The notes under the pieces were generated by a model, which made no database searches, was not told where the DNA came from, and saw nothing but the letters and a program-made list of their open reading frames with translations. The position numbers and the translations under genes are program-made. Shown here in pieces: positions 1-64,000 of a DNA stretch of 64,000 bases (positions are counted from its first letter, which is position 1; every line of letters begins with the position of its first letter). The DNA is from Mycolicibacterium parafortuitum (GTDB taxonomy: Bacteria > Actinomycetota > Actinomycetes > Mycobacteriales > Mycobacteriaceae), in NCBI RefSeq assembly GCF_010725485.1, contig NZ_AP022598.1, positions 4,464,001 through 4,528,000 on the forward strand. Direction: 5' to 3'.

Positions 1-57
1 CATCGAGCCCTCGAAGCCGGCGGCATCCGCGGACGCCTCGTCCTCACCTTCGACTGA
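1..57 (+). CDS. C-terminal end of a zinc-binding/quinone-type alcohol dehydrogenase (partial)
   Basis: Only the last 18 codons lie in the window, ending in TGA at 55-57. They read HRALEAGGIRGRLVLTFD, the usual tail of medium-chain NADPH:quinone reductase-like dehydrogenases (an AH..LE.G...GK.VL pattern). The SDR that follows starts 13 bases later behind an AGGAGA ribosome binding site, so the two are probably co-transcribed. The family call rests on a short tail and is moderately secure. Confidence 0.55.
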   Translation, partial: HRALEAGGIRGRLVLTFD

Positions 58-70
58 CAGGAGATCCCTC

Positions 71-937
71 ATGGCACTCGCCAACAAGGTTTGGTTCATC
101 ACCGGATCCTCTCGTGGCTTCGGACGCGCCCTGGTCCAGGCCGCCCTGGCCGCCGGCGACCTGGTCGCAGCGACCGCACGTCGCCCCGAGCAGGTCGCCG
201 ATCTGGGACGCGAACACCCGGACCGGTTTGTGGCGCTGCCCCTCGACGTCACCGACCGTGCTGCCGTCGACCGGGCCGTCGCGGCTGCCGCGGAGCGGTT
301 CGGCCGGATCGACGTGGTGGTCAACAATGCCGGCTACGCCGATGTCGCACCGATCGAAACCGGCGCTGAGGAGAACTTCCGCGCCCAATTCGAAACCAAC
401 TTCTGGGGCGTCTACCACGTCTCGCGAGCAGCGATTCCGGTGCTGCGGGGCCAGGGTGGGGGGCTGGTCATCCAGTTCTCCTCGATGGGCGGACGTGTCG
501 GCGGCTCGCCGGGTATCGCCTCGTATCAGGCCGCCAAGTTCGCCATCGACGGGTTTTCCCGGGTGCTGCAGGCCGAGACCGAGCCGTTCGGCATCAAGGT
601 GCTCGTCGTGGAACCCAGCGGCTTCGCCACCGACTGGGCCGGCTCCTCGATGGCCGTCGAGGACATCCCCGACGTCTACACCGACACCGTCGGGGCGATG
701 TCGGAGGTCCGGCGCAGCGCGGCCGTCACCGCCGGGGATCCGGTCCGGGCCGCCGAGATTCTGGTGCGTCTGGCCCGGCACACCGACATCCCGTATCACC
801 TGCCCCTCGGGGTGAACGCCGTGGAGGGATCCATCCGCCAGGACGAGTTTCTGCTCGGCGAGGACCGCAGGTGGGCCGCGGTGGGCCGGTCGGCGGACTT
901 CGGCGAACCGTACCCGGTCGACTTTCCGGCCGCCTGA
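71..937 (+). CDS. Short-chain dehydrogenase/reductase (classical SDR)
   Basis: A 288-aa NAD(P)-dependent oxidoreductase, probably cytosolic, substrate unknown. The Rossmann motif TGSSRGFG is at residues 11-18, NNAG at 85-88, a serine pair near 137-138, and the catalytic YQAAK (Tyr152, Lys156). The extended C-terminal half (to about 288 aa) is typical of SDRs acting on larger carbonyl substrates, often annotated as oxidoreductases of the retinol-dehydrogenase-like group. The start is fixed by AGGAGA eight bases upstream of ATG 71. It follows a dehydrogenase tail in the same direction and converges on the LuxR gene, whose stop is 14 bases away. Confidence 0.9.
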   Translation: MALANKVWFITGSSRGFGRALVQAALAAGDLVAATARRPEQVADLGREHPDRFVALPLDVTDRAAVDRAVAAAAERFGRIDVVVNNAGYADVAPIETGAEENFRAQFETNFWGVYHVSRAAIPVLRGQGGGLVIQFSSMGGRVGGSPGIASYQAAKFAIDGFSRVLQAETEPFGIKVLVVEPSGFATDWAGSSMAVEDIPDVYTDTVGAMSEVRRSAAVTAGDPVRAAEILVRLARHTDIPYHLPLGVNAVEGSIRQDEFLLGEDRRWAAVGRSADFGEPYPVDFPAA

Positions 938-951
938 GATGTCTGCCCCGG

Positions 952-3687
952 TTACGTCAGCACTTGGGGAAGTTGGCTGCGGGAGCTGATCCCGAGCTTG
1001 GTGAACACCTTGCGCAGGTGGTACTGGACCGTGCGGGCACTGATGAAAAGCCGGGCGCCGATCTCCGGGTTGGACAGCCCGTCGCGGGCCAGCCGGGCCA
1101 CTTGTTCCTCCTGTGCGGTCAGCGCCGCGCCTCCGACGGCGGAGGGTTCATCGGCCGCGACACCGTAACCGGTGGCCCGCAGTTCACGTCCGGCACGCTC
1201 AGCGAAGGCCTGCATCCCCATCGCGATGAACATGTCATGCGCGGTCTGTAACTCGGTGCGGGCCTCGCCGCGCCGGCGCTGCCGCCGCAGCCATTCGCCG
1301 TACACCAAGTGCGCGCGGGCCAGTTCGGTACGGATCCGGGTGCGGCCGAGCCGATCGATGGCCTCGACGTACAAGCGTTCGGCCGCAGCATCGTCGGCAA
1401 GTAACGCCCGCACCCGCGCCTCGGAGCCCAGCGCCCAGTCCGTCCCGCTCGACCGGCTGATCTCGCTGAATCGACGCAATGCGGATTCGGCCTCGTCCTG
1501 CAGACCCAACCGAGCTGCCGCCTCGACCAGTTCGGTGAAGGCCCAGTTGGCTGAGCTCAGCCCTGCCGGATACTCGATGGCTTGACGCGCTGCGTCGAGT
1601 GCGGCCTGGAAGTCACCGAAACCGTTGTGCAGCAGCGCTGTTGCCCACATCGCCACCGAGATGCCGTTGCCCTCGCCTCGAGCGGTGACCTCCGAGATGG
1701 TGCGCGAGCTCAATGCCAGGGCGGTGTCGCGGGCTCCGCGCAGCGCCGCGAGGCCGAGCGCGGCGTAGGGCGCGATGGTGCTCTTGACGGCGTGCTGGGC
1801 CGTCGCCAGTTCCTCGACCAACGCTGCGGCAGCGGATAACTCGCCGGTGAACATGGTCATGAAAGCATGGGTGTTCAGCGCCAGCGGGATATCGCTCAGG
1901 ATGCCCGCGACCCGCACATAATCGACGTAGCCGCTGGACATCTCATGCCAGCGCCGGTCATCCCAGGCCCGGAGCGCAGCGACGGTGGCCAGCCAGGCGC
2001 ACCGGCGTCCTTCCCACTCTGGGACATCCCCTTCGGCAGCGTCCAATGCCCGGTTCAGGGCCGGTAGGGCCGCGGCGTGACCGTGCGTGAAGAACTCGAC
2101 CAGCCAGTCCAGCAGCAGATCTCGTAACTGCGGCGCGCCCGGGAGACGTGGCGCGTCCGCCGCGGATCGCGCGATCTCCTCGGCGTCGGCGCCGACGGAC
2201 AATCGGCCCGCGAACATCGCCGCGGTGAAGGCCTCGATGTAGGTGGTGCGGCACAGGTCGGTGTCGATCGCCCGCAGCCCCTCGGCGGCCTTCAGTAACA
2301 GCGGGGGAGCGTCACTGCCGCGCTGGGAGACGAAAGCGATCCGTGCCTGCAGCAGATCTGCCCGTGCCCACTGCAGGTCGCTGAGATGTTCGGAGCGGGC
2401 CAGCGCCAACAGATCGACCGCGGCGTCGAACGCCCCGGCCTCGGCCTTGGCCTCCGCCGCGGCCAGCACCCGTTCCGCGCGTTTGTCCCGGTCGGCGGTC
2501 ACTGCCGCCGCCCGCTCCAGGAAGGCCGCCGCCGCGCTCACCCCGCCGCGGCGGTGCGCGCGGTCAGCCGATTGTTCGAGCGCGACGGCGACATCCTCGT
2601 CAGGCCCCGTCGCCGCATGCGCCAGATGCCAAGCGCGACGGTCGGAATCATGTTCGGGGTCGGTCGCTTCGGCCAGTGCTCGATGCACCCGCCGGCGGTC
2701 CTGTGCAGTGCCTGCCCGGTAGGCCGCCGAGCGCACCAGGGGGTGCCGGAATCGCACCCAGGTGCCGAATCCGGCCAGGTCGGCCTCGACCGCGGGCACC
2801 GCCGACTCGGCGGCGATCTCGAGGAGTTCGGCGGCCCGCCAGACCAGGGCGGCATCGCCGGTCGGCTCGGCCGCGGCGAGTAGCAACAGCAGCCGGGACG
2901 GTCGCGGCAAGCCGGCGATGCGTGCCCCGAACGCGGGCTCCACACCCGTCGAAATCCCCGCGGCCCCAAAGAATCCGAATCCGCCGGCAAGGTCCTCGGC
3001 GGTCATCTGCCGGGGCAGTTCCAGCAGCGCCAGCGGGTTACCCCTGGTTTCGGCGACGATCCTGTCGCGCACCCGCACGTCGAGTGGACCGATCAGCGCC
3101 GCCTCGAGCAGTGCCCGCGCGTCAGGAGCGTGCAGGCCGCGGATGACCAGCGTCGGCAGTCCGGACACCGCGTCGGTCGGTTCCCGGGCTGCGAACACCA
3201 CCGCCACCGATTCCGCACCCAACCGCCGGGCCACGAAAGCCAGCACCTGCGCCGAGGCCCGGTCGAGCCACTGCTCGTCGTCGACGAGACAGATCAGCGG
3301 TCGTTCGGCGGCGACGTTCGAGAATAGGTTCAACACCGCCAGGCCGACCAGGAAGCGGTCCGGCACCGGGCCTTCGGCGATCCCGAGTGCAGTGCCGAGG
3401 GCGTCGCGTTGCGGCGCCGGCAATCTCCCGAGGTGGTCCAGGAACGGCTGACACAGCTGGTGCACGCCGGCGAAGGCCAATTCCATCTCGGCTTGCACAC
3501 CGGCCGTACGCACCACCTGGAACCCGTCGGCGGCCCGCGCGAGATGGTCCAGCAGCGCAGTCTTGCCGATGCCGGGTTCGCCGCGCAGCACCAATGCCCG
3601 GCTCTCTCCGGCGCGCAACGCGTCGACGATGCCGTCGACGACCGCGCATTCGTCGCGGCGTCCGATCAGCTCGTCGTTCGCTGCCAA
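952..3687 (-). CDS. Large LuxR-family regulator with N-terminal AAA ATPase (LAL type)
   Basis: A 911-aa regulator of the MalT/LAL class. The N-terminal ATPase has Walker A GEPGIGKTALLD (about residues 37-48) and a Walker B-like LICLVDDEQWLD near 120-131. A long helical TPR-like middle follows. The C-terminal LuxR helix-turn-helix occupies the last ~60 residues (LTAQEEQVARLARDGLSNPE, then SARTVQYHLRKVF). Such proteins hydrolyse ATP and activate transcription on sensing an inducer; the inducer and targets here are not evident. The ATG follows a 113-base gap after YaeQ's stop, transcribed the same way. A second paralogue of the same build lies at 26138-28882. Confidence 0.9.
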   Translation of the reverse strand: MAANDELIGRRDECAVVDGIVDALRAGESRALVLRGEPGIGKTALLDHLARAADGFQVVRTAGVQAEMELAFAGVHQLCQPFLDHLGRLPAPQRDALGTALGIAEGPVPDRFLVGLAVLNLFSNVAAERPLICLVDDEQWLDRASAQVLAFVARRLGAESVAVVFAAREPTDAVSGLPTLVIRGLHAPDARALLEAALIGPLDVRVRDRIVAETRGNPLALLELPRQMTAEDLAGGFGFFGAAGISTGVEPAFGARIAGLPRPSRLLLLLAAAEPTGDAALVWRAAELLEIAAESAVPAVEADLAGFGTWVRFRHPLVRSAAYRAGTAQDRRRVHRALAEATDPEHDSDRRAWHLAHAATGPDEDVAVALEQSADRAHRRGGVSAAAAFLERAAAVTADRDKRAERVLAAAEAKAEAGAFDAAVDLLALARSEHLSDLQWARADLLQARIAFVSQRGSDAPPLLLKAAEGLRAIDTDLCRTTYIEAFTAAMFAGRLSVGADAEEIARSAADAPRLPGAPQLRDLLLDWLVEFFTHGHAAALPALNRALDAAEGDVPEWEGRRCAWLATVAALRAWDDRRWHEMSSGYVDYVRVAGILSDIPLALNTHAFMTMFTGELSAAAALVEELATAQHAVKSTIAPYAALGLAALRGARDTALALSSRTISEVTARGEGNGISVAMWATALLHNGFGDFQAALDAARQAIEYPAGLSSANWAFTELVEAAARLGLQDEAESALRRFSEISRSSGTDWALGSEARVRALLADDAAAERLYVEAIDRLGRTRIRTELARAHLVYGEWLRRQRRRGEARTELQTAHDMFIAMGMQAFAERAGRELRATGYGVAADEPSAVGGAALTAQEEQVARLARDGLSNPEIGARLFISARTVQYHLRKVFTKLGISSRSQLPQVLT

Positions 3688-3800
3688 GCGGGCCCCCCTG
3701 TGTCAGAAGTCATCCCACGTGCACGTCCAGGCCCATATGATGCCCCACGATCCGCCCCGGAGGCCATTGCCGTGGAGCCGAATAGCTCGGGCTTCGAGGT

Positions 3801-4352
3801 CTACTGCAACGGCTCGGGCGTAAAGGTGGCGTCGATGCCACCCACGGTCATCGTCACCTGACCTTCCATCACCATGACCTGCGCCGAGACTCGGCGATCG
3901 ACACTCTGGGCCAGTTGTTGCACCGGCGCGTGCGGAATCTGCACGACAGACAGATTGGGCACGCCCGACACTTTGGGCCCCACGGTGCGCCACCAGGTGG
4001 CCACGCCGGCGGCGAAGGGGAACAGCAGCACCTGGTCGGCCTTACTGGCCGCCTTGCCCAAGACCCGTTCGTCGGGCTGGCCGACGACGATCCACTCCAG
4101 GATCCGCTCCGTGTAGTCCGAGAGCCTCAAGTCCGGTACGCCGGGGGTGGAAAGGCCTGCCCCGAACGCCAACTCACCGTCGACTTCGCCGAGCCGGTGG
4201 GCGCGCAACCCAAAAGCCAGCAACCGCACCACCATCCGCTCATCTGTCTCACTGGGGTGACGAGCCACGGTCAGTGCGTGATCGGCGTAGTAACCGTGGT
4301 CGACGTCGGAGACGCCGAGTTCGACTTTGAACACTGTCGCGGAAAGGGCCAC
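3801..4352 (-). CDS. yaeQ: YaeQ family protein
   Basis: A 183-aa protein matching the YaeQ family in both length and sequence: it opens MALSATVFKVELGVSDVD and carries ARHPSETDERMVVRLLAFGL, the family hallmark. YaeQ proteins have a PD-(D/E)XK nuclease-like fold. The E. coli protein was historically linked to RfaH-type haemolysin transcription, but the biochemical role is unsettled. It lies upstream of the LuxR ATPase gene on the same strand and is divergent from the epoxide-hydrolase-like gene at 4448, so 4353-4447 must hold both promoters. Confidence 0.88.
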   Translation of the reverse strand: MALSATVFKVELGVSDVDHGYYADHALTVARHPSETDERMVVRLLAFGLRAHRLGEVDGELAFGAGLSTPGVPDLRLSDYTERILEWIVVGQPDERVLGKAASKADQVLLFPFAAGVATWWRTVGPKVSGVPNLSVVQIPHAPVQQLAQSVDRRVSAQVMVMEGQVTMTVGGIDATFTPEPLQ

Positions 4353-4447
4353 GCCCTAGTGTCCACTCTGGTGACGCTGACCATGTGATCAGGCCGCGGC
4401 AGGGGATACTGGCCGCGGACCGGCATGCACACAGACAGGGACACAAC

Positions 4448-5356
4448 ATGACCTCAGCACGCGATGTCGATGTCCACCATGGTCGGGCCTGGGTTGACCC
4501 GCAGCAGACGGTTCGTATCGGCTATACGGTGGCCACTCCACCGCAGCCCACCAAGACGGTCGTGCTGCTCCACGGGGCCCCCCAGACCCGCTACGAGTGG
4601 CGCAAGGTCATGATGCCACTGGCCGCCGCCGGATATCGGGTGATCATGCCGGACTACCGCGGCGCCGGCGCATCTGACAAACCTCGTGACGGATACGACA
4701 AGTGGACGATGGCCGGTGACATTCACAGCCTGGTGCGCGAGACCCTGAGCGTGGCGGAGCCCATCTCGCTCGTCGGCCACGACCTGGGGTCGATGCTGGC
4801 TCTGAGTTTCGCGCTGCGGTTCCGCGAGGATGTCGTGAGCGCCACCTTCATGGAGGCTCCGCTGCCGGGCACGGCCTACTACGAGTGGCGAGTGACTCAG
4901 AAGTCGGCGTGGCAGTTCGCCTTTCACGCCAACCCGGACATCGCGGTGTACCTCACGCACGGACGTGAACGTTGGTACATCAGCCGGTTCTTCGACGAAC
5001 TGGCCTACCAGCCGGATGCGATCTCCAATGATGACCTTGACGTGTACGCCCGCGCGTACGAAGCGCCAGGAGCCATGCGCGCGATGTGTGAGATCTACCG
5101 GGAACTCGACCGCGACGCCGCCGACAACCGCACCGCGCTGGGGGAACACGGCAAGCTCACCATCCCGGTGTTGGCTTCCGGAGGTGCATCCGGCCCACTC
5201 GCGCACAACTTCCGGGCGATGTGTGAGGAGGTAGCTGATCGGGTGACGGATCAGCTTGTCCCGGACTGCGGCCATTGGGTAGCCGAGGAGCAGCCTGAGT
5301 TCTTCACCAAGATGTTCTGCGAATTCGACGCGGCCGCCCGGGGCGTCACCGCATAG
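4448..5356 (+). CDS. Alpha/beta hydrolase of the epoxide hydrolase / dehalogenase type
   Basis: A 302-aa alpha/beta-hydrolase. The nucleophile elbow is GHDLGS with Asp112, so this is an epoxide-hydrolase or haloalkane-dehalogenase-like enzyme rather than an esterase. HGAP at 42-45 matches the HGxP oxyanion motif of epoxide hydrolases. The catalytic His is in DCGHWVAEEQPE near the C-terminus. I chose ATG 4448 over the upstream in-frame GTG 4385 because the extra 21 residues look non-homologous and a CAGGGAC purine stretch precedes 4448. The 3' end overlaps the convergent serine hydrolase by 11 bases. Confidence 0.87.
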   Translation: MTSARDVDVHHGRAWVDPQQTVRIGYTVATPPQPTKTVVLLHGAPQTRYEWRKVMMPLAAAGYRVIMPDYRGAGASDKPRDGYDKWTMAGDIHSLVRETLSVAEPISLVGHDLGSMLALSFALRFREDVVSATFMEAPLPGTAYYEWRVTQKSAWQFAFHANPDIAVYLTHGRERWYISRFFDELAYQPDAISNDDLDVYARAYEAPGAMRAMCEIYRELDRDAADNRTALGEHGKLTIPVLASGGASGPLAHNFRAMCEEVADRVTDQLVPDCGHWVAEEQPEFFTKMFCEFDAAARGVTA

Positions 5357-6542
5357 CGCAGCCCCCAGGGCTCGGTCCCAATTCAGCGGCCACCGCGTCG
5401 AACGCGCATAGCGTGTCGGCGAACATCCGCGGGACGCCGGCGTCGTCCTGGGTCGACACCTTGACGGCGATCATGTCGGCGGCCCGGTTGATGTAGATCA
5501 TCTGCCCGCGCATGCCCTGACACAGGGCGACGGTGTCACCGGGGTAGGGAAACCACACCTGATTGCGGTACATCCCGCCCGGCAGGTCATCGGTGCCGGG
5601 CCCGGCGTCGAACGCCTGCCTCGAGTCGGGACCGCCTAGCAGAGTGTCGGTGATCCACGCGGCCGGAATCACCTGCTCACCGGTCAGCGAGACGCCCTCG
5701 CGGAGGAACAGCGAACCGAACCGGATGAGGTCGGTCAGGCACGCGCTGACACCCCCGTCGAAGAACCCGGTACCGGCGGCGTCGACGGCCAGGGAGGCGT
5801 CGCATTCGGCGCCGATGCGGCTCCACAACAGCTCGGACATCAGTTGCGGCATCGGCTGCCCGGTGGCGGCCTCGCAGATCCAGCCGAGCACGTCGGTCTC
5901 ACACGAGCGGTATTCGAAGGGACCGCCGTGTGGCGATTTCTGCTGAAGGGTGAGGAGAAAGTCGTAGAGCGTCGCCGGCACATCCGGACTCGTTCTGGGC
6001 GCCCATCCGACTGCCTGGTCGAGCAGGTGCACCTCCGCGGTGGGATGCATGTAGTCGTCGCTGAACGCGATCCCCGACTTCATGTCCAGCAGGTGCCGCA
6101 CCGTCGCCCCGGAGTATCCGCAATCGTTCAGGGCGGAAACGTAAGCCGTGACGGGGGCGTCCACGTCGATCACGCCCGCGCCGTGCAGGGCGCCGGTGAC
6201 CGCACCGATCAGCGACTTGCTCACCGAGAACAGCAGGTGCCGGGTGTGCGGGGCGAAGCCGTCGAAGTACTCCTCGGTGAGCAGCGCTCCATGCTGGGCG
6301 AGGGCCCATCCGTCGGTGGTGGTGCGGGCCAGCACCTCTCCGACTGTCACCGGCGCACCGGCGCTGTCGGTGAGGCGGATGTCGGCGAGCGGCACCTCCA
6401 CGAGGACCAGCCGGGCAATATCCCCGGTGCCGCGCGGGATCACCGCGGTGGGTACGAAGTCATCGACGTGCTGCAACGACCAGTGCGCATAGGGTTGCGT
6501 CAGCCAGTTGGCCAGCGAGATACTCGCCGGGGCGCCGGTCAT
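5346..6542 (-). CDS. Serine hydrolase of the beta-lactamase / 6-aminohexanoate-dimer hydrolase class
   Basis: A 398-aa serine hydrolase. The class C beta-lactamase/DD-peptidase-like SxxK motif is S106-V-S-K109 (LLFSVSKSLIGA). A later EYRSCETD fits the Tyr-x-Ser/Asn motif. This family also contains esterases and nylon-oligomer hydrolases, so the substrate is open; no signal peptide is visible. ATG 6542 overlaps the stop of the upstream orphan ORF as ATGA, which shows translational coupling. The longer in-frame extension to 6710 simply runs through that upstream gene. Confidence 0.85.
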   Translation of the reverse strand: MTGAPASISLANWLTQPYAHWSLQHVDDFVPTAVIPRGTGDIARLVLVEVPLADIRLTDSAGAPVTVGEVLARTTTDGWALAQHGALLTEEYFDGFAPHTRHLLFSVSKSLIGAVTGALHGAGVIDVDAPVTAYVSALNDCGYSGATVRHLLDMKSGIAFSDDYMHPTAEVHLLDQAVGWAPRTSPDVPATLYDFLLTLQQKSPHGGPFEYRSCETDVLGWICEAATGQPMPQLMSELLWSRIGAECDASLAVDAAGTGFFDGGVSACLTDLIRFGSLFLREGVSLTGEQVIPAAWITDTLLGGPDSRQAFDAGPGTDDLPGGMYRNQVWFPYPGDTVALCQGMRGQMIYINRAADMIAVKVSTQDDAGVPRMFADTLCAFDAVAAELGPSPGGCAMR

Positions 6543-6988
6543 GCTCGTGCGACGAGTCGCGACACCATCGGGTTGGTCGATACCAGCGGTATCGACCTGA
6601 ACTGTGCTTTCAGGCCGAAAATCCAGCGCCTGCACCGCTCGGTGAGCTGATAATCCTCGGTCTGTAGATGCCCACGGGTCACAAGGACGCCGAGTTGCGC
6701 TCCGGCGCAACGGATCTCACCGGGCGCGGCGACGCGCATGTAGAAGGCTTCGGACTCATCGAGCAGGGTCGCCCAGTCGTTGCCTGGCCGGGCGAACGAA
6801 ACCCCGCCCTCCTCGTGGAGGCGCCACACCCCGGTGCGGGGAGTGGAGGTGAAGATCTCCACGTCCGGAGAGGTCTCCGAGATGATCAACTGGGCGTCCA
6901 ACTGTCCGCCATGCCGCGTCGGCGCGTCACACGTTGATCGCAAACAACTTTTCTGCGTTTCGGAAGGCGATTTTCTCCTTGGTCTCAC
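6539..6988 (-). CDS. Orphan ORF of unknown function, possibly 5'-truncated
   Basis: A reading frame of up to 149 aa whose stop overlaps the serine hydrolase start (ATGA), so it is likely translated. I do not recognise the family. The region from about residue 35 on (ISETSPDVEIFTSTPRTGVW through LQTEDYQLTERCRRWIFGLK) reads as coherent protein. The first ~30 codons overlap the 3' end of the amidohydrolase and look spurious. No good ATG/RBS exists near 6900; only weak TTG or GTG starts are available. It may be the C-terminal remnant of a longer gene cut by arrival of the lower-GC neighbour upstream. Confidence 0.5.
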   Translation of the reverse strand: MRPRRKSPSETQKSCLRSTCDAPTRHGGQLDAQLIISETSPDVEIFTSTPRTGVWRLHEEGGVSFARPGNDWATLLDESEAFYMRVAAPGEIRCAGAQLGVLVTRGHLQTEDYQLTERCRRWIFGLKAQFRSIPLVSTNPMVSRLVARA

Positions 6989-8069
6989 GAGGCAGATCTA
7001 CAGACCGAAACCAGTCGGTTCCTTCCTTCATATTCGCAAACGGATAGTCGGTCGCAAACATCACCCGGTCCACACTGATGTACTTCAGCAAGAGCTCGAG
7101 CAATTCATCTTGAAAGAATGCGCTGGTTGTGAACCAGAAGTTGTCATCGAAGTACCTGTCGATAGGCTTATTCAGAGAACGTTCGGTCGAATCTCCCAAA
7201 TCCTCCACGATCCGCTCGTAGTAGAACGGAAGACCCTCGCCCATGTGACCGACGATCATCTGCAGTCCAGGGAATCTGTCGAAGACACCGGTCAGGATCA
7301 ATCGCAGGCTTTGGGTCAGCACCTCTTGGTGCCAACCATATCCTGAGCCACTGAAAATGTAATCCTGATACTGATCGTTGTATCCTGGGCGCTCGATACC
7401 GTAGTAGATATCGAAGACCTGCTTCGGCGGAAAGCCCGGGTGTAGGTATATCGGAACCTCAAGTGCCTCGGCACGTGCCAGAACGGGCTCGAAATCCCGG
7501 TGGTCAAGAAATTTGTTACCAACGAACCCATTCGTCATGGCGCCTACGAAGCCGTCTTCGCGGACAGCGCGTTCCAGTTCGTCCGCAGAGGCCTCAGGGT
7601 CCTGCAGAGGCAGGGTCGCATAGGCCTGGTAGCGTCCCGGATGGGTGGCCATCGGGCCGCTGGCGATCATCTTGTTGAGACGATACGCAAAATCGTTGCC
7701 CTCTTGACCGACGAGATTCTGCACGCCCGGTGTATGTGCTGAAAGAACTTGAACATTTATTCTCGCCTCATCCATTGCGGCGATGCGGCTGGGCCCGAGT
7801 TCGGCAAGGCCAATTTCCTTGAGGTACTCGGTATGATCATCGTTAATCGCGTTCAGGGCAATCAGCTCATCGGTGGTATAGGTCTCTTCCGTGGCGATGA
7901 AGGGTAGGTCCTGGTCCCGCGCGGAAACATGTGAAGGCTCTCGCGTTGACTCGTTGGCGCCGGCGGCACATGCCGATAATCCGGCACCAACGCCGAATGC
8001 GGCGGCGCCGATCATAAAATTGCGGCGTCTTGTCGAAAATTCCTGCAGGGGTTGTATGCTCGTCCTCAT
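6927..8069 (-). CDS. Exported (Tat/lipoprotein) amidohydrolase-2 family hydrolase or decarboxylase
   Basis: A 380-aa metal-dependent TIM-barrel enzyme of the amidohydrolase-2 (ACMSD / gamma-resorcylate decarboxylase) superfamily. The N-terminus has a twin-arginine stretch STRRRNFMIG, a hydrophobic segment and a lipobox-like LSAC, predicting Tat export and lipid anchoring. Family signatures include IYLHPGFPP, MIVGHMGEGLPF and MFATDYPFANMKEGT; the last aspartate is the conserved metal/catalytic one. The usual N-terminal HxH pair is not obvious. ATG 8069 is preferred because it places the RR motif near the N-terminus. Base composition is clearly less GC-rich than its neighbours, suggesting transfer. 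Confidence 0.8.
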   Translation of the reverse strand: MRTSIQPLQEFSTRRRNFMIGAAAFGVGAGLSACAAGANESTREPSHVSARDQDLPFIATEETYTTDELIALNAINDDHTEYLKEIGLAELGPSRIAAMDEARINVQVLSAHTPGVQNLVGQEGNDFAYRLNKMIASGPMATHPGRYQAYATLPLQDPEASADELERAVREDGFVGAMTNGFVGNKFLDHRDFEPVLARAEALEVPIYLHPGFPPKQVFDIYYGIERPGYNDQYQDYIFSGSGYGWHQEVLTQSLRLILTGVFDRFPGLQMIVGHMGEGLPFYYERIVEDLGDSTERSLNKPIDRYFDDNFWFTTSAFFQDELLELLLKYISVDRVMFATDYPFANMKEGTDWFRSVDLPRETKEKIAFRNAEKLFAINV

Positions 8070-8838
8070 ATCAGCCTGCTCTGCCGTTGCATTGTCCAAT
8101 TCGGTACAGCCCTTTCGCTTGAAACGGGTTTCGCTGACAATGTGGCTACCAAAACACGGGGCATAGACCACAGGATGCCCCTCAAAAATTCGAGTGTCGC
8201 GGGGGATGACCTCCCGATTGAGTAGGGAAAACCGCTGATTTCTTTACGTACCGGGGTGGGTGTCGCATGCCGGGTAACGCGGGAACGCGAGATGAAGTCG
8301 AGCGGGCGACAGGGCATTGCCGGATCTTGCGCGGGAAGCGAGACCCGTTGGGCAACAGGGCTATTCGGCCTAGTTTGGTTGACGCAGCGTATTCGAGTGC
8401 AGCACCGTCCCGAACGTGTCAACAGGGAAACCGTTGTCCCGTCGGAGCCTGCATGCAATTCACCAGCAAATTTTTGGGGGGTATAGCCCCGGTCCACTGC
8501 GGGGAGCCTGCCGGGGCCCAGATCTTCGGATTTGGCCAATCTCGGCCGATCGCATACAGTGCTGGCAACCTTGATAACTCGGGTTATGGCCAGTCTGATG
8601 GCCGAAATCACAGTGTGGCAATAGATGAGTCGCTTGCCACACGCACAATATGTCAGCGCCGGGTCGACGTGCGGTCGTTCCCGCCCTGACGCATACAGCA
8701 AACCTCTCGGTCTGGCTGCGCCGCGCTCGCGGCTGCCCAAATGTCGGCAGTTGCCCGCTGCCTTCGCTCGCCACCGAGGGGAGGGGCCGTGTCCGACCCG
8801 GCCCCGCATGTTCAACGCGTAGAGAAGTGAGCAGGACC
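8070..8838. other. Long intergenic region between divergent exported amidohydrolase and secreted protein
   Basis: About 770 bases without a supportable gene. Several overlapping open frames exist on both strands but none has coherent protein-like composition or a ribosome binding site. It must carry the promoters of the amidohydrolase (minus) and the transglycosylase-like gene (plus). A perfect inverted repeat at 8613-8642 is listed separately. The half nearest the amidohydrolase is AT-richer, continuous with that gene. Confidence 0.6.
8613..8642. promoter_or_regulatory. Perfect 9-bp inverted repeat, operator or hairpin
   Basis: The arms are GTGTGGCAA (8613-8621) and TTGCCACAC (8634-8642), separated by 12 bases. 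There is no T-run, so a terminator is unlikely. It sits about 200 bases upstream of the secreted protein gene. It could be a repressor site or an RNA hairpin; only the repeat itself is certain. Confidence 0.4.
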
Positions 8839-9558
8839 ATGCCGAGAACCGGCCGCCCCACGACGATGTTCCGTCGCCGCAAGCACTCGACAGCACTTGT
8901 CACGGCCCTCCTCGTGGCCGCTGGTCTCGGCGGCGTGTCTGTGCTTTTGGCGCCGACGCACCGGCATGCGGAGATCGCCGTGGAGCACGGCTCAGCCGAC
9001 GCCGCGGAGGTGGCACCCCAAGCCGCTGCGCCGGAGAAGCCGACTGTCGTGGCCGCAGCACCGGTGGTCGCGGTCCGCCCGCCGGTGGTCGTGGTGACCA
9101 AGGAATCCGACGCCCACGACATCGTGAAGGCCATCGTCAGCCACGGCCGGTACGCGGGGTTGACCGACGACCAGATCACGACCGTCATCGCTACCGCCAA
9201 GATCGAGTCCAGCTTCCGTCCGGCGGTGTCGGGCGGGGTGCAGGCCTATGGCGGTCGGGGGACCGCCGCTGACGAGGTCATCGGGTTGTTCCAGGAGAAG
9301 GCCAGCTTCGGCACTGTCGCCGAACGTCAGGATCCGAACTCCGCGATCACCCGGTTCATCACCCGGTTCCTCGAGGCGTACCGCAAGCACGGCATCACAG
9401 GCGACCATGTGCAGGCGGCGACGCTGGCGCAGAACCCGCAACTACTCAAGCGCAATCGGGGGGTCGGGACGCAGTACTACCGGACGATCCAGGCCGCATT
9501 GGGCGACGCCGCCGGCCTCCACCGGCAGGCGCTCGACGCACTGCGCCCGATCGCCTGA
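8839..9558 (+). CDS. Secreted transglycosylase/lysozyme-like protein
   Basis: A 239-aa exported protein. A basic N-terminus (PRTGRPTTMFRRRKH) is followed by a hydrophobic segment (about residues 19-38), indicating a signal peptide or anchor. An Ala/Pro/Val-rich linker (about 45-85) leads to a globular domain with ATAKIESSFRP, YGGRGTAADEVIGLFQE and GTQYYRTI. The Glu in KIESSF plus G.FQ resembles the lytic-transglycosylase/resuscitation-type lysozyme fold. Peptidoglycan cleavage is inferred, not shown. ATG 8839 follows GTGAGCAGG; the open frame extending back to 8650 lacks coding character. Confidence 0.72.
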   Translation: MPRTGRPTTMFRRRKHSTALVTALLVAAGLGGVSVLLAPTHRHAEIAVEHGSADAAEVAPQAAAPEKPTVVAAAPVVAVRPPVVVVTKESDAHDIVKAIVSHGRYAGLTDDQITTVIATAKIESSFRPAVSGGVQAYGGRGTAADEVIGLFQEKASFGTVAERQDPNSAITRFITRFLEAYRKHGITGDHVQAATLAQNPQLLKRNRGVGTQYYRTIQAALGDAAGLHRQALDALRPIA

Positions 9559-9708
9559 CGGCAGACCGATTCATCGAGGGATCCTCGGGCGCACGCATCA
9601 GGGAGGGGGACCCTCGTGGTACCCCTCCTCTCAGGATCTCCTCGGTGCCTGGCGTGCTGTTTAGCGTTGAGAGGGAAGCGGTGAACCGGAGCGCGAGAAA
9701 GGCGACAC

Positions 9709-10503
9709 GTGGTAGTAACCCAATTGGCGACGCACACAGAACTTTTCGATTTGAACGGCAAGCGCGCCCTCGTCACCGGTGGCACGAGGGGCATCGGGAT
9801 GATGATCGCGCGGGGGCTTGCGCAGGCCGGGGCCCGCGTGGCGATCAGCTCGCGCAACGCAGACGCATGCGCTCAGGCGCAGGAACAGCTCTCCCGATAC
9901 GGCGACGTCTGGGCGGTCCCCGCCGATTTGTCCCGGCACGCGGAATGCGAACGCCTCGCGGACCTCGTCACGGCCGACTCCGAGTGCCTCGACATCCTCG
10001 TCAACAATGCAGGTGCCATGTGGGACGAGCCCTTGGAGACGTTTCCCGACGCGGCCTGGGACACCGTCATCGACCTCAACCTGAAGTCGCCGTTCTGGCT
10101 GGTGCAAGCGCTGCTGCCGGCCCTACGCAACTCGGGGACCGTCGACGATCCAGCGCGGGTCATCAACATCGGCAGCATTGCCGCCATCCACATCCCCCAG
10201 CGTCCCAACTACTCGTACTCCAGCAGCAAGGCTGCACAACACCAACTCACCCGGGTGCTCGCCAAGGAACTCGGTCCGCAGCACATCACGGTGAACGCGG
10301 TGGCACCGGGACCGTTCCCGTCGACGATGATGGCCGCCACCCTCGACGAATTCGGTGAAGCGATCGCAGCGTCGGCTCCGCTACTGCGGATCGGCCGCGA
10401 CGACGACATGGCGGGGGTCGCGGTCTTCCTCGCCAGCCGGGCCGGGGCTTACCTGACCGGGACCATCATCCCCGTCGACGGCGGGATCGCCACGACGGCG
10501 TGA
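9709..10503 (+). CDS. Short-chain dehydrogenase/reductase
   Basis: A 264-aa SDR resembling gluconate 5-dehydrogenase/3-ketoacyl reductase types. It has TGGTRGIG near residues 23-30, VNNAG near 100-104, YSYSSSKAAQ with the Tyr/Lys pair, and the closing cofactor/C-terminal pattern GTIIPVDGGIA. The GTG start at 9709 is preceded by GAAAGG. It lies 58 bases upstream of an MmyB-like regulator transcribed in the same direction; SDR/MmyB pairs are common in actinobacteria, where the regulator usually controls the oxidoreductase. Confidence 0.88.
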   Translation: MVVTQLATHTELFDLNGKRALVTGGTRGIGMMIARGLAQAGARVAISSRNADACAQAQEQLSRYGDVWAVPADLSRHAECERLADLVTADSECLDILVNNAGAMWDEPLETFPDAAWDTVIDLNLKSPFWLVQALLPALRNSGTVDDPARVINIGSIAAIHIPQRPNYSYSSSKAAQHQLTRVLAKELGPQHITVNAVAPGPFPSTMMAATLDEFGEAIAASAPLLRIGRDDDMAGVAVFLASRAGAYLTGTIIPVDGGIATTA

Positions 10504-10561
10504 CCCCCGGGGGTACTGGCGGTACCTCCCTTCCCGTGCGGTGCAGGCCTACGGTGAGGGG

Positions 10562-11416
10562 ATGGACTCCACGCTTGATCTGCGCACCGAGATCCGAGAG
10601 TTTCTGAGGTCACGTCGCGCCCGCATCGCGCCAGAGATGGCCGGCCTTCCCTCCTACGGCGGGAAACGTCGCGTCGAGGGTCTGCGGCGCGAGGAGGTTG
10701 CCCTCCTTGCCGGGGTGTCGGTCGAGTATTACGTACGGATTGAGCGCGGCAGCCTCGCCGGCACCTCCGAGGCCGTGCTCGACGCACTCGCCACGGCGTT
10801 GCAGCTCGACGACGCGGAGCGTGATCACTTGGTGCATCTGGCGCGGCAATCCGGAGCATCCGCCGGCCGACGGCGCTGCACACCTCCGACGACGGTACGC
10901 CGGGCGCTGCAAGAGATGCTCGACGCCATCACCGGAGCGCCGGCGTTGATCCGCAACGGTCGCCACGACGTGCTCGCCATGAATCACCTCGGTCGCGCAC
11001 TGTATGCCCCGGTGCTGGCAGACTCCCGACGGCCCGCCAACACCGCGCGGTTCGTGTACTTGGACGCCGGCGCGGCCGAGAAGTTCTTCGTCGACTACGA
11101 CCAGGTAGCGCGAAACACCGCGGCGGTGCTGCGCATGGAGCTGGGCATTCATCCCCACGACGATGAGCTCATCGCCTTGGTTGGCGAATTGGCAACGCAC
11201 AGCGAGCTATTCCGGAAGAATTGGGCGTCACAGGACGTGCGGGTGCATGGATATGGGAGCAAGCAGGTGAACCATCCGGTGGTGGGCCGGCTCGATCTGA
11301 ACTTCGAGTCCATGGATCTGCCGACCGACCCCGGCCTGCATTTGAACATCTATACCGCACCCGCAGGATCGGCGTCCGCCGACAATCTGGCCCTGTTGGC
11401 GTCGTGGGCGAGCTAA
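10562..11416 (+). CDS. MmyB-type XRE-family transcriptional regulator
   Basis: A 284-aa protein with an N-terminal Cro/C1 helix-turn-helix (residues about 6-85, including VEGLRREEVALLAGVSVEYY) followed by an MmyB-like ligand-binding domain (NGRHDVLAMNHLGRALYAPV and GYGSKQVNHPVVGRLDLNFE). MmyB domains are PAS-like and thought to bind fatty-acid-like ligands. ATG 10562 is chosen over the in-frame ATG 10541, as MDSTLDLRTEIREFLRSRR is the normal N-terminus. It follows the SDR at 9709 and likely regulates it. Confidence 0.88.
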   Translation: MDSTLDLRTEIREFLRSRRARIAPEMAGLPSYGGKRRVEGLRREEVALLAGVSVEYYVRIERGSLAGTSEAVLDALATALQLDDAERDHLVHLARQSGASAGRRRCTPPTTVRRALQEMLDAITGAPALIRNGRHDVLAMNHLGRALYAPVLADSRRPANTARFVYLDAGAAEKFFVDYDQVARNTAAVLRMELGIHPHDDELIALVGELATHSELFRKNWASQDVRVHGYGSKQVNHPVVGRLDLNFESMDLPTDPGLHLNIYTAPAGSASADNLALLASWAS

Positions 11417-11487
11417 GAGAAACGTCACCTCTGGGCGTCGCCGCCACGGGATAGCCGAATTGGAACGGGCCGAGGCTTGACAAGACT

Positions 11488-11499
11488 GGTGACGTCACC
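11488..11499. promoter_or_regulatory. 12-bp perfect palindrome just downstream of a TTGACA box
   Basis: GGTGACGTCACC is a perfect palindrome. A TTGACA hexamer lies at 11477-11482, immediately upstream. The site is about 58-69 bases before the ABM gene start. It is a plausible repressor operator in the promoter of 11557-11850, but no -10 at good spacing is obvious. Confidence 0.4.
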
Positions 11500-11556
11500 G
11501 TCCACCTACTCGTCTGACACAGTTGAAGGGCACAGCAACACGACAGGAGACCACCA

Positions 11557-11850
11557 ATGTCCGTCACCGTTTTACTCGAGCTGAGGTTCAAGCCCGAATC
11601 CCTCGCCGATGCCCGCGACGTGTTCGTGCGCGAACTGCAGAAGACACGATCGTTCCAGGGAGCGTTGACGGTCGAGGTGCTTGTCGACGAGGACGACGAG
11701 GCGCACTGGGTCATCTACGAAGTCTGGGAGAGCGTCGCCGACGACGAGGCATATCGTGCCTTCCGCGCCGGCGAGGGCAAGATCGTCGACCTGCCGCCGC
11801 TACTGGCCGCACCCCCGGTCAAGACCCGGTACGTCACTACCGACGTCTGA
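11557..11850 (+). CDS. Antibiotic biosynthesis monooxygenase (ABM) domain protein
   Basis: A 97-aa single-domain dimeric alpha+beta barrel protein of the ABM family (cofactorless quinone/hydroxylating monooxygenase, or sometimes heme degradation). Typical ABM strand and helix segments are LLELRFKPESLADARDVFVR, TRSFQGALTVEVL and HWVIYEVWESVADDEAYRAF. The RBS AGGAGA precedes the ATG. It stands alone downstream of the MmyB gene, separated by 140 bases with a palindrome, so it likely has its own promoter. Confidence 0.85.
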   Translation: MSVTVLLELRFKPESLADARDVFVRELQKTRSFQGALTVEVLVDEDDEAHWVIYEVWESVADDEAYRAFRAGEGKIVDLPPLLAAPPVKTRYVTTDV

Positions 11851-12627
11851 CCGCCGGCGCGGGCGCCGCCTCGACATGAGAGGGCCGATGTGGAACTCAG
11901 GGTCGGGGAGCAGGGCGCCTGGTTCGTTTCCTCAGGGAACCAGGCAGTTACGTGTGCGGGCGGGGCCGCGGTGCACCGCTGTGGGAAAAGTCAGCTGAAT
12001 GCAGGACATTCGCGAATATCAGCGGCCGAAAATGTTCACCGGGTCGAGCCGCGTGAGCGCGACCGGGATGGCGCGGTCAGTTCCCGGTGGAATCCTGAGC
12101 AGCCTACTCCGGCGCTCCGCGCTGCATGCGCTAACAGTGCGGCCTGCGAGGCGCGACTGAGCCAGACAATCCAAATCCGTTGCCGGCGTGCGCAATATCG
12201 CCAGAATCGCATGGCCTGAATCTGTCGGTCGGGCCAGGGGAGCGGGCGGTGGTAACCGGGCGTCCTGTTCGCACCCGTTCGTTCAGCCAACGTCGGGTGC
12301 GGGTGCCCGCACACGGGCGCTCAAACCCCTCCCTAGGGGTGTAGTGCGCTACCCCCCGACGGTGGTCCACTGAGTGCGCGCCGAGAGCACCGGGTCGACA
12401 GGGAAGGGCGCCGAGAACCCATCTCAGCGATGCCGGACCTCGCGAGGGCACCGCCATGATCACTTGCCGAGTAATGCACGACGCGCTTCGGCGCGGCCCA
12501 CACTCACCCGGCCGTATTATGTTGTGCGACAACAGTTTCAGAATAGTCTGGACTCAATCCAGAAGTATTGACGTTTGTGTTGAAAAGCCGCGGGGTACGC
12601 CCTGCTCAGCATAGGAGGTACATCGAA
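11851..12627. other. Intergenic region, no gene seen, SigF-like promoter at its end
   Basis: A 777-base stretch in which no frame on either strand shows a credible start with coherent coding. It contains only the SigF-like promoter listed at 12573-12598. The length could accommodate a small RNA, but nothing in the sequence identifies one. Confidence 0.6.
12573..12598 (+). promoter_or_regulatory. SigF-like promoter (GTTT-N16-GGGTAC)
   Basis: GTTT at 12573-12576 is separated by exactly 16 bases from GGGTAC at 12593-12598. Mycobacterial SigF promoters are known to have GTTT-N15-17-GGGTA. The box ends 30 bases upstream of ATG 12628, which has an excellent AGGAGGT ribosome binding site. This suggests general-stress/stationary-phase expression of the two genes downstream. 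Confidence 0.55.
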
Positions 12628-13191
12628 ATGCCCAATTGGATATGGATACTGGTCGCAATCGCCGTCGTGATCGTGATCGCGGCGGTGGCGTTTATCGCCA
12701 CTCGGGGTCGACGCGACTCCGACCGGCTCAAGCAGCGCTTCGGTCCCGAGTACGACCGTACGGTGTCCGAGGCCGGCGACGAGAGGGCTGCCGAGAAGGA
12801 GCTCATCGCGCGGGAGCGCAAGCGGGACAAGCTCGACATCCGGCCCCTGAGCCCCGCGGCGCTGGACGGCTTCGCCAACCGGTGGAGGGCCGTACAGACC
12901 GCGTTCGTCGATCATCCGTCGAGCGCGGTGGGGGAAGCCGATCTGCTCGTCACGGAGGTGATGCGGGAGCGTGGCTATCCGGTGGACGACTTCGACCGCC
13001 GGGCCGCCGACATCTCGGTCGACCACCCCACGGTGGTCGCGGATTATCGCGCAGCACACGACATCCACCTCGCGCAGCAGAAGGGGGACGTCGGCACCGA
13101 GCAGCAGCGTCAGGCATTCGTGCACTACCGCGCACTGTTTACGAAGTTGCTCGAATCGGAGAAGGACAATTCACAGGAGGCACGCGCATGA
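12628..13191 (+). CDS. Membrane-anchored protein of unknown function (stress-type, paired)
   Basis: A 187-aa protein with one N-terminal transmembrane helix (PNWIWILVAIAVVIVIAAVA). A charged, helical cytoplasmic region follows (DRLKQRFGPEYDRTVSEAGD, KELIARERKRDKLDIRPLSP). A domain from about 80 to 130 (GFANRWRAVQTAFVDHPSSA, then EADLLVTEVMRERGYPV) recurs in the next gene as RARWDSVQASFVDDPKECVQ, so the two products share a homologous helical module. The start is fixed by AGGAGGT and it overlaps the next gene by 4 bases (ATGA). The function is not known. Confidence 0.82.
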   Translation: MPNWIWILVAIAVVIVIAAVAFIATRGRRDSDRLKQRFGPEYDRTVSEAGDERAAEKELIARERKRDKLDIRPLSPAALDGFANRWRAVQTAFVDHPSSAVGEADLLVTEVMRERGYPVDDFDRRAADISVDHPTVVADYRAAHDIHLAQQKGDVGTEQQRQAFVHYRALFTKLLESEKDNSQEARA

Positions 13192-13853
13192 CCGCCCACG
13201 ATCAGCACACCGATTACGACCCCACGCGGAGGGATCTCGACGCGGCGACGGCACAGCATCCCGCCGACCGGCAGGACTATCCCACCGATCAGGGCGCCGC
13301 ACCGGGGTACGACCAGAACTCCGGCTACGCCGATCGGTCAGCGGGCCTTGGCGCTCGTTCCCCGTCGGAGCCGCCGTTGACTGAGACGGTGGCCCCACCG
13401 AGTGGGGAGCGTCTCGCCCAGCCGACGGACGAGCGTATGAGCCGTTCGGCGAACGACCCGACGACCGGGCCGACCGGCGACCACCTCTCGCAGCAGGGAC
13501 GGGCTACCGATCCGTCAGCCGTCCAGGGCGTGTCATCGAGTACGGCCACCACCGACGCGGCGGGCGGAAGCTCGTCGGCGACGGGGGAGGAACTCTTCGG
13601 CGACGATGAGAGGGTGGGACTTCGCGCCCGGTGGGACAGCGTCCAGGCCAGCTTCGTCGACGACCCGAAGGAATGCGTGCAAAAGGCCGACGGCCTGGTC
13701 TCCGATGTCGTCGACCAACTGACGTCCAGTTTCGCCCATGCCCGTTCACGTCTCGAGGGGCAATGGGCCCGCGGCCAGGAGGCATCGACCGAAGATCTGC
13801 GGATCGCGCTGAAGCGGTACCGGGAATTCTTCGACCGCCTGCTGTCCGTCTGA
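13188..13853 (+). CDS. Soluble partner protein with disordered N-terminus and shared helical module
   Basis: A 221-aa protein. The first ~140 residues are low-complexity, rich in Asp, Ser, Thr, Pro, Gln and Gly, and probably disordered. The last ~75 form a helical module (GLRARWDSVQASFVDDPKEC, then VSDVVDQLTSSFAHARSRLE) homologous to the C-terminal half of the upstream membrane protein. ATG 13188 overlaps its stop (ATGA), so expression is coupled, probably from the SigF-like promoter. The module W..VQ..FVD.P...V..AD.LV is the only strong clue; a membrane-recruited complex is an inference. Confidence 0.8.
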   Translation: MTAHDQHTDYDPTRRDLDAATAQHPADRQDYPTDQGAAPGYDQNSGYADRSAGLGARSPSEPPLTETVAPPSGERLAQPTDERMSRSANDPTTGPTGDHLSQQGRATDPSAVQGVSSSTATTDAAGGSSSATGEELFGDDERVGLRARWDSVQASFVDDPKECVQKADGLVSDVVDQLTSSFAHARSRLEGQWARGQEASTEDLRIALKRYREFFDRLLSV

Positions 13854-13867
13854 CTCCACGCCACTGC

Positions 13868-13902
13868 GGCGCCGGCCTCCGCCCGACGGCGGGGCCGGTG
13901 CC
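13868..13902. terminator. Strong GC hairpin between convergent genes
   Basis: GCGCCGGCCTCCGCC pairs with GGCGGGGCCGGTGC around a CGAC loop, giving a ~14-bp stem with one or two mismatches. It starts 15 bases after the stop of the 13188-13853 gene. It lacks a T-run, as is common for actinobacterial terminators. Confidence 0.5.
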
Positions 13903-14088
13903 CGATTGTCGAGGGTGCGTCCGGGTCGGTCATCGCGTGTACATCGCGGCCTTCAGTCCGGTAGTGCAGTCTGCGCGGCACCTAGTGCGAAGGCGGCATA
14001 AGCGTTGACACGCATCCGATTTCCTAACCAGAGAGGCCGGCCAGGTGGCCGTCGGTCTCCGCCCGCCAGGGCCACGATCAGGCCTGGT

Positions 14089-15216
14089 TCAAGTGAGAAG
14101 GCCGGCGAACAGGCGTACCGCACTGTCGGGCGTGTCAGGTCCGAAAAACTGTTCCAGATTGCTTGCGCTGCGTCGGGCCGCCTCAGCGGCGCGCGGGAAA
14201 AGCGCGTCCTCATACGCCGACAACGCTTCCTCAATGTGGCCGCGGCACGCGATCATCTGTGCGGCCAGCGCTGCGCCGTCGAACATCGCGAGGTTGGCGC
14301 CCTCGCCGGCGAACGGTGACATCAGATGCGCGGCGTCGCCGATCAGCGTCACGCCCGGCAGCCGCTTCCAGCGATGCGTCGTGGGTAGCGCATAGATGGG
14401 ACGCAGCACTGGATCCTGGATGTTGTCGGACACCAATGAGGAGAGTGCAGGCGTCCAATCCTCGAAGCGCTGCCCGATAAATGCTCGCATGGTCGCTGGG
14501 CCGCCGATGTCGACAGATTCAACGAGGTTGAGTGGTGCGATGATGGCGACGTAGCCGCTGAGCGTGTTGTTGGTGTTGTGGTGAGCGAGAATGCCCTGAC
14601 CGGGCGCTAGCGCCATGAGCGTGCCGCGACCGATAAGCGCTGCGCCTTCACGAGACAGCAACTGTCCATGGGCAGAACCAATCTCGATGAAGCAGGTGCC
14701 CGTGTAGACCGGATCGACGCCGGAGACGCTCCGGCGCACTTTCGACCACGCGCCGTCAGCACCCACGACGAGGTCGGCTGCAGTCGATGAGCCGTCGGCG
14801 AAGTTCACCTGAGGGCGCTGCCCCGGAGCGGTGGTCACCCTGCTCACCTTCCGTCCCCAGCGGATGGTGCCTATAGGCAGCGAGGCAATCAACATGCGGC
14901 GAAGATCGCCGCGGTCCACCTCAGGGCGGGTGCCGAGGCTGCTTCCCGGCCAATCGAACAAGATGGTGCCGTCGCGTCCGGCGATACGTTTGGCGTCGTG
15001 ACCTGGACGGATGAGGGCCTGGAAGTCTTCGAACAACACCGCGTCGCGCAGCGCCGCCTGTCCAGTGTGTGGGTGGATGTCGAGCAGGCCGCCCTGAACA
15101 CGCGCGGCGTCAGATTCTTCAGCGTCGTAAACGGTAGTGGCGACGCCGTGGACGTGCAGAGTGCGGGCCAGTGTGAGGCCTCCAAGTCCAGCCCCAACGA
15201 TGACTATCAACGACAT
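14089..15216 (-). CDS. FAD-dependent monooxygenase of the TetX-like group
   Basis: A 375-aa class A flavoprotein monooxygenase. It has dinucleotide-binding GAGLGG at residues 8-13, an internal DG motif (LVVGADGAWSKVRRSVSG), and the GD motif LIGDAAHLMSPFAGEGANLA, very close to the TetX-type signature. TetX-family enzymes hydroxylate aromatic or tetracycline-like compounds with NADPH and O2; the substrate here is unknown. I chose ATG 15216 (MSLIVIVGAG), which places the Rossmann motif at the N-terminus; the longer frame adds ten unsupported residues. It converges with the stress operon. Confidence 0.85.
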   Translation of the reverse strand: MSLIVIVGAGLGGLTLARTLHVHGVATTVYDAEESDAARVQGGLLDIHPHTGQAALRDAVLFEDFQALIRPGHDAKRIAGRDGTILFDWPGSSLGTRPEVDRGDLRRMLIASLPIGTIRWGRKVSRVTTAPGQRPQVNFADGSSTAADLVVGADGAWSKVRRSVSGVDPVYTGTCFIEIGSAHGQLLSREGAALIGRGTLMALAPGQGILAHHNTNNTLSGYVAIIAPLNLVESVDIGGPATMRAFIGQRFEDWTPALSSLVSDNIQDPVLRPIYALPTTHRWKRLPGVTLIGDAAHLMSPFAGEGANLAMFDGAALAAQMIACRGHIEEALSAYEDALFPRAAEAARRSASNLEQFFGPDTPDSAVRLFAGLLT

Positions 15217-15575
15217 CAGGCGCTCCCCGGCTACGGCACGACACATGTCGAGCTCCGATGAAAAGACGCTGGGCGGCTGAGACCTTTGGCCTAAGCACCG
15301 TGTCGGCGACCGCTTGATCGGTCGATTTTCGCGATGGCTACGACGCTACCGGAGTCTTCCTGATGTCGCGAGACAGGAACTGTGGTCTTCGTTCGCGAGT
15401 TCTGCGACTCTCGGGGCGTGGTCCACGGTTCGGTCCATCATTGCCGAGGCAGTAGTGGCCCCCGCTATAAACCTGCCTCCGCCGGAGAAAAGCGGGTTGG
15501 AGGTCAAGATGATTCACGATGGGCTGCGCGACGGTTTGGTTCGTGAGCTTCGCTGTGCCGTCGCGGACGATGAAG
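15217..15575. other. Intergenic region, no gene supported
   Basis: A 359-base gap upstream of the TetX-like gene and downstream of the SDR at 15576. A plus-strand frame of 103 aa (15314-15625) starts here, but it overlaps the SDR 3' end, lacks a ribosome binding site and has no recognisable domain. It may hold the TetX-like gene promoter. Confidence 0.5.
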
Positions 15576-16304
15576 TCAATGAGTCGTACGGGATCCCGGT
15601 GATGTCCGATCCTTCGGGACGGTAGGTGGACGGGCGTGGGGACCTCGGGTGATCGCGTTGAGACAGATTTCCGGCATGTCCACTGCGGCAGGAACCGTGT
15701 CGAGGAACACCACGGCCTGCGCTACATCGTCAGGGGTAACGGCGTACATCGCGAAGGGGACATCGGTCAGCATGTCGGTCTCCACGGGTCCCGGTGTGAC
15801 GATGTTGACGTTGATCCCGTCTCGGTCGACCTCTAGAGCCAGGGCTCTGGCGAAGGCATTCATGCCCGCTTTGGATGCCGAATAGGCCGTCCGTCCGGGC
15901 ATGGGTTCGTGTGCCGCGGACGACGAGATGAAAATGAATCGTGAACCGGCCTGCATCAGGGGAAGCGCGGCCTGGGTCACGACGAAACAGGAATCGAGAT
16001 TGGCCGACATCGTCGTCCGCCATTGGTCGAAGGTCTGTTTGCGGGCGTAGGTGCCGTCGAGGACGCCCGCGGCGTGCACCAGCAGGTCGATGCGGGACAA
16101 GCTGGAGACCGCGTCGCCGAACGCGGCCGGTGAAGTGACATCCGCGACGATGTGGCGTGCGCCGATCTCGTCGGCGGCTGCGCGCAGCGGAGCCTCCCGG
16201 CGGGCAATGAGGACGACGTCGTAACCGCTCGCGGCGAGGTGGCGCCCGCAGGCCTTGCCGATTCCTCCACTGCCGCCGGTGACCACCGCGGTGCGTGTCA
16301 GCAT
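15576..16304 (-). CDS. Short-chain dehydrogenase/reductase
   Basis: A 242-aa SDR with TGGSGGIG at residues 9-16, VHAAG in place of NNAG, SSSAAHEP with the catalytic Ser, and YSASK with Tyr/Lys. Its last ~20 residues (HARPPTVPKDRTSPGSRTTH) look like run-on beyond the normal SDR end, so the original stop may have been lost. The ATG overlaps the stop of the amidohydrolase remnant upstream, which implies they were once a coupled pair. Confidence 0.85.
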   Translation of the reverse strand: MLTRTAVVTGGSGGIGKACGRHLAASGYDVVLIARREAPLRAAADEIGARHIVADVTSPAAFGDAVSSLSRIDLLVHAAGVLDGTYARKQTFDQWRTTMSANLDSCFVVTQAALPLMQAGSRFIFISSSAAHEPMPGRTAYSASKAGMNAFARALALEVDRDGINVNIVTPGPVETDMLTDVPFAMYAVTPDDVAQAVVFLDTVPAAVDMPEICLNAITRGPHARPPTVPKDRTSPGSRTTH

Positions 16305-16582
16305 CGGTGGATCCGTTCGGCGTTGGTGGCGAATGACTTCTCTCGCGCCTCCGGTGCTAGAAGTGCTCCCTGCTGGGCGCCCGTCGGGCGGACACCGCGG
16401 AATGGGGAAGTGGCCATCCAGTCACCTGTCTCGGCGCGATAGTCGGCGACGTCGAACCGGCGCATGGCACCGACGTCGCCCAGGAAGAGTTGCGCCTGCT
16501 CGGGATACCAGTCGGATCGTGCCGGATCCCATAGGTGGACATGGGTGTCGACGATGCGTGCGGGCCGGGGTGTGTCGGTCAT
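16298..16582 (-). pseudogene. Internally deleted remnant of a COG3618-type amidohydrolase
   Basis: A 94-aa frame that keeps the start (RIVDTHVHLWDPARSDWYP), a middle motif (FRGVRPTGAQQG) and the C-terminal end (AREKSFATNAERIHRC) of a TIM-barrel metal hydrolase family whose members are normally about 280-350 aa. The order is right but most of the barrel is missing, so at least two in-frame deletions are inferred. It still overlaps the SDR start by 7 bases. It cannot form an active barrel, although the frame is open. Confidence 0.7.
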
Positions 16583-16702
16583 TGCGGCACCAATTCTGGC
16601 AGAGCTGCACCGAATCAGGGCGGAAAATCCGGGTGGCAGCTTTTCGTCAACACGCGCCCTAAGCCGTTGTGGACTGCAACATCAACCATGTCGTCACGGG
16701 GC

Positions 16703-17968
16703 TCACCCCCCGCGGTGCCGCATCGTCGCGTGACGGTTGTCGACGACGATCCGGCCGTCGAAGATCGTCATGGCGAGTTCTCGGACATTGCTGATGTCGC
16801 GGGTGGGGTCGGCGGTCAGGACGATCAGGTCGGCGCGTTTACCGGGGGCGGCCACACCGAGATCCGGGCGGCCGCAGTGCCGCGCTGCGGCACTGGTGGC
16901 GGCGACGAGCGATTGAACGGGCGACAGCCCGGCCGCAACCATCAGCTCGGCCTCCTCCAGTGTATTGGCGCCGAAAAGCCCTCGGCCGCTGAAGGTGTCG
17001 CTTCCCAACGCGATGGTGACGCCAGCATCGGCGACCTTCTTGACGTTGTCCCGACTATCGGGATGAAGAGCGTCGTCGATCCAGAGCGTCGGCGTGTAGG
17101 TGATCCCGCGATCGAGCATGAGGTCGATCAAGGCGTGGTCGGTGAGGGGTTCGACGGTGATACCGTGCTCGAGGCCGTCCGCACCGGCCTCCACGGCCTC
17201 GCGCGCGGCGACCTGCTGGGTGGTGTGGACGGTCACCCGCAGGCCGCGCTCGTGTCCCGTCTCGATGCCTGCGCGAAGGACGTCCGACGGCAACCGCACG
17301 AGGTCGACGGAGGCCGGGAACGCCGGGTTGTGCCAGACGTACGTCGACGAGGTGGTGCATGCGCACGCACCCTCGGACAGCAGTTTGATCGCGTCGACCT
17401 TGCGATCGGCTAAGTGGTGCACCACATCACGCATCTGCTGAGCGTTGCCGACTTCGGCGGTGAATCGGCTACGGGCCCAGGGGTTCCCGGCGAAGATGGT
17501 TGCGGCGGGATGGCCGTCGCGGCCGGTGATGCCACATCCGGTCGCCACCAGCCGCGGCCCTTGCAACGATCCCGCGGCGATCTTCGCGCGGGTGTTCAGT
17601 ATCCCGTCGGTCGGGTCACCCACCGACTTGATCGTCGTCACCCCGTGCTGGAGGAAGAGCGCGAGCTTGCGGGGGAGTTCGGTCTCCTCGAATGCCCTCA
17701 TGGACTCCTCGTCTGACACCGCGCCGACATCGTAGAAGTGCAGATGCGTGTCGATCAGACCCGGGAGGACCCAGCCTTCGGAGGCGTCGACCTCCGTTCT
17801 GCCCCGCAGTGGTTGACGTGACACCGCAGCGATCTGACTGCCGTTGATCGCGATGTCGTACAGGCCGGGGAGCGGTCGGTGCCCGTCGAAAACGTGCCCG
17901 CGGCGAACGACGAGATCGTGCTGCGCCGAATCGTGATCCTCGGCCGTTCGCGTGACCGCATCGCCCAT
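16703..17968 (-). CDS. Imidazolonepropionase-like amidohydrolase
   Basis: A 421-aa metal-dependent hydrolase. The first metal-binding HxH is in LIDTHLHF; VTVHTT and ADGLEHG carry further histidine ligands; the late aspartate is in IALGSDTFSG. A small beta-sandwich closes the C-terminus (KRADLIVLTADPTRDISNVR, then FDGRIVVD). The family cleaves cyclic amides, prolidase-type dipeptides or organophosphates; the substrate is unknown. It is divergent from an HxlR regulator, with a palindromic operator in the 101-base gap, so it is probably that regulator's target. Confidence 0.87.
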   Translation of the reverse strand: MGDAVTRTAEDHDSAQHDLVVRRGHVFDGHRPLPGLYDIAINGSQIAAVSRQPLRGRTEVDASEGWVLPGLIDTHLHFYDVGAVSDEESMRAFEETELPRKLALFLQHGVTTIKSVGDPTDGILNTRAKIAAGSLQGPRLVATGCGITGRDGHPAATIFAGNPWARSRFTAEVGNAQQMRDVVHHLADRKVDAIKLLSEGACACTTSSTYVWHNPAFPASVDLVRLPSDVLRAGIETGHERGLRVTVHTTQQVAAREAVEAGADGLEHGITVEPLTDHALIDLMLDRGITYTPTLWIDDALHPDSRDNVKKVADAGVTIALGSDTFSGRGLFGANTLEEAELMVAAGLSPVQSLVAATSAAARHCGRPDLGVAAPGKRADLIVLTADPTRDISNVRELAMTIFDGRIVVDNRHATMRHRGG

Positions 17969-18017
17969 CGGTTACTCCTCAAGCTCCAGAGCGCCGCGGC
18001 GACGCTCGAGAACTAGG

Positions 18018-18030
18018 TTACTTTTAGTAA
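18018..18030. promoter_or_regulatory. HxlR-type operator TTACTTTTAGTAA
   Basis: A perfect inverted repeat (TTACT and AGTAA around three T) in an otherwise GC-rich divergent gap, 40-52 bases before the HxlR start and 50-62 before the amidohydrolase start. Characterised HxlR/YodB/CatR-type regulators bind TTAC...GTAA inverted repeats, which supports this as the regulator's own site. Confidence 0.65.
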
Positions 18031-18069
18031 TCTAATAAGGGAAGCCGAACGACGGTCTTACCATGAGGA

Positions 18070-18417
18070 ATGACCGAATCCCGGCCGCCGCTGCGGGCGT
18101 GCTCCTACACCGAGGAGGTCTTCGGCCTACTCGGCAAACGCTGGACGGGACTCCTTGTCGACCTGCTTCTTCAGCGTCCGGCGCGGTTCAACGAACTGCA
18201 CGCGGCACTGCCGGCGTTGTCCAAGCGCGTCCTGAGTGAGCGCCTATCTGAATTGCAGGCCATTGGCGTGGTCGAGCGCGACGTCGACCCCGGCCCGCCG
18301 GTCACCGCGACGTATCGGCTCTCCGAACGTGGACGGGCGCTTGGACCGGCCATGGACGCCCTACGTGCATGGGCCGGTGCACCAGTCGACGAGCACGGTC
18401 GTCCGGCACCTCCCTGA
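18070..18417 (+). CDS. HxlR-family transcriptional regulator
   Basis: A 115-aa winged-helix regulator. A near-N-terminal Cys sits in LRACSYTEEVFGLLGKRWTG, as in thiol/quinone-sensing HxlR proteins. The recognition segment is FNELHAALPALSKRVLSERL and the wing is PGPPVTATYRLSERGRAL. It is divergent from the amidohydrolase at 16703-17968 and likely represses it and itself through the palindrome at 18018-18030. Electrophile or quinone sensing via the Cys is inferred from the family. Confidence 0.88.
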   Translation: MTESRPPLRACSYTEEVFGLLGKRWTGLLVDLLLQRPARFNELHAALPALSKRVLSERLSELQAIGVVERDVDPGPPVTATYRLSERGRALGPAMDALRAWAGAPVDEHGRPAPP

Positions 18418-18875
18418 TCACTATGTCGCTGACGCATTTTGGACAGCTCAACCCAACGCGGCGGGCGAGGGCCACCACTCAAAGCATTCCTGATCCATCC
18501 AAGGAAACTGCCGTATCTTACTGGTAACACTGCATATTCGATTTCTGCATATTCCCCGATGTGTAGAACCGGCATAACAGTCTCCGTACGCCTCGTGGTT
18601 CTTTCACCCGGCTCCACTGACGGCTGATTAAGGGTGAGCTGTGCGATGGCGACAGCACCGCGCGGGCTCACGTCCAGAAGACGCATTCCACGCGCGGTAT
18701 TAACCGGCACAACCGCTCCTCGTTGCGCTGACCACCGTCCGAAAGCGCCGAAACGTAGTCATCTGACGGATGCCTGGTCGGCTGACGATGGCCCAGAGTC
18801 ATCGTGTGGAGCTGAACTGAATCAGCTCCTTTCCATCGTGAATCCCACCGGGGATGTGCCTTTCGAGGAGACAAG
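18418..18875. other. Intergenic region carrying one copy of a 37-base repeat
   Basis: A 458-base region between the HxlR gene and the start of the IS-disrupted gene. No credible gene. It contains a 37-base AT-rich element at 18518-18554 that recurs at 29775-29811. A GAGGAG ribosome binding site at its end serves ATG 18876. Confidence 0.6.
18518..18554. repeat. Copy A of a 37-base dispersed repeat
   Basis: It begins TTACTGGTAAC and ends CTGCATATTC, matching 29775-29811 at 33 of 37 positions without gaps. It contains an inverted repeat TTAC-N2-GTAA and two direct copies of TGCATATTC separated by 6 bases. It lies 101 bases after an HxlR gene stop; the other copy also lies downstream of an HxlR gene. 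It could be an operator, a recombination site or a mobile-element end. Confidence 0.6.
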
Positions 18876-18965
18876 ATGTCTGACTTGGTTGATGTGATGC
18901 TTGATGCGCACGGCGGTCTCGACCGGTTCCGCCGGTTCGCGTTCCTGAACGCCCGACTGCACCAG
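18876..18965 (+). pseudogene. N-terminal fragment of an IS-disrupted gene of unknown function
   Basis: Thirty codons from ATG (RBS GAGGAG) to the IS21 left end: it opens MSDLVDVMLDAHGGLDRF and ends ARLHQ. The frame continues exactly at 21376 (GGVLWGVKGQP) once the element and one CCAG copy are removed. The intact product would be a cytosolic protein of about 235 aa of an uncharacterised actinobacterial family; I know of no assigned function. Confidence 0.85.
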
Positions 18966-19027
18966 TGATCGCGCTCATCGGAAGTCCTCAGGTGTGCTCG
19001 CCGAAATTCCTCACCTGTGAGCAGCGA

Positions 19028-19882
19028 TCAGTGTAGTTGTTGGCGGTTGCCGGTGGTGGTTCGGCGCAGGGTTTCGGCGGCGGCTTGGTGGTCACGCAGG
19101 CGGTAGGACTCGCCGTCGAGGTTGATGACTATCGAGCGGTGCAGTAAGCGGTCGAGCATGGCGGCTGCGACGGTGGTGTCTCCGAGGATTTCGCCCCAGG
19201 CGCCCACTCCACGGTTGGTGGTGATGACGATGCTGGTTTTCAGATAGCGTTGGGAGACAACCTGAAACAGTGCCGAGGCCGCCTCTGCCGGTAATGGTAG
19301 ATAGCCGAGTTCGTCGATTACGAGCAGCGTCGGCCCGGCGTAGAAACGCATAGTGGTAGCCCAGCGGCCTTCGATCGCGGCGCGATGGCAGCGCCGCGAG
19401 ATCCGCGGCGGTGGTGAAGTAGGTGCGGTAGCCGGCATAGGCGGCGGCCCTGGCCAATCCCACGGATAAGTGGGTTTTGCCGGTGCCTGGTGGGCCGATG
19501 AGCAGGATGTTGGTCGCCGATTCGAGGTAGCGGCAGGTGCCCAGCTCGTCGATGAGGTTGCGGTCGATCCCGGCGGCGGCATCGACGTTGAAGTCGTCGA
19601 GGGTGGCCGGGGTGGGCAGGCAGGCGAACCGCAGTCTCCCGGCGAGCCGGCGGGCGGTGGAGGCTTCCACTTCGACGGCCAGCAGCCTTCCAGGGCGGCG
19701 GTGAGCGAGAGCCCTTCGGCGCTGGCCTGGTCCAAGACCGCGGGGAGGGCTTCGGCGGCGGCAGCCAGTTTGAGTTCGGCCAGGTGCGAGCGCAGCTGCT
19801 GGTAGCGGCTCGCCGCTGCTGAGGGCGATTCCTCGGCGATGGTCGTGGTGGTGGTCTTCGGGGTGCGGCCGGTAGGGGTCAC
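19028..19882 (-). pseudogene. istB: IstB-like ATP-binding transposition helper, two compensating frameshifts
   Basis: The helper ATPase of IS21 transposition. N-terminal and C-terminal parts share one frame, but the middle (ARRLAGRLRFACLP, Walker A LLIGPPGTGKTHLSVGLARA) lies in another. A one-base loss near 19686-19692 shifts the frame after TAALE, and a GC dinucleotide loss near 19389-19396 shifts it back before CHRAAIEGRW. Walker B (LLVIDELGYLPL) and the C-terminal end are in the original frame. Without frameshifting, the product loses its P-loop. GTG 19882 overlaps the istA stop. Confidence 0.85.
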
Positions 19883-21234
19883 TGAATGGTCCTTTTCTGG
19901 GCGGCCCGCTCGTAGGCGGACAGATCGATCACGGTGGAATCGGTGGACGGAGTGCGGGATTGGTCAATACCTTTAGCGGTGTCGTGCTGCTGAAGCAGTT
20001 GCGCGGCAGCGGCTTTAGCTGCCGGCCCGGGTGGGATGCGTTCCTTGCGGCGGTGCGGGCGCCCGGTCATGGAGGTGGCCATCGCGGCGCTGTCCAACGC
20101 GATGACATGGCCGCTGTCACGCACCATCTCCGAGCCCGTCAGCGGCCATCCGATGCCGGGCGATCACGATCCCGCTGGCGGTGGCGATATCGCAGAACTC
20201 GCCGCCGACTGGATGTGACACCACCACCTGGGCGGCGGCCAGTTCCGGGGGCACCGAGTAGCGGTTGCCGCGGTAGGACACCAACGCTTGGCGCGACGCG
20301 GTGCGGGTCTCGGAAACGATCATCGGATACGGCACCGCCGGCACCGGAGCCAGCGGTTCGGTCTTGGCCACCGCGGCGACCGAGGACCGGCCGTCGGCGG
20401 TGGCCCGTAGCCGGGTATCGCCACGCACTTGGGCGAAGCGGTCCAGGCTGGCTTGGGCCGCCTCGACGGTCATGTCGTCGGCCAGAGTGCGCCACCAGCG
20501 TTGCGCGGCAGTGTGGTTGGCCTTTCCACCACACCTTTGCGGTTGCCGCGCCGCGGCGGGCAGATCGCCACCGAAACCCGTAGTGCTTGGCCACCCCGGC
20601 GAACGAGGCGGTCACCCGGCCGCTGCCGGGGTCGCAGACTGTGGCCATCCGGTCAAACCGCCACACCCGTGCACCCACCCAAGCCGCGGGTCACGCGGTC
20701 AAGGCCGGAGACCAGATGCGGTTGGTCCTGCGAGGGCGACAACGACCCTCGCCATTTGGCCGAATGAGCCAGCGAGCCCACCAGCAGGTGCGCGGTCTTG
20801 CCCCACCCCCAGAACTCGGGCGGATCGGGCAAATCCAGCCAATCCCATTGGGTTTCATCACCGGGCTCGTGCGGGATCACCGCGTTCGGACGCTGGGTGA
20901 CCGAGCGGCACGCCTCACACACCGGGCGCAGATTGCGGGCTCGGATGTTGCGGGTCAGGCTTTGATACGACAGCGCGAACCCGAGATCCTCGAGCTCGTC
21001 GTAGAGGGTGCGGGCCCATAGATGCGGGTCCTCGACCAGGCGGGCGGTGACGTAGTCGACGAACGGCTCGAACGGGTCCGGGCCGCGGCGAGCCCGGACC
21101 CCGGGCTCCCCGTCACCGTCGAGGTACTTGCGGACCGTTTTGCGATCGAAGCCGGTGTGGCGGGCGATCGCCGAGATCGACCAACCACGTTTGCGTAGGG
21201 CATGTACTTCCAAGTCGTCCTCCCATGTGAGCAT
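19879..21234 (-). pseudogene. istA: IstA-like IS21 transposase, frameshifted
   Basis: The DDE transposase remnant. The N-terminus is intact (LTWEDDLEVHALRKRGWSIS, a helix-turn-helix) through PHEPGDETQWDWLDLPDP, which carries the first catalytic Asp region. From about 20650 the coding continues in other frames: RVWRFDRMATVCDPGSGRVT in one, MTVEAAQASLDRFAQVRGDT with YRGNRYSVPPELAAAQVVV in another, and the C-terminal end (VIDLSAYERAAQKRTIQ) in a third. Several indels are therefore needed to connect it. ATG 21234 is chosen because the longer frame runs into the IS end. Confidence 0.85.
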
Positions 21235-21375
21235 GAGAAAGCGGGCCTCCTTCGATGGAGCAACTGGCGTCAGACACCAGCAGCTTCGAGGGAGGCCCGC
21301 CCTTCTCGGCGGAGCCACACGGGTGGGGAATTTCGATGAGCGTAAGTGGGGAAATTCAGTGAGCGCGGTCACCAG

Positions 21376-21998
21376 GGCGGTGTGCTGTGGGGAGTCAAGG
21401 GTCAGCCGACGGTATTGCAGGAGGCCAACGTCCGCGTCGACCTCAACCGAGAGTGGGTGTCGCACTGGCCTTTCGCCCCCACCGATCACCGGTCCCAGTT
21501 CACCCCGAAGCGAGTCACCATTGAAACACCCGCGGGCGAGGTCGTCGAGCAACTCGACGAACCCCGTGATTCATTTGCCGGGTACGTCATGGAGACCCCG
21601 TGGAGTAACGCGCAGGTCGCCTACTTCGCCGGATACACGATGTGGACCTACCTGACATCTCCGTTCATCCTGGCCCGACCGGGGGTGTTGACCGACGAGA
21701 TTGAGCCGTGGGCGGAGAGACTTGGCGACGGCTGCGCGTGACCTTCCCCCGGGACATCGCCACCCACAGCACGGTCCAGACCTTCTATGTCGACGACACG
21801 GGGCTGTTGCGTCGCCACGACTACGACGTGGATATCCAAGGCAGCAATCCCGCCGCTCGCTATCTGCTCGATCCTGTCACCGTGCAGGGAATCGTGTTGC
21901 CCTCCAGATTGCGCATCTTCCCGCGCAACGATGACAACACGGCGGCCGCTGATCCGCTGATCGTCTCGGTGGACCTATCCGACTTCGCGTTCGAGTAA
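21376..21998 (+). pseudogene. C-terminal part of the IS-disrupted gene, with an additional frameshift
   Basis: Continues the gene begun at 18876. Frame one reads from GGVLWGVKGQP to TDEIEPWAE. A net one-base loss around 21703-21720 then moves the rest (GETWRRLRVTFPRDIATHST to SVDLSDFAFE) into the next frame, while frame one stops after GDGCA. The two parts join naturally as EPW..GGETWRRL. The gene is thus broken twice, by IS21 and by an indel. No catalytic motif is recognised. Confidence 0.8.
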
Positions 21999-22164
21999 CC
22001 GTAGGCGACACATCCTGCTTACGGGTGGTCAGATCCGACGGCGGCGTCGCCGGATGGAAGACAGTCAATGTGCCTATGGCTCTCGCGGTCTGCAGGCAAG
22101 AGAATCCGGAGATGACGCGGATCCGAGGCGATCTCGCGAGCGATCGATGAAGGGTGCACAGCAT

Positions 22165-23004
22165 ATGGAGAATTCGTTGTCGTTGATGGCCGAGACCCGC
22201 TATCTGGATGGGCCGAGCGCACGGTTCGCCTACCGTCGCTTCGGTGCGGGTACCGGTGTCCCGTTGGTGCTGGCGTTGCGCTTTCGCGGCACCATGGATC
22301 ACTGGGATCCGGCGTTCCTGGACGCACTGGGAGCCGAACGTGAGGTGATCCTTTTCGACAACATCGGGCACGGTAGGACCAGTGGCGTCGCGCCGGCCAG
22401 CATGGCCGCCCTGGCCGGCGGACTCACCGAGTTCGTCGACACCTTGGGGCTGTCCGAGGTCGATCTGCTCGGTTGGTCGTTGGGCGGGATCGTGGTGCAG
22501 GCGGCCACGTTGCAACGTCCTGATCTGGTGCGCCGGCTGATCGTCGCGGGCAGCTCTCCCGGTGGTGGTGTCCCCGGCATGCCGCAACCCGATCCGAAGA
22601 TCTGGCAGGTTGCCACCAAGCCTGTAAACGACGACGATGACTTTCTCTATCTGTTCTTTCCCGATGAGGATCCGGGTCGCAAGCGGGGACTGGAGTCGTT
22701 GCGGAGGTTGGACGACCGTGTCCTGTCGCCGGAGCATGTTCCGGTGTCGATCGAGACGATGCAGGCGCAGTTGGCCGTCATTGCCTCGACCGGTTCGAGT
22801 ATCTGGGATCGCCTGAGGGAGATCACCATTCCGACCTTGGTTGCCAACGGTGCGCACGACCGGATGATCGATGCCTACGCCACCTTCGCGATGGTGGGCC
22901 GGATGCCCAATGCCAAGGCCATTCTGTACAGCGATGCCGGGCACGGGTTCCTCTTCCAGCACGTCACGGACTTCGCCCGCGAGATCGTCGAGTTCCTCGC
23001 GTGA
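22165..23004 (+). CDS. Alpha/beta-fold hydrolase, first gene of a three-gene operon
   Basis: A 279-aa alpha/beta hydrolase with nucleophile elbow GWSLGG (Ser), acid in NGAHDRMID and His in SDAGHGFLFQH. The sequence around FRGTMDHWDP and FDNIGHGRTSG resembles esterase/haloperoxidase-like hydrolases. ATG 22165 is preferred, with AGGGTG upstream; ATG 22147 is possible. Its stop overlaps the next start (GTGA), tying it to the RclA-like reductase and isochorismatase-like gene. The substrate is unknown. Confidence 0.85.
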   Translation: MENSLSLMAETRYLDGPSARFAYRRFGAGTGVPLVLALRFRGTMDHWDPAFLDALGAEREVILFDNIGHGRTSGVAPASMAALAGGLTEFVDTLGLSEVDLLGWSLGGIVVQAATLQRPDLVRRLIVAGSSPGGGVPGMPQPDPKIWQVATKPVNDDDDFLYLFFPDEDPGRKRGLESLRRLDDRVLSPEHVPVSIETMQAQLAVIASTGSSIWDRLREITIPTLVANGAHDRMIDAYATFAMVGRMPNAKAILYSDAGHGFLFQHVTDFAREIVEFLA

Positions 23005-24398
23005 CCCCGCAGGTGATTGAGGTCGATCTGCTCGTCATCGGATTCGGCAAGGGCGGCAAGACGTTGGCGACTGAGGTGGGCCGACAAGGTCAGCGTGTCG
23101 TGCTGGTGGAGGAGTCGGCGCAGATGTACGGCGGCACCTGCATCAACACGGGCTGTGTGCCGACGAAGTCGATGGTGTACCGCAGTGAGCACTCGCCCCG
23201 CGGCTCGTCCGGAACGTCGGTTTACGCGGATGCGGTCGCTGCCACAGAGCGGCTGACCACCGGGTTGCGGGCTACGAATCTCGCGGCACTGCAGTCGGTC
23301 CCGTCATTGCGGGTGCTCACCGGTCGGGCGAGCTTCATCGATGCGAACTCGGTCGCGGTAGAGACCGAGGACGGTCTCGCCACGGTGGTGGCGCGCGACA
23401 TCGTCATCGGTACCGGCTCAACACCGGTGATTCCCGACCTACCCGGCGTGCGGCATAGTCCGGTCGTGGTCACCAGTGCGGAGTTGCTGCGGCGTGCCTC
23501 GCGCCCGGACCGGCTTGTGATTCTCGGCGGCGGCTACATCGGTTTGGAGTTCGCGTCGATGTACGCCGGATACGGCACCTCCGTGACCGTTCTGGAGCAA
23601 CGTCCGGCCGTTCTGGCACATGAGGACCCAGACATCGCCGACGCTGCAGTTTCTGTCCTGTCCGGGAGGGGAGCCACGATCCTCACCGGCGCCGAAGTCA
23701 CTGAAGTGCAGACTGTTCCGCGGCCGGGCGCCCCCCCATTGGCACGCGTGGCGTATCGCATCGGCGGACGCGCCGCCACCGTCGAGGCCGACGTCGTGCT
23801 GATCGCGCTCGGACGCACGCCCAACTCCGCCTATCTCCGACTTGATCGGGCCGGGGTGGAGATGACCGACACCGGTGCCGTCGTGGTCGATGACTACCGC
23901 CGTAGCAGCCAACCCCACATCTATGCGGTCGGGGATGTCAACGGCGGACCGCAGTTCACCTACATCTCTCTCGACGACTACCGCATCGTGCTCGATCAGC
24001 TCGGCGGTGCTGCCGAACCCAGGTCTGCCGCCCAGCGCCGAGCAGTTCCGAACTGCCTGTTCCTGAGCCCCCCACTGGCACGTGTCGGCCTTACCGAAAA
24101 CCAAGCGCGCACCGCGGGTTACGACCTCAAAGTGGCGGCCAGCCCGGTGGTGAACCTGGCCACCGTGGCAAGAGCCCGCATCGTCGATGACACGGCCGGG
24201 ATGATGAAAGTGGTGGTGGACGCGGAAACCGACAGGATTCTCGGCGCTGCCCTGCTGTGTCACGACGCACAGGAGGTGATCAACATCGTCGCCCTGGCGA
24301 TGCGCCACGGCATCACCGCATCGGTATTGCGGGACGAGATCTACACCCATCCGTCCATGTCGGAGTGTTTCAACCAGCTGTTAGGACTGCTGCAATGA
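23001..24398 (+). CDS. RclA-like flavoprotein pyridine nucleotide-disulfide oxidoreductase
   Basis: A 465-aa FAD/NAD(P) class I disulfide reductase. The FAD motif is the unusual GFGKGGKTLA (residues 14-23) and the redox-active pair is C47/C52 in MYGGTCINTGCVPTK. Both features are diagnostic of the RclA branch (E. coli RclA, a hypochlorous-acid-induced Cu(II) reductase) rather than lipoamide or mercuric reductases. The second Rossmann motif is ILGGGYIGLEFASM; the C-terminal His-Glu is in HPSMSECFNQ. The GTG start and the 3' ATGA overlap place it in the middle of an operon. Oxidative or chlorine stress function is inferred. Confidence 0.85.
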   Translation: MTPQVIEVDLLVIGFGKGGKTLATEVGRQGQRVVLVEESAQMYGGTCINTGCVPTKSMVYRSEHSPRGSSGTSVYADAVAATERLTTGLRATNLAALQSVPSLRVLTGRASFIDANSVAVETEDGLATVVARDIVIGTGSTPVIPDLPGVRHSPVVVTSAELLRRASRPDRLVILGGGYIGLEFASMYAGYGTSVTVLEQRPAVLAHEDPDIADAAVSVLSGRGATILTGAEVTEVQTVPRPGAPPLARVAYRIGGRAATVEADVVLIALGRTPNSAYLRLDRAGVEMTDTGAVVVDDYRRSSQPHIYAVGDVNGGPQFTYISLDDYRIVLDQLGGAAEPRSAAQRRAVPNCLFLSPPLARVGLTENQARTAGYDLKVAASPVVNLATVARARIVDDTAGMMKVVVDAETDRILGAALLCHDAQEVINIVALAMRHGITASVLRDEIYTHPSMSECFNQLLGLLQ

Positions 24399-25051
24399 AG
24401 TTCGACCCTACGAACACCGCGGTCGTGGTCATCGATCCGCAGATCGACGTCCTGAGTCCCACCGCACGCAACTGGGCGTCCGTCGGCGCGAGTGTCACCG
24501 AGAACGACACAGTGGCCCACCTCGCCCAACTCATGGAAACCGCCGTCGCCCAGGGGTATCCGCTGATCATCTCGCCGCATTACTTCTATCCGTCTGATTC
24601 GCAGTGGTTGTTCAACGGGCCGCTGGAGTCCGACGAGTTCGCCACCGGAACGTTCGCCCGCGTTGGGGCCCTGGATTTGACCGACTTCGCGGGTTCGGGC
24701 GCAGACTGGCTACCTGCGCTGGCGCCCTATATCAACCGCCCGACCACCACCGTCGCGAGCCCCCACAAGGTCTTCGGGCCGCAGACCAACGACGTTGTCT
24801 TACAGCTACGGAAGCGAGGATGCGACCGCGTCATCCTCGCCGGGATGTTGGCGAACATGTGCGTCGAGTCTCACCTGCGTCACCTTCTCGAGGACGGATT
24901 CGAAGTTGCGGTGGCCGTGGATGCGGTGGCGGGCCCCCGTCACCCCGCCTGGGGCGACGGGTATCAGGCAGCGCTGGTGAACTATCGGTTTCTCGCGCAC
25001 GCGGTGTTGCCGACCGGAGAAATCGTCTCGGCGATGACCGGCGCGGCATGA
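24395..25051 (+). CDS. Isochorismatase-like cysteine hydrolase
   Basis: A 218-aa cysteine hydrolase with the family triad: Asp in VVVIDPQIDVL, Lys in VASPHKVFGPQ and Cys in GMLANMCVESHLRHL. It lacks the aryl carrier domain of siderophore isochorismatases, so it is probably a nicotinamidase/YcaC-type amidase or imidase. It overlaps the RclA-like gene by ATGA and converges on the alcohol dehydrogenase, whose stop is 2 bases away. Confidence 0.87.
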   Translation: MKFDPTNTAVVVIDPQIDVLSPTARNWASVGASVTENDTVAHLAQLMETAVAQGYPLIISPHYFYPSDSQWLFNGPLESDEFATGTFARVGALDLTDFAGSGADWLPALAPYINRPTTTVASPHKVFGPQTNDVVLQLRKRGCDRVILAGMLANMCVESHLRHLLEDGFEVAVAVDAVAGPRHPAWGDGYQAALVNYRFLAHAVLPTGEIVSAMTGAA

Positions 25052-25052
25052 A

Positions 25053-26078
25053 TCACTGAGCGAGGGTGAAGTCGAGGACGACGCGGAATCGTGCGCGGCC
25101 GGACATCATTCGGTCGTAGGCGCGCGGTGCTTCGTGAAAGGGGAGTGGTTCGATCATCGGGGCGATCTGGTGCGTGAGGCTGAATGCGAGGTTGTCTTCG
25201 TTATCGATGGCGGATCCGGTGAGGCTTCCGATGATGCTGCGCCCGCCGAAGATCAGATCGGGTGTGTGGACCGGTACCGGTTCTGGTGAGGCTCCGACGA
25301 CGATCATTTTGCCCCGTGGTTGGAGTCCGGCTACCAGTCCGGCCATCGATGCTCCGTTGGCGGCCGTGGCGATGATCGCTGTCGCCCCGCCGAGTGCGGT
25401 TAGCGCGGCGGCGGGGTCTTCGGCGGCGCTGTCGATGTAGTGGTCGGCGCCCAACGTCGAGGCCAGTCGAGCCTTTTCGGTGCCGCGGGCTAGTGCCGCG
25501 ACGCGGTAACCCATTTTCTTGGCGTACTGCACGCCCAGATGTCCTAATCCGCCGATACCCTGTACCGCCACCAGGGAGTTCACCGGCGCCTGGGCGACGC
25601 GCAGGGCGTTGAACACGGTCACCCCGGCACACAACAGGGGTGCGGCCGTCAGCGCGTCGAACGCCTCCGGAACCCGCACCAGCCCAGAGGCCCTGGCGTA
25701 GACGATCTCGGCATACCCGCCGTCGACGGTTGTCCCGGGCTGGGGTTGGTCGGTGCAGTTGACGAAGTCACCGCGGCGGCAGAAGTCGCACTGACCGCAG
25801 TGGCCGCCCAGGAATCCCACCCCGACGCGGTCACCGACCTGCCACCGAGGTTCCACCCCGGCGCCGACGACATCAATGGTCCCGACTACCTCGTGACCGG
25901 GAACCATTGGGGTCGTCGGGTCTGGACGCTGTCCCTCCACGGCCAGAACATCGCTGTGGCATACCCCGCACGCGGCCGTCCGGATCCGCACGTGCCCGGG
26001 GGCGGGGTCGTGCAGTTCGCGGTCGACGAGGGAGAATTCGCGATGTCCAGTGACCTGATATGCCCGATAAGAGTTCAT
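25053..26078 (-). CDS. Zinc-dependent alcohol dehydrogenase (medium chain)
   Basis: A 341-aa MDR alcohol dehydrogenase. Catalytic zinc ligands are in CGVCHSDVL (Cys) and VPGHEVVG (His-Glu). The structural zinc site is the four-Cys loop HCGQCDFCRRGDFVNC. The cofactor motif is GIGGLGHLGVQ. Closest in style to AdhA-type NAD(P)-dependent alcohol/aldehyde reductases. It is downstream of the LuxR ATPase regulator (gap 59 bases, same strand) and could be its target or co-transcribed. Confidence 0.88.
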   Translation of the reverse strand: MNSYRAYQVTGHREFSLVDRELHDPAPGHVRIRTAACGVCHSDVLAVEGQRPDPTTPMVPGHEVVGTIDVVGAGVEPRWQVGDRVGVGFLGGHCGQCDFCRRGDFVNCTDQPQPGTTVDGGYAEIVYARASGLVRVPEAFDALTAAPLLCAGVTVFNALRVAQAPVNSLVAVQGIGGLGHLGVQYAKKMGYRVAALARGTEKARLASTLGADHYIDSAAEDPAAALTALGGATAIIATAANGASMAGLVAGLQPRGKMIVVGASPEPVPVHTPDLIFGGRSIIGSLTGSAIDNEDNLAFSLTHQIAPMIEPLPFHEAPRAYDRMMSGRARFRVVLDFTLAQ

Positions 26079-26137
26079 GTATCCATGCCATCAGCTCCAG
26101 CGGCGTCGCGGCATAAGTACGTTGACCACAAGTACGG

Positions 26138-28882
26138 CTACTCGCCGGCGGGCGTGGCGTTGTCGAGTTCGATGGCGTCTCGTAGTTGAGCGCGGCGAGT
26201 GATGCCGAGCTTGGGGAAGATCTTGTACAGGTGCGCCGCAACCGTCCGATGTGAGATGTAGATTTGGTCGGCGATCTGGCGGTTGGTCAGTCCGGCCGCT
26301 GCGAGCCGTGCGATCTGTAATTCCTGCGGCGAGAGTTTGGTCGTGAGCACGTCGATTGCCGATGCCACGCCTGGCACCTGCACGCCGGCGGCGCGCAGTT
26401 CGCCTCGTGTGCGTTGAGCCCAGGGCGCTGCTCCGCGGTGTTCGAAAAATCTTAGTGCTGCGGCTAACTGGGTGCGTGCGTCGATGATGCGTCGTTGTCG
26501 TCGGAGCCATTCGCCGTAGCTCAACTGGGTGCGGGCGTACTCCAACGGCGCTTGGGCCTCGGCGTCCTCGATGTCCAGCGCGGCGTGGAAGTGGTGCTCT
26601 GCGTGCTGGTCCGTACCGGCGATCAAGGCCCGGCTGCGGTGTACCAGCATGACGATGTGTGGGGAACCCAGCGCGCTCGCCTCGGTGTCGATCTCGTCGA
26701 CAAGCTGGCAGATCACTCGGGTGTGGCCACTGGCGACGGCGGCTTCGGTGAGGTCGGCGATAGCCCAGCGACGGGAACTGCGGTCACGGTTCATCTGCGA
26801 AAGTTCGGTGAAGGCGCGCTCGCTGTCGTGTGTGCTCAGAGCAAGCAGGCCACTGGCCCAGGCCAGGTCGTCGAGCCACAGTAGGGGAGTGTCGCTGGGC
26901 AGGTTCTGTTGCGCTGTCGCCAGTGACTGCTGAGCGGATTTGGTATCGCCCTGCCATGCTTGGATCCGCGCCAGCAGGGCGGCTGCAGCGCCCATGCTGA
27001 GCCCGAGATCCGCATCGGTGGCGATCCGGAATGCGTTGTGCGCGCTGACGGCGGCCTCGGTCAATTGCCCGGCGATGATCTGCGATCGCGCTGAGCCGCG
27101 CAGCGCCTCACACTCGATCGCGGGCGCACCTGTCCTTCGGGCCACCTTGATGGAACCGTCCCAGCATGACTGAGCGGTCGCCAGATCAGAAGCCGACTCG
27201 GCGGCCAACCCCATCGACATCAGCGCCGTCAGATCATCACTCAGGGCATCCTGCAATGTTGCGGCGCGGCAACGGAACTGGCGGGCATACTTGGTGTCCT
27301 CAAGGGTCGCCAAGGCCACTTCGACTGCCGGGTGGTCCAGGTGCTCGATTTGGTGCAGGCGCTCGGCGATCAGATCACGGTCACGTTCGTCGAGTCCGTG
27401 CATCCGACACTGCGCTGCCGCGGCGGCGAGCAGGCGGATATGGGTGTCCAACTCACCGTGGCTTCCCAACCGGTCCGCCAGCGCCACCAGATCCTCTACC
27501 GGCGGCGCCGTTACGCCGGTTGTGACGGCGAGGGTGAAGCGCGCGAACGCAAGATCGAACTGGTGCCCGAGATCAATGGCCAACGGCTCGGCCTCATCGA
27601 GGATGTCCATCGCTTCGGCGGTCAGCCCTGCCCGGTACGCGGGTTCGATTGCGCGGACGAGGCGGCGGATGCGATCGTTCGCCGACGGCGACAGCGCGGC
27701 CGCACGCCGCCATGCGCGTGCCGCTTCTGCATTGGCGCCACGAAGTTGTGCGGTCTGGGCCGCGGTTTCGAGGTCGGCGGCGACCCCCTCATCGGATCTA
27801 TAGGCCGCCGCCGACCGGTGCCAGGCGGCTCTCATCGCATCGGTGGTCGCGTCGGCCAGCGCCTGGTGGAAGGCCGAGCGTTGCGTCAGAGGTATCGCCC
27901 GGTAGGCCACAGACCGGATCAGGGGATGGCGCACCTGGAGCGATCCGGCGACGACTGTGATCAGCCCGCACCGCTCGAGTGGATCCAGATCGGCATCTGA
28001 CAGACCGACGTGCCGCGCCGCGTCGGCAAGTTCAGCCATTGCAGTATCTCCGCCGGCGGCGATCAGTCCCAGCATCCGGCGACTGGGTTCAGGAACGCCA
28101 TCCAGTTGCTCCCGGAAAGCGCGTTCGATGCGACGCGTCGTCGGCAGAGGCGTCGGCGACGGGTTTCTCTGTTCCTCGCCGCCGGCCAACAGTGCCTTCG
28201 TGAGTTCGGCGATGGCCAACGGATTTCCCGCAGCTTCGGTCAAGACGCGCCGTTGGGTAAGCGCGCTGACCCCGTGCCCGTCGACACCGGCCAGCGCCTC
28301 CTCCATCAGGACGCGCGACGTCGCGATATCCAGTGCCTCCAACTGGAGGTGCGGCAACGACGAGAGTTGTGACGATTCCCCGTCGATGCGGGGCCTTGCG
28401 GCGCACAGCATCATCACCGGCGAGTTCGTGATGCGGCGCCCGATGAAGGTCACAACGTGCAGCGTGGAATCGTCGAGCCACTGCGCATCGTCGATCACGA
28501 GCAGCATGGGTCGGGTGGCCGCGGCCTCCTCGATCAGCCCGAGCGTCGCGACGCCGATCAGCAGCGGGTTGGGCACGCCGGCCTCAGCGAGGCCGAGGGC
28601 GGCCAGCAGGGTCGTCCGCTGGTGCTCTGGCAACGCGTCGGCGCTACTGAGAATCGGGTGCACCAATTCGTGCAGACCCGCGTAGCCCACCGTGGCCTGC
28701 GACTGCACCCCGGCACACGACAAGACGATGAACCCCTGGCGCTTCGCCCACCCTGTGGCAGCCGCCAGCAGGGTGGTCTTCCCGATCCCAGGCTCGCCTT
28801 CTACGACCAATGCACATCCGCGCTCTGCCAACGCGGTGGCGGCGGCGGTGATCGCCTCCAGCTCGTTGTCGCGGCCGATCAC
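26138..28882 (-). CDS. Large LuxR-family regulator with AAA ATPase (second paralogue)
   Basis: A 914-aa LAL regulator. Walker A is EGEPGIGKTTLLA (about residues 28-40) and Walker B MLLVIDDAQWLDD near 130. A central TPR-like region is followed by the C-terminal LuxR HTH (LSPQELQIARLAAAGLTNRQ, then SHRTVAAHLYKIFPKLG). It is divergent from an HxlR gene with only a 47-base gap, so their promoters must overlap. It shares architecture, but only moderate identity, with the regulator at 952-3687. Confidence 0.9.
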   Translation of the reverse strand: MIGRDNELEAITAAATALAERGCALVVEGEPGIGKTTLLAAATGWAKRQGFIVLSCAGVQSQATVGYAGLHELVHPILSSADALPEHQRTTLLAALGLAEAGVPNPLLIGVATLGLIEEAAATRPMLLVIDDAQWLDDSTLHVVTFIGRRITNSPVMMLCAARPRIDGESSQLSSLPHLQLEALDIATSRVLMEEALAGVDGHGVSALTQRRVLTEAAGNPLAIAELTKALLAGGEEQRNPSPTPLPTTRRIERAFREQLDGVPEPSRRMLGLIAAGGDTAMAELADAARHVGLSDADLDPLERCGLITVVAGSLQVRHPLIRSVAYRAIPLTQRSAFHQALADATTDAMRAAWHRSAAAYRSDEGVAADLETAAQTAQLRGANAEAARAWRRAAALSPSANDRIRRLVRAIEPAYRAGLTAEAMDILDEAEPLAIDLGHQFDLAFARFTLAVTTGVTAPPVEDLVALADRLGSHGELDTHIRLLAAAAAQCRMHGLDERDRDLIAERLHQIEHLDHPAVEVALATLEDTKYARQFRCRAATLQDALSDDLTALMSMGLAAESASDLATAQSCWDGSIKVARRTGAPAIECEALRGSARSQIIAGQLTEAAVSAHNAFRIATDADLGLSMGAAAALLARIQAWQGDTKSAQQSLATAQQNLPSDTPLLWLDDLAWASGLLALSTHDSERAFTELSQMNRDRSSRRWAIADLTEAAVASGHTRVICQLVDEIDTEASALGSPHIVMLVHRSRALIAGTDQHAEHHFHAALDIEDAEAQAPLEYARTQLSYGEWLRRQRRIIDARTQLAAALRFFEHRGAAPWAQRTRGELRAAGVQVPGVASAIDVLTTKLSPQELQIARLAAAGLTNRQIADQIYISHRTVAAHLYKIFPKLGITRRAQLRDAIELDNATPAGE

Positions 28883-28929
28883 GTGCCGACGGTACCACCC
28901 TGGATTGGAGATGCCAACTCAGATAGGGT

Positions 28930-29394
28930 GTGGCGATGCGTACCGATCCGTGGTCCGACGATCCCTGTCCTATCGCGCGCGCTATGGCGGTCATCGGGCA
29001 GCGGTGGTCGATGCTGATCATTCGCGAAGCATTCCTCGGCAGAACCCGATTCTCGGAGTTCAAGGAGCAGTTAGGAATTGCCTCGGATATCCTCAGCGCC
29101 CGGCTGGCCGAACTTGTGTCGGCCGGCGTACTGGAGACCGTGGAATACCGCGAGCCGGGCGACCGCACCCGCAGCCGTTACGAGTTGACGCAATCCGGTC
29201 GCGACTTGGTCGTGGTCCTTGGAGCAATCGGCCAGTGGGGCTACAAACACGCAGACCGAAGCAAAGGCACGCCGTATCGATTCGTCGACAGCAATGGCGA
29301 GCCAGTCATCGCAGGCTTCCGGCACCGTGACGGTACCGCGGCGGCCAGCACGGATGTCCGCCTGGTCAGCGCCGCCGCGCCGATCTCGCAATGA
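28930..29394 (+). CDS. HxlR-family transcriptional regulator
   Basis: A 154-aa HxlR regulator. The N-terminal Cys is in WSDDPCPIARAMAVIGQRWS; the recognition region is TRFSEFKEQLGIASDILSAR; the wing is EPGDRTRSRYELTQSGRDL. The C-terminal ~50 residues form the extended domain of larger HxlR proteins. The start is GTG 28930 or, slightly better by composition, ATG 28936. It is divergent from the LuxR ATPase. Confidence 0.87.
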   Translation: MAMRTDPWSDDPCPIARAMAVIGQRWSMLIIREAFLGRTRFSEFKEQLGIASDILSARLAELVSAGVLETVEYREPGDRTRSRYELTQSGRDLVVVLGAIGQWGYKHADRSKGTPYRFVDSNGEPVIAGFRHRDGTAAASTDVRLVSAAAPISQ

Positions 29395-29961
29395 CAACAC
29401 CCGGATCTACCTGCCGGCCGCACCCGCGACGTGACGCGACCTGCCACTGAAGCGAGCAAGTTCGCGCATTACCCGGCGCTGCAGCCGACACGAGTCCCGC
29501 TGAGCACGGCCTTTGCCGGGAAGTATCGCAACACGGGAAGAACGAACGACGGGAGGGCTATGGCCGCACGAGGCCGGTGTCCGTTAACGGCTGATTTGAC
29601 GGCGTAATACAGCGAACTGCCGACCCGAGTGAGAAAAAATCCTTATGCTCTCCTCCTCAATTGAGTTGGCGGACCGGGGCAGCTGCCCTGCGGTCAGCGC
29701 GAACTGGCCGCATCAAGAGACCGGACAACAAGAAGAGCAGCCGAATGATCTGTTCCTACAATGGAATTGAGCAGTTACTGGTAACCCGCCATATTCGATT
29801 CCTGCATATTCTTCCAGTTGGTCTGGCCGGGCAGACTGCGGCGGTCGGTACTGGATCGAACTAGCTCCGCCCGAGGCGGACATGATCATGGATACCGTCC
29901 TGCGGTTATCCACGCCGATGTCCATCCTGTGGGGCCGTGAGGTTCACGCCCCTGTGCTGGG
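29395..29961. other. Intergenic/left junction region of the island
   Basis: A 567-base region between the HxlR gene and the first island gene. It holds repeat copy B (29775-29811) and a short open frame at 29882-29965 listed separately. No full gene is supported. The left island boundary is most likely here, but I cannot define an attachment site. Confidence 0.5.
29775..29811. repeat. Copy B of the 37-base dispersed repeat
   Basis: Matches 18518-18554 at 33 of 37 positions in the same orientation. It sits at the left margin of the recombinase island. A weaker, inverted resemblance (14 of 20 bases) is seen at 38436-38455 on the opposite side of the island, which may be chance. Confidence 0.6.
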
Positions 29962-29965
29962 CTAA
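29882..29965 (+). pseudogene. Short fragment resembling the start of a PAS-type sensor domain
   Basis: A 27-codon open frame containing VLRLSTPMSILWG and ending HAPVLG. In PAS-containing sensor kinases and phosphatases a segment of the type STPM.I.WG.........Y.P.LG..HP is common, so this could be a truncated gene end at the island margin. It is very short and the identification is tentative. Confidence 0.22.
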
Positions 29966-31086
29966 GTAGTGTTATCCGTCGCAATGATCGGAGGTTGCGG
30001 CACGCTCCTGACGTTTAACGATCCCTCGGCGATTCCGTGATGAAAGCTCGCTGCGCGTGGGTTAGGTGGCACCGTGAAATCCTCGCTCGGCGGCGCAGTG
30101 CTCACCATCAAAGTGTCGAGGTGATCTAGGTCCGGCCACGCAAAGACAATTGACTTCCAACTCGTGACGGGAAATCCCTTACGCATGAAATAGAGGCCGT
30201 GGGGGCGGTAGAGCCGCCTGACGGGCGGTGTCTCGAAACCTATCAGGAACTCGATGCCAGCGATTTGAACGTACCCGCCCAGTATTTCGCTGCTCATATT
30301 CGCGAGGCGCAGGCGCGCGGATTTGGTGATGATCGGTTGGTCGTTGTCGCGATCAAGCAGCATGTACATGCCCCAAGTGGGAGGCCAGTCGGCTCCACGC
30401 CACAGGATCTCAGCCAATTGTTCGGTCGTAACCCCTAGTCGAAAGCGGTATGCAGGCGAGCCGTCGATCTCCATCGTTCCTGACTCGATGGCACCCCATA
30501 TGACTTTGAGGAGCCAGAGCTCGAAGAAGGGTCCGCTGGCCAAAACGAACCCGCGCGAGAATTCGCTCCTGCGGTCATTGCCGAGGTATTTGAAAATGTC
30601 GAGCTGGTCCTCCACGAGGTACCGGAAAAATTCAGCGGCCATCTTGTCCAACGGCCAGAGTGCGCTGTTGTGTCGGTGGCACAGCATCCGCGTCGAGAGA
30701 CCCTGCCGACCAACAGTCTTTGACCGTTGAGCCTTGTCCTGCCAGGACGCGCCTTCGACGATGACGACCTTGCCGTCGTGAGAAATGGCTTCGAGCACAT
30801 CATCGGTGATGAAGTGCTCACGGGTGAGCTTGTCGTCGCAGTCGTTGCTTCTGCGTGCGTAACAGCCAGGGTTGGCGTACCCGGTCCGCGGTCCGGTCAG
30901 TAGCGGCGGAGGTCGCGTGGCGATCCAGCGTTGCCCCTCCCCGAGATGGCATTCCCGTGACTGACGGCCGGATCCGCAAGGGCAGCGGTGTTCTGGTGCC
31001 GGGTGAAAGTACTGATTGAACTCGACGTCGGCGGTACGCACCACCCCGACCAATGGCTCGATGGGCTCCTGTAAGCCTTCGCTCAT
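29962..31086 (-). CDS. SEC-C motif protein with HNH-like cysteine/histidine motifs
   Basis: A 374-aa protein. A SEC-C zinc motif is present at residues 35-47 (CPCGSGR...CH). Then come C75, C83, an E90-H91 pair (LTREHFITDDVL) and C136-x2-H139-N140 (LCHRHNSALW). The order C..C, EH, CxxHN resembles an HNH/treble-clef endonuclease fold. The C-terminal half has no recognised domain. ATG 31086 (MSEGLQEPIEPL) is chosen over 31209 because SEC-C proteins rarely carry such a basic N-terminal extension. A nuclease function is inferred from motifs only. Confidence 0.68.
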   Translation of the reverse strand: MSEGLQEPIEPLVGVVRTADVEFNQYFHPAPEHRCPCGSGRQSRECHLGEGQRWIATRPPPLLTGPRTGYANPGCYARRSNDCDDKLTREHFITDDVLEAISHDGKVVIVEGASWQDKAQRSKTVGRQGLSTRMLCHRHNSALWPLDKMAAEFFRYLVEDQLDIFKYLGNDRRSEFSRGFVLASGPFFELWLLKVIWGAIESGTMEIDGSPAYRFRLGVTTEQLAEILWRGADWPPTWGMYMLLDRDNDQPIITKSARLRLANMSSEILGGYVQIAGIEFLIGFETPPVRRLYRPHGLYFMRKGFPVTSWKSIVFAWPDLDHLDTLMVSTAPPSEDFTVPPNPRAASFHHGIAEGSLNVRSVPQPPIIATDNTT

Positions 31087-31221
31087 GGAAAAACGATAGC
31101 GTCCGCCTCCGACACTGAATCCCAATGCGAGGCGGTTCCGGCGGCCTGTGCTTCTGGCTACGTCGCGAAGGCAGCGCAAAGTAGCCACCAGCGTGGCCAT
31201 TTCTAGCACTGCAGCCGAGCA

Positions 31222-31962
31222 GTGCCTTCCGTGTCCGAGGGTCTGCCATGCGATTATCTGTGGGTGGATTGGCTAGTCAATTGGTGGCACGGTCTATTTT
31301 GGACACAAGCGTGGGGGAACGCTGCCGAGTGGTTCGGGGCAATCGGAACCGGGGGAGCCTTCATAGCGGCCGTGGTGTTCTTTATCCACGAGCGGCGAAC
31401 TGCAAACCGAGGCCAAGCATCGTTAGTCTTCGTCAGAAAAGTAAAGGGCGCTTACGTCGAGATCACGAACAGGTCCGATAAATCGATCTTCGATGTCCGC
31501 ACGGTAGTAGATCCGATGTCGATGATGACTGCTCTGACAATTGGTGAGGTCAATCAAACGCCGGCAATGGGTGTAGGCGGATCCAACACCTACAAATATC
31601 CGTCGCACGAATACTATCTCCTGATGCGGCGTTTGCTAAAGGAAAAAGCGCGAAGGTTTAGTGCGAACTCACCCAATCAAGGGGATGTTGAGATACCGGC
31701 GGGTGAGAAACACGAAATTTTTGTGCCCGAGCTGATGTTCAATTTGGACGAAGCGTACGTCTTATTTCTCGACGCCTACGGCAGGAGTTGGGCGGTCAAT
31801 TCTCGCACCCGGAAAATTATCGGCGCGGGTCAGTACAGGCCTAAATCAGAGAGATTCAAGGAACGATTTTCCTCTCGGTGGTGGATTGCTAAAAATGAAG
31901 TCCACTATATATGGGACAATTACATGGATCACCGCAGCGGGAAGCCGGGCCCTCCGGAGTAA
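31222..31962 (+). CDS. Membrane-anchored protein of unknown function
   Basis: A 246-aa protein with one N-terminal TM helix around residues 30-55 (AAEWFGAIGTGGAFIAAVVF), followed by a beta-rich cytosolic domain (VKGAYVEITNRSDKSIFDVR). The helix type EWFGAIGT..A...A..... is frequent in actinobacterial and phage-associated orphans. It is divergent from the SEC-C protein, so promoters lie in 31087-31221. The composition is AT-richer than the chromosome. The GTG start is weakly supported. The function is unknown. Confidence 0.65.
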   Translation: MPSVSEGLPCDYLWVDWLVNWWHGLFWTQAWGNAAEWFGAIGTGGAFIAAVVFFIHERRTANRGQASLVFVRKVKGAYVEITNRSDKSIFDVRTVVDPMSMMTALTIGEVNQTPAMGVGGSNTYKYPSHEYYLLMRRLLKEKARRFSANSPNQGDVEIPAGEKHEIFVPELMFNLDEAYVLFLDAYGRSWAVNSRTRKIIGAGQYRPKSERFKERFSSRWWIAKNEVHYIWDNYMDHRSGKPGPPE

Positions 31963-32119
31963 ACGTGCTAGCCTCGTTCCCCAACTAGCTCGTTACCATG
32001 CATGTGAATGCTGGCTAGCCATTCGGTAGTTTGGATTCGTGCATAATCGGTCTGCATAGCCCGCGATAAGAAAGGGCGGGCCCAATGCTCTAAAAATAGG
32101 AAATCGCGGTTTGGCACCG

Positions 32120-34339
32120 CTAAACGAAACTACCCCGCACTCCGCGAATTAGCCGCTTAGAAATCCCTTGCAAAAGAACTTCGGGGGCGCCACCGTCCTC
32201 TTCGTTCACGAACACCATGACATCCCGTTCGGCACGACTGATCGCCAGGTAGAGCAGCGACAGCAACCGGCTTTTCTCGTTAGGGGCAACGTAGGGGGCC
32301 TGAAGGTCGGGAATGCCAGCAACAATGACCGTCTCGAACTGCAAACCAGCAAGATACTCTGCAGGCCCAACCAGTAACCCACGGCGCCGATAGCCTAAGC
32401 CATCAACGTCGCCCCGGCCGGTGATAGACGCGACGTGATAACGCCCTGACTGAGAAATTTGATGCGCTAAATTGGTAAATCGAGGCCATTGGCGCGTATC
32501 AACAACTGCTAACGCCACCCGCCCGTGCGGGTAGACATCCCGAATTACGCGGTATATGTCAGTTTCTTCTGAATTATGAGATTCCGAAGTTGTTAATGTT
32601 GGAATAGGGCCATCGTCCTTAGTCGATTCCACTTTTGAAAAATCGATATCCCACTCATGCCCTAAGTTGTGAGTCGGAAAGAACAAGTGAATATGTTTGA
32701 TCAACTCCAAGATCTGCGGCGTGAAGCGGTGAATTCTAGTTAGCTCAAGGTTGGTAACCTCCCCGAAAGAAATTTCGGGAGCAAAATTAGTGGATGACTG
32801 CACGTGGTCCGCAGCGATTCCAATAAATGATTCCGACGGCGACTGTCGTGGATCAAGAGCCATGAATATCTTCGGATAACTTCTCACGTCGCGGGTCAAG
32901 TAGTGCAGAACCTGCCGTTCAAGCGGACTAAACAAATGAAACTCATCGACAAAAACAAGATCATACCCCTCATCTTTGCGTGACCTGTTCCATGCATGGG
33001 TTTCGAGGTGGCTCAGAAAGTCTGCCAGTACCTGGTCTGAAGTCATTAACGAGCGCGCTTCGAGACCCTCCATGAAGCGCGTGTACAGCAGAAATACAAC
33101 CTCTAGGTCAGCCCTCGATGAAAGGGGCAACATCCATGGTGCTCGCGGAATCTGAAAATACCTTGTGTCGGAACCCGCTCCGGGGAATATCGCGGCTGCG
33201 CCTATGACCGAACCGAATTCAACCAAGAGGTCCCATGCCAAAGCGCTCCGGTCCTGTTCATTAGCGGAGTCGAGTCTCGATCGAAGTTCACTAGAAGCTT
33301 TTGCACGGTATGTAACCCAGTCGCCCTCGACAAAATTATCGATCACGTCCATAATTTCGTCTAACTGTGCCTGCTTTCCGCTGAAGCTGTCCTCTCCAAG
33401 TACGGTGAAAGTCGAAACACTTGATGCATATGCGGGTGAAATATTCTCGGCAATTTCAAGCAGCGGGAAGACATCTATTTCTGGCAGCGGCCCGAGGCTC
33501 ATCGAATCAATGGACTCGGAAATCTCTGTGGCTAGCGACCAACTATGCGTTGTGACAAGGACGCGGATGTCCTGATCTACCTGCCTCGCTCGAAGGACCT
33601 CCGCAATCGCCTTCATGGTGAGAGCGAGGGTTTTCCCAGAACCTGCGGGGCCGCGTAACCGAATTGAACTTGTCGCCGGCGCGTCGATGAAGGATCGCTG
33701 ATCGTCACTAATCGCCTCAAGCCATCGATCATATGACCAACCCTTGGTTGGCGACTGAGATAGCGCAGGCAGGTACATATCCACATCAGCTGCGCTGGAC
33801 TGGCCTTCGAAGAAATCCGTTGCTGACTGGATGACTCTGTTCCACTGGGCTTCCAAATCAGGAAGCGTGGGCCTGCCCGCGAGATCGAAATCTTCGAGGG
33901 TGGTTTTGCTGTCCGATGTAGTAGTGCGCCAATACACGACATCTGACCGGGTCCCGGGCAATACCTCCGCAATCCAGCGTGTTTCACTCGCCCCTCTGGG
34001 AACCGCGAAAAATGCGACAAGATTGCCGTGCTTGTACTGGTGCCAACCTCTGGGTAAGGATAGCTTCCCAGAAATCTTGACGCGGTCAACAAAAGAGGCC
34101 ATCCGCCCTAGAACGCTGCGACGAGATCTAGCTAGATCCGCCGGAGTGTGCTTGTCCGTCCATCCTTCGTCGCGAATAAGTACTACACGCTGTGTCTCGA
34201 GATCATCGTTAGCCGTAACCAAGTACTCAGCTTCGTCTGTCTCGCTCAGGTGGAGGTCGACGGATGCATCTACCGCCTCTGGCGCCAAACCTGTCGCTAG
34301 AACGCGGAGTGCGTTCGCGGACGTAACAAGAGGCTTCAT
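32120..34339 (-). CDS. SF1 (UvrD/Rep-like) helicase with long N-terminal extension
   Basis: A 739-aa helicase. Q motif DDQRSFI (about 212-218); Walker A GPAGSGKT (230-237); motif II YDLVFVDEFHLFS with DE at 465-466; motif III LDPRQS (495-500); motif V near GLQFETVIVAGI; motif VI LYLAISRAERDVMVF. The ~200-residue N-terminal region has no recognised domain, and no nuclease domain is seen. Its ATG overlaps the stop of the 276-aa gene upstream (ATGA), so they act as a pair. Such helicase pairs are typical of defence modules, but the family here is not one I can name. Confidence 0.82.
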   Translation of the reverse strand: MKPLVTSANALRVLATGLAPEAVDASVDLHLSETDEAEYLVTANDDLETQRVVLIRDEGWTDKHTPADLARSRRSVLGRMASFVDRVKISGKLSLPRGWHQYKHGNLVAFFAVPRGASETRWIAEVLPGTRSDVVYWRTTTSDSKTTLEDFDLAGRPTLPDLEAQWNRVIQSATDFFEGQSSAADVDMYLPALSQSPTKGWSYDRWLEAISDDQRSFIDAPATSSIRLRGPAGSGKTLALTMKAIAEVLRARQVDQDIRVLVTTHSWSLATEISESIDSMSLGPLPEIDVFPLLEIAENISPAYASSVSTFTVLGEDSFSGKQAQLDEIMDVIDNFVEGDWVTYRAKASSELRSRLDSANEQDRSALAWDLLVEFGSVIGAAAIFPGAGSDTRYFQIPRAPWMLPLSSRADLEVVFLLYTRFMEGLEARSLMTSDQVLADFLSHLETHAWNRSRKDEGYDLVFVDEFHLFSPLERQVLHYLTRDVRSYPKIFMALDPRQSPSESFIGIAADHVQSSTNFAPEISFGEVTNLELTRIHRFTPQILELIKHIHLFFPTHNLGHEWDIDFSKVESTKDDGPIPTLTTSESHNSEETDIYRVIRDVYPHGRVALAVVDTRQWPRFTNLAHQISQSGRYHVASITGRGDVDGLGYRRRGLLVGPAEYLAGLQFETVIVAGIPDLQAPYVAPNEKSRLLSLLYLAISRAERDVMVFVNEEDGGAPEVLLQGISKRLIRGVRGSFV

Positions 34340-35166
34340 TTCAACGCATCTCCCATGAGCTCAAAATAGACATCGCGGGCCTCTTCGTACTCATGAGGTA
34401 GCCCAATAGCCATGAACACGGTGGCAAAGCGCTGAACCAGCGCATGTGTGTAGCGATCGCGTAGTCGGGAGATGCGCTTGTATTTGGCATCCCTATGTTT
34501 CGGGCCGATGGCAACTTCAGGCTCCCAGACCTGCTCTAGGTGGCGGAGGTATGCGAAGTATCCTCTGTCGTGAGATGCGGCAAATGTGCTGATGAACATC
34601 GCATCACCAGGAGGGCGCTGATAGGCCTCCCTTACCGGATCCAGCACTCTTGCGACAGCATTCTTACGCGTAGGCGGTTTATCGCCGCCCAATTGGCCGT
34701 CGACGAGGTTTCTCAAGGCCTGATTCAGTTCGTCCGCGGACGCGTCTAATTGCTGAATCGATTCGATTGCAGCCCTGGCGATTACGGCATCTTTCTCAAG
34801 CAGCTTCAAGGCTTGGATTATGGAGTCCGCGGACTCTTCCGTGGTCCAGTGCCGCAATCGCTCCGCAGACACTCGCGGCCCGCCGATGCGGTCTAGTATT
34901 TTGAGCAACTCGCCAACAGGCTTCTCCACGAGTCGGTTTCGCACACGAGGGACTACCATCTCGAGAAGATACTCTTCGGCTGTCAGTAGTGGTATGCAAG
35001 TGACTCGACCATGATGCTTGTTGAAAGCGAGGTCGCAATCGGCCGTAATCACCATTAGGTGGCGCTCCCACATTGCAGCATTGATATCAATGGCCTCCAG
35101 AATGTCACCTTGGCGAAGAGGCTCCGATGTGCTGAAATCACAAAATTCGGCAAACACATCGGCCAT
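34336..35166 (-). CDS. Unknown 276-aa protein coupled to the SF1 helicase
   Basis: The conserved-looking N-terminal motifs RQGDIL (18-23) and MVITADCDLAFNKHHGR (Asp43, Cys44, Asp45) resemble uncharacterised proteins often found beside ATPases in variable islands. The remainder is helical and charged, with ARVLDPVREAYQRPPGDAMF near the middle. ATG 35166 (MADVFAEFCDF) is chosen, 32 bases after the recombinase-like gene's stop; the longer frame overlaps that gene. It overlaps the helicase by ATGA. It could be a sensor, an adaptor or a novel nuclease; none can be asserted. Confidence 0.7.
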   Translation of the reverse strand: MADVFAEFCDFSTSEPLRQGDILEAIDINAAMWERHLMVITADCDLAFNKHHGRVTCIPLLTAEEYLLEMVVPRVRNRLVEKPVGELLKILDRIGGPRVSAERLRHWTTEESADSIIQALKLLEKDAVIARAAIESIQQLDASADELNQALRNLVDGQLGGDKPPTRKNAVARVLDPVREAYQRPPGDAMFISTFAASHDRGYFAYLRHLEQVWEPEVAIGPKHRDAKYKRISRLRDRYTHALVQRFATVFMAIGLPHEYEEARDVYFELMGDALK

Positions 35167-35198
35167 CGGTGCGTCCCCTTGATGTCTGTTGGTACCGA

Positions 35199-36713
35199 TC
35201 ATGCGCCGCTGCCACCACGACTCTCGACTCGAATCGCCGAATACCGAACCCAAGGCTGCGCTGCGAGTGCAGCGTGCCAATGCACCACTTGGTCGCTGTA
35301 GCCCAACATCTCGGCAACGACCGGAGGCGGTACCTGGATCACGAGTTCGCGCAGTGCAGTGTTACGAGCCCCCAGCAGGTCGATCCCGAGCCACCGAAGA
35401 CGATCCATCAGTGTGTTGGGGTGTAGGTGCTCGCCGGGCCGATACCCCGGAAACAGCCAGGGATTGTCTGCTCCTGCTGTGCGAAGGTTTGGCCTGTTGG
35501 TGACGTGGCTCTTGAGCAGTGCAGCGAATGGCTCAGGAACGGGCGAGGGAGTAACGCCGAGTTCGAGCGATAGTCCGTCGGGAGAGACAAGCACCTTGCT
35601 CATCGGTATGGCTGCGACCTTCACGAGTGGCTGGGCGTAGAGCAGTAGCAGCGTTCCGGCGACCCGGTAGGGGAGCGATTCGCTGTCGCCGGACAGAAGC
35701 TCTCGAATCCACTCGAGCCGCTGATCTTGCGTGAGAACCCGGACCGTCTTGGCCTGTCGATGTCCGAGCGTGATTGATCGGTTGACCCGCATCTTTTGGC
35801 ACCAAATGATGAACGTCCGGATGAGGTGCCGTGTGGTCGGACCCCCTGCGACCCAAAGGTCCACGTCTTGCTGTGTGCAGTCGGCGATAGTTCGGCCACG
35901 TTCAGTTCGAAGCCACTCGAGGAACTTCAGTGCCTCAGTGATGTCCTGCTTCGAGGCGTGAACGGGTCCGCGCGTCGGCTTCCCGGCGAGTGCCAACTCG
36001 TTGATACGTTTGAGGTGGTGCCAAAAAGCGAATTGCCTTATCGGCTGCGCTATCTCGGCGTCAGACACCGGGCGCAGCTTGTCTTCGATCCACCGCTCGA
36101 AGTAGGCAAGATACTTATCACGTGCGGTAATTACGTCATGGTGCTGCAGGATGGCCCGTAGGTGGTCGACGTGCCGGCCCGCGGGCTCGTACTGGTCCAG
36201 GCCGTCGTGGGTGAGGGGAGTGGTGCCATCTCCGAGGGAGCGTAGGAGTGCTTGAACCTTGTCCGATCGTTTCCACGTGATGATGCTCTCGGCGCGATCG
36301 GCTGCGCACAGGGCGTCGATAAGTTGTGTGAAGCTCGCGGGGGAGTCCGGGTGGAGGAACGCCCGCTCAAGGTCTTCGCGGAGGCTGCAACGTGCGCATA
36401 CATTGCCGCGGTAGGGTCGCCGCTCCTCGTTGCACGACGTGCAGTAGAAGTTCTGCCGGATACGTGCGCAGTCTCGGCAGACCGCTTGATCGCTGATTTC
36501 CAGCCGGCCCGGCAAAAGGCGGTGGAATCCGCAGCTGGGACAGTCGCCGTACAGGCTGGTTGCTTCGTAGTAGCAGGAATTGCAGATGCAGCCTTCTGGC
36601 CATGTTGCTGCCGTGCGCCGCATCTCGCGGTGGCAACGAGCGCACTCCATTGATCCGTCGGTGACTTTGGGACGTCCGCGAACGGTATTCCGGCGCAGCG
36701 GTTCAATCGTCAT
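35199..36713 (-). CDS. Zinc-ribbon, tyrosine-recombinase-like accessory protein (catalytic residues absent)
   Basis: A 504-aa protein. The first ~115 residues carry at least five CxxC knuckles (ECARCH, CICNSC, CPSC, CRDC, CTSC, CARC), i.e. several zinc ribbons. The middle and C-terminal parts follow the tyrosine-recombinase layout: core-binding-like ITEALKFLEWLRTERGRTIA, then a C-terminal RNTALRELVIQVPPPVVAEM and LGYSDQVVHWHAALAAQPWV. The HxLR...H...Y catalytic set is not conserved there. ATG 36713 overlaps the XRE gene by 11 bases. It is probably a DNA-binding partner of the integrase. Confidence 0.75.
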   Translation of the reverse strand: MTIEPLRRNTVRGRPKVTDGSMECARCHREMRRTAATWPEGCICNSCYYEATSLYGDCPSCGFHRLLPGRLEISDQAVCRDCARIRQNFYCTSCNEERRPYRGNVCARCSLREDLERAFLHPDSPASFTQLIDALCAADRAESIITWKRSDKVQALLRSLGDGTTPLTHDGLDQYEPAGRHVDHLRAILQHHDVITARDKYLAYFERWIEDKLRPVSDAEIAQPIRQFAFWHHLKRINELALAGKPTRGPVHASKQDITEALKFLEWLRTERGRTIADCTQQDVDLWVAGGPTTRHLIRTFIIWCQKMRVNRSITLGHRQAKTVRVLTQDQRLEWIRELLSGDSESLPYRVAGTLLLLYAQPLVKVAAIPMSKVLVSPDGLSLELGVTPSPVPEPFAALLKSHVTNRPNLRTAGADNPWLFPGYRPGEHLHPNTLMDRLRWLGIDLLGARNTALRELVIQVPPPVVAEMLGYSDQVVHWHAALAAQPWVRYSAIRVESRGGSGA

Positions 36714-37038
36714 CGCTGAGGATCCGAGCACGTTTGGGGCGGATGGCCTTGTTGAGTTCTACGACGTTCTCTCGGCCGGCGCTGGCGGCCTTCTTGCGGG
36801 CGTCGGCAGCGGTGACAGTGACGAGATCGTCTGGGCCGCAGTCGAAGATGTCGCAGAGGGCGGCGATGAGCTTCAGAGAGACCCGTTCGGGTCGTTGGTG
36901 GACGAGTCGGTAGACCTGTGGCCGTGACAGCGTGATGCCGCGTTCATTCAGCCGTGGGATGAGGTCGGTACTGTTGTGCATCTGATTACCCGCCATGAGC
37001 TCGGCGAGCCGCCATTGGTAGTCGACATCGCGTTTCAT
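36703..37038 (-). CDS. Small XRE-type helix-turn-helix protein in the recombinase trio
   Basis: A 111-aa protein with a Cro/C1-like HTH (LIPRLNERGITLSRPQVYRL, then QRPERVSLKLIAALCDIFDC) and a basic C-terminal tail. It overlaps the integrase stop (ATGA) and the next gene's start, so all three are translationally coupled. It likely regulates the cassette or acts as a recombination directionality factor; the first is more usual for this fold. Confidence 0.82.
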   Translation of the reverse strand: MKRDVDYQWRLAELMAGNQMHNSTDLIPRLNERGITLSRPQVYRLVHQRPERVSLKLIAALCDIFDCGPDDLVTVTAADARKKAASAGRENVVELNKAIRPKRARILSDDD

Positions 37039-38273
37039 CCGGCGCCGCCGTTCAGCTTCGACTCAAGCGCTGCGGCGATAGTGGCGTCGAGCGCATTTCG
37101 CAGCGTCCGGGTGCGGTAGTCGCTGCTGACACAGCTGTAGATCGCTGTGGTCGACGCGTGCTCATGACCCATTTGGTGCTGAACGAACATCGCATCCCAG
37201 CCGGCTTCGAGCAAGTGCGTTGCATAGGATCGCCGGAACGAGTGGAGATCGAGGCCGGGCGAGAGGTCGAGATCGTCACAGTACCGGCGGAACCGCCTGA
37301 TGAGTGTGGTTTCCGAGACGAGATTTCCGCGTTCGCTGGGGAACAGGTCGATCCCGTCGTCCATATGGGGCTGACCATTCTCCAGCCAGTCGACCAGCAC
37401 TTCGGGCGTCCAATCGAAGACTGTCAGGACGCTGCGCCGCTTCGGCGGGGAGCCCTTCTTCGCTTTGCCGTATCGCACATGAACCAGGCCGAACTTTCCG
37501 AACTCCTTAGCGTGGGGGTTCCTTGCTAAGTCGACCGTCTGCAAGTGGGCCAGTTCGTTGAACCGCAACCCATACGAGTAGGCGATCTTGAACATCACGG
37601 TGTCGCGGTATGCGGGCAGCCAACCCTTTCTGCTCGAAGCTACGACGGCAGATACCTGCTCGTCGGCATGATCGAAGAAGTCTTGAAGTTCGCGCTTGGT
37701 GAATGCGCGTTTCTCGGGCCGGGCCTCGTTCTCCTGGACGTGTCGAGCGGTATTCCAGTCGAAGAAGACTTGGGAGGGGTGAGTCCCGAACAGTGCTTCG
37801 CAGACGCGGTCCCAGCCGTAGTCCGGATTGCTGACATAGGAGCAGAATTGTCGCAGGCCGACCTGATACGAACGGATCGACGACTGGGCGAGTCCGTGGA
37901 TACTCCGAAGATCGCCGAAGAACTCGTCGACCATGGCGACGGTCCAGGTCCATGGGAACTCGTTCGAGTGCTCGATGAAGCGCTGCACCTGCGTGATGCG
38001 TGAGTCGATAGTCTCGAACTGCAGATTGCGGCTGAGCTGCTGGTTGCGCCAGCCCTGGAGCATTTCGGCGACTGTCTGTTCTTCGGGGTGCAGGCGTTGA
38101 TTCATCTGATGCAATATGCAGTGGGTTAACTTGACATAATGTGGCTTATCGGTGAACGCCTCAACAGTAGACCGCCCGAGCCGGCCCCGGCCGTCCGCCC
38201 ATCCGGATGGCCGATCCGAAACTAGTTGGGAGTAATCCGGGAAAACCAACTCCCAGTTCGAATCAGATTTCAA
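37035..38273 (-). CDS. Tyrosine recombinase / integrase
   Basis: A 412-aa phage-type integrase with a complete active-site set: Arg237 (SYGLRFNELAHL), the basic segment VRYGKAKKGSPPKRR, His344/Arg347 (DLHSFRRSYAT), His370 (MGHEHASTT) and the nucleophile Tyr379 (TAIYSCVSSDY). The N-terminal core-binding domain is at about 60-150. It is the first gene of the minus-strand trio; its upstream gap 38274-38582 probably holds the promoter and one end of the element. Confidence 0.9.
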   Translation of the reverse strand: MKSDSNWELVFPDYSQLVSDRPSGWADGRGRLGRSTVEAFTDKPHYVKLTHCILHQMNQRLHPEEQTVAEMLQGWRNQQLSRNLQFETIDSRITQVQRFIEHSNEFPWTWTVAMVDEFFGDLRSIHGLAQSSIRSYQVGLRQFCSYVSNPDYGWDRVCEALFGTHPSQVFFDWNTARHVQENEARPEKRAFTKRELQDFFDHADEQVSAVVASSRKGWLPAYRDTVMFKIAYSYGLRFNELAHLQTVDLARNPHAKEFGKFGLVHVRYGKAKKGSPPKRRSVLTVFDWTPEVLVDWLENGQPHMDDGIDLFPSERGNLVSETTLIRRFRRYCDDLDLSPGLDLHSFRRSYATHLLEAGWDAMFVQHQMGHEHASTTAIYSCVSSDYRTRTLRNALDATIAAALESKLNGGAG

Positions 38274-38582
38274 TCACTTAATGATTGATTTATCGGTTAG
38301 GTGTCGAGATGCGGATGCTGGTCAGTGCGGGCCCGCCTGTCGATTCTTCGGCGGCCCACCCTCCGTCAGTCGGCCGCCCCATCAAAGCGTCACAGTGACG
38401 AATTGATATGTCCCGCTGGGTCATTGACCATTCAGTATGCGACGTTACGAGTGACACCCACATGGTTAGATCGGCTGTCAGGCGGAGGCGACGATGGCTC
38501 CTGAGGAGCCGACTGTGGCTGAGCTGTCACTGGACGTGGCCGAGCGTTGCGTCTGATGGCGGATTTGGCGTGACCGGCGGCC
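38274..38582. other. Intergenic right margin of the island
   Basis: A 309-base region with the integrase promoter side and the likely right boundary. It contains a 15-base palindrome GGCTCCTGAGGAGCC (about 38494-38508) and a weak inverted match to the 37-base repeat at 38436-38455. No gene is supported. Confidence 0.5.
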
Positions 38583-39998
38583 TTACTCCTGTTGAGCCTT
38601 TCGCGCCGCCGCCAGCGATTGCCGCAGCGCTTCAGCGAGGCGGTCGACGTCATTATCCGCTGTCGTCCAGTTGGAGAAGGACACGCGTATCGCCGCTCGA
38701 CCGTGCCATTCGGTTCCCGCGACCCACGCCTCTCCGCTTCGTCGCACGAGTTCTGCTACAAGCCAAGTGCGCTCGTCGCTGTCGTCAGCACGGATCAGGA
38801 CCTGGTTGAGCACGACGTCATTGCACACCACAAAGCCGTGCGTGCCCTGGATCATCTGGGCCAGACGGTCGGCATGGTCGCAGCAGCGTTCGATCAGTTG
38901 TCGCAGCCCCTCCCTGCCTAACGAGGCGAGCGCTGCGTAGACGGGCACCGCCCGTGCACGCCGGGACATCTCGGGCACCAGGACACCGGGTTCGCGCTCG
39001 CTACTCGTGGGCAGATAGCTGGTGTTGGCTCCCAGCGCCGAGCGGGCAGCTTGGGGATCGGCAACGATGGCCAGGCCGCAGTCGTAGGGAACGTTGAGCC
39101 ACTTGTGCGCGTCGGTCGACCATGAGTCGGCCAGCTCGACACCTTGAACCAGTGTCGACAGTCGCGGCGATGCGCTAGCCCATAGTCCGAACGCGCCGTC
39201 AACGTGAACCCATCCGCCGTGCTCGTGGGTTGCCGCGACGATCTCTGACATCGGATCGCACGCTCCGGAGTTCACGTTGCCGACTTGTGCGCACACGATG
39301 GCGGGTTCGGAATCAGCGGCGAGCGCCTCGGCGAGCGCGTCCGCTCTCATGGCTCCTTGTGCGTCGACTGCTACGCGCTCGACGCGGCGCGCTCCCAAAC
39401 CAATCATCTGCAACGCCTGCAGTACCGAGGGATGGACCTCGTCGCCCACCAGCACGCGAACACGGGGTGCCTGCGCGAGCCCATCGGCCTCGACGTCCCA
39501 ACCTTGCCGCGCTAACAGCACGTGCCGTGCGGAAAGCAACCCGACGACGTTTCCCGCCGTGGCTCCGGTCACGAAACCCACGGATGCGTCCGTGGGCAGC
39601 CCAAGAGCGTCAAGAACCCAGCGCTCGGCGACGGCATCGATCGCAGCACCCGCCGGCGACGACATCCGGCTGTACGCCGTCTGGTCCCAGGTCGATACCA
39701 GCCAGTCGGCAGCCAACGCCGCGGGTAGCGTTCCCCCGACGACGAGTCCAAAGTAGCGGGGACCGGCGCACGCAATCGTTGCCGGACCGAGAGTGGCGGC
39801 TAACTTCTCGACTACCGAGACCGCATTCGTGCCTTGGTCGGGCAGCGGCCCGCTCAGGGCATCGACTACTTCGTCGTAGCTGGTACTCGCCGCGACCGGT
39901 CGGTGTGAGAGACCCGTCAGGTATTCCGTCGCCAGTTCCATCGCCCTTGGCAGAGCCGCGTACATGTCGGTTCGAACCGGGGCAGAATTCTGATCCAT
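38583..39998 (-). CDS. PLP-dependent group II decarboxylase (aromatic amino acid / glutamate decarboxylase-like)
   Basis: A 471-aa fold-type I PLP enzyme. The Schiff-base lysine is in SWSTDAHKWLNVPYDCG; the pyridine-ring Asp region is GGWVHVDGAFGLWA; the N-terminal part has GPRYFGLVVGGTLPA and FVTGATAGNVVGLLSARH. The family decarboxylates tyrosine, DOPA, tryptophan or glutamate; cognate specificity cannot be read here. ATG 39998 (MDQNSAPVRTDMYAALPRAM) is chosen; the frame open to 40265 adds residues without homology character. Confidence 0.87.
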   Translation of the reverse strand: MDQNSAPVRTDMYAALPRAMELATEYLTGLSHRPVAASTSYDEVVDALSGPLPDQGTNAVSVVEKLAATLGPATIACAGPRYFGLVVGGTLPAALAADWLVSTWDQTAYSRMSSPAGAAIDAVAERWVLDALGLPTDASVGFVTGATAGNVVGLLSARHVLLARQGWDVEADGLAQAPRVRVLVGDEVHPSVLQALQMIGLGARRVERVAVDAQGAMRADALAEALAADSEPAIVCAQVGNVNSGACDPMSEIVAATHEHGGWVHVDGAFGLWASASPRLSTLVQGVELADSWSTDAHKWLNVPYDCGLAIVADPQAARSALGANTSYLPTSSEREPGVLVPEMSRRARAVPVYAALASLGREGLRQLIERCCDHADRLAQMIQGTHGFVVCNDVVLNQVLIRADDSDERTWLVAELVRRSGEAWVAGTEWHGRAAIRVSFSNWTTADNDVDRLAEALRQSLAAARKAQQE

Positions 39999-40278
39999 TG
40001 AAACTATCCTTTGTCCGGCTCGTTCTGGATTCTGTCCGACACTCTCTGTTGGTTCTGGACAGTAGCGAGCCCACCGGGTTCCACCGATGCAGAGAGCTTT
40101 CTGGGCTGTCTGATGTGCTGCCGGAGAACGGCACCGCATGCCGATCTTCTCCAGGATGACGTCGATAGTGTCCTGGCCCCTACCGGCGCCGTACGCACCC
40201 AACGTCGAGACGAACCCCCCCAGGTTCGAGCTGATATCGCTTGCTGGGTCGAGCCTGAAGGACAAGCTGACATAACGT

Positions 40279-40299
40279 ACGGGCGCGTGCGACGCCCGT
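40279..40299. promoter_or_regulatory. Perfect 7-bp inverted repeat
   Basis: ACGGGCG (40279-40285) and CGCCCGT (40293-40299) flank a 7-base loop. It is about 280 bases upstream of the decarboxylase start. There is no T-run. It could be an operator for the decarboxylase gene. Confidence 0.35.
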
Positions 40300-40456
40300 T
40301 ACCGCGGAGCGTGTTGCCCACCCACGGCCCGAACCCATGGTCGTCATGAGAAGTACGCGCGACTCCCCATCGGGGGCCTTTCGAATGGTGTGCGGATCTT
40401 CGAGGTCGGCTATCGCCAGTTGGGCTCCAGTCGATGCGCCGACAACTGCTTTTTTT

Positions 40457-40480
40457 CCGGAGTATTTATTCCGGATAATG
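40457..40480. promoter_or_regulatory. Operator-like AT-rich site 1 (shared with 44608-44631)
   Basis: Read on the minus strand it is CATTATCCGGAATAAATACT followed by CCGG. It matches the site upstream of the Old Yellow Enzyme gene at 18 of 24 positions. It lies 70-93 bases before the FAD oxidase start. Because the oxidase gene overlaps a TetR gene, autoregulation through this site is likely. Confidence 0.5.
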
Positions 40481-40549
40481 CTAGGGTAATCGAGTACGAC
40501 CAGCAAGGGCGAGCCTGAACGAAGTTCCGCGCGCAGGAAGAAGCGATGC

Positions 40550-41902
40550 ATGTCGGGAATGAGCCGTGACTTCTTGGCGCTACCAGGCAGCGAGGTGTAT
40601 CGCGCGGGAACCACGCCCCACAACTCCTCGGTGGCGCAGCAACCGATCGCCGTCGCGCAACCACAACGTCCCGAGGACGTTGCCGAAGTGGTGCAGTGGG
40701 CCGCCGAAAGCGGTGTCGGAATTGCCGTCCAAGCGAGCGGGCACGGTGCCGGCGCAGCCATCGACGAGGACCGGGTGCTGATCGACACATCGGCGATGAC
40801 GCAGCTGTCCATCGACCCCGACGCCGGCATCGCGCACGTCGGCGTCGGCATGACCTGGTCGGCCCTCAATGCGCAGGCGGAGAAGTTCGGGTTGATGGGC
40901 TTGGCCGGCTCCTCGCCGTCGGTGTCGATCGCCGGGTATACCTTCGGGGGTGGCGTGGGATGGCTGAACCGTCCGTATGGGATGGCCAGCAACAGATTGC
41001 TGAGGGTCGACTATGTCGACGGGCAGGGACGGCGACGCCGCGCCTCAGATGATGCCGACGACCCGGTGGACCGCGAGGCGCTGTGGGCGTTTCGCGGAGG
41101 TGGCGGAGTCGGCGTGGCCACGTCTGTGTCCATCGAGCTCGTAGCACCGCCGGAACTATGGGCCGGGTTTCACCTGTGGCACATTGATGCGCTGAAACCG
41201 GTTGTCGCCGCGTGGAGTACCGCCATGGACCGCGTCGGCGACGCGCTATCGACAAGCATCAGCGTGTTACACACGCCGCCGGATGCGCCGTTGCCGCCAC
41301 CCCTGCGCGGGGTTCCTGTTGTCCATCTGGCGTTCGCTTCGCCGATGGGCGCCGAGGCGGCCTCGCCGTTGACGAACGCACTGCGCGTGGCGCCGCCTCC
41401 GGCATTCACCAGCACCTGGGCGCCGGCCGACGCCGCCCGGCTCGCCCAAATCCATCTGGACCCCCCTGATCCGGTACCCGCCCTGGGTTTGGGTCGGTGG
41501 CTGAATGTCGGCGCGGCCGGCGTGGCCATCGAGATGCTGTCGTGTGCAACCGCGCTCGATTCGCCGGTCAAGATGATCGAGGTACGCAACGTGCAACACC
41601 CGGGCTCGGGGCGGCGGGGCGCCCTCACCTCAGTCCCGGGAGCATATCTTCTCCACGCCGTCGGACTGGCCGCTGACGACCACTCACGCGCGGCAACCGA
41701 CGATCTGCTCGCCCGAATACAAAGCACCGCGGCACCTGTCGACATCGGCATGGCAGCGGCCCCGTTCGCCGAAGGCCGCGTTGAGATCCCCGACGGGTTA
41801 CCGATGGAAGCCCTGCAGCGCCTGGCGGCGATCCGTGCCGCGGTCGACCCTCAGGCTCGCATCCTGCCGACGCGGCTCATGGGTGGCGCCACCGGTGCAT
41901 GA
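40550..41902 (+). CDS. FAD-binding (PCMH/BBE-type) oxidoreductase
   Basis: A 450-aa flavoprotein oxidase. The FAD-binding PCMH domain covers residues about 38-210: QRPEDVAEVVQWAAESGVGI, then ASGHGAG (the His often tethers FAD) and LAGSSPSVSIAGYTFGGGVG. The substrate domain follows; the Cys of bicovalent BBE enzymes is not evident. Start ATG 40550; ATG 40559 is also possible. Its stop overlaps the TetR start (ATGA), so regulator and enzyme are one operon. The substrate may be a sugar, alkaloid or reticuline-like compound. Confidence 0.85.
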   Translation: MSGMSRDFLALPGSEVYRAGTTPHNSSVAQQPIAVAQPQRPEDVAEVVQWAAESGVGIAVQASGHGAGAAIDEDRVLIDTSAMTQLSIDPDAGIAHVGVGMTWSALNAQAEKFGLMGLAGSSPSVSIAGYTFGGGVGWLNRPYGMASNRLLRVDYVDGQGRRRRASDDADDPVDREALWAFRGGGGVGVATSVSIELVAPPELWAGFHLWHIDALKPVVAAWSTAMDRVGDALSTSISVLHTPPDAPLPPPLRGVPVVHLAFASPMGAEAASPLTNALRVAPPPAFTSTWAPADAARLAQIHLDPPDPVPALGLGRWLNVGAAGVAIEMLSCATALDSPVKMIEVRNVQHPGSGRRGALTSVPGAYLLHAVGLAADDHSRAATDDLLARIQSTAAPVDIGMAAAPFAEGRVEIPDGLPMEALQRLAAIRAAVDPQARILPTRLMGGATGA

Positions 41903-42594
41903 GATCCTTGGTCATGCCCACCGATTCCGCACCCACAGCGCGACGTCGCTCCCGCGCTCTTCGCAGCGACGCTGTGGCCAACCGCGAGAAGATCCTCACG
42001 GTGGCGGCCGAATTGATTTCGCAGCGTGGGCCCCACGTGCCCCTGGCCGAGATCGCGGAGGCCGCTGGCGTCGGCGTCGGCACGCTGTACCGCGGTTGGT
42101 CCGACCGTGTCGCGCTTCTGCATACGCTCGAGCATCGAGCCTACGATCAGCTGATAGCGATACTTGATCGCATCGAGGACGCGGGACAGACCGGCGCCGA
42201 TGCCGTAGAGACCTACCTTCACGAATCCTTGAACCTCGGCGATCAGCTCGTACTGCCGTTGCGCGGAGCTCCTCCCTTGTTCGACAAGGACGCAATTGCC
42301 GCCCGCGCACGCATTTTCGCCGCGGTGGAACGGTTTCTCGATGACGGCAAACGCAACGGCAACGTGCGCGTCGACGTCCACGCGTCCGATGTCGTCTATT
42401 GCGCGTCCCAGATCACGAATCCGGCGCCCGACACGCCTGCGTTGCAGAAGCTCGCACGCCGCCACATAGCGCTGTTCGTCCACTCGATCCGCTCGCCGGC
42501 AGACCAGCCGCTCGCCGAGTCTGCGGTAAGCCCGCGAGATATCGAGAAATCGCTCGCCAAACGCGCATCGCGCTTCGGTAAACCCGACCACTGA
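41899..42594 (+). CDS. TetR-family transcriptional regulator
   Basis: A 231-aa TetR regulator. HTH at about 27-75: ANREKILTVAAELISQRGPH, VPLAEIAEAAGVGVGTLYRG. The C-terminal ligand domain resembles the set containing LFDKDAIAARARIFAAVERF. It overlaps the FAD oxidase by ATGA and faces the SDR at 42611 (16 bases apart). Two similar AT-rich sites flank the cluster (40457-40480 and 44608-44631), suggesting control of both converging operons. Confidence 0.87.
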   Translation: MRSLVMPTDSAPTARRRSRALRSDAVANREKILTVAAELISQRGPHVPLAEIAEAAGVGVGTLYRGWSDRVALLHTLEHRAYDQLIAILDRIEDAGQTGADAVETYLHESLNLGDQLVLPLRGAPPLFDKDAIAARARIFAAVERFLDDGKRNGNVRVDVHASDVVYCASQITNPAPDTPALQKLARRHIALFVHSIRSPADQPLAESAVSPRDIEKSLAKRASRFGKPDH

Positions 42595-42610
42595 AGAGCC
42601 GCGGCGCTGA

Positions 42611-43363
42611 TCAGAGCATGAACACTCCCCCGTCGACGTTGAGGGTCTGTCCGGTGATGAAACCTGCGTCGTCCGAGGCGAGAAAGAACACCGGCCCGAC
42701 GAGATCGCCGGCCAGCTGGTCGCGCTGGAGGGCACGGCGCTCACGTTGCGCCGCCAAGATCTCCTCGGGAAAGCTGTCGCGCACCGCTTGGGTGACCGTA
42801 AGTCCCGGCGTGATGACGTTGACCGTGATGCCGTAGCCCCCGAGTTCGCGAGCAAGCGACCGGCTCAAGCCGATCACACCGGCTTTGGCGGCCACATAAT
42901 GCGACTGACCGGCGGTGCCGTCGAAAGTCGACCCGGATCCGAAGTTGACGATCCGGCCCCAGCCGAGGTTCTTCATCAGCGGCAAGACCGCCCGCGTCAC
43001 GAGGAACGTGCCGGTGAGGTTGATGTCGAGGACCTGGCGCCACTGATCACTGGACATCTCCTCGAACGACACAATAGGAAACCAGCCCGCACAATTGATC
43101 AGCACATCGACCCGACCGGCATGCTGTCGCGCCTGTTCGGCCAGATCGGCGGTCCCGTCGGCCGTGGCGATGTCCGCCGCGGCGGTGACGAGCCGAGGAT
43201 TGAGCCGCCCGTGGGTGTCCCAGCGTGCCCGCCATCCGCCAAGTGTCTCCTCGGACACGTCGCACGCGATGACAGTGTCGCCGTTGTCGAGGAAGCGGTC
43301 GACAAGTTCGGAACCGATGCCGCCTACCGCTCCGGTGAGCAGGACGACGCGATCAGTATTCAT
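42611..43363 (-). CDS. Short-chain dehydrogenase/reductase
   Basis: A 250-aa SDR of the 3-oxoacyl-ACP reductase/gluconate dehydrogenase style. TGAVGGIG at the N-terminus, INCAGWFP for NNAG, GSGSTFDG with Ser, YVAAKAG with Tyr/Lys, and QTLNVDGGVFML at the end. ATG 43363 is preferred (GAGAGGAAG upstream) over the frame start 43381. It follows the Old Yellow Enzyme gene by 18 bases and is surely co-transcribed. Confidence 0.9.
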   Translation of the reverse strand: MNTDRVVLLTGAVGGIGSELVDRFLDNGDTVIACDVSEETLGGWRARWDTHGRLNPRLVTAAADIATADGTADLAEQARQHAGRVDVLINCAGWFPIVSFEEMSSDQWRQVLDINLTGTFLVTRAVLPLMKNLGWGRIVNFGSGSTFDGTAGQSHYVAAKAGVIGLSRSLARELGGYGITVNVITPGLTVTQAVRDSFPEEILAAQRERRALQRDQLAGDLVGPVFFLASDDAGFITGQTLNVDGGVFML

Positions 43364-43381
43364 TGGCCTTCCTCTCGTCAT

Positions 43382-44503
43382 CTAGACGTCGTTGCCGGCG
43401 ACCTGCTGCGCCAGGGTCGGATAGTCGGTGTAGCCACGCTCGTCACCGCCGTAGAAGGTGTCCTTGTCGGGGGCGTTCAGTGTTGCGCCGGTCTTGATTC
43501 GCTCGACGATGTCCGGGTTGGCGAGGGTGCGCGTCCCGACAGTGATCACATCGCCGAGCCCGCTGGAGAGGTCCGCGGTGCGCTCCACCACACTGGCCCC
43601 GGCGCGGTTGAGGACCACCGGGCCGCCGAATGCCTGTCCCAAGGTGCGCCGTAACTCGTCGTCGCCGAACGAGATGTTCAGGTAGGCCAACCCGAGCGGG
43701 GCCAAGGCCGAGATCAGGGTTTCGTAGAGTTGCGGGACGTCGTCTTCGGCGACGTCGTTGAACGGATTGCCCGGCGAGATCTGGATTCCGGTTCGGTCGG
43801 CACCGACCACGTCGACTACCGCCTCGGCGACCTCGACGGCGAAGCGGATTCTGTTCGGAATGGAACCACCGTAAGCGTCGGATCGTTGGTTGGCATTACT
43901 CGACAGGAACTGGTGCACCAGATATCCGTTGGCGCCGTGAATCTCGACACCATCGGCGCCGGCGCGCATCGCACATGCGGCGGCGTGGCGGAAGTCGTCA
44001 ATTGTCTTCTGCACCTCGGCGAAAGCCAGGGCGCGCGGCTCAGGTATCGGCACCAGCCCTTGCGCTGTGAACATCTGGGTGTGCGGCGCGACCGCCGAGG
44101 GAGCCACGGGTTGACGATGATGAGGGGTGTTGTCCGGATGGGAGATTCGGCCGACGTGCATCAGTTGCAGGATGATCCGTCCCCCGGCTTGGTGCACGGC
44201 ATCGATGACCCGGGTCCAGCCGGCCACGTGCTCGTCGGTGTAGATGCCCGGAGTGACCAGATAGCCCTGGCCGTCGGCTGAGGGCTGAGTGCCTTCGGTA
44301 ATGATCACAGCCGTCGACGCGCGTTGCCGGTAGTACTCGACGTTCATGGCGGTCGGCGACCCGTCGGGCGCTGAGCGGTCCCTTGTCATGGGAGCCATGG
44401 CAAGCCGGTGCGGCAGCGAGATCGCCCCGAGATCAGTCGGTGTCCAGAGCACGCTGTCAGGCGCGACATGCTCGGCGGGCAGTTGCGACAGAGCGGTGTT
44501 CAT
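43382..44503 (-). CDS. Old Yellow Enzyme family NADH:flavin oxidoreductase (alkene reductase)
   Basis: A 373-aa FMN TIM-barrel ene-reductase. It has LAMAPMTRDRSAPDG at the N-terminus (FMN-binding), LQLMHVGRISHPD, and the substrate-binding HGANGYLVHQFLS with catalytic His-Asn pair. NQRSDAYGGSIPNRIRFAVE and VGTRTLANPDIVERIK also fit classical OYE (PETN/NEM reductase group). These reduce activated C=C bonds using NAD(P)H. ATG 44503 has GAGGAGAGCAACC upstream. It forms an operon with the SDR downstream; the operator-like site 44608-44631 lies in its promoter. Confidence 0.9.
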   Translation of the reverse strand: MNTALSQLPAEHVAPDSVLWTPTDLGAISLPHRLAMAPMTRDRSAPDGSPTAMNVEYYRQRASTAVIITEGTQPSADGQGYLVTPGIYTDEHVAGWTRVIDAVHQAGGRIILQLMHVGRISHPDNTPHHRQPVAPSAVAPHTQMFTAQGLVPIPEPRALAFAEVQKTIDDFRHAAACAMRAGADGVEIHGANGYLVHQFLSSNANQRSDAYGGSIPNRIRFAVEVAEAVVDVVGADRTGIQISPGNPFNDVAEDDVPQLYETLISALAPLGLAYLNISFGDDELRRTLGQAFGGPVVLNRAGASVVERTADLSSGLGDVITVGTRTLANPDIVERIKTGATLNAPDKDTFYGGDERGYTDYPTLAQQVAGNDV

Positions 44504-44889
44504 GGTTGCTCTCCTCTTCAAGGTTTCGGTTGTCGTGAGATCAGCCGCCATAGATCGGAAGCGGATCGGCGGATGTTGATGTCGTTGGCACTCTGATGAA
44601 GCATAACCATTATTCGGACGAATTATTCCGCTTAATGCCCCTGCAGCACTGCGACCGGGCTCGACTGCGACACGGCAAAGCCGTCACGGTGACGAAGCCG
44701 CCGGTACTGCGTGGAGGTCAGGTGACCGCCAAAGTAGTTGCTACACAGTCATTTTCAAGATCATGGGGCCGCCACGCCGATCGCGATCGCGGCGTCTTCC
44801 CGCGCGCACGACGCGTCGTGGCGATAAGTACCATCGGCGGTTGCCGACTCTGTCATAGTTCACGAGGGATTATCGGGGGGAAGAAACCA
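44504..44889. other. Divergent intergenic region (Old Yellow Enzyme / cutinase)
   Basis: A 386-base region carrying the operator-like site at 44608-44631 and the promoters of the OYE operon and the cutinase. The cutinase frame is open through it, but the composition lacks signal-peptide or coding character, so it is treated as untranslated. Confidence 0.6.
44608..44631. promoter_or_regulatory. Operator-like AT-rich site 2 (shared with 40457-40480)
   Basis: CATTATTCGGACGAATTATT followed by CCGC. It contains the palindrome ATTCG-GA-CGAAT and an inverted CGGA/TCCG pair. It matches the inverted site 1 at 18 of 24 positions. It lies about 105 bases upstream of the Old Yellow Enzyme start. The likely ligand is the TetR protein encoded at 41899-42594. 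Confidence 0.5.
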
Positions 44890-45621
44890 GTGACCTTTGG
44901 GATGCGCTTCGTCGGGCGAATGGTCGTCGCTTCCGCGCTGGCCATTGCCGCGCTGCCGGTGATCGTCCCGACGGCCGGATCGCAAGCATGTCCCGACATC
45001 GACGTCGTCTTCGCTCGCGGTACCGCCGAGCCGCCCGGAGTCGGCGGCGTCGGCCGGCGGTTCGTCGATTCGCTTCGTGCGCAGGTATCTCCGCGAACGG
45101 TGGATGTGCACGGCGTCAACTACCCGGCGAGCAGCAACTTCACCGGCGGGACGGTATTCAAGATGAACGTCGTCGAAGGCGTGCGCGACGAGTCCAACCA
45201 TGTGCGGAGCGTGGCGTCGGTGTGCCCGAACACCAAACTGGTGTTGGGCGGTTACTCGCAAGGCGCGGTGGTGACGGCTCTGGCCACGTCCGGCGTGGTG
45301 CCGACCGGGATCGCCCGCGGAGCTGCGCCACTGCCGCTTCCTGCGCGCGTCGCCGACAACGTGGCGGCCGTGGTGCTGTTCGGGACTCCGGCGGGCTGGT
45401 CGGCGGAGAAGTACGGCGCCGCCGATATCCACGTCGGCCCGGCATATGCGAGCAAGGCACTCGAGTTCTGCGCGCCCGGCGATGCCGTCTGCACCGGTAC
45501 GGTCCCGAGTCAGGATCACGGTCCGCACCACCAGTATGGTGTCAACGGCATGGCCGACCGGGCTGCCGCGTTCGCCGTGAGCCGGCTGAGCGCCCTGTCG
45601 CAGGGATCACCGGCGAGCTGA
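44890..45621 (+). CDS. Secreted cutinase-family serine esterase
   Basis: A 243-aa exported cutinase/carboxylesterase. A signal peptide covers about residues 1-33 (VVASALAIAALPVIVPTAGS then QACPDIDVVF). The nucleophile is Ser123 in LGGYSQGAVV; Asp and Cys are in APGDAVCTG; His is in DHGPHHQYG. The four cysteines are in the usual disulfide positions. Mycobacterial cutinase-like proteins hydrolyse lipids or cutin-like esters outside the cell. GTG 44890 (after GGGGGAAGAA) or ATG 44902 is the start; the upstream frame has no signal-peptide character. Confidence 0.9.
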   Translation: MTFGMRFVGRMVVASALAIAALPVIVPTAGSQACPDIDVVFARGTAEPPGVGGVGRRFVDSLRAQVSPRTVDVHGVNYPASSNFTGGTVFKMNVVEGVRDESNHVRSVASVCPNTKLVLGGYSQGAVVTALATSGVVPTGIARGAAPLPLPARVADNVAAVVLFGTPAGWSAEKYGAADIHVGPAYASKALEFCAPGDAVCTGTVPSQDHGPHHQYGVNGMADRAAAFAVSRLSALSQGSPAS

Positions 45622-45660
45622 GAAAAGCCGGTTCGATTGACGCCGCTTGATTCCGCCCCG

Positions 45661-46209
45661 CTACGTGCGGTCGGGAAAGTGCGGCCCCGCACACGGCGGC
45701 GGCCAAGTGATCGTCGCGCCGCTTTCGCGGACACCCCACTTACGTCTGCCGGGCTGCCGCAGGTCCGGGTGTGAATCCTTCACCGGGGTGATCGCCACCG
45801 CGACCCACACTGCGGTGAGTGTCGCCGCAGCCACCGCGGCAACCGCGGTGGATGTCGCCAGGATCGGGCCCGCCGAGCCGGTTCGTGACCACCAGAACGC
45901 GCCGACACCGGCGACCGTCGACACCCCGGACAGGTAAGCGGCCGCGACACACCACCGGAACCGGCGGCGCCGCAGCGTGACGACCGAACAGGCCGCGGCG
46001 CCGGCGCCCAGCACCGATGCGGCCACCGGTACAGAGCCGCCCACAACCCACGCCACGATGACCGTCACGACCAGCGCCGTGGTCGCCGCCCACGCCGCGC
46101 GACGGGCCCACGCGGGCAGATGGACGTCGTCGAGGACCCGGTGTTCGATCTGTTTGAGCGTGGCCTCGATCGACTGACCGCGCGACCGCAGATGGAACAC
46201 CGTGCTCAC
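45661..46209 (-). CDS. Small multi-spanning membrane protein of unknown function
   Basis: A 182-aa protein with about four hydrophobic helices (ATTALVVTVIVAWVVGG, VAASVLGAGAAACSVVTL, CVAAAYLSGVSTVAGVGAFW, AVAAVAAATLTAVWVAVAIT). The N-terminal segment IEATLKQIEHRVLDDVHLPA and the RRRR stretch are cytoplasmic. The DUF3040-like N-terminus (LKQIE..L) suggests a mycobacterial membrane protein of that style, but the match is weak. Confidence 0.7.
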   Translation of the reverse strand: MSTVFHLRSRGQSIEATLKQIEHRVLDDVHLPAWARRAAWAATTALVVTVIVAWVVGGSVPVAASVLGAGAAACSVVTLRRRRFRWCVAAAYLSGVSTVAGVGAFWWSRTGSAGPILATSTAVAAVAAATLTAVWVAVAITPVKDSHPDLRQPGRRKWGVRESGATITWPPPCAGPHFPDRT

Positions 46210-46262
46210 CTCTTCGAGAAAATGCCTGGTCTCGAGGATAGGCGCGTACGCAAATCCGCTGC

Positions 46263-47564
46263 TCAGATCCTGCCGTCGAGGTACTCCGCATACGCGGGCA
46301 GATCCAGCTGTCCATGCCCGGACAGCCCGATGATCACCACCTGCTCGCGCGGGTCGTCGGCGACATGCCTGGCGGCGGCTGCGATGGCATGCGTCGACTC
46401 CGGTGCCGGCACGATGCCCTGCGTCCGCGCGAACTGCACACCGGCGGCGAATGCGTCGTGTTGCGAGATGGCCACGCCTTCGACCAGGCCGAGCTCGACG
46501 GTGTGGCTGAGCGCCGGCGCCATACCGTGGTAGCGCAAGCCGCCGGCGTGAATCGGGTCAGGCACGAAATCCATACCGAGTGTGTGCATCTTGAGCAGCG
46601 GGGTCAGTCCGGCGACGTCGCCGTGGTCGTAGCGGTACTCGCCCTGGGTGATCGACGGACACGCGGCCGGCTCGGCGGCCACGACCCGCGGGTTCGAACG
46701 GCCGTGGATCTTCTCCCGCAGGAACGGAAACGACAGTCCGGCCAGGTTGGAACCACCACCGGCGCAACCGAACACGATGTCGGCGCCGTCCGGTTCGGCC
46801 AGCGCCAGCTGCGCGACGGCCTCTTGCCCGATGACGGTCTGATGCAGCACCACATGGTTGAGCACGCTGCCCAGCGCATAACGGGCGTCCGGGTCCGCCG
46901 CCGCGACCTCGACCGCCTCGCTGACCGCCATACCGAGGCTGCCGGTGGTGTTCGGGTCCTTGGCCAAGATGGCGCGGCCCGAGGCCGTGAGCGTCGACGG
47001 GCTCGAGTGCACCGTGCCGCCGTAGGTCCGCATGAGGTGTCCGCGATAGGGCTTGGACTCGTACGACGCGCGGACCTGCCACACCTCGATCTCCAGGCCG
47101 AACTGCGCCCCGGCGAACGACAGCGCGCTCCCCCACTGCCCGGCGCCGGTCTCGGTGGTCAGCTTCCGGACACCGTCGACGGAGTTGTAGTAGGCCTGCG
47201 CCACCGCCGAGTTGGTCTTATGGCTGCCCACCGGGCTGACACCTTCGTACTTGACGTAGATGTGGGCGCCGGTGTTCAGCGCCTTCTCGAAGCGCCGGGC
47301 CCGAATCAGCGGTGACGGCCGCCACATCGCGTAGATCTCCCGTACCTCGCGCGGGATCTCGACATAGGTCTCGGTGGACGCCTCCTGCGCGATCAACCCG
47401 CTGGCGAACAACGGCGCGAGGTCATCCGGGCCGACCGGTTCCCTGGTCCCCGGATGCAGATGCGGCGGGATGGGCTCGGAGAGCTCGGCCGCCAGGTTGT
47501 ACCAGTGCGTCGGCACCTCGACGGCGACGAGGTCCGGATGGGTGGCATCGAGCTGTTCGGTCAT
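46263..47564 (-). CDS. TrpB2-like PLP-dependent tryptophan synthase beta chain homologue
   Basis: A 433-aa fold-type II PLP enzyme of the TrpB2 group (longer than standard TrpB, with the N-terminal extension PPHLHPGTREPVGPDDLAPL). The PLP lysine is in GVSPVGSHKTNSAVAQAY; the phosphate loop is GCAGGGSNLAG. TrpB2 enzymes make tryptophan from indole and serine/O-phosphoserine, often without TrpA; no trp genes are nearby. ATG 47564 is chosen because MTEQLDATHPDL is the natural N-terminus. Confidence 0.88.
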   Translation of the reverse strand: MTEQLDATHPDLVAVEVPTHWYNLAAELSEPIPPHLHPGTREPVGPDDLAPLFASGLIAQEASTETYVEIPREVREIYAMWRPSPLIRARRFEKALNTGAHIYVKYEGVSPVGSHKTNSAVAQAYYNSVDGVRKLTTETGAGQWGSALSFAGAQFGLEIEVWQVRASYESKPYRGHLMRTYGGTVHSSPSTLTASGRAILAKDPNTTGSLGMAVSEAVEVAAADPDARYALGSVLNHVVLHQTVIGQEAVAQLALAEPDGADIVFGCAGGGSNLAGLSFPFLREKIHGRSNPRVVAAEPAACPSITQGEYRYDHGDVAGLTPLLKMHTLGMDFVPDPIHAGGLRYHGMAPALSHTVELGLVEGVAISQHDAFAAGVQFARTQGIVPAPESTHAIAAAARHVADDPREQVVIIGLSGHGQLDLPAYAEYLDGRI

Positions 47565-47608
47565 GGCGGCCACTCTAACGACCACCTCGCCCCGTCCGAG
47601 GACGCCGC

Positions 47609-48208
47609 CTATTGCCTGCCGAAGTTGGTCGCCAACGGCAGAAAGATGTCGTCGACGATCTCGCGGATGGTGGCTTCGGGCACTGCGGTCATCGTCATCA
47701 GCATCTCGTGCCGCACCAGATCGACCGGAAGCGCGACGACGCGATCCGAAGGCGCCGCGGTCAGCTCACCGCGGCTGACCGCGCGCTCGACGATGGTTTC
47801 CATCGCGCTCGGCCCGTCGGTGAGGAACATCGTGCGCAGCTGCTGCGGCGACCCTCCCCCTTCGTCGAAGTACGCGCCGAGCCGTGCGGTGATCAACCCG
47901 ATGATGCGTGAGCGCCGGTCGGCGAACTCGGTCAGGACCGCCACCACGTCGTCGCGCAGATTTCCGGTGTCGGGAGCCTCGATCCTGTCGTGTGCACCCC
48001 GGTGCCGGAGCACCGCCTCCAGCAGCTCCGCCCGGGACGGCCACCGCCGATACAGCACCGACCGCGCCGACCCCGACCTCGCGGCGACGGACTCGATGGT
48101 GAACCGCTCATAGCCCGCCTCGAGGAGTTGATCCCAGCCGGCCTCCAGGATCGCGGACTCCAATGCCAAGCCGCGACGACGCTGCCCGGACACACCTTTA
48201 GAGGACAC
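47609..48208 (-). CDS. TetR-family transcriptional regulator
   Basis: A 199-aa TetR protein: HTH LEAGYERFTIESVAARSGSA with ARSVLYRRWPSRAELLEAVL, and a C-terminal TetR_C-like domain (VVAVLTEFADRRSRIIGLIT). It is divergent from the FAD monooxygenase/MFS operon across a 95-base gap containing repeated CGTAGCTTAT sites, so it most likely represses both sides. Confidence 0.9.
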   Translation of the reverse strand: MSSKGVSGQRRRGLALESAILEAGWDQLLEAGYERFTIESVAARSGSARSVLYRRWPSRAELLEAVLRHRGAHDRIEAPDTGNLRDDVVAVLTEFADRRSRIIGLITARLGAYFDEGGGSPQQLRTMFLTDGPSAMETIVERAVSRGELTAAPSDRVVALPVDLVRHEMLMTMTAVPEATIREIVDDIFLPLATNFGRQ

Positions 48209-48211
48209 TTG

Positions 48212-48266
48212 CGTAGCTTATCCCACGAAGGTACGTTCACGGATAAGCGACAGAAACGTAGCTTAT
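48212..48266. promoter_or_regulatory. TetR operator cluster between TetR and FAD monooxygenase
   Basis: CGTAGCTTAT occurs at 48212-48221 and 48257-48266, with an inverted ATAAGC at 48243-48248. The last two form an inverted repeat ATAAGC-N12-GCTTAT. The site lies immediately upstream of both start codons, as expected for a TetR autorepressor. Confidence 0.6.
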
Positions 48267-48303
48267 TTGCAGCGCTCAGCGCATCACCCGATCCGGAGGA
48301 TTC

Positions 48304-49533
48304 ATGACGACTCGTAGTGCGCTGATCAGCGGCGCCGGCATCGCTGGACCGGTTCTGGCCTTCTGGCTCACCGAAGCCGGGTGGGACGTCACCGTCGTCG
48401 AGCGTGCCGAGCGGTTACGCACCAGCGGCTACCCGATCGACATCCGGGGCACTGCAATCGAAGTCGTGGAACGCATGGGCCTTTCCACCCAGATCGCGGC
48501 CCATCGCTATCAGCACGTCCCGCTGCAGGTCCTCACACCGGGCGGCCGTCGTTTGTGCCGACTGGATCTCGGCCAACTGGCCAACGACGCCGAGGCCGGT
48601 GACGTCGAGATCACCCGAGGTGAGCTCACCCGGATCCTGTTCGACGCGAGCGCCGACCGGGCCGAGTGCCTGTTCGGGGACAGCATCACCGCACTGACCG
48701 ATACCGGAGACGGCGTCGACGTCACCTTCAGCCGTCATGGACACCGGCGGTTCGACGTGGTGATCGGCGCCGACGGGATCCACTCGAAGGTCCGCGCCCT
48801 GGCCTTCGGTCCCGACGCAAGATATCTCCACCATCTCGACGCGTACGTGACGATCTGGGACATCGACAACGAGATGTTCTCCCCCGCAACGGGTTACCTG
48901 TACTCCCACCCGGGCCGCACGCTGATGGTCGAACGCCTGCCCGACGGCGGCGCCGCTCGGGCATATCTGACGTTCGTCCATCCCGCCCCGGGCACGCTGA
49001 ACCGGCACAACACGGACCAGATCGTCGCCGAGATCCGGCGGGCGTTCGCCGGCGACCGCTGGCGCACAACCGAAGTCATCGACACCCTGCCGGACACCGA
49101 GGACGTCTACTTCGACACCGTCAGCCAGGTGCGGATGGACCGATGGAGTCATGGACGGGTCGCACTCATCGGCGACGCCGCATACGCGCCGGCGTTCCTG
49201 TCCGGACAGGGCACCAGCATCGCGATCACCGGCGCGTACGTGCTGGCCTGTGAACTTGCCCGTCACACCGATCCGGAAGCGGCGTTCGGGATCTACGAAC
49301 AGCGGATGCGCGAACATGTGATGAGAAACCAGGAGCTGGCGCTGCGCAACGACTCCACGGTGCTGCCACGCAACCGACGACAATTGTTGCGCCGCAACAG
49401 CATGGTGGTCGCCCTGCCCTGGCTGCGGCGGCTCGGCATCGACCGATGGCTTCGCGCTGATCTCCGCTCAGCTGCCACTGAGCTGTCCCTGTCCCCACAT
49501 GATCTTCGGCGCTCCCCCAGCCGGCAGACATGA
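48304..49533 (+). CDS. FAD-dependent monooxygenase (class A hydroxylase)
   Basis: A 409-aa flavoprotein hydroxylase. The N-terminal dinucleotide motif is ISGAGIAGPVLAFWLTEAGW; the DG motif is VVIGADGIHSKVRALAFG; the GD motif is LIGDAAYAPAFLSGQGTS. It is related to the PHBH/TetX/rifampicin-monooxygenase-like group. The 3' end overlaps an MFS transporter (ATGA), and a TetR gene is divergent: the classic layout of an inducible xenobiotic or antibiotic modification and efflux unit. The substrate is unknown. Confidence 0.87.
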   Translation: MTTRSALISGAGIAGPVLAFWLTEAGWDVTVVERAERLRTSGYPIDIRGTAIEVVERMGLSTQIAAHRYQHVPLQVLTPGGRRLCRLDLGQLANDAEAGDVEITRGELTRILFDASADRAECLFGDSITALTDTGDGVDVTFSRHGHRRFDVVIGADGIHSKVRALAFGPDARYLHHLDAYVTIWDIDNEMFSPATGYLYSHPGRTLMVERLPDGGAARAYLTFVHPAPGTLNRHNTDQIVAEIRRAFAGDRWRTTEVIDTLPDTEDVYFDTVSQVRMDRWSHGRVALIGDAAYAPAFLSGQGTSIAITGAYVLACELARHTDPEAAFGIYEQRMREHVMRNQELALRNDSTVLPRNRRQLLRRNSMVVALPWLRRLGIDRWLRADLRSAATELSLSPHDLRRSPSRQT

Positions 49534-50996
49534 GCGTCGCGCTGCGGCGACCCCCTGGCGAAGTTCGAAACCAATGGAGCAAGCGGCTGGTCCTCTGGGT
49601 GGTCGTCCTGCTCCTTGCCAATGTCCTCGCCGATGTGGTCATCGGCGCGCCGCTGATGGTCCTGCCCGAGCTCTTGGACCGTTTCGACACCGATCAAGCC
49701 GCGTGGCTCAATGTCGGGGCGATGCTGGCCGGAGCCATCTGGTCGCCGCTGCTGGCCAAGAGTTCGGACATCGCCGGTAAGCGGCGCGTGCTGGTCATCA
49801 CGCTGCTGGTAGCAGGCGCCGGAGCGCTGATCTGCCTCGTCGCGCCGAATCTCTGGACCTTTCTGGTCGGCCGGTTCCTGCAGGGCGCCGGCTTCGGCTC
49901 TGTATTTCTCACCGTCGCGCTGGTGCGGGAGATCAGCGCACCGCCGGTCGCGATGACCCTCGTAGGACTGTTGACGTCCGGTGCGTCGGTCGTCGGCGTG
50001 CTGGAGCCGTTCCTGATGAAGCCCGTCGTCGACGCGTACGGGTATCGGGGCGTGTTCACGGTGGCGGCGCTGCTGGCCGCCGGTGCCGCGCTCGGGGTGC
50101 GCTGCCTCGTCCCGGAGTCGCCGGTGCGCGCCGGTTCCCGGGTCGACGTGGCCGGGGGCGTCCTGCTCGGCGGCGGCGTGGGCGCACTCCTGGCCTACCT
50201 CACCCTCGCGCGGTCGGTCGGCTGGTCGGACGGGCGCATGATCGCGCTGGGTCTCGCAGGCATCGCCGCGCTGGCGCTGTGGGCGGTCTCCTCGCTGCGG
50301 CTGGCCGAACCGATCGTCGACCTGCGGGCGCTGCATCGCCCGGTGGTGCTGACGTTGGTGGCGTTGCTACTGGCGGCGGGCGCATTCCGGAGCGTGCTCC
50401 ACCTGATCGGCATCGTGGCTCACGTGCCCGCGGATCTCGGGCTCGGCTACGGACTCGGCGACGGGGAGGCGATCGCACTGCTACTCGCCGTCCCGAATCT
50501 CGGCATCGTGGTCGGCGGTGTGTGCGCCGGTTGGCTGTCGGGGCGCCATTCCGGTCCTGCCCTTCCCCTGCTCGGTGGCATCGCGTTGGGGACGATCGCG
50601 GCGGTGACGATGCTCGCCGGTGTCTCAGCTCTTCCGCTGGCGGTCGGCTGCGCCGGTATGCTCGGCGTCGCCGCGGGGGCGATCGGCGCATCCGGTTACA
50701 ACCTGGCGATGGACCACGCCGCACCCGCACAGCACGGCACGATCGCCGGACTGGTCTCGGTGACGCTCGCACTGGGCTCCGTCGTCGTCACCTTCGCCGG
50801 TGGTGAGGTGCTCAAAGCCACCGAGAGCGCCGCGGTCATCTCCGGGGGCGCTCCGGTCAGCACCGCGTTCGGGGTGTACCTCTACGTCGCCATGGCCGGT
50901 GCGTGTTTCGCTCTTGCCGCGATCCCCGCCGCGATGGTGTGGCGGACGAGGTCGACGGCCCGCGGTGCAGCCCCCGGCTCAGGCGGTGATCGGTGA
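49530..50996 (+). CDS. MFS transporter (drug:H+ antiporter type)
   Basis: A 488-aa multi-spanning permease with about 14 hydrophobic segments. The loop LDRFDTDQAAWLNVGAMLAG, then KRRVLVITLLVAGAGALICL and FLVGRFLQGAGFGS, matches drug-resistance MFS antiporters of the DHA2 type. It is coupled to the FAD monooxygenase by an ATGA overlap; the last 18 bases overlap the convergent hydrolase. Export of the monooxygenase substrate or product is inferred. Confidence 0.88.
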   Translation: MSVALRRPPGEVRNQWSKRLVLWVVVLLLANVLADVVIGAPLMVLPELLDRFDTDQAAWLNVGAMLAGAIWSPLLAKSSDIAGKRRVLVITLLVAGAGALICLVAPNLWTFLVGRFLQGAGFGSVFLTVALVREISAPPVAMTLVGLLTSGASVVGVLEPFLMKPVVDAYGYRGVFTVAALLAAGAALGVRCLVPESPVRAGSRVDVAGGVLLGGGVGALLAYLTLARSVGWSDGRMIALGLAGIAALALWAVSSLRLAEPIVDLRALHRPVVLTLVALLLAAGAFRSVLHLIGIVAHVPADLGLGYGLGDGEAIALLLAVPNLGIVVGGVCAGWLSGRHSGPALPLLGGIALGTIAAVTMLAGVSALPLAVGCAGMLGVAAGAIGASGYNLAMDHAAPAQHGTIAGLVSVTLALGSVVVTFAGGEVLKATESAAVISGGAPVSTAFGVYLYVAMAGACFALAAIPAAMVWRTRSTARGAAPGSGGDR

Positions 50997-52046
50997 GGCG
51001 ATCTTCTCCATCCCGCGAGATCGCAATCGCTCCATCTCCACAACGTCACAGACGTTCTCGTCGCCGATCAGATCGTCGTTTCTCAGCCGCAGCACCGGCG
51101 CGCCCGGCGTGACAGTCGCGGCTTCCCACGGCGAGACATCGCGCCAATCGGCAATATTCAGCTCTGCGGCCGCTTTCCGAAGTATGTCGCCCAGCTCGCC
51201 GCCGAGCAGCTGGCGCACCGCACCGGCGCCGCGTTGCGGTTGCCCGATCAACCACGAATGGCAGGCGTTCTGGACCTTGTAGAGCGCGGCGCCGGCGTCT
51301 TCGGCTACCGCGTGGGCGTTCTCGAACGGGATGATGGCGTCGTCGGCACCATGAAGCACGATGGTCGGGACCGCCCGCTGCTGGAGCAATTTCAGCAATG
51401 CAGTGGAATCGCCGGCCCGCATCAGCGCCTGCGTGGCTCCGCAGAATCCGGTCGGCGCCATGACCTTGCCCATCAACATGACGCGCAGCATCTGCAGGTA
51501 GCGTCCGACCGCCTCGACTTTCATCCTCAGCGGATCGCGCGACAGATCGTAGAGTGCGCCTGCCACCGTGTGCAGCATCTGGCTGGGTGAGCGCATCACG
51601 GTCCGCAGCGCCGCGTCGAACGGCGCCCCGGCGGCGGCATCGAAAAGCAGTGTCGCGAGGATGCGTTCGGGTGCAAGGGCGGCGATCTGGATGGCCATCC
51701 GCCCACCCATGGAATGTCCGGCCAGCACCGCTCTGTTCACACCGAGAGCGTCCAGGGTGCGCAGAAGGACACCCGCCCTGTCGGTGAAATCGGCTGCGGT
51801 ATCGGGAAGATCGTGGGTATCGCCGTGACCGGGCGCATCGATCGCCACAACGAGAAACCCGAGCCCAGCGATACGGCTCAGCGTCCTGAGGTAAGCGCGA
51901 CGGCCCAGTCCGAGCCCGTGCAGGAACACCAACGGTATGCCACGACCGCCCACCGAGACGCCGACCCGGTGGCCATCTTCGAGTTCAATCTCGTGATGGC
52001 TCAGCCGGACTCTGCGACCAGCGAGCTGGGGCGTTGCACGTTCCAT
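50979..52046 (-). CDS. Alpha/beta hydrolase with C-terminal extension
   Basis: A 355-aa alpha/beta hydrolase: oxyanion HGLGLG, nucleophile Ser in GHSMGGRMAIQ, Asp in HGADDAIIP, His in NACHSWLIGQP. The ~85 residues after the catalytic His (LRKAAAELNIADWRDVSPWE and onward) form an unusual additional tail. ATG 52046 (AGGAG 9 bases upstream) is preferred over the GTG 9 bases earlier. It is tail-to-tail with the MFS gene, overlapping by 18 bases. Confidence 0.83.
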   Translation of the reverse strand: MERATPQLAGRRVRLSHHEIELEDGHRVGVSVGGRGIPLVFLHGLGLGRRAYLRTLSRIAGLGFLVVAIDAPGHGDTHDLPDTAADFTDRAGVLLRTLDALGVNRAVLAGHSMGGRMAIQIAALAPERILATLLFDAAAGAPFDAALRTVMRSPSQMLHTVAGALYDLSRDPLRMKVEAVGRYLQMLRVMLMGKVMAPTGFCGATQALMRAGDSTALLKLLQQRAVPTIVLHGADDAIIPFENAHAVAEDAGAALYKVQNACHSWLIGQPQRGAGAVRQLLGGELGDILRKAAAELNIADWRDVSPWEAATVTPGAPVLRLRNDDLIGDENVCDVVEMERLRSRGMEKIASPITA

Positions 52047-52116
52047 CGGCGCCACTCCTCCGTCAGTGACGGGTGGCTACCCACTGCCCGCGCGCATAAA
52101 CCCGCCGGTGGCGCAA

Positions 52117-53124
52117 TCAGAACCCGGCGCGATAGCGCAGGCGGGGAAGCTTGTCGACCGTGACGATGCCTGGCGGCGCGGCGATCACATCCGGAATACG
52201 GTTCACGATCTGGGTACATGTCGTCGCCTGGGTCGGCACGGTTCCGTTGGACAAGAACAGGTTCGGCTCGCCCTCGACCGCCCACTCGTTGATGTCACCC
52301 TCGCCCGGCCCGTAGACCCGGCCCGACATCTCGAAGACGAATACCGGCCCTTCCTGTGTCTCGATCCGGTCGATGTCGGTGAATCCCACTACGTCTCCGG
52401 GCGCGAGATCGATACCGAGTGCCTCCGAACGCATTGCCGTAGCGGCGATGTCGGGTCGCGTCGAGGTGCTGATGGACCTCACGGTCAATCCTGTGTCGGC
52501 GACCAACGCATCCAGCACGTTACGGCCGAACGTCGGCGGACGTTGCGCGCCCTTGACCCACTCGTCGAATTCCGCGACGGTGCGCCCGACCTGTTGCGCG
52601 GTCGCCAGCTCGGGACCGAAGTCGTCGACGTTCCAGCTGGCCTTGCCGCGGACGGCGTCGATCCGGTGCGCGGTCCCCATCAACAGGGCGACCATGTTCA
52701 CCCAGAAGGTGTCCTGGAAACCGGTGCCGGTCAACGTCGCCCCGGTGGACTTGGCCAGCGTGTCCAGTTCGGCGGCCAATTCAGGTGAGGTGTCCCAGGG
52801 GTAGAGCATCTCTTCGGACAACGTGACCGCGTTGACGCCGTGCTCGGCACAGATCCGAAGCTGTTCGACGGCATCCGTGAGGTAACTGTTCACCGCGATG
52901 ACGGCGATGTCGGGCCGCGTCTGCTGGAACACCGCGGCCGCATCGTCGCTGACGGTGACGCCGAGTTCACGGCCGAGGCCGGTCAGATCGCCGAGGTCTT
53001 TCCCCACCTTCTCCGGGCTGCGGGCGATCGCACCGACGATCTCCACCCCCTTGTCGAGAAGCATTCCGGCGATGATCGAGTTCATCGCTCCAACGCCGTA
53101 CACGACAGCTCGAATACCGGACAT
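52117..53124 (-). CDS. Dihydrodipicolinate-reductase-like NAD(P)H oxidoreductase
   Basis: A 335-aa Rossmann enzyme of the DapB-like/2,4-diaminopentanoate dehydrogenase family: the N-terminal VVYGVGAMNSIIAGMLLDKG is the cofactor site, with PDIAVIAVNSYLTD and GVNAVTLSEEMLYPW in the usual positions. Many mycobacterial copies are of unknown substrate (often imine or amine dehydrogenases). It is 70 bases upstream of the hydrolase at 50979-52046, same strand, and may be co-transcribed. Confidence 0.85.
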   Translation of the reverse strand: MSGIRAVVYGVGAMNSIIAGMLLDKGVEIVGAIARSPEKVGKDLGDLTGLGRELGVTVSDDAAAVFQQTRPDIAVIAVNSYLTDAVEQLRICAEHGVNAVTLSEEMLYPWDTSPELAAELDTLAKSTGATLTGTGFQDTFWVNMVALLMGTAHRIDAVRGKASWNVDDFGPELATAQQVGRTVAEFDEWVKGAQRPPTFGRNVLDALVADTGLTVRSISTSTRPDIAATAMRSEALGIDLAPGDVVGFTDIDRIETQEGPVFVFEMSGRVYGPGEGDINEWAVEGEPNLFLSNGTVPTQATTCTQIVNRIPDVIAAPPGIVTVDKLPRLRYRAGF

Positions 53125-53371
53125 CGCGCTCCACCTTCATTCAGGGTGCGGGCCGCACGGTGCGACCGTCCGCAAATGGTATCGACGGGAAGCCGAAGCC
53201 GCTCGGCGAACGCGGGTTTCCCGGCCCGGGAAGCATTGTGGGCGTTGATGACTCGCACGAGGGCGCGTGCGCGCTCTACCACAATCCGGATCGGCAGGCG
53301 ATGTCCACGACGGTGGTCATCCATTGCTTCGATATCCGCGATGGACAGACGACGCCGGCCGCGTGGGATGT

Positions 53372-53842
53372 CTAGTTCGGTGCGGTCTCCCGGTGGCCCA
53401 ACACCGGGTCCTCGCCGACAGGGATCTGCGCCGGGCCGGCACTGAACACGAAGTGTCGGCCCGTGACCTTGCGCGGACGGATCCTGAGGTAGTGGTTTTT
53501 GTCCGAGCCGGTCCACGGCGTCAGTTCGGCTTTCTCGGCCTCGGCGATCTCGTCGTTGGTGTACAGCGAGCGGGTGACACCGGCCACGATCACACTCCAC
53601 CCCTCGACCGAGTCGTAGTGGTCCGCCTCGAACAGCACGTTGTTGTTGATCGCGGCGCCGACCAGTTTCGTGCCCTCGGCGGTGCGGATCAGGATCGTCC
53701 GGTCCTGCACGGCGAAGTTGACCGGGTAGATCGCGGGGTTGCCGTCATCCACGGTGACCAGGCGCCCCAGCCCGGCCGTCGCCAGGTGTTCCCAGCACTG
53801 GCTTTCGGACAGGATGGTCCTGGTGTCGGCGGCGATGCTCAT
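53372..53842 (-). CDS. Pyridoxamine 5'-phosphate oxidase-like flavin/F420-binding protein
   Basis: A 156-aa split beta-barrel protein: LSESQCWEHLATAGLGRLVT, AIYPVNFAVQDRTILIRTAE and YDSVEGWSVIVAGVTRSLYT fit the PPOX/nitroreductase-like family, which in mycobacteria often uses F420 or heme. ATG 53842 (MSIAADTRTILSES) is chosen; the longer frame runs into the acyl-CoA ligase gene. It follows that operon by 47 bases on the same strand. Confidence 0.82.
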   Translation of the reverse strand: MSIAADTRTILSESQCWEHLATAGLGRLVTVDDGNPAIYPVNFAVQDRTILIRTAEGTKLVGAAINNNVLFEADHYDSVEGWSVIVAGVTRSLYTNDEIAEAEKAELTPWTGSDKNHYLRIRPRKVTGRHFVFSAGPAQIPVGEDPVLGHRETAPN

Positions 53843-53888
53843 GAACTCAGCGTAGGCGGGTGCACCGGGTGCTGTCTGAGGCCGAAAG

Positions 53889-55451
53889 TCACTTCTGTGG
53901 GGAATCATCCCTGCCACCGGCACCGCTGGTAGCGGCTCCGTACCTGTCGACCAGTCGCCGCTTGTACAGCTTGCCCGCATCGGTGCGCGGCAACCGCCCC
54001 TCGAACACGATCTGACGCGGACGCTTGTGCGGCGCGAGGTGTGCCCGTGCCCAGGCCCGCAGCTCGTCGGCTGCCGCATCGTGGTCCGACGCGGGGTCCA
54101 CCAGTTCGACCGCGGCCATCACCGTCTGGCCGAGGTCGTCGTCGGGAACGCCGAACACCGCGACGTCGGCGACCGCCGGGTGGCTGATGAGCACGTTCTC
54201 GATTTCCTGCGGATAGATGTTGACTCCGCCGGAGATGATCATGTTGTGCCTGCGGTCGGTCAGGTACAGATAACCGTCCTCGTCCACGTAGCCGACGTCA
54301 CCGACGGTGACCCAGCCCTCGGCGGATCGCGACGCTGCGGTCTTGTCCGCGTCGTTGAGGTACTCGAACGGGTAACCGCCCTCGAAGTAGACGTCGCCGA
54401 CCTGGCGGGCCGGCAGTTCGTCGCCGGCGTCGTCGAGGATGTGCGGCCGCCCGAGGATGGGCCTGCCCACCGATCCGGGCCGCTTCAGCCACTCCTCGGC
54501 CGTGATCAACGAGATGCCCGCACCTTCGGAGGATCCGTAGTACTCGTCGATGATCGGCCCCCACCAGTCGATCATCTGGTGCTTGATGGCCGGTGGGCAC
54601 GGTGCGGCCGCGTGAATCACCCGCTCGAGGCTGGATAGGTCGTAGCGACCGCGGACGTCGTCGGGCAGTCGCAGCATCCGCACGAACATCGTCGGCACGA
54701 ACTGCGCATGGGTGACCCGGTAGCGCTCGATGCATTCCAGCGCGCCCTCGGCGTCGAAGCTCTCCATCATCACCGTGGTCGCGCCGACCGCCTGCGCCGA
54801 CATCGTCCACATGGCCGGTGCGGTGTGGTAACTGGGCGCGGGACTCAGGTAGACCGATGTGTCCGACACCCCGAGCGCCTGGAACACCGGCGTCGGCAGG
54901 GACGGCCTTGTGCCCGTCTCCGACTGCAGCGGCCTGCGGATTCCCTTGGGCTGCCCGGTGCTTCCCGCCGAGTACTGGAGCAATTGCCCCTCGGGCTGCC
55001 CGACGATGTCGGTATCGGGCTCACCGAAGACGCAGTCGGGGTAGCGCTGCCAGCCCGCCAGGTCGCCGTCGGCGATCAGCGCCGGATCCGGAAGGCGCAG
55101 ATGACCTTCCAGCTCGGCACACAGGTCGCGCAACGCGTGCGACGACAGGATCGCGCGCGCACCGCTGTCTTCGACGACGTACGCCGCTTCCCTGGCGGTG
55201 AGATGGGTGTTGACCAGGGTGAAGTAGAACCCGCAGCGACGCGCTGCCCACATCGCCGCGTGGATGTGTTCGTTGTTCTCCATCAACACCGCGACGGTGT
55301 CCCCTGCCACCAGACCATGACGTCGCAGAAAATGCCCGAGTCTGTTGGCCGCGGTGTCGAGTTCGCCGAACGTGATCCGCCGGCCCGAAGGATGCAGGAT
55401 CACCGCCGGCTGCCGGCGGCGATGCGGGGCGGACGCTACAGCGCTTTCCAC
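53889..55451 (-). CDS. Acyl-CoA synthetase (AMP-forming ligase)
   Basis: A 520-aa ANL-superfamily ligase. P-loop YSAGSTGQPKGI; aromatic motif YYGSSEGAG; hinge/ATP-binding VTVGDVGYVDEDGYLYLTDR; catalytic Lys region RTDAGKLYKRRL. It activates a carboxylate to acyl-CoA at the cost of ATP. The 5' end overlaps the enoyl-CoA hydratase gene by 16 bases, so it is the last enzyme gene of the HpcH-TauD-dehydrogenase-hydratase operon and may activate its substrate or a product. Confidence 0.9.
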   Translation of the reverse strand: MESAVASAPHRRRQPAVILHPSGRRITFGELDTAANRLGHFLRRHGLVAGDTVAVLMENNEHIHAAMWAARRCGFYFTLVNTHLTAREAAYVVEDSGARAILSSHALRDLCAELEGHLRLPDPALIADGDLAGWQRYPDCVFGEPDTDIVGQPEGQLLQYSAGSTGQPKGIRRPLQSETGTRPSLPTPVFQALGVSDTSVYLSPAPSYHTAPAMWTMSAQAVGATTVMMESFDAEGALECIERYRVTHAQFVPTMFVRMLRLPDDVRGRYDLSSLERVIHAAAPCPPAIKHQMIDWWGPIIDEYYGSSEGAGISLITAEEWLKRPGSVGRPILGRPHILDDAGDELPARQVGDVYFEGGYPFEYLNDADKTAASRSAEGWVTVGDVGYVDEDGYLYLTDRRHNMIISGGVNIYPQEIENVLISHPAVADVAVFGVPDDDLGQTVMAAVELVDPASDHDAAADELRAWARAHLAPHKRPRQIVFEGRLPRTDAGKLYKRRLVDRYGAATSGAGGRDDSPQK

Positions 55452-56260
55452 TGCGGTGGACGCTTCTCCAGGAACGCGCGCGGGCCCTCGACGGCGTCTT
55501 TGGTCAGCGCGACCTTCATCCGGTAGTTCTCGGCGAGCAGCTCGGCCTCATAGATGGGCAGTGCCAACCCTTTGCGTACCGCCATCCGCGAACCGCGCAC
55601 CGCCAGAGGCGCATTCGAGTTCACCACGTCCGCGATCTCCCAGGCCCGGGCCATCAACATGTCATGGGGCACGACTTCGGTGAAAACACCCAGATCGTAG
55701 GCGCGTTGGGCATCCAGCCGTTCATGCCTGCCCATCAGGACGAGGCGCATCGCGACGGGCAGCGGCAGGATGCGCGCCAGTCGGACCGCCTCCCTGCCGG
55801 AGGTCACACCGATGCTGACATGCGGATCCATCAGACTCGCCTGGTCGGACGCGACGGTGATATCGGCCGTCGTGACCAGATCCATCCCTGCCCCACAGGC
55901 GATTCCGTTGACCGCGCAGATGATCGGCTTGGTCATCTGCAGCCACGGCGGCGTGGCTTCCTGAGGGGCGTCCCACTGCCGCATCGAACTGAGCACGGGC
56001 TCGCCCTGGTTGTCGATGCCAGGAGCGTTCTCCATGTCGTGGTCGGCCGCCTTGTTGACGTCAGCGCCCACGCAGAGCGCCCGTCCCGCGCCGGTGATGA
56101 TCACCGTCCAGATGTGTTGCGAGCGTTCGATCTCGGCGTACACGTCGGCCAGTTCCGCGATCATCTCGTCGTTGATCGCGTTGAGGACCTCGGGCCGGTT
56201 GAGCGTCACACACGCGGTGTGTCCCCGGACGTCGAAATCGATGGTGTCGTAGCTCGTCAC
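55436..56260 (-). CDS. Enoyl-CoA hydratase/isomerase family (crotonase)
   Basis: A 274-aa crotonase: oxyanion-hole segments ITGAGRALCVGAD and NGIACGAGMDLV, and the domain end EGPRAFLEKRPPQWK. The segment with the catalytic Glu reads LMDPHVSIGVTSGREAVRL, not the canonical form, so hydratase versus isomerase or thioesterase activity is uncertain. The GTG start 56260 overlaps the 2-hydroxyacid dehydrogenase stop (GTGA). The 461-aa frame extending upstream belongs to the neighbour's region. Confidence 0.88.
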   Translation of the reverse strand: MTSYDTIDFDVRGHTACVTLNRPEVLNAINDEMIAELADVYAEIERSQHIWTVIITGAGRALCVGADVNKAADHDMENAPGIDNQGEPVLSSMRQWDAPQEATPPWLQMTKPIICAVNGIACGAGMDLVTTADITVASDQASLMDPHVSIGVTSGREAVRLARILPLPVAMRLVLMGRHERLDAQRAYDLGVFTEVVPHDMLMARAWEIADVVNSNAPLAVRGSRMAVRKGLALPIYEAELLAENYRMKVALTKDAVEGPRAFLEKRPPQWKAL

Positions 56261-57348
56261 CTGACGGTGCTCCCGTTCTCCAGGTCCACCCGTGCGGTGG
56301 GACGCATTCCGAGGAGGTCGGAGAACCGCTCGCAATACCGCGGCCAGACCTCCGGGTTCAGCAACCGCGGCGGCATCCCCCCGGCGAATATCGTCTGCCA
56401 TTGCTGCGCGGTCGCGACAGCGATGTCGCGGGCGGCTTCGACGGTGATGCCGGCGGTATGGGGTGTGGCGACCACATTGTCCAGATGCAACAGCGGGTTG
56501 TCGTGGCGCGGCGGCTCCTCGTGAAAGACGTCGAGACCCGCGCCGGCGATGTCCCCGCCGACGAGTGCGTCGAGCAACGCCGCCTCGTCGTGGACCGGTC
56601 CTCGTGCTGTGGTGATGAAATACGCGGAAGGCTTCATCGCCGCGAATTGGGCACTGCCGAACAGGCCCTTCGTCTCGCTGGTGAGCGGGCACGTCACCTG
56701 CACGAAGTCCGACCGTTCGACCAACTCGTCCAGCGTCACCCGCACCACCCCGCGCCGCCGTGCGGTCGAATCGTCCACATACGGGTCGAAGACCAGCACC
56801 TCCATACCGAACGGTGCGCACATCTCGACCAGACGGCCACCGATCGCACCGAGGCCGACCACGCCGAGCGTCTTACCCAGCAATTGAGTGCCCCGCAGGG
56901 CCAGCCGGTCGCCGATGTCCCCACCGCGCAGCGCGCGGTCGGCGACGGTGATCTTCTTCGCCAGATCGAGCATGAAACCGAGCGCGTGCTCGGCGACCGC
57001 CTCGGCGCCGGGCCCGGAGTTGTTGCACACCGCGATACCGGCGCGGGTACACGCCTCGACATCGATCACGTCGTAGCCGGCACCGGCCGAACAGACCGCC
57101 AGCAGGTTGTCGCACCGCGACACGAGGGCCGGACCGGCCAGCCACTGTTCACCGTCGCGGCGGCGCGCCACATCGGTGCGGGTCGCCACCTGGTACCCGT
57201 GGGCTGTTCGCAGTTTCGCCCAACCGTCGTCGTCGGATGCGTCCAGGTCTAGTCTCACCAGTTCCACATCGGAGCGCTCGAGCACCTCTCCGGCGACGGG
57301 GTCGGTCCACCGTTCGTAAACCAGCCGGGGCCGCGGGCTGCCGGTCAC
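56257..57348 (-). CDS. D-2-hydroxyacid dehydrogenase family protein
   Basis: A 363-aa NAD-dependent dehydrogenase. Rossmann motif TLGVVGLGAIGGRLVEM; catalytic Arg region FITTARGPVHDEAALL; Glu and His in GAGLDVFHEEPP and NVVATPHTAGIT. The N-terminal catalytic lobe lacks the usual short N-terminus but is complete. The GTG start at 57348 overlaps the dioxygenase stop (GTGA). A very long upstream extension of the same frame lies inside the dioxygenase gene and is rejected. Confidence 0.88.
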   Translation of the reverse strand: MTGSPRPRLVYERWTDPVAGEVLERSDVELVRLDLDASDDDGWAKLRTAHGYQVATRTDVARRRDGEQWLAGPALVSRCDNLLAVCSAGAGYDVIDVEACTRAGIAVCNNSGPGAEAVAEHALGFMLDLAKKITVADRALRGGDIGDRLALRGTQLLGKTLGVVGLGAIGGRLVEMCAPFGMEVLVFDPYVDDSTARRRGVVRVTLDELVERSDFVQVTCPLTSETKGLFGSAQFAAMKPSAYFITTARGPVHDEAALLDALVGGDIAGAGLDVFHEEPPRHDNPLLHLDNVVATPHTAGITVEAARDIAVATAQQWQTIFAGGMPPRLLNPEVWPRYCERFSDLLGMRPTARVDLENGSTVR

Positions 57349-58460
57349 TTCTTCAGCTTGGGTTTCGCCTGAGCGGCCTTGAACATGTCGGCCAATGCGG
57401 CGTCGACGTTCTTGTAATCGTTGCGCGCGACGGAACCATCCCGGCCTTCGACGGGGTCGTAACCGAGCCGCAGGTCCTTGTTCTCCATGTGGAAGTACTC
57501 GCGCCCGAGCGGCAGCCGCCGGTCCTCGAGCGGCACTTCCATCCACGCCCGCAGGAAGCACCGCGCCTTCTTCGGGTCGGTGCTGCTGACGAAGTCCGAG
57601 CGGGAGTGACACATCGCGAAGTTGTTCGCGACCGCGGCCTCCCCCGACTCCAGACGGAACTCCACCTGCTGCTCGACGAGCACGGTGCGAAGCAGTTCGA
57701 TGGCCTCCTCCTGCTTGGGCGTGAACTCTCGCCCCAGTGTCTTCATCGCGGGAAGAATGCTGCTGTAGGTGAAGTTCAGACAGATGCGTCCGTCGACCTG
57801 GGAGAACACCGGGACGTCGTACGGGGTGACGTCGGGCTGGTCGTCGGGCTGTTCGCTGCGGCGGTGGTGCGGGAAACCCTGATACAGCACGTCGAGCAGG
57901 TCCGGACGTTCCCGCAGGATCCGGTTGTGCGCCGCCGGCCCGCTGGAGAACTGACTCTCCCCGCCCTGGGCCGCCGGATACACGCACAGAAGCGAGAGGA
58001 TGTCGGCGGCGTCGTTGTGCATCGCCAGCTCGGCCCGCGACTTGGTGCCGCGTGCCGGCTGAACCCCGTTGGGCAGCACCTCCTCCTGCACCCGCACCAT
58101 GCGGTGCCCGAAGGAGTTGTTGGACACCAGATAACCGAGGTGGGTGCAGAACGCCCAGTAGATGCGCTCCAGTTCCTCGATCGAATGCTGCTCGACCGGG
58201 AAGCCGCGCACGCACGCCAACCCCTTGCCGTACATCAGATCCTGATACAACCGGGCGAGGTCGTCGTCGAGGTCGGGATGACGCGCATCCTCGGGCGTGA
58301 TGTCGTCGCGGTCCTTGTTGCCGGTCTTGACCAGAATCGATTGCAGCGCGCCGACGTTACGCGAGGACAGATCGAAGCAGAAGTCCTCCTTGCTGGTGAA
58401 ATCGGCACCAGTCCAGGCCATCGAATCGGTGACCTGCTCGGTGTAGATCGCGGTGGGCAT
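57345..58460 (-). CDS. TauD/TfdA-type Fe(II)/2-oxoglutarate dioxygenase
   Basis: A 371-aa 2OG oxygenase. Iron ligands are H148 and D150 in AELAMHNDAADIL and H285 in NNFAMCHSRSDF, followed by an Arg (KARCFLRAWMEV) for 2-oxoglutarate. The family hydroxylates aliphatic acids, taurine or 2,4-D; this one is divergent and ~80 aa longer than TauD. ATG 58460 has AGGAGG directly upstream. It is the second gene of the operon, 32 bases after the HpcH aldolase. Confidence 0.86.
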   Translation of the reverse strand: MPTAIYTEQVTDSMAWTGADFTSKEDFCFDLSSRNVGALQSILVKTGNKDRDDITPEDARHPDLDDDLARLYQDLMYGKGLACVRGFPVEQHSIEELERIYWAFCTHLGYLVSNNSFGHRMVRVQEEVLPNGVQPARGTKSRAELAMHNDAADILSLLCVYPAAQGGESQFSSGPAAHNRILRERPDLLDVLYQGFPHHRRSEQPDDQPDVTPYDVPVFSQVDGRICLNFTYSSILPAMKTLGREFTPKQEEAIELLRTVLVEQQVEFRLESGEAAVANNFAMCHSRSDFVSSTDPKKARCFLRAWMEVPLEDRRLPLGREYFHMENKDLRLGYDPVEGRDGSVARNDYKNVDAALADMFKAAQAKPKLKK

Positions 58461-58492
58461 CCGTCCTCCTGTTGTCCTGGCGTGGCTTTCGC

Positions 58493-59287
58493 TCAACCGG
58501 CGCTGGGTCCGTGGCGGCCGTCAAGTCCCCGGAGCGCTTGGGCGCGCATCGTGGCCGCCTCGGTCATCATCCCGACGTCCGTCCCCGCCGAGATGAAGCG
58601 CAGACCCATCCCGACGAAGCGTTCCAGCAGGTCAACAGACTTTATGCCGGCCACTCCAAGCGCGACACCGTGGTTTCGGCATGCCGCTGCAACAGACCTT
58701 ACCGCATAATGGAAATGTGCATTCTCATAGTCTCCGTGAATGCCCATCTCGGCGGTCAGATCGCTCGGCCCGAGTAGGACCATGTCGACCCCGTCGACCG
58801 ATGCGATCGCATCGACTTCCGCGACGGCGGCGGGAGTCTCGACCATCACGGCGACCACCGTCTGCGACTCCAGGAACGACGCCAGTTCGGGCGCAGGACG
58901 CGGCCGGAATCCGCTCAGCACGTTCGGGCCCGAGATCGAGCGATGCCCCAGCGGGGGAAAACGTGCCGCGGCGACGACATCACGCGCTTCCTGGGGCGAG
59001 TTGACGTGCGGCACAATGATTCCAGCCGCGCCGACGTCGAGCACTCGGGCGATGACACTGGGATCCTGGGAGGGCACGCGCACCAGCGCCGCGATGCCCG
59101 CACCGACGGCACCCGAGCACATCACCGCCACCGTGTCCAGAGACGTCGCGGTGTGCTCGAGGTCGACGTAGATCGCATCGTAACCGCAGGCCGCGGCGAT
59201 GGCCGGGACCTCGGGCGTGCGGGAGTTGAGCAAGGCCAAACAGAGCAGCAGGCCCTCATTTCGCAGCGACTGGCGCAATGACGTCAT
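58493..59287 (-). CDS. HpcH/HpaI aldolase family (2-keto-3-deoxy acid aldolase)
   Basis: A 264-aa class II pyruvate aldolase: CGYDAIYVDLEHTATS, VRVPSQDP, AGIIVPHVNSPQEARD, VMVETPAAVAEVD and VLLGPSDLTAEMGIHG are the metal- and pyruvate-binding segments. These enzymes cleave 4-hydroxy-2-oxo acids to pyruvate plus an aldehyde. First gene of a five-gene minus operon, divergent from the thiolase across a 79-base gap with a palindrome. Confidence 0.88.
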   Translation of the reverse strand: MTSLRQSLRNEGLLLCLALLNSRTPEVPAIAAACGYDAIYVDLEHTATSLDTVAVMCSGAVGAGIAALVRVPSQDPSVIARVLDVGAAGIIVPHVNSPQEARDVVAAARFPPLGHRSISGPNVLSGFRPRPAPELASFLESQTVVAVMVETPAAVAEVDAIASVDGVDMVLLGPSDLTAEMGIHGDYENAHFHYAVRSVAAACRNHGVALGVAGIKSVDLLERFVGMGLRFISAGTDVGMMTEAATMRAQALRGLDGRHGPSAG

Positions 59288-59341
59288 CAGAGCCTGACGC
59301 TAGCCGACTGAGAACCACGATTCGGCATTTCCGTGAATCGC

Positions 59342-59358
59342 GTTATCCATATGGTAAC
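59342..59358. promoter_or_regulatory. Operator-like sequence in the HpcH/thiolase divergent gap
   Basis: GTTATCCATATGGTAAC, with GTTA/TAAC arms around a CATATG-centred core, lies 9-25 bases before the thiolase start and 55-71 before the HpcH start. In a GC-rich context this is a good candidate site for a TetR or GntR regulator controlling both operons. Confidence 0.45.
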
Positions 59359-59366
59359 CATGACAT

Positions 59367-60512
59367 ATGCCAACGAACCCCGTTGCGATCGTCGGTGTGG
59401 GCCTTTCCGATTGCGGGCGGGTTCCGGACAAGACCGCGATGGCGTTGATGGCGCAGGCAGCGCGTCGCGCCCTCGCCGACTGCGGTCTCGGCAAGGAGGA
59501 CGTCGATGGTTTCGGGGGGCACGGAACCCTGCTGCCGCCCGTGGATGTCATCGAGTATCTGGGTCTGCGCCCGATGTGGATCGACTCCACGAATGTCGGC
59601 GGGTCCTCGTGGGAGGTCCTCGCCGGACACGCCGCCGCGGCGATCAGCGCCGGCGAGATCGACGTCGCACTGCTGACCTACGGTTCGACCGCCCGTTCGG
59701 ACGTCAAACGCCGTGTACGCGCATCGGCCGCCGCACTGGGAACCGGCGGCGCGATGGGTTATGAAGCGCCCTACGGCGCGACGCTGATCGCGAAGTACGC
59801 GATGGCCGCGCGCAGACACATGATCGAATACGGCACCACGGTCGATCAGTTGGCCGAGGTCGCCGTCGCCGCCCACGAGTGGGCGGCGATGAACGAGGAC
59901 GCGTTCGAGTCGGAACGCATCACGATCGCCGACGTGGCCGCCGCGCCGATGCTCGCCGATCCGTTCACGTCCAAGCACGTATGCCTGCGCACCGACGGCG
60001 GCGGCGCGGTGGTGCTCGCCGGCGAACGGGTGGCGCGGGACTGCGCGAAAGATCCGGTGTGGATCCTCGGTGACGCTGACGCGGCATCGCACGTGAGCAT
60101 GAGCGAATGGCGGGATTTCACCACCTCGGCGGCAGCGATCTCGGGGCCGCGTGCCTTCGCGCAGGCGGGAGTCACGCCTGCCGAGATCGACGTGTGCCAG
60201 CTCTACGACTCGTTCACCTCGACTGTGCTTCTCACCGTGGAGGATCTGGGGTTCTGCGCCAAAGGTGAGGGTGGGGCATTCATCGGGTCCGGGGCGCTGC
60301 GTCCCGGCGGGGCGCTGCCCACCAACACCGACGGCGGGGGCCTGGCGTCCTGCCATCCGGGTATGCGCGGAATGTTCCTGATGGTCGAGGCGGTCCGGCA
60401 ACTGCGCGGTGAATGCGGGGCCCGACAAGTCGCCGACGCCCGCCTGGCGTGCGTGCACGCGATGGGCGGCTTCTTTTCCCACAGCGCGACGATGATCCTC
60501 GGGAGGCAGTGA
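59367..60512 (+). CDS. Thiolase-like (SCP-x/Ltp2-type) protein lacking both thiolase cysteines
   Basis: A 381-aa protein with the thiolase fold (PVAIVGVGLSDCGRV, then ALADCGLGKEDVDGFGGHGT). The N-terminal nucleophile Cys is absent: the equivalent loop is STNVGGSSWEV (residues 74-83), and the C-terminal Cys-Gly-Gly region reads VHAMGGFFSHS. It retains VCQLYDSFTSTVL (Tyr280) and SCHPGM (His330). Such Cys-less proteins with a DUF35 partner are steroid side-chain retro-aldolases in Ltp2/ChsH2; aldolase activity is therefore inferred. The next gene overlaps by one base (TGATG). Confidence 0.85.
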   Translation: MPTNPVAIVGVGLSDCGRVPDKTAMALMAQAARRALADCGLGKEDVDGFGGHGTLLPPVDVIEYLGLRPMWIDSTNVGGSSWEVLAGHAAAAISAGEIDVALLTYGSTARSDVKRRVRASAAALGTGGAMGYEAPYGATLIAKYAMAARRHMIEYGTTVDQLAEVAVAAHEWAAMNEDAFESERITIADVAAAPMLADPFTSKHVCLRTDGGGAVVLAGERVARDCAKDPVWILGDADAASHVSMSEWRDFTTSAAAISGPRAFAQAGVTPAEIDVCQLYDSFTSTVLLTVEDLGFCAKGEGGAFIGSGALRPGGALPTNTDGGGLASCHPGMRGMFLMVEAVRQLRGECGARQVADARLACVHAMGGFFSHSATMILGRQ

Positions 60513-60937
60513 TGGAGGTGCCCGTGGGCCCACACCGGCCGGTGGCCGATTCCGACAGCCACGCGTGGTGGAGTGCGATCCAGGACCGCACCCTGATGGT
60601 CAACGGATGCGCATCGTGCGGCCGGAAGTCGTTGTATGCCCGTCCATTCTGTCCACACTGCTGGAGTGAGGATGTCGCGCTGGTCGCTGCGAGCGGACAC
60701 GGAACCCTGTACACGTGGAGCGTGGTCCACCAGAACGCGGCACCGTTCGACGCTCGCGCACCGTACGTGGTCGCGATGGTCGACCTGGCGGAGGGGCCGC
60801 GGGTGATGAGTACGGTCGAAGGCTGCGATGCAGCCGAACTTCGCGCCGGCATGGCGTTGACGGTGTCGTTCCGCGAGGACGAGGACGGCTTCGTCGTTCC
60901 CGTGTTCCACCCAGCCCACCCGGTCAGTTCGCGCTGA
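60512..60937 (+). CDS. Zinc-ribbon OB-fold protein (DUF35 type)
   Basis: A 141-aa protein with rubredoxin-like zinc ribbon C33-x2-C36...C47-x2-C50 (NGCASCGRKSLYARPFCPHC) and OB fold (ASGHGTLYTWSVVHQN, then VVAMVDLAEGPRVMSTVEGC). DUF35 proteins bind thiolase or aldolase partners, here the upstream gene (TGATG overlap). ATG 60512 is the natural start. The 3' end overlaps the convergent acyl-CoA ligase by 14 bases. Confidence 0.9.
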   Translation: MEVPVGPHRPVADSDSHAWWSAIQDRTLMVNGCASCGRKSLYARPFCPHCWSEDVALVAASGHGTLYTWSVVHQNAAPFDARAPYVVAMVDLAEGPRVMSTVEGCDAAELRAGMALTVSFREDEDGFVVPVFHPAHPVSSR

Positions 60938-62495
60938 CGAGGCGCGGGGCCACCGCGCGGCGTCGACCGTCGGCCCGCTGGGCCAGCGTGTTGCGTTCGA
61001 CCTTCCCGTTCGCGTTGAGCGGCAGCGACTGCTCCCAGAACACCAGTTCCTCGGGCAGCTTGTATTTCGGCAGACCCGCGACGGTGAGCGCCGAGGCGAC
61101 GTCGGCCAGCGAGAGCTCGGCGCCGTCGTCGAGCACGAGCGCGACTGCCAACCGCTCCCCCGTCGTCGCATCGGGCACCGAATAGGCGGCGCATTCCCGC
61201 ACCCCGTCGATCCGCAGCACTGCCTCGTCCACCTCGGCCGCCGCGATCTTGAGCCCGTTGCGGATCACGATGTCCTTGATCCGCCCGACGATCCGGACGC
61301 GGCCGTCCTCGACCTCGGCGACATCGCCGGTGCGGAACCATTCGCCATCGAAGGCATGCACGTCGTCGTCGGTGTCGGTGTAGCCGAGAAAAGTGTGCGG
61401 GCCGCTGATGCAGCACTCGGTCGGCTCACCCGACGACCCCACCCGCACCTGCACATCGGCCAGCAGAGTCCCGTCGTCGTTGTGCCGCAGCGACTTCGGC
61501 TCCTCACGTAGGCCGGACGTGCTCACCGGCACCTCCGACGACCCGTACGCGCGCATCACGATGATGCCGAACTCGTCCTCGGCCCGTTCGACGATGCGCC
61601 GGTCGAGTTGCGTACCGCCGAGATACACCGCCCGCAGCGGAACCTCCGCACCGCGGCGCGCCACCTCGTCGAGCAGCCTGTCGAGGAGTCGATCCGGGCC
61701 GCCGTACCAGGTCGCACCGGCGTCCAGCAGCAGATCGCAGGTGCCGCTGGGGTCCCAGCGGTCTTCCAACACCACCGGAGCGGCGAGCATCGGACCGATG
61801 AAGAGAGCCTGCAGTACGCCGGTGATCGACGCGAGCGGGCTGATCAGGAAGATGCTGTCGGCGGCTCCGAGGCCGGATGCGGCGATGTAGTTCGCCGACG
61901 CCTTGGTCAACGTGCTCAACGAGTGCACCACCCCCTTGGGCCGGGAGGTGGTGCCCGAGGTGTACAGCACGAAGCACGGTTCGTCGGCCGCGCGGGCCGG
62001 GCGCAATGGGGTGTCCGGGCGGCGTCCCTGGCCGGCCCGGGCGACCGCGACCGTGCGGCAGTCCGCAGACGCCAAGCCCGGCCAGTCGCAGTTCGGCGTC
62101 ATCATGTGACGGGCACCGCTGCGGGTCAACGCATCTCGGGCGCCCGTTTCCCCTGCGCTGCGTGCCACCAGCAGCACCACCGCATCCACCCGCAGCGCCG
62201 CCTGCACGGCCACCACGGAGTCCACGTCGTTGCCTGCCACGATCACCACGGGGCAGGACCGCGTCACGCCGGAGTCCTTCAGCGCCTGGCCGGTGAGGTC
62301 GACCAGTGCGTCGAGTTCGGCGAAGGTGAGTGTGCGGGCGCGGTCGCGCACAGCGGGCCGGTCCGGATGCTTCGAGGCCGCCGACCGCAGCGGGTCAGTA
62401 GGTCGATCCGACCAGAAGCCGGCGTCGCGGTAGCGCTCGCGCAGCGTCGCTGCCCGTTCCCGGGCCGTACGCAGCAACTCTGGCGAGCCCGTCAT
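60924..62495 (-). CDS. Acyl-CoA synthetase (AMP-forming ligase), second copy
   Basis: A 523-aa ANL ligase: P-loop LYTSGTTSRPKGV, MRAYGSSEVPVS, the ATP hinge EWFRTGDVAEVEDGRVRIVG, and the closing catalytic Lys NANGKVERNTL. It differs strongly from the ligase at 53889. ATG 62495 (after GGAGGAAGTC) is preferred to the frame start 62513. It is divergent from the MFE2-type SDR; 62496-62562 holds the promoters. Confidence 0.88.
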   Translation of the reverse strand: MTGSPELLRTARERAATLRERYRDAGFWSDRPTDPLRSAASKHPDRPAVRDRARTLTFAELDALVDLTGQALKDSGVTRSCPVVIVAGNDVDSVVAVQAALRVDAVVLLVARSAGETGARDALTRSGARHMMTPNCDWPGLASADCRTVAVARAGQGRRPDTPLRPARAADEPCFVLYTSGTTSRPKGVVHSLSTLTKASANYIAASGLGAADSIFLISPLASITGVLQALFIGPMLAAPVVLEDRWDPSGTCDLLLDAGATWYGGPDRLLDRLLDEVARRGAEVPLRAVYLGGTQLDRRIVERAEDEFGIIVMRAYGSSEVPVSTSGLREEPKSLRHNDDGTLLADVQVRVGSSGEPTECCISGPHTFLGYTDTDDDVHAFDGEWFRTGDVAEVEDGRVRIVGRIKDIVIRNGLKIAAAEVDEAVLRIDGVRECAAYSVPDATTGERLAVALVLDDGAELSLADVASALTVAGLPKYKLPEELVFWEQSLPLNANGKVERNTLAQRADGRRRAVAPRLVSAN

Positions 62496-62562
62496 GACTT
62501 CCTCCGATGCCATCGCGGATGCAAACGCATATTCTCTCTATCGTAAATGTAACCTCTCAGCC

Positions 62563-63459
62563 ATGAATCCAGACCACACCACTTCGCGTGCGCGTTCATC
62601 GATGACCTTCGACGGCGAGGTCGCCATCGTCACCGGCGCAGGAAGAGGGCTCGGCCGTTGTCACGCCCTGGAGCTGGCCCGCCGGGGGGCACGGGTGGTG
62701 GTCAACGACCTCGGCAGCACCGTCGACGGCAGCGGCGCGTCGACGTCGGCCGCACAAGCCGTGGTCGACGAGATCACGGCCGCCGGTGGCACGGCGATCG
62801 CCGAGACATCCTCGGTGGCGACCGAGGACGGGGGCGCGGCGATCGTCGCGGCCGCGATGGACGCCTTCGGCCGGGTCGACATTCTGGTGAACAACGCCGG
62901 GATCCTGCGTGACGCGGCGTTCAAGAACATGACCGCCGATCAGGTCGACGCGGTGATCGCCGTCCATCTCCTCGGGGCGTTCAACGTGACCCGTGCGGTC
63001 TGGCCGGTGATGCGGGAGCGGAACTACGGCAGAATCGTCCACACCACCTCTGGTACAGGACTTTTCGGTAACTTCGGACAGGCGAACTACGGCGCGGCGA
63101 AAATGGGGTTGGTCGGCATGATGCACGTGCTGGCCATCGAAGGCGCGCGCAACAACATCGCGGTCAACGCGATCGCGCCGATCGCCCGGACCCGGATGAC
63201 CGAGGACATCATGGGTGAGGCGGGAAAGGCGATGGACCCCGAGCTGGTCACACCCGTCGTCGTCTACCTCGCACACCGCGACTGCGACCGCACGGCCCAT
63301 GTCTACTCGGTGGGCGGAGGGAAGGTGTCGCGGGTGTTCATCGGAGTGACGAGCGGGATCGAGGATCCGGCGCTGACCGCGGAATCGGTCGCCGACTCGA
63401 TCGATACGATCGACGATCCGTCGGCGTTCGTCATCCGCGGAGGGCCCGCAGCGCGCTGA
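62563..63459 (+). CDS. SDR of the (3R)-hydroxyacyl-CoA dehydrogenase (MFE-2/HSD17B4) type
   Basis: A 298-aa SDR: VTGAGRGLGRCHALELARRG, VNNAGILRDAAFKNM, TTSGTGLFGNFGQANYGAAK with the Ser...Tyr-x3-Lys triad, and AHVYSVGGGKVSR. GAGRGLGR..A..LA..GA.VVVNDLG and NAGILRD are typical of the dehydrogenase domain of peroxisomal multifunctional enzyme 2. It likely performs the 3-hydroxyacyl-CoA oxidation step of the degradative pathway here. ATG 62563 or the internal ATG 62602 is the start. Confidence 0.85.
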   Translation: MNPDHTTSRARSSMTFDGEVAIVTGAGRGLGRCHALELARRGARVVVNDLGSTVDGSGASTSAAQAVVDEITAAGGTAIAETSSVATEDGGAAIVAAAMDAFGRVDILVNNAGILRDAAFKNMTADQVDAVIAVHLLGAFNVTRAVWPVMRERNYGRIVHTTSGTGLFGNFGQANYGAAKMGLVGMMHVLAIEGARNNIAVNAIAPIARTRMTEDIMGEAGKAMDPELVTPVVVYLAHRDCDRTAHVYSVGGGKVSRVFIGVTSGIEDPALTAESVADSIDTIDDPSAFVIRGGPAAR

Positions 63460-63465
63460 CGGCGA

Positions 63466-64000
63466 TCAGCACCCACGGAACTTGGGGGGACGACGCTGCG
63501 CGAACGCGGCCAGCCCCTCCTGGAGGTCGCTGGTCCGAGACACCACCTCTTGCGCCCATGCCTCCTGCTCGAACGCGCGGTCGCGCCCGGACTCCGAGGA
63601 CACCTTCAGCAGGCGCTTGGTCAGCCCCAGCATCACCGTCGGACCCTGCGCGAGCCGGCCGGCGAGCTCGGCGGCGACACCGTCCACGTCCGACGGGGCG
63701 ACAACCCGGTTCACCAGGCCGAGGTCGGCGCAGGTCGCGGCATCGACGGGTTCGCCGAGCATCAGCAACTCGGTTGCTTTGCGCAATCCGACGATCCGCG
63801 TCAGAAGATGGACCGCCCCGGAATCAGGCAGAATCCCCCGATTCACGAACGCCTCGACAAGGCGCGCCTCGCTCGACATCACGACCAGATCGCAGGCCAG
63901 CACCAGGCTCGCCCCGGCTCCCACCGCCGTACCGTTGACCGCGGCGACCACCGGCTTGTCACAGTCGAGCACCGCGCTGATCAGTCGCTGCCAGCCCTGC
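63466..64000 (-). CDS. Enoyl-CoA hydratase/isomerase family (partial, 5' end beyond window)
   Basis: The C-terminal ~178 codons of a crotonase. The frame continues through the window end (QGWQRLISAV then LDCDKPVVAAVNGTAVGAGA). The oxyanion segment AVNGTAVGAGASLVLACDLV and ARLVEAFVNRGILPDSGAVH match the family. The domain end is EGLAAFAQRRPPKFRGC. It converges on the SDR at 62563 with a 6-base gap. Confidence 0.87.
   Translation of the reverse strand, partial: QGWQRLISAVLDCDKPVVAAVNGTAVGAGASLVLACDLVVMSSEARLVEAFVNRGILPDSGAVHLLTRIVGLRKATELLMLGEPVDAATCADLGLVNRVVAPSDVDGVAAELAGRLAQGPTVMLGLTKRLLKVSSESGRDRAFEQEAWAQEVVSRTSDLQEGLAAFAQRRPPKFRGC

Follow-up and report, generated by a model that had tools for sequence, protein, structure and literature searches.

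A three-gene recombinase module and its cargo, probably inserted at the outer edge of dif in Mycolicibacterium parafortuitum

Three overlapping genes followed by cargo

The window, which is the whole 64,000-nucleotide stretch of M. parafortuitum DNA analyzed here, carries three overlapping minus-strand genes that encode an integrase, an XRE protein, and a zinc-ribbon protein (the trio). The first two genes overlap at positions 37,035-37,038 and the last two share 11 bases (36,703-36,713), as a previous sequence-only reading of this DNA had described. The tyrosine recombinase (Int; 37,035-38,105) matches Pfam PF00589 (3.2e-21). Its best NCBIfam models are XerC and XerD, with scores below their cut-offs, and its structure-database match is XerD (PDB). 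The complete catalytic set recognized earlier (Arg237, His344, Arg347, His370, and Tyr379 in the numbering of a 412-aa ORF) is present and identical in all 11 aligned Int sequences, the one from the window included. However, the 412-aa ORF overstates the protein. The open frame runs on to 38,273, but its first 56 residues are read-through of dif and flanking DNA. Starting from the earliest in-frame ATG that belongs to the element, at 38,105, Int has 356 aa.

The second gene (36,703-37,038) encodes a 111-aa XRE/Cro-type HTH protein (PF13443, 4.4e-14). The third (35,199-36,713) encodes a 504-aa protein with six CxxC motifs followed by a predicted tyrosine-recombinase fold from which the catalytic tyrosine is absent. 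As modeled, this zinc-ribbon protein is a catalytically dead recombinase fold. The structure model has a pTM of 0.45, and therefore we do not trust its domain packing. Public records name the protein "recombinase XerD", and a search among phage records returned no match to it.

Behind the trio lies the cargo. A 314-aa ORF of no known family (34,336-35,280, minus strand) possibly starts later than called because it overlaps the zinc-ribbon gene. It is followed by a 739-aa superfamily-1 (UvrD-like) helicase (32,120-34,339, minus strand; PF00580, 4.6e-07) with at most a weak GajB/NERD-UvrD likeness. The ORF list and family searches further gave a 246-aa ORF of no known family (31,222-31,962, plus strand) and a 415-aa ORF (29,962-31,209, minus strand) with a weak SEC-C zinc motif (16.3 bits, below the cut-off of 20.4). 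No clear match to the cargo of the window was found with PADLOC models.

Borders and state of the element

The dif site is the dimer-resolution site of the cell, where tangled chromosomes come unlinked. A predicted dif site (TTCACCGATAAGCCACATTATGTCAAGT; 38,129-38,156, minus strand) abuts the integrase end of the block and is the only match at up to 3 mismatches in the 6.04-Mb genome. It forms the target edge and is chromosomal, lying outside the element, and it has the same form as the dif of F. alni given in PMC3025954. The integrase-side end of the element (int-end; 38,095-38,128, minus strand) carries the motifs TGATTCATCTG and TGCATATT, with TTAA adjoining dif. The distal, or far, end is marked by a conserved 37-bp motif, TTACTGGTAACCCGCCATATTCGATTCCTGCATATTC (29,775-29,811, plus strand), which was located from the similarity of positions 29,401-29,980 to other dif loci and a subsequent scan. 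The integrated block between dif and this motif spans approximately 29,776-38,128 and has a GC content of 57.0%, versus 66.0% in the remainder of the window. An island with cargo genes of lower GC had been proposed at 29,400-38,582. The lower GC content is confirmed, but the right end of the island is dif and its left end is best placed at 29,775.

Other candidate borders were rejected. The palindrome CGTCACNGTGACG is on the side of dif facing away from the element, is present in trio-less genomes as well, and was detected close to the site in no more than 14 of the 47 named loci scanned. A likeness of about 100 bp between the left side of the window (29.5 kb) and the int-end of a near-identical copy in another genome (G027), considered as a direct repeat, does not exceed chance (score 68, with shuffles reaching 63 and other pieces of the window 66). 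Six loci were also searched on their cargo side for another dif-like end, with no strong candidate.

Compared to the G027 copy, the window is missing about 260 bp covering the 5′ end of the integrase gene, and with this copy as the reference, the int-end at 38,095-38,128 is what remains after the deletion. Having lost the start of the Int gene and the greater part of the int-end, the window copy is probably no longer mobile.

The trio and its spacing from dif among relatives

The proposal that the trio travels as a unit agrees with its distribution. Among the best 80 named loci, 5 have a zinc-ribbon gene that lies no more than 570 bp from the end of its contig and has no Int match. In 73 of the other 75, matches to Int and the HTH protein lie upstream of the zinc-ribbon gene (exceptions L128 and L176). 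Likewise, for 29 of 32 strong Int places in relatives, compared by hand, a match to the zinc-ribbon protein is at most 3 kb away (exceptions G030, G024, and G118). No zinc-ribbon match was found in 107 of 148 relatives, and therefore the trio is not a housekeeping feature. Some genomes have two copies, and the trio also occurs on plasmids. Decayed remnants are present at dif in G009, G029, and G080. The regions flanking dif vary on both sides, and in G034 and G037 the opposite side of dif carries a distant recombinase-like match.

We then assessed the spacing using the 80 best named trio loci, 55 of which were testable for dif, with sites on the same strand having up to 8 mismatches counted as dif or dif-like. 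Such a site lies upstream of the integrase in 49 of the 55 loci, and in 44 of these 49 it is located 324-353 bp from the Int match. At this threshold 3 of 223 control windows also have a site, but at up to 4 mismatches the comparison is 42 of 55 loci versus 0 of 223 controls. The same geometry is found in many actinobacterial genera and on plasmids. For trios belonging to the same clade as that of the window, a neighboring dif or dif-like site was found in G027, G020, G137, G034, G046, G089, G045, G053, and G023, for each of the two copies in G115, and for one on a G064 contig of 473 kb.

The dif rule is not followed by several divergent trios and one Streptomyces trio. No dif was found at the expected place in six of the 55 loci (L139, L144, L152, L164, L177, and L181); a far end occupies this place in L177, as in a tandem, and another palindrome does so in L164. 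The trios of G018 and G067 are at a different palindrome, and those of G022, G023b, and G033 are on the opposite side of a dif or dif-like site. For the divergent trios of G011, G091, G113, G057, and G071 no dif was present within 620-700 bp, and a dif-like site was not found for the Streptomyces trio (L186).

Far ends, stacking, and cargo diversity

The far-end motif has 27 matches in 16 of 25 dif loci (the window and G027 being near duplicates), with no match in the other 9 and none in five shuffled windows. All 27 are on the trio side, 26 have the same orientation, and additional copies lie farther from dif. At 14 of 24 far ends the left neighbor resembles an int-end above the 99th percentile of random positions, and at 7 it falls below the 95th percentile. 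The window's own far end has a weak left neighbor (p 0.056). A second copy of the motif in the window (18,518-18,554, plus strand; 4 mismatches) has an int-end-like left neighbor (empirical p 0.0004) and likely marks positions 18,518-29,774 as an older unit, within which no trio match was found. These head-to-tail junctions between far ends and int-ends indicate, as judged from motif similarity, a stacking of elements. Trio-less units near dif may be cassettes or products of decay.

Of the 55 named loci, 37 have a far end downstream of the trio and 18 have no such motif there. The elements of these 37 loci contain 73 ORFs of at least 150 aa. Of the 73, 20 have a homologue in another element, with two pairs of near-identical loci accounting for 14 of those 20. 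No ORF of this size lies inside the element in 10 of the 37 loci. By this ORF comparison the cargo differs between elements, in keeping with the variable cargo that was originally postulated. At 1e-10, a set of 99 ORFs located behind the trio matched 30 PADLOC families and a set of 102 control ORFs matched 5, with 1-2 ORFs per family, many models being related helicases that possibly share ORFs, and part of the 99 lying outside elements since they were taken within 6 kb regardless of the far end. Given the overlapping helicase models and the ORFs beyond elements, we do not claim defense enrichment of the cargo.

Empty, single, tandem, and circular forms on plasmids

Empty, single, and tandem states occur on one plasmid family; the circle and the empty sites come from Paenarthrobacter/Arthrobacter records rather than from the strain of the window. 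Paenarthrobacter plasmid pA carries two tandem copies that begin directly after a dif-like site. In the same strain, pD is a separate 4,712-bp circle identical in sequence to one pA copy, with a junction 2 bp shorter than in the tandem copies. The homologous site is empty on three related plasmids (L187, L188, and L189), where a dif-like sequence (5, 4, and 6 mismatches, respectively) is followed by TA and then by the homologous flank. Among chromosomes, G082 was considered as an empty counterpart but retains int-end sequence beside dif, and so it offers no clean empty site.

A proposed mode of insertion

We interpret positions 29,776-38,128 as an integrated element whose trio likely inserts precisely at the outer edge of dif and leaves dif whole. 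We assign this reading a probability of roughly 0.82. Newer elements would then enter between dif and the ones already present, forming a stack. We infer that the ends of the element are joined in a circle and that this circle recombines next to the XerD-side arm of dif, at a short TA/TTA core. Int, which alone in the trio has a full catalytic set and is the member nearest to XerC/XerD in sequence, would cut and rejoin the DNA. The XRE protein may control expression or direction by binding to the TGATTCATCTG repeats of the int-end, and the zinc-ribbon protein could be a structural partner in the complex or could recognize the dif arm.

The use of dif as an address is shared with IMEXs such as LME-1 and the gonococcal island, which are described as carrying a dif mimic, relying on host Xer, and leaving a second, modified dif copy (PMC9765430). 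Given this shared location and the Xer-like nature of Int, the element might instead carry a dif mimic and be moved by host XerC/XerD, with the trio as a passenger or helper. We consider this unlikely: no dif copy is present in the pD circle or the window element, where the best matches have 10 and 9 mismatches, respectively; the single dif match in the genome at up to 3 mismatches leaves no second copy at the far end at that threshold; insertion is beside dif and not inside it; and Int has retained its catalytic residues. Another alternative is phage-type integration of the ordinary kind, with a target that is near dif by chance and stacking that reflects a hot spot reused by unrelated elements. 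It would fit the variability on both sides of dif, the distant recombinase-like matches on the opposite side of dif in G034 and G037, and the other sites used by some trios. This reading is quite improbable, as plasmid copies likewise follow dif-like sites and the far ends and int-ends form head-to-tail junctions. That the trio is an immobile, resident operon for dif maintenance or the terminus, as its constant spacing from dif across many genera might suggest, is very hard to reconcile with the lack of a zinc-ribbon match in most relatives, the double and plasmid copies, the free circle and empty sites, the decayed remnants at dif, and the variable cargo.

If insertion at the outer edge of dif by the trio is correct, the element uses the dimer-resolution site as an address through its own recombinase while neither duplicating nor breaking dif, a solution that differs from that of IMEXs. 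Searching beside dif would then be a simple rule to find and delimit widespread, little-described actinobacterial islands. The natural 4.7-kb circle, together with the tandem and empty sites, provides a ready system for studying the dead-recombinase partner.

A broader proposal, to which we give even odds, is that dif in actinobacteria serves as an integron-like accretion platform. The trio would be the integration machine and dif the fixed docking edge, and units with a matching int-end and far end, some of them trio-less, would enter successively, each between dif and the array formed earlier. The opposite side of dif, or different palindromic sites of the resolution type, would serve related trios.

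Relation to known systems

The general features of a tyrosine-recombinase integrative element are all present, namely a catalytic recombinase, defined ends, an empty site, and a circle, the last two in the Paenarthrobacter/Arthrobacter records. Islands of the gamma-mobile-trio carry cargo and, like RIT elements, have three adjacent genes with a tyrosine recombinase, as the trio does. The sequence-only reading had proposed an actinobacterial analogue of such modules. Membership in either group is not supported, given the presence of just one catalytic recombinase and the NCBIfam GmtY model, which scores 24.5 bits against a cut-off of 340. RIT elements have three catalytic tyrosine recombinases (PMC10214605, PMC3414803), whereas here the second gene encodes an HTH protein and the third product lacks a catalytic tyrosine.

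A trio of this kind has already been named. Romaniuk et al. (2018; PMC6305408) described "XER modules" on Arthrobacter plasmids, with a core of "XerD, XRE-family regulator, XerC" and variable cargo, and proposed them as putative novel integrative elements. By its description, this core (a tyrosine recombinase, an XRE protein, and a second Xer-like protein) corresponds to the trio in the window. The modules are reported between umuC and umuD, a position that may not be defining, whereas the window trio neighbors dif, an HxlR-type regulator, and a PLP decarboxylase. The dif target, the ends, the circle, the stacking, and the dead recombinase do not appear in the passages of PMC6305408 that describe XER modules. 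The sequence-only reading, for its part, had mentioned neither dif as the address nor the precise borders, and it lacked the stacking, the circular form, the damaged start of the integrase, and the name "XER modules" (PMC6305408).

SEs/GInts resemble the trio in having a recombinase operon at one end, cargo behind it, and circles, and they include a recombinase-fold protein without a catalytic motif (Tfp/GinC) and a small protein (PMC10214605, PMC5385486). A partner of the former type is found here by fold likeness alone. However, the SEs/GInts described in those reports have four core genes, two of which encode RHRY-motif proteins, in contrast to the present element, which has only three core genes and a single catalytic recombinase, includes zinc ribbons, and is targeted to dif. 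Insertion with no target duplication, as reported for Tn554, is a likeness to another group. Tn554-type transposons, including actinobacterial ones, also have up to three adjacent genes and are site specific, but they are described as having two catalytic recombinases, TnpA and TnpB, in addition to TnpC (PMC3414803, PMC8138268), whereas the trio has one catalytic and one dead recombinase.

The trio adjoins a dif site

A relative's genome (G027) matches the window at 99.95% identity over 11.9 kb, ending at position 38,094, where the sequences diverge. The conserved end is common to both and is preceded in G027 by ~260 bp of extra sequence. Directly after this integrase-side end comes TTGACATAATGTGGCTTATCGG, which we take to be an actinobacterial dif and compared with the Frankia alni dif. 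The F. alni sequence used for this check is that quoted in PMC3025954. The 28-bp site (38,129 to 38,156, minus strand) is the sole match at ≤3 mismatches in the 6.04-Mb genome, and at least one such match, nearly always a single one, is found in 108 of 148 relatives. The element adjoining it spans ~29,776 to 38,128 and contains no copy of dif.

Ordered matches to all three trio genes, encoding the integrase (Int), the XRE/HTH protein and the zinc-ribbon protein, were present in 18 of 20 stretches fetched around zinc-ribbon hits; of the other two, L048 has an Int match of 48 residues only and L049 neither an Int nor an HTH match. The catalytic set of Int is conserved. In most compared loci of the window's clade, Int starts ~0.2 to 0.3 kb from dif, and it lies closer in the window and in G046. 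We also examined the best 80 of 206 named loci, which are partly nonindependent (L139/L144 and L171/L172 are near copies). Fifty-five were testable, with Int matched and sufficient sequence upstream of it; in 18 the available DNA was too short, and 7 lacked an Int match, 5 of them close to a contig end. A same-strand dif or dif-like site (≤8 mismatches) was present in 49 of the 55 testable loci, at 324 to 353 bp in 44 and at 294 to 458 bp in the other five, and 42 of the 55 had ≤4 mismatches. Among 223 random windows from the same loci, none had ≤4 mismatches and three had ≤8.

The dif rule applies to the window's clade, with exceptions. In G018 (L046), G067 (L047) and L164, the trio lies at other palindromes rather than at dif. 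These trios, which belong to the window's clade, abut an inverted repeat (approximately GTGGATA-n8-TATCCAC) upstream of Int that is perhaps another resolution site. The trio is on the opposite side of a dif or dif-like site in G022, G023b and G033; a divergent trio clade in L045 (G023, ~8,313) and L043 (G022) likewise lies across dif and is oppositely oriented, and in G023 two trios flank dif. No dif was found near the trio in G011, G091, G113, G057 and G071, and no dif-like site at one Streptomyces trio. Further divergent trios, outside this comparison, occur in G040, G052, G081, G118, G083 and G043.

A palindrome, CGTCACNGTGACG, occurs at window positions 38,388 to 38,400. It lies 237 to 349 bp from dif in 21 of 25 dif loci, on the side opposite the window-type trio and whether a trio is present or absent, and within 2 kb of dif in 24 of 25, with several copies in some. 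The 100 kb of sequence lying within 2 kb of dif holds 32 matches, versus 7 in the 584 kb farther out. The palindrome might belong to the right-hand ends of elements or be a motif of the terminus.

Empty, single, tandem and circular states

Plasmid pA of Paenarthrobacter ureafaciens AT carries two element copies with a period of 4,714 bp, the first starting immediately after ...CTTATGTAAAG. In three pA relatives (L187, L188 and L189), a dif-like site is followed by TA and next by the homologous flank (79 to 81% identity to that of pA), with no insertion; L190 has one trio at the homologous position. Thus, all three states exist within one plasmid family, with a circular record beside them: pD (L182, NZ_CP094493.1), from the same strain as pA, is 4,712 bp, and its full length is one self-closed copy of the trio element, with a junction 2 bp shorter than the pA copies. 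Deposited as a "plasmid," the record has no annotated replication gene and is probably not a plasmid but an excised circle.

Far ends and stacking

The far end is marked by a 37-bp motif at window position 29,775. This motif was found again in other dif loci and was absent from five shuffles of the window; read inward, it looks by eye like the far ends of the elements in pA and L190. It gave 27 matches in 16 of 25 dif loci; all 27 lie on the trio side, and 26 share one orientation, the match in G012 being reversed. Of 55 named loci, 37 have a far end downstream of their trio, which gives element sizes of ~3.3 to 11.2 kb.

The sequence left of each far end was compared with integrase-side ends, defined as the sequences left of dif, for 24 copies (the two copies of G027, a near duplicate of the window, and the reversed copy were left out). 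This left neighbor resembled an integrase-side end above the random 99th percentile in 14 of 24 and above the 95th in 17 of 24, with 7 below the latter. In L177, a far end abuts an integrase-side end, as in a tandem. Because a second far-end copy lies at window position 18,518, the interval 18,518 to 29,774 probably represents an older unit, with a host-like GC content of 65.1%. Seven loci with no intact trio at dif (L090, L091, L093, L094, L097, L099 and L100) have one or two far-end motifs 0.35 to 4.8 kb from dif, with zinc-ribbon remnants in the short units of L090 and L093. These short units could be cassettes or elements in decay.

Proposed mechanism and prior work

Int would catalyze exchange at a TA/TTA core beside the XerD-side arm of dif, an arm name carried over from Escherichia coli dif. 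The XRE protein would bind repeats at the integrase-side end, with the zinc-ribbon protein as a putative noncatalytic partner. Since part of int and of its end is missing, the window copy is probably stuck; intact copies are present in relatives.

PMC6305408 names a three-gene core of the same kind "XER modules," described as putative integrative elements, and PMC10214605 sorts tyrosine-recombinase elements into five groups and describes dead-recombinase partners for SEs and GInts. Dif-directed actinobacterial elements were not recognized in our literature search, which covered titles and abstract openings of top matches, with subscription papers and preprints outside its scope.

Distribution and cargo

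At 1e-20, the zinc-ribbon profile matches 11 of 296 genomes drawn from the phylum, including its own. Some match occurs in 41 of 148 relatives, several being fragments, and 247 plasmid records match the protein; no match was found among the phage records searched. A contig labeled Vibrio cholerae 35D (L159, WNZI01000055.1) encodes the actinobacterial zinc-ribbon protein (54%), probably through contamination.

The window cargo comprises a UvrD-like helicase, 314- and 246-amino-acid open reading frames (ORFs) with no family assigned, and a 415-amino-acid ORF with a weak SEC-C motif. Counting mechanical ORFs of at least 150 amino acids between trio and far end in 37 delimited named elements yielded 73, with none in 10 elements. 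For 20 of the 73, a different element contains a homologue; 14 of the 20 come from two near-identical locus pairs, L171/L172 and L152/L153. The Pfam content of ORFs behind the trio, a set not cut at the far end, is mixed.
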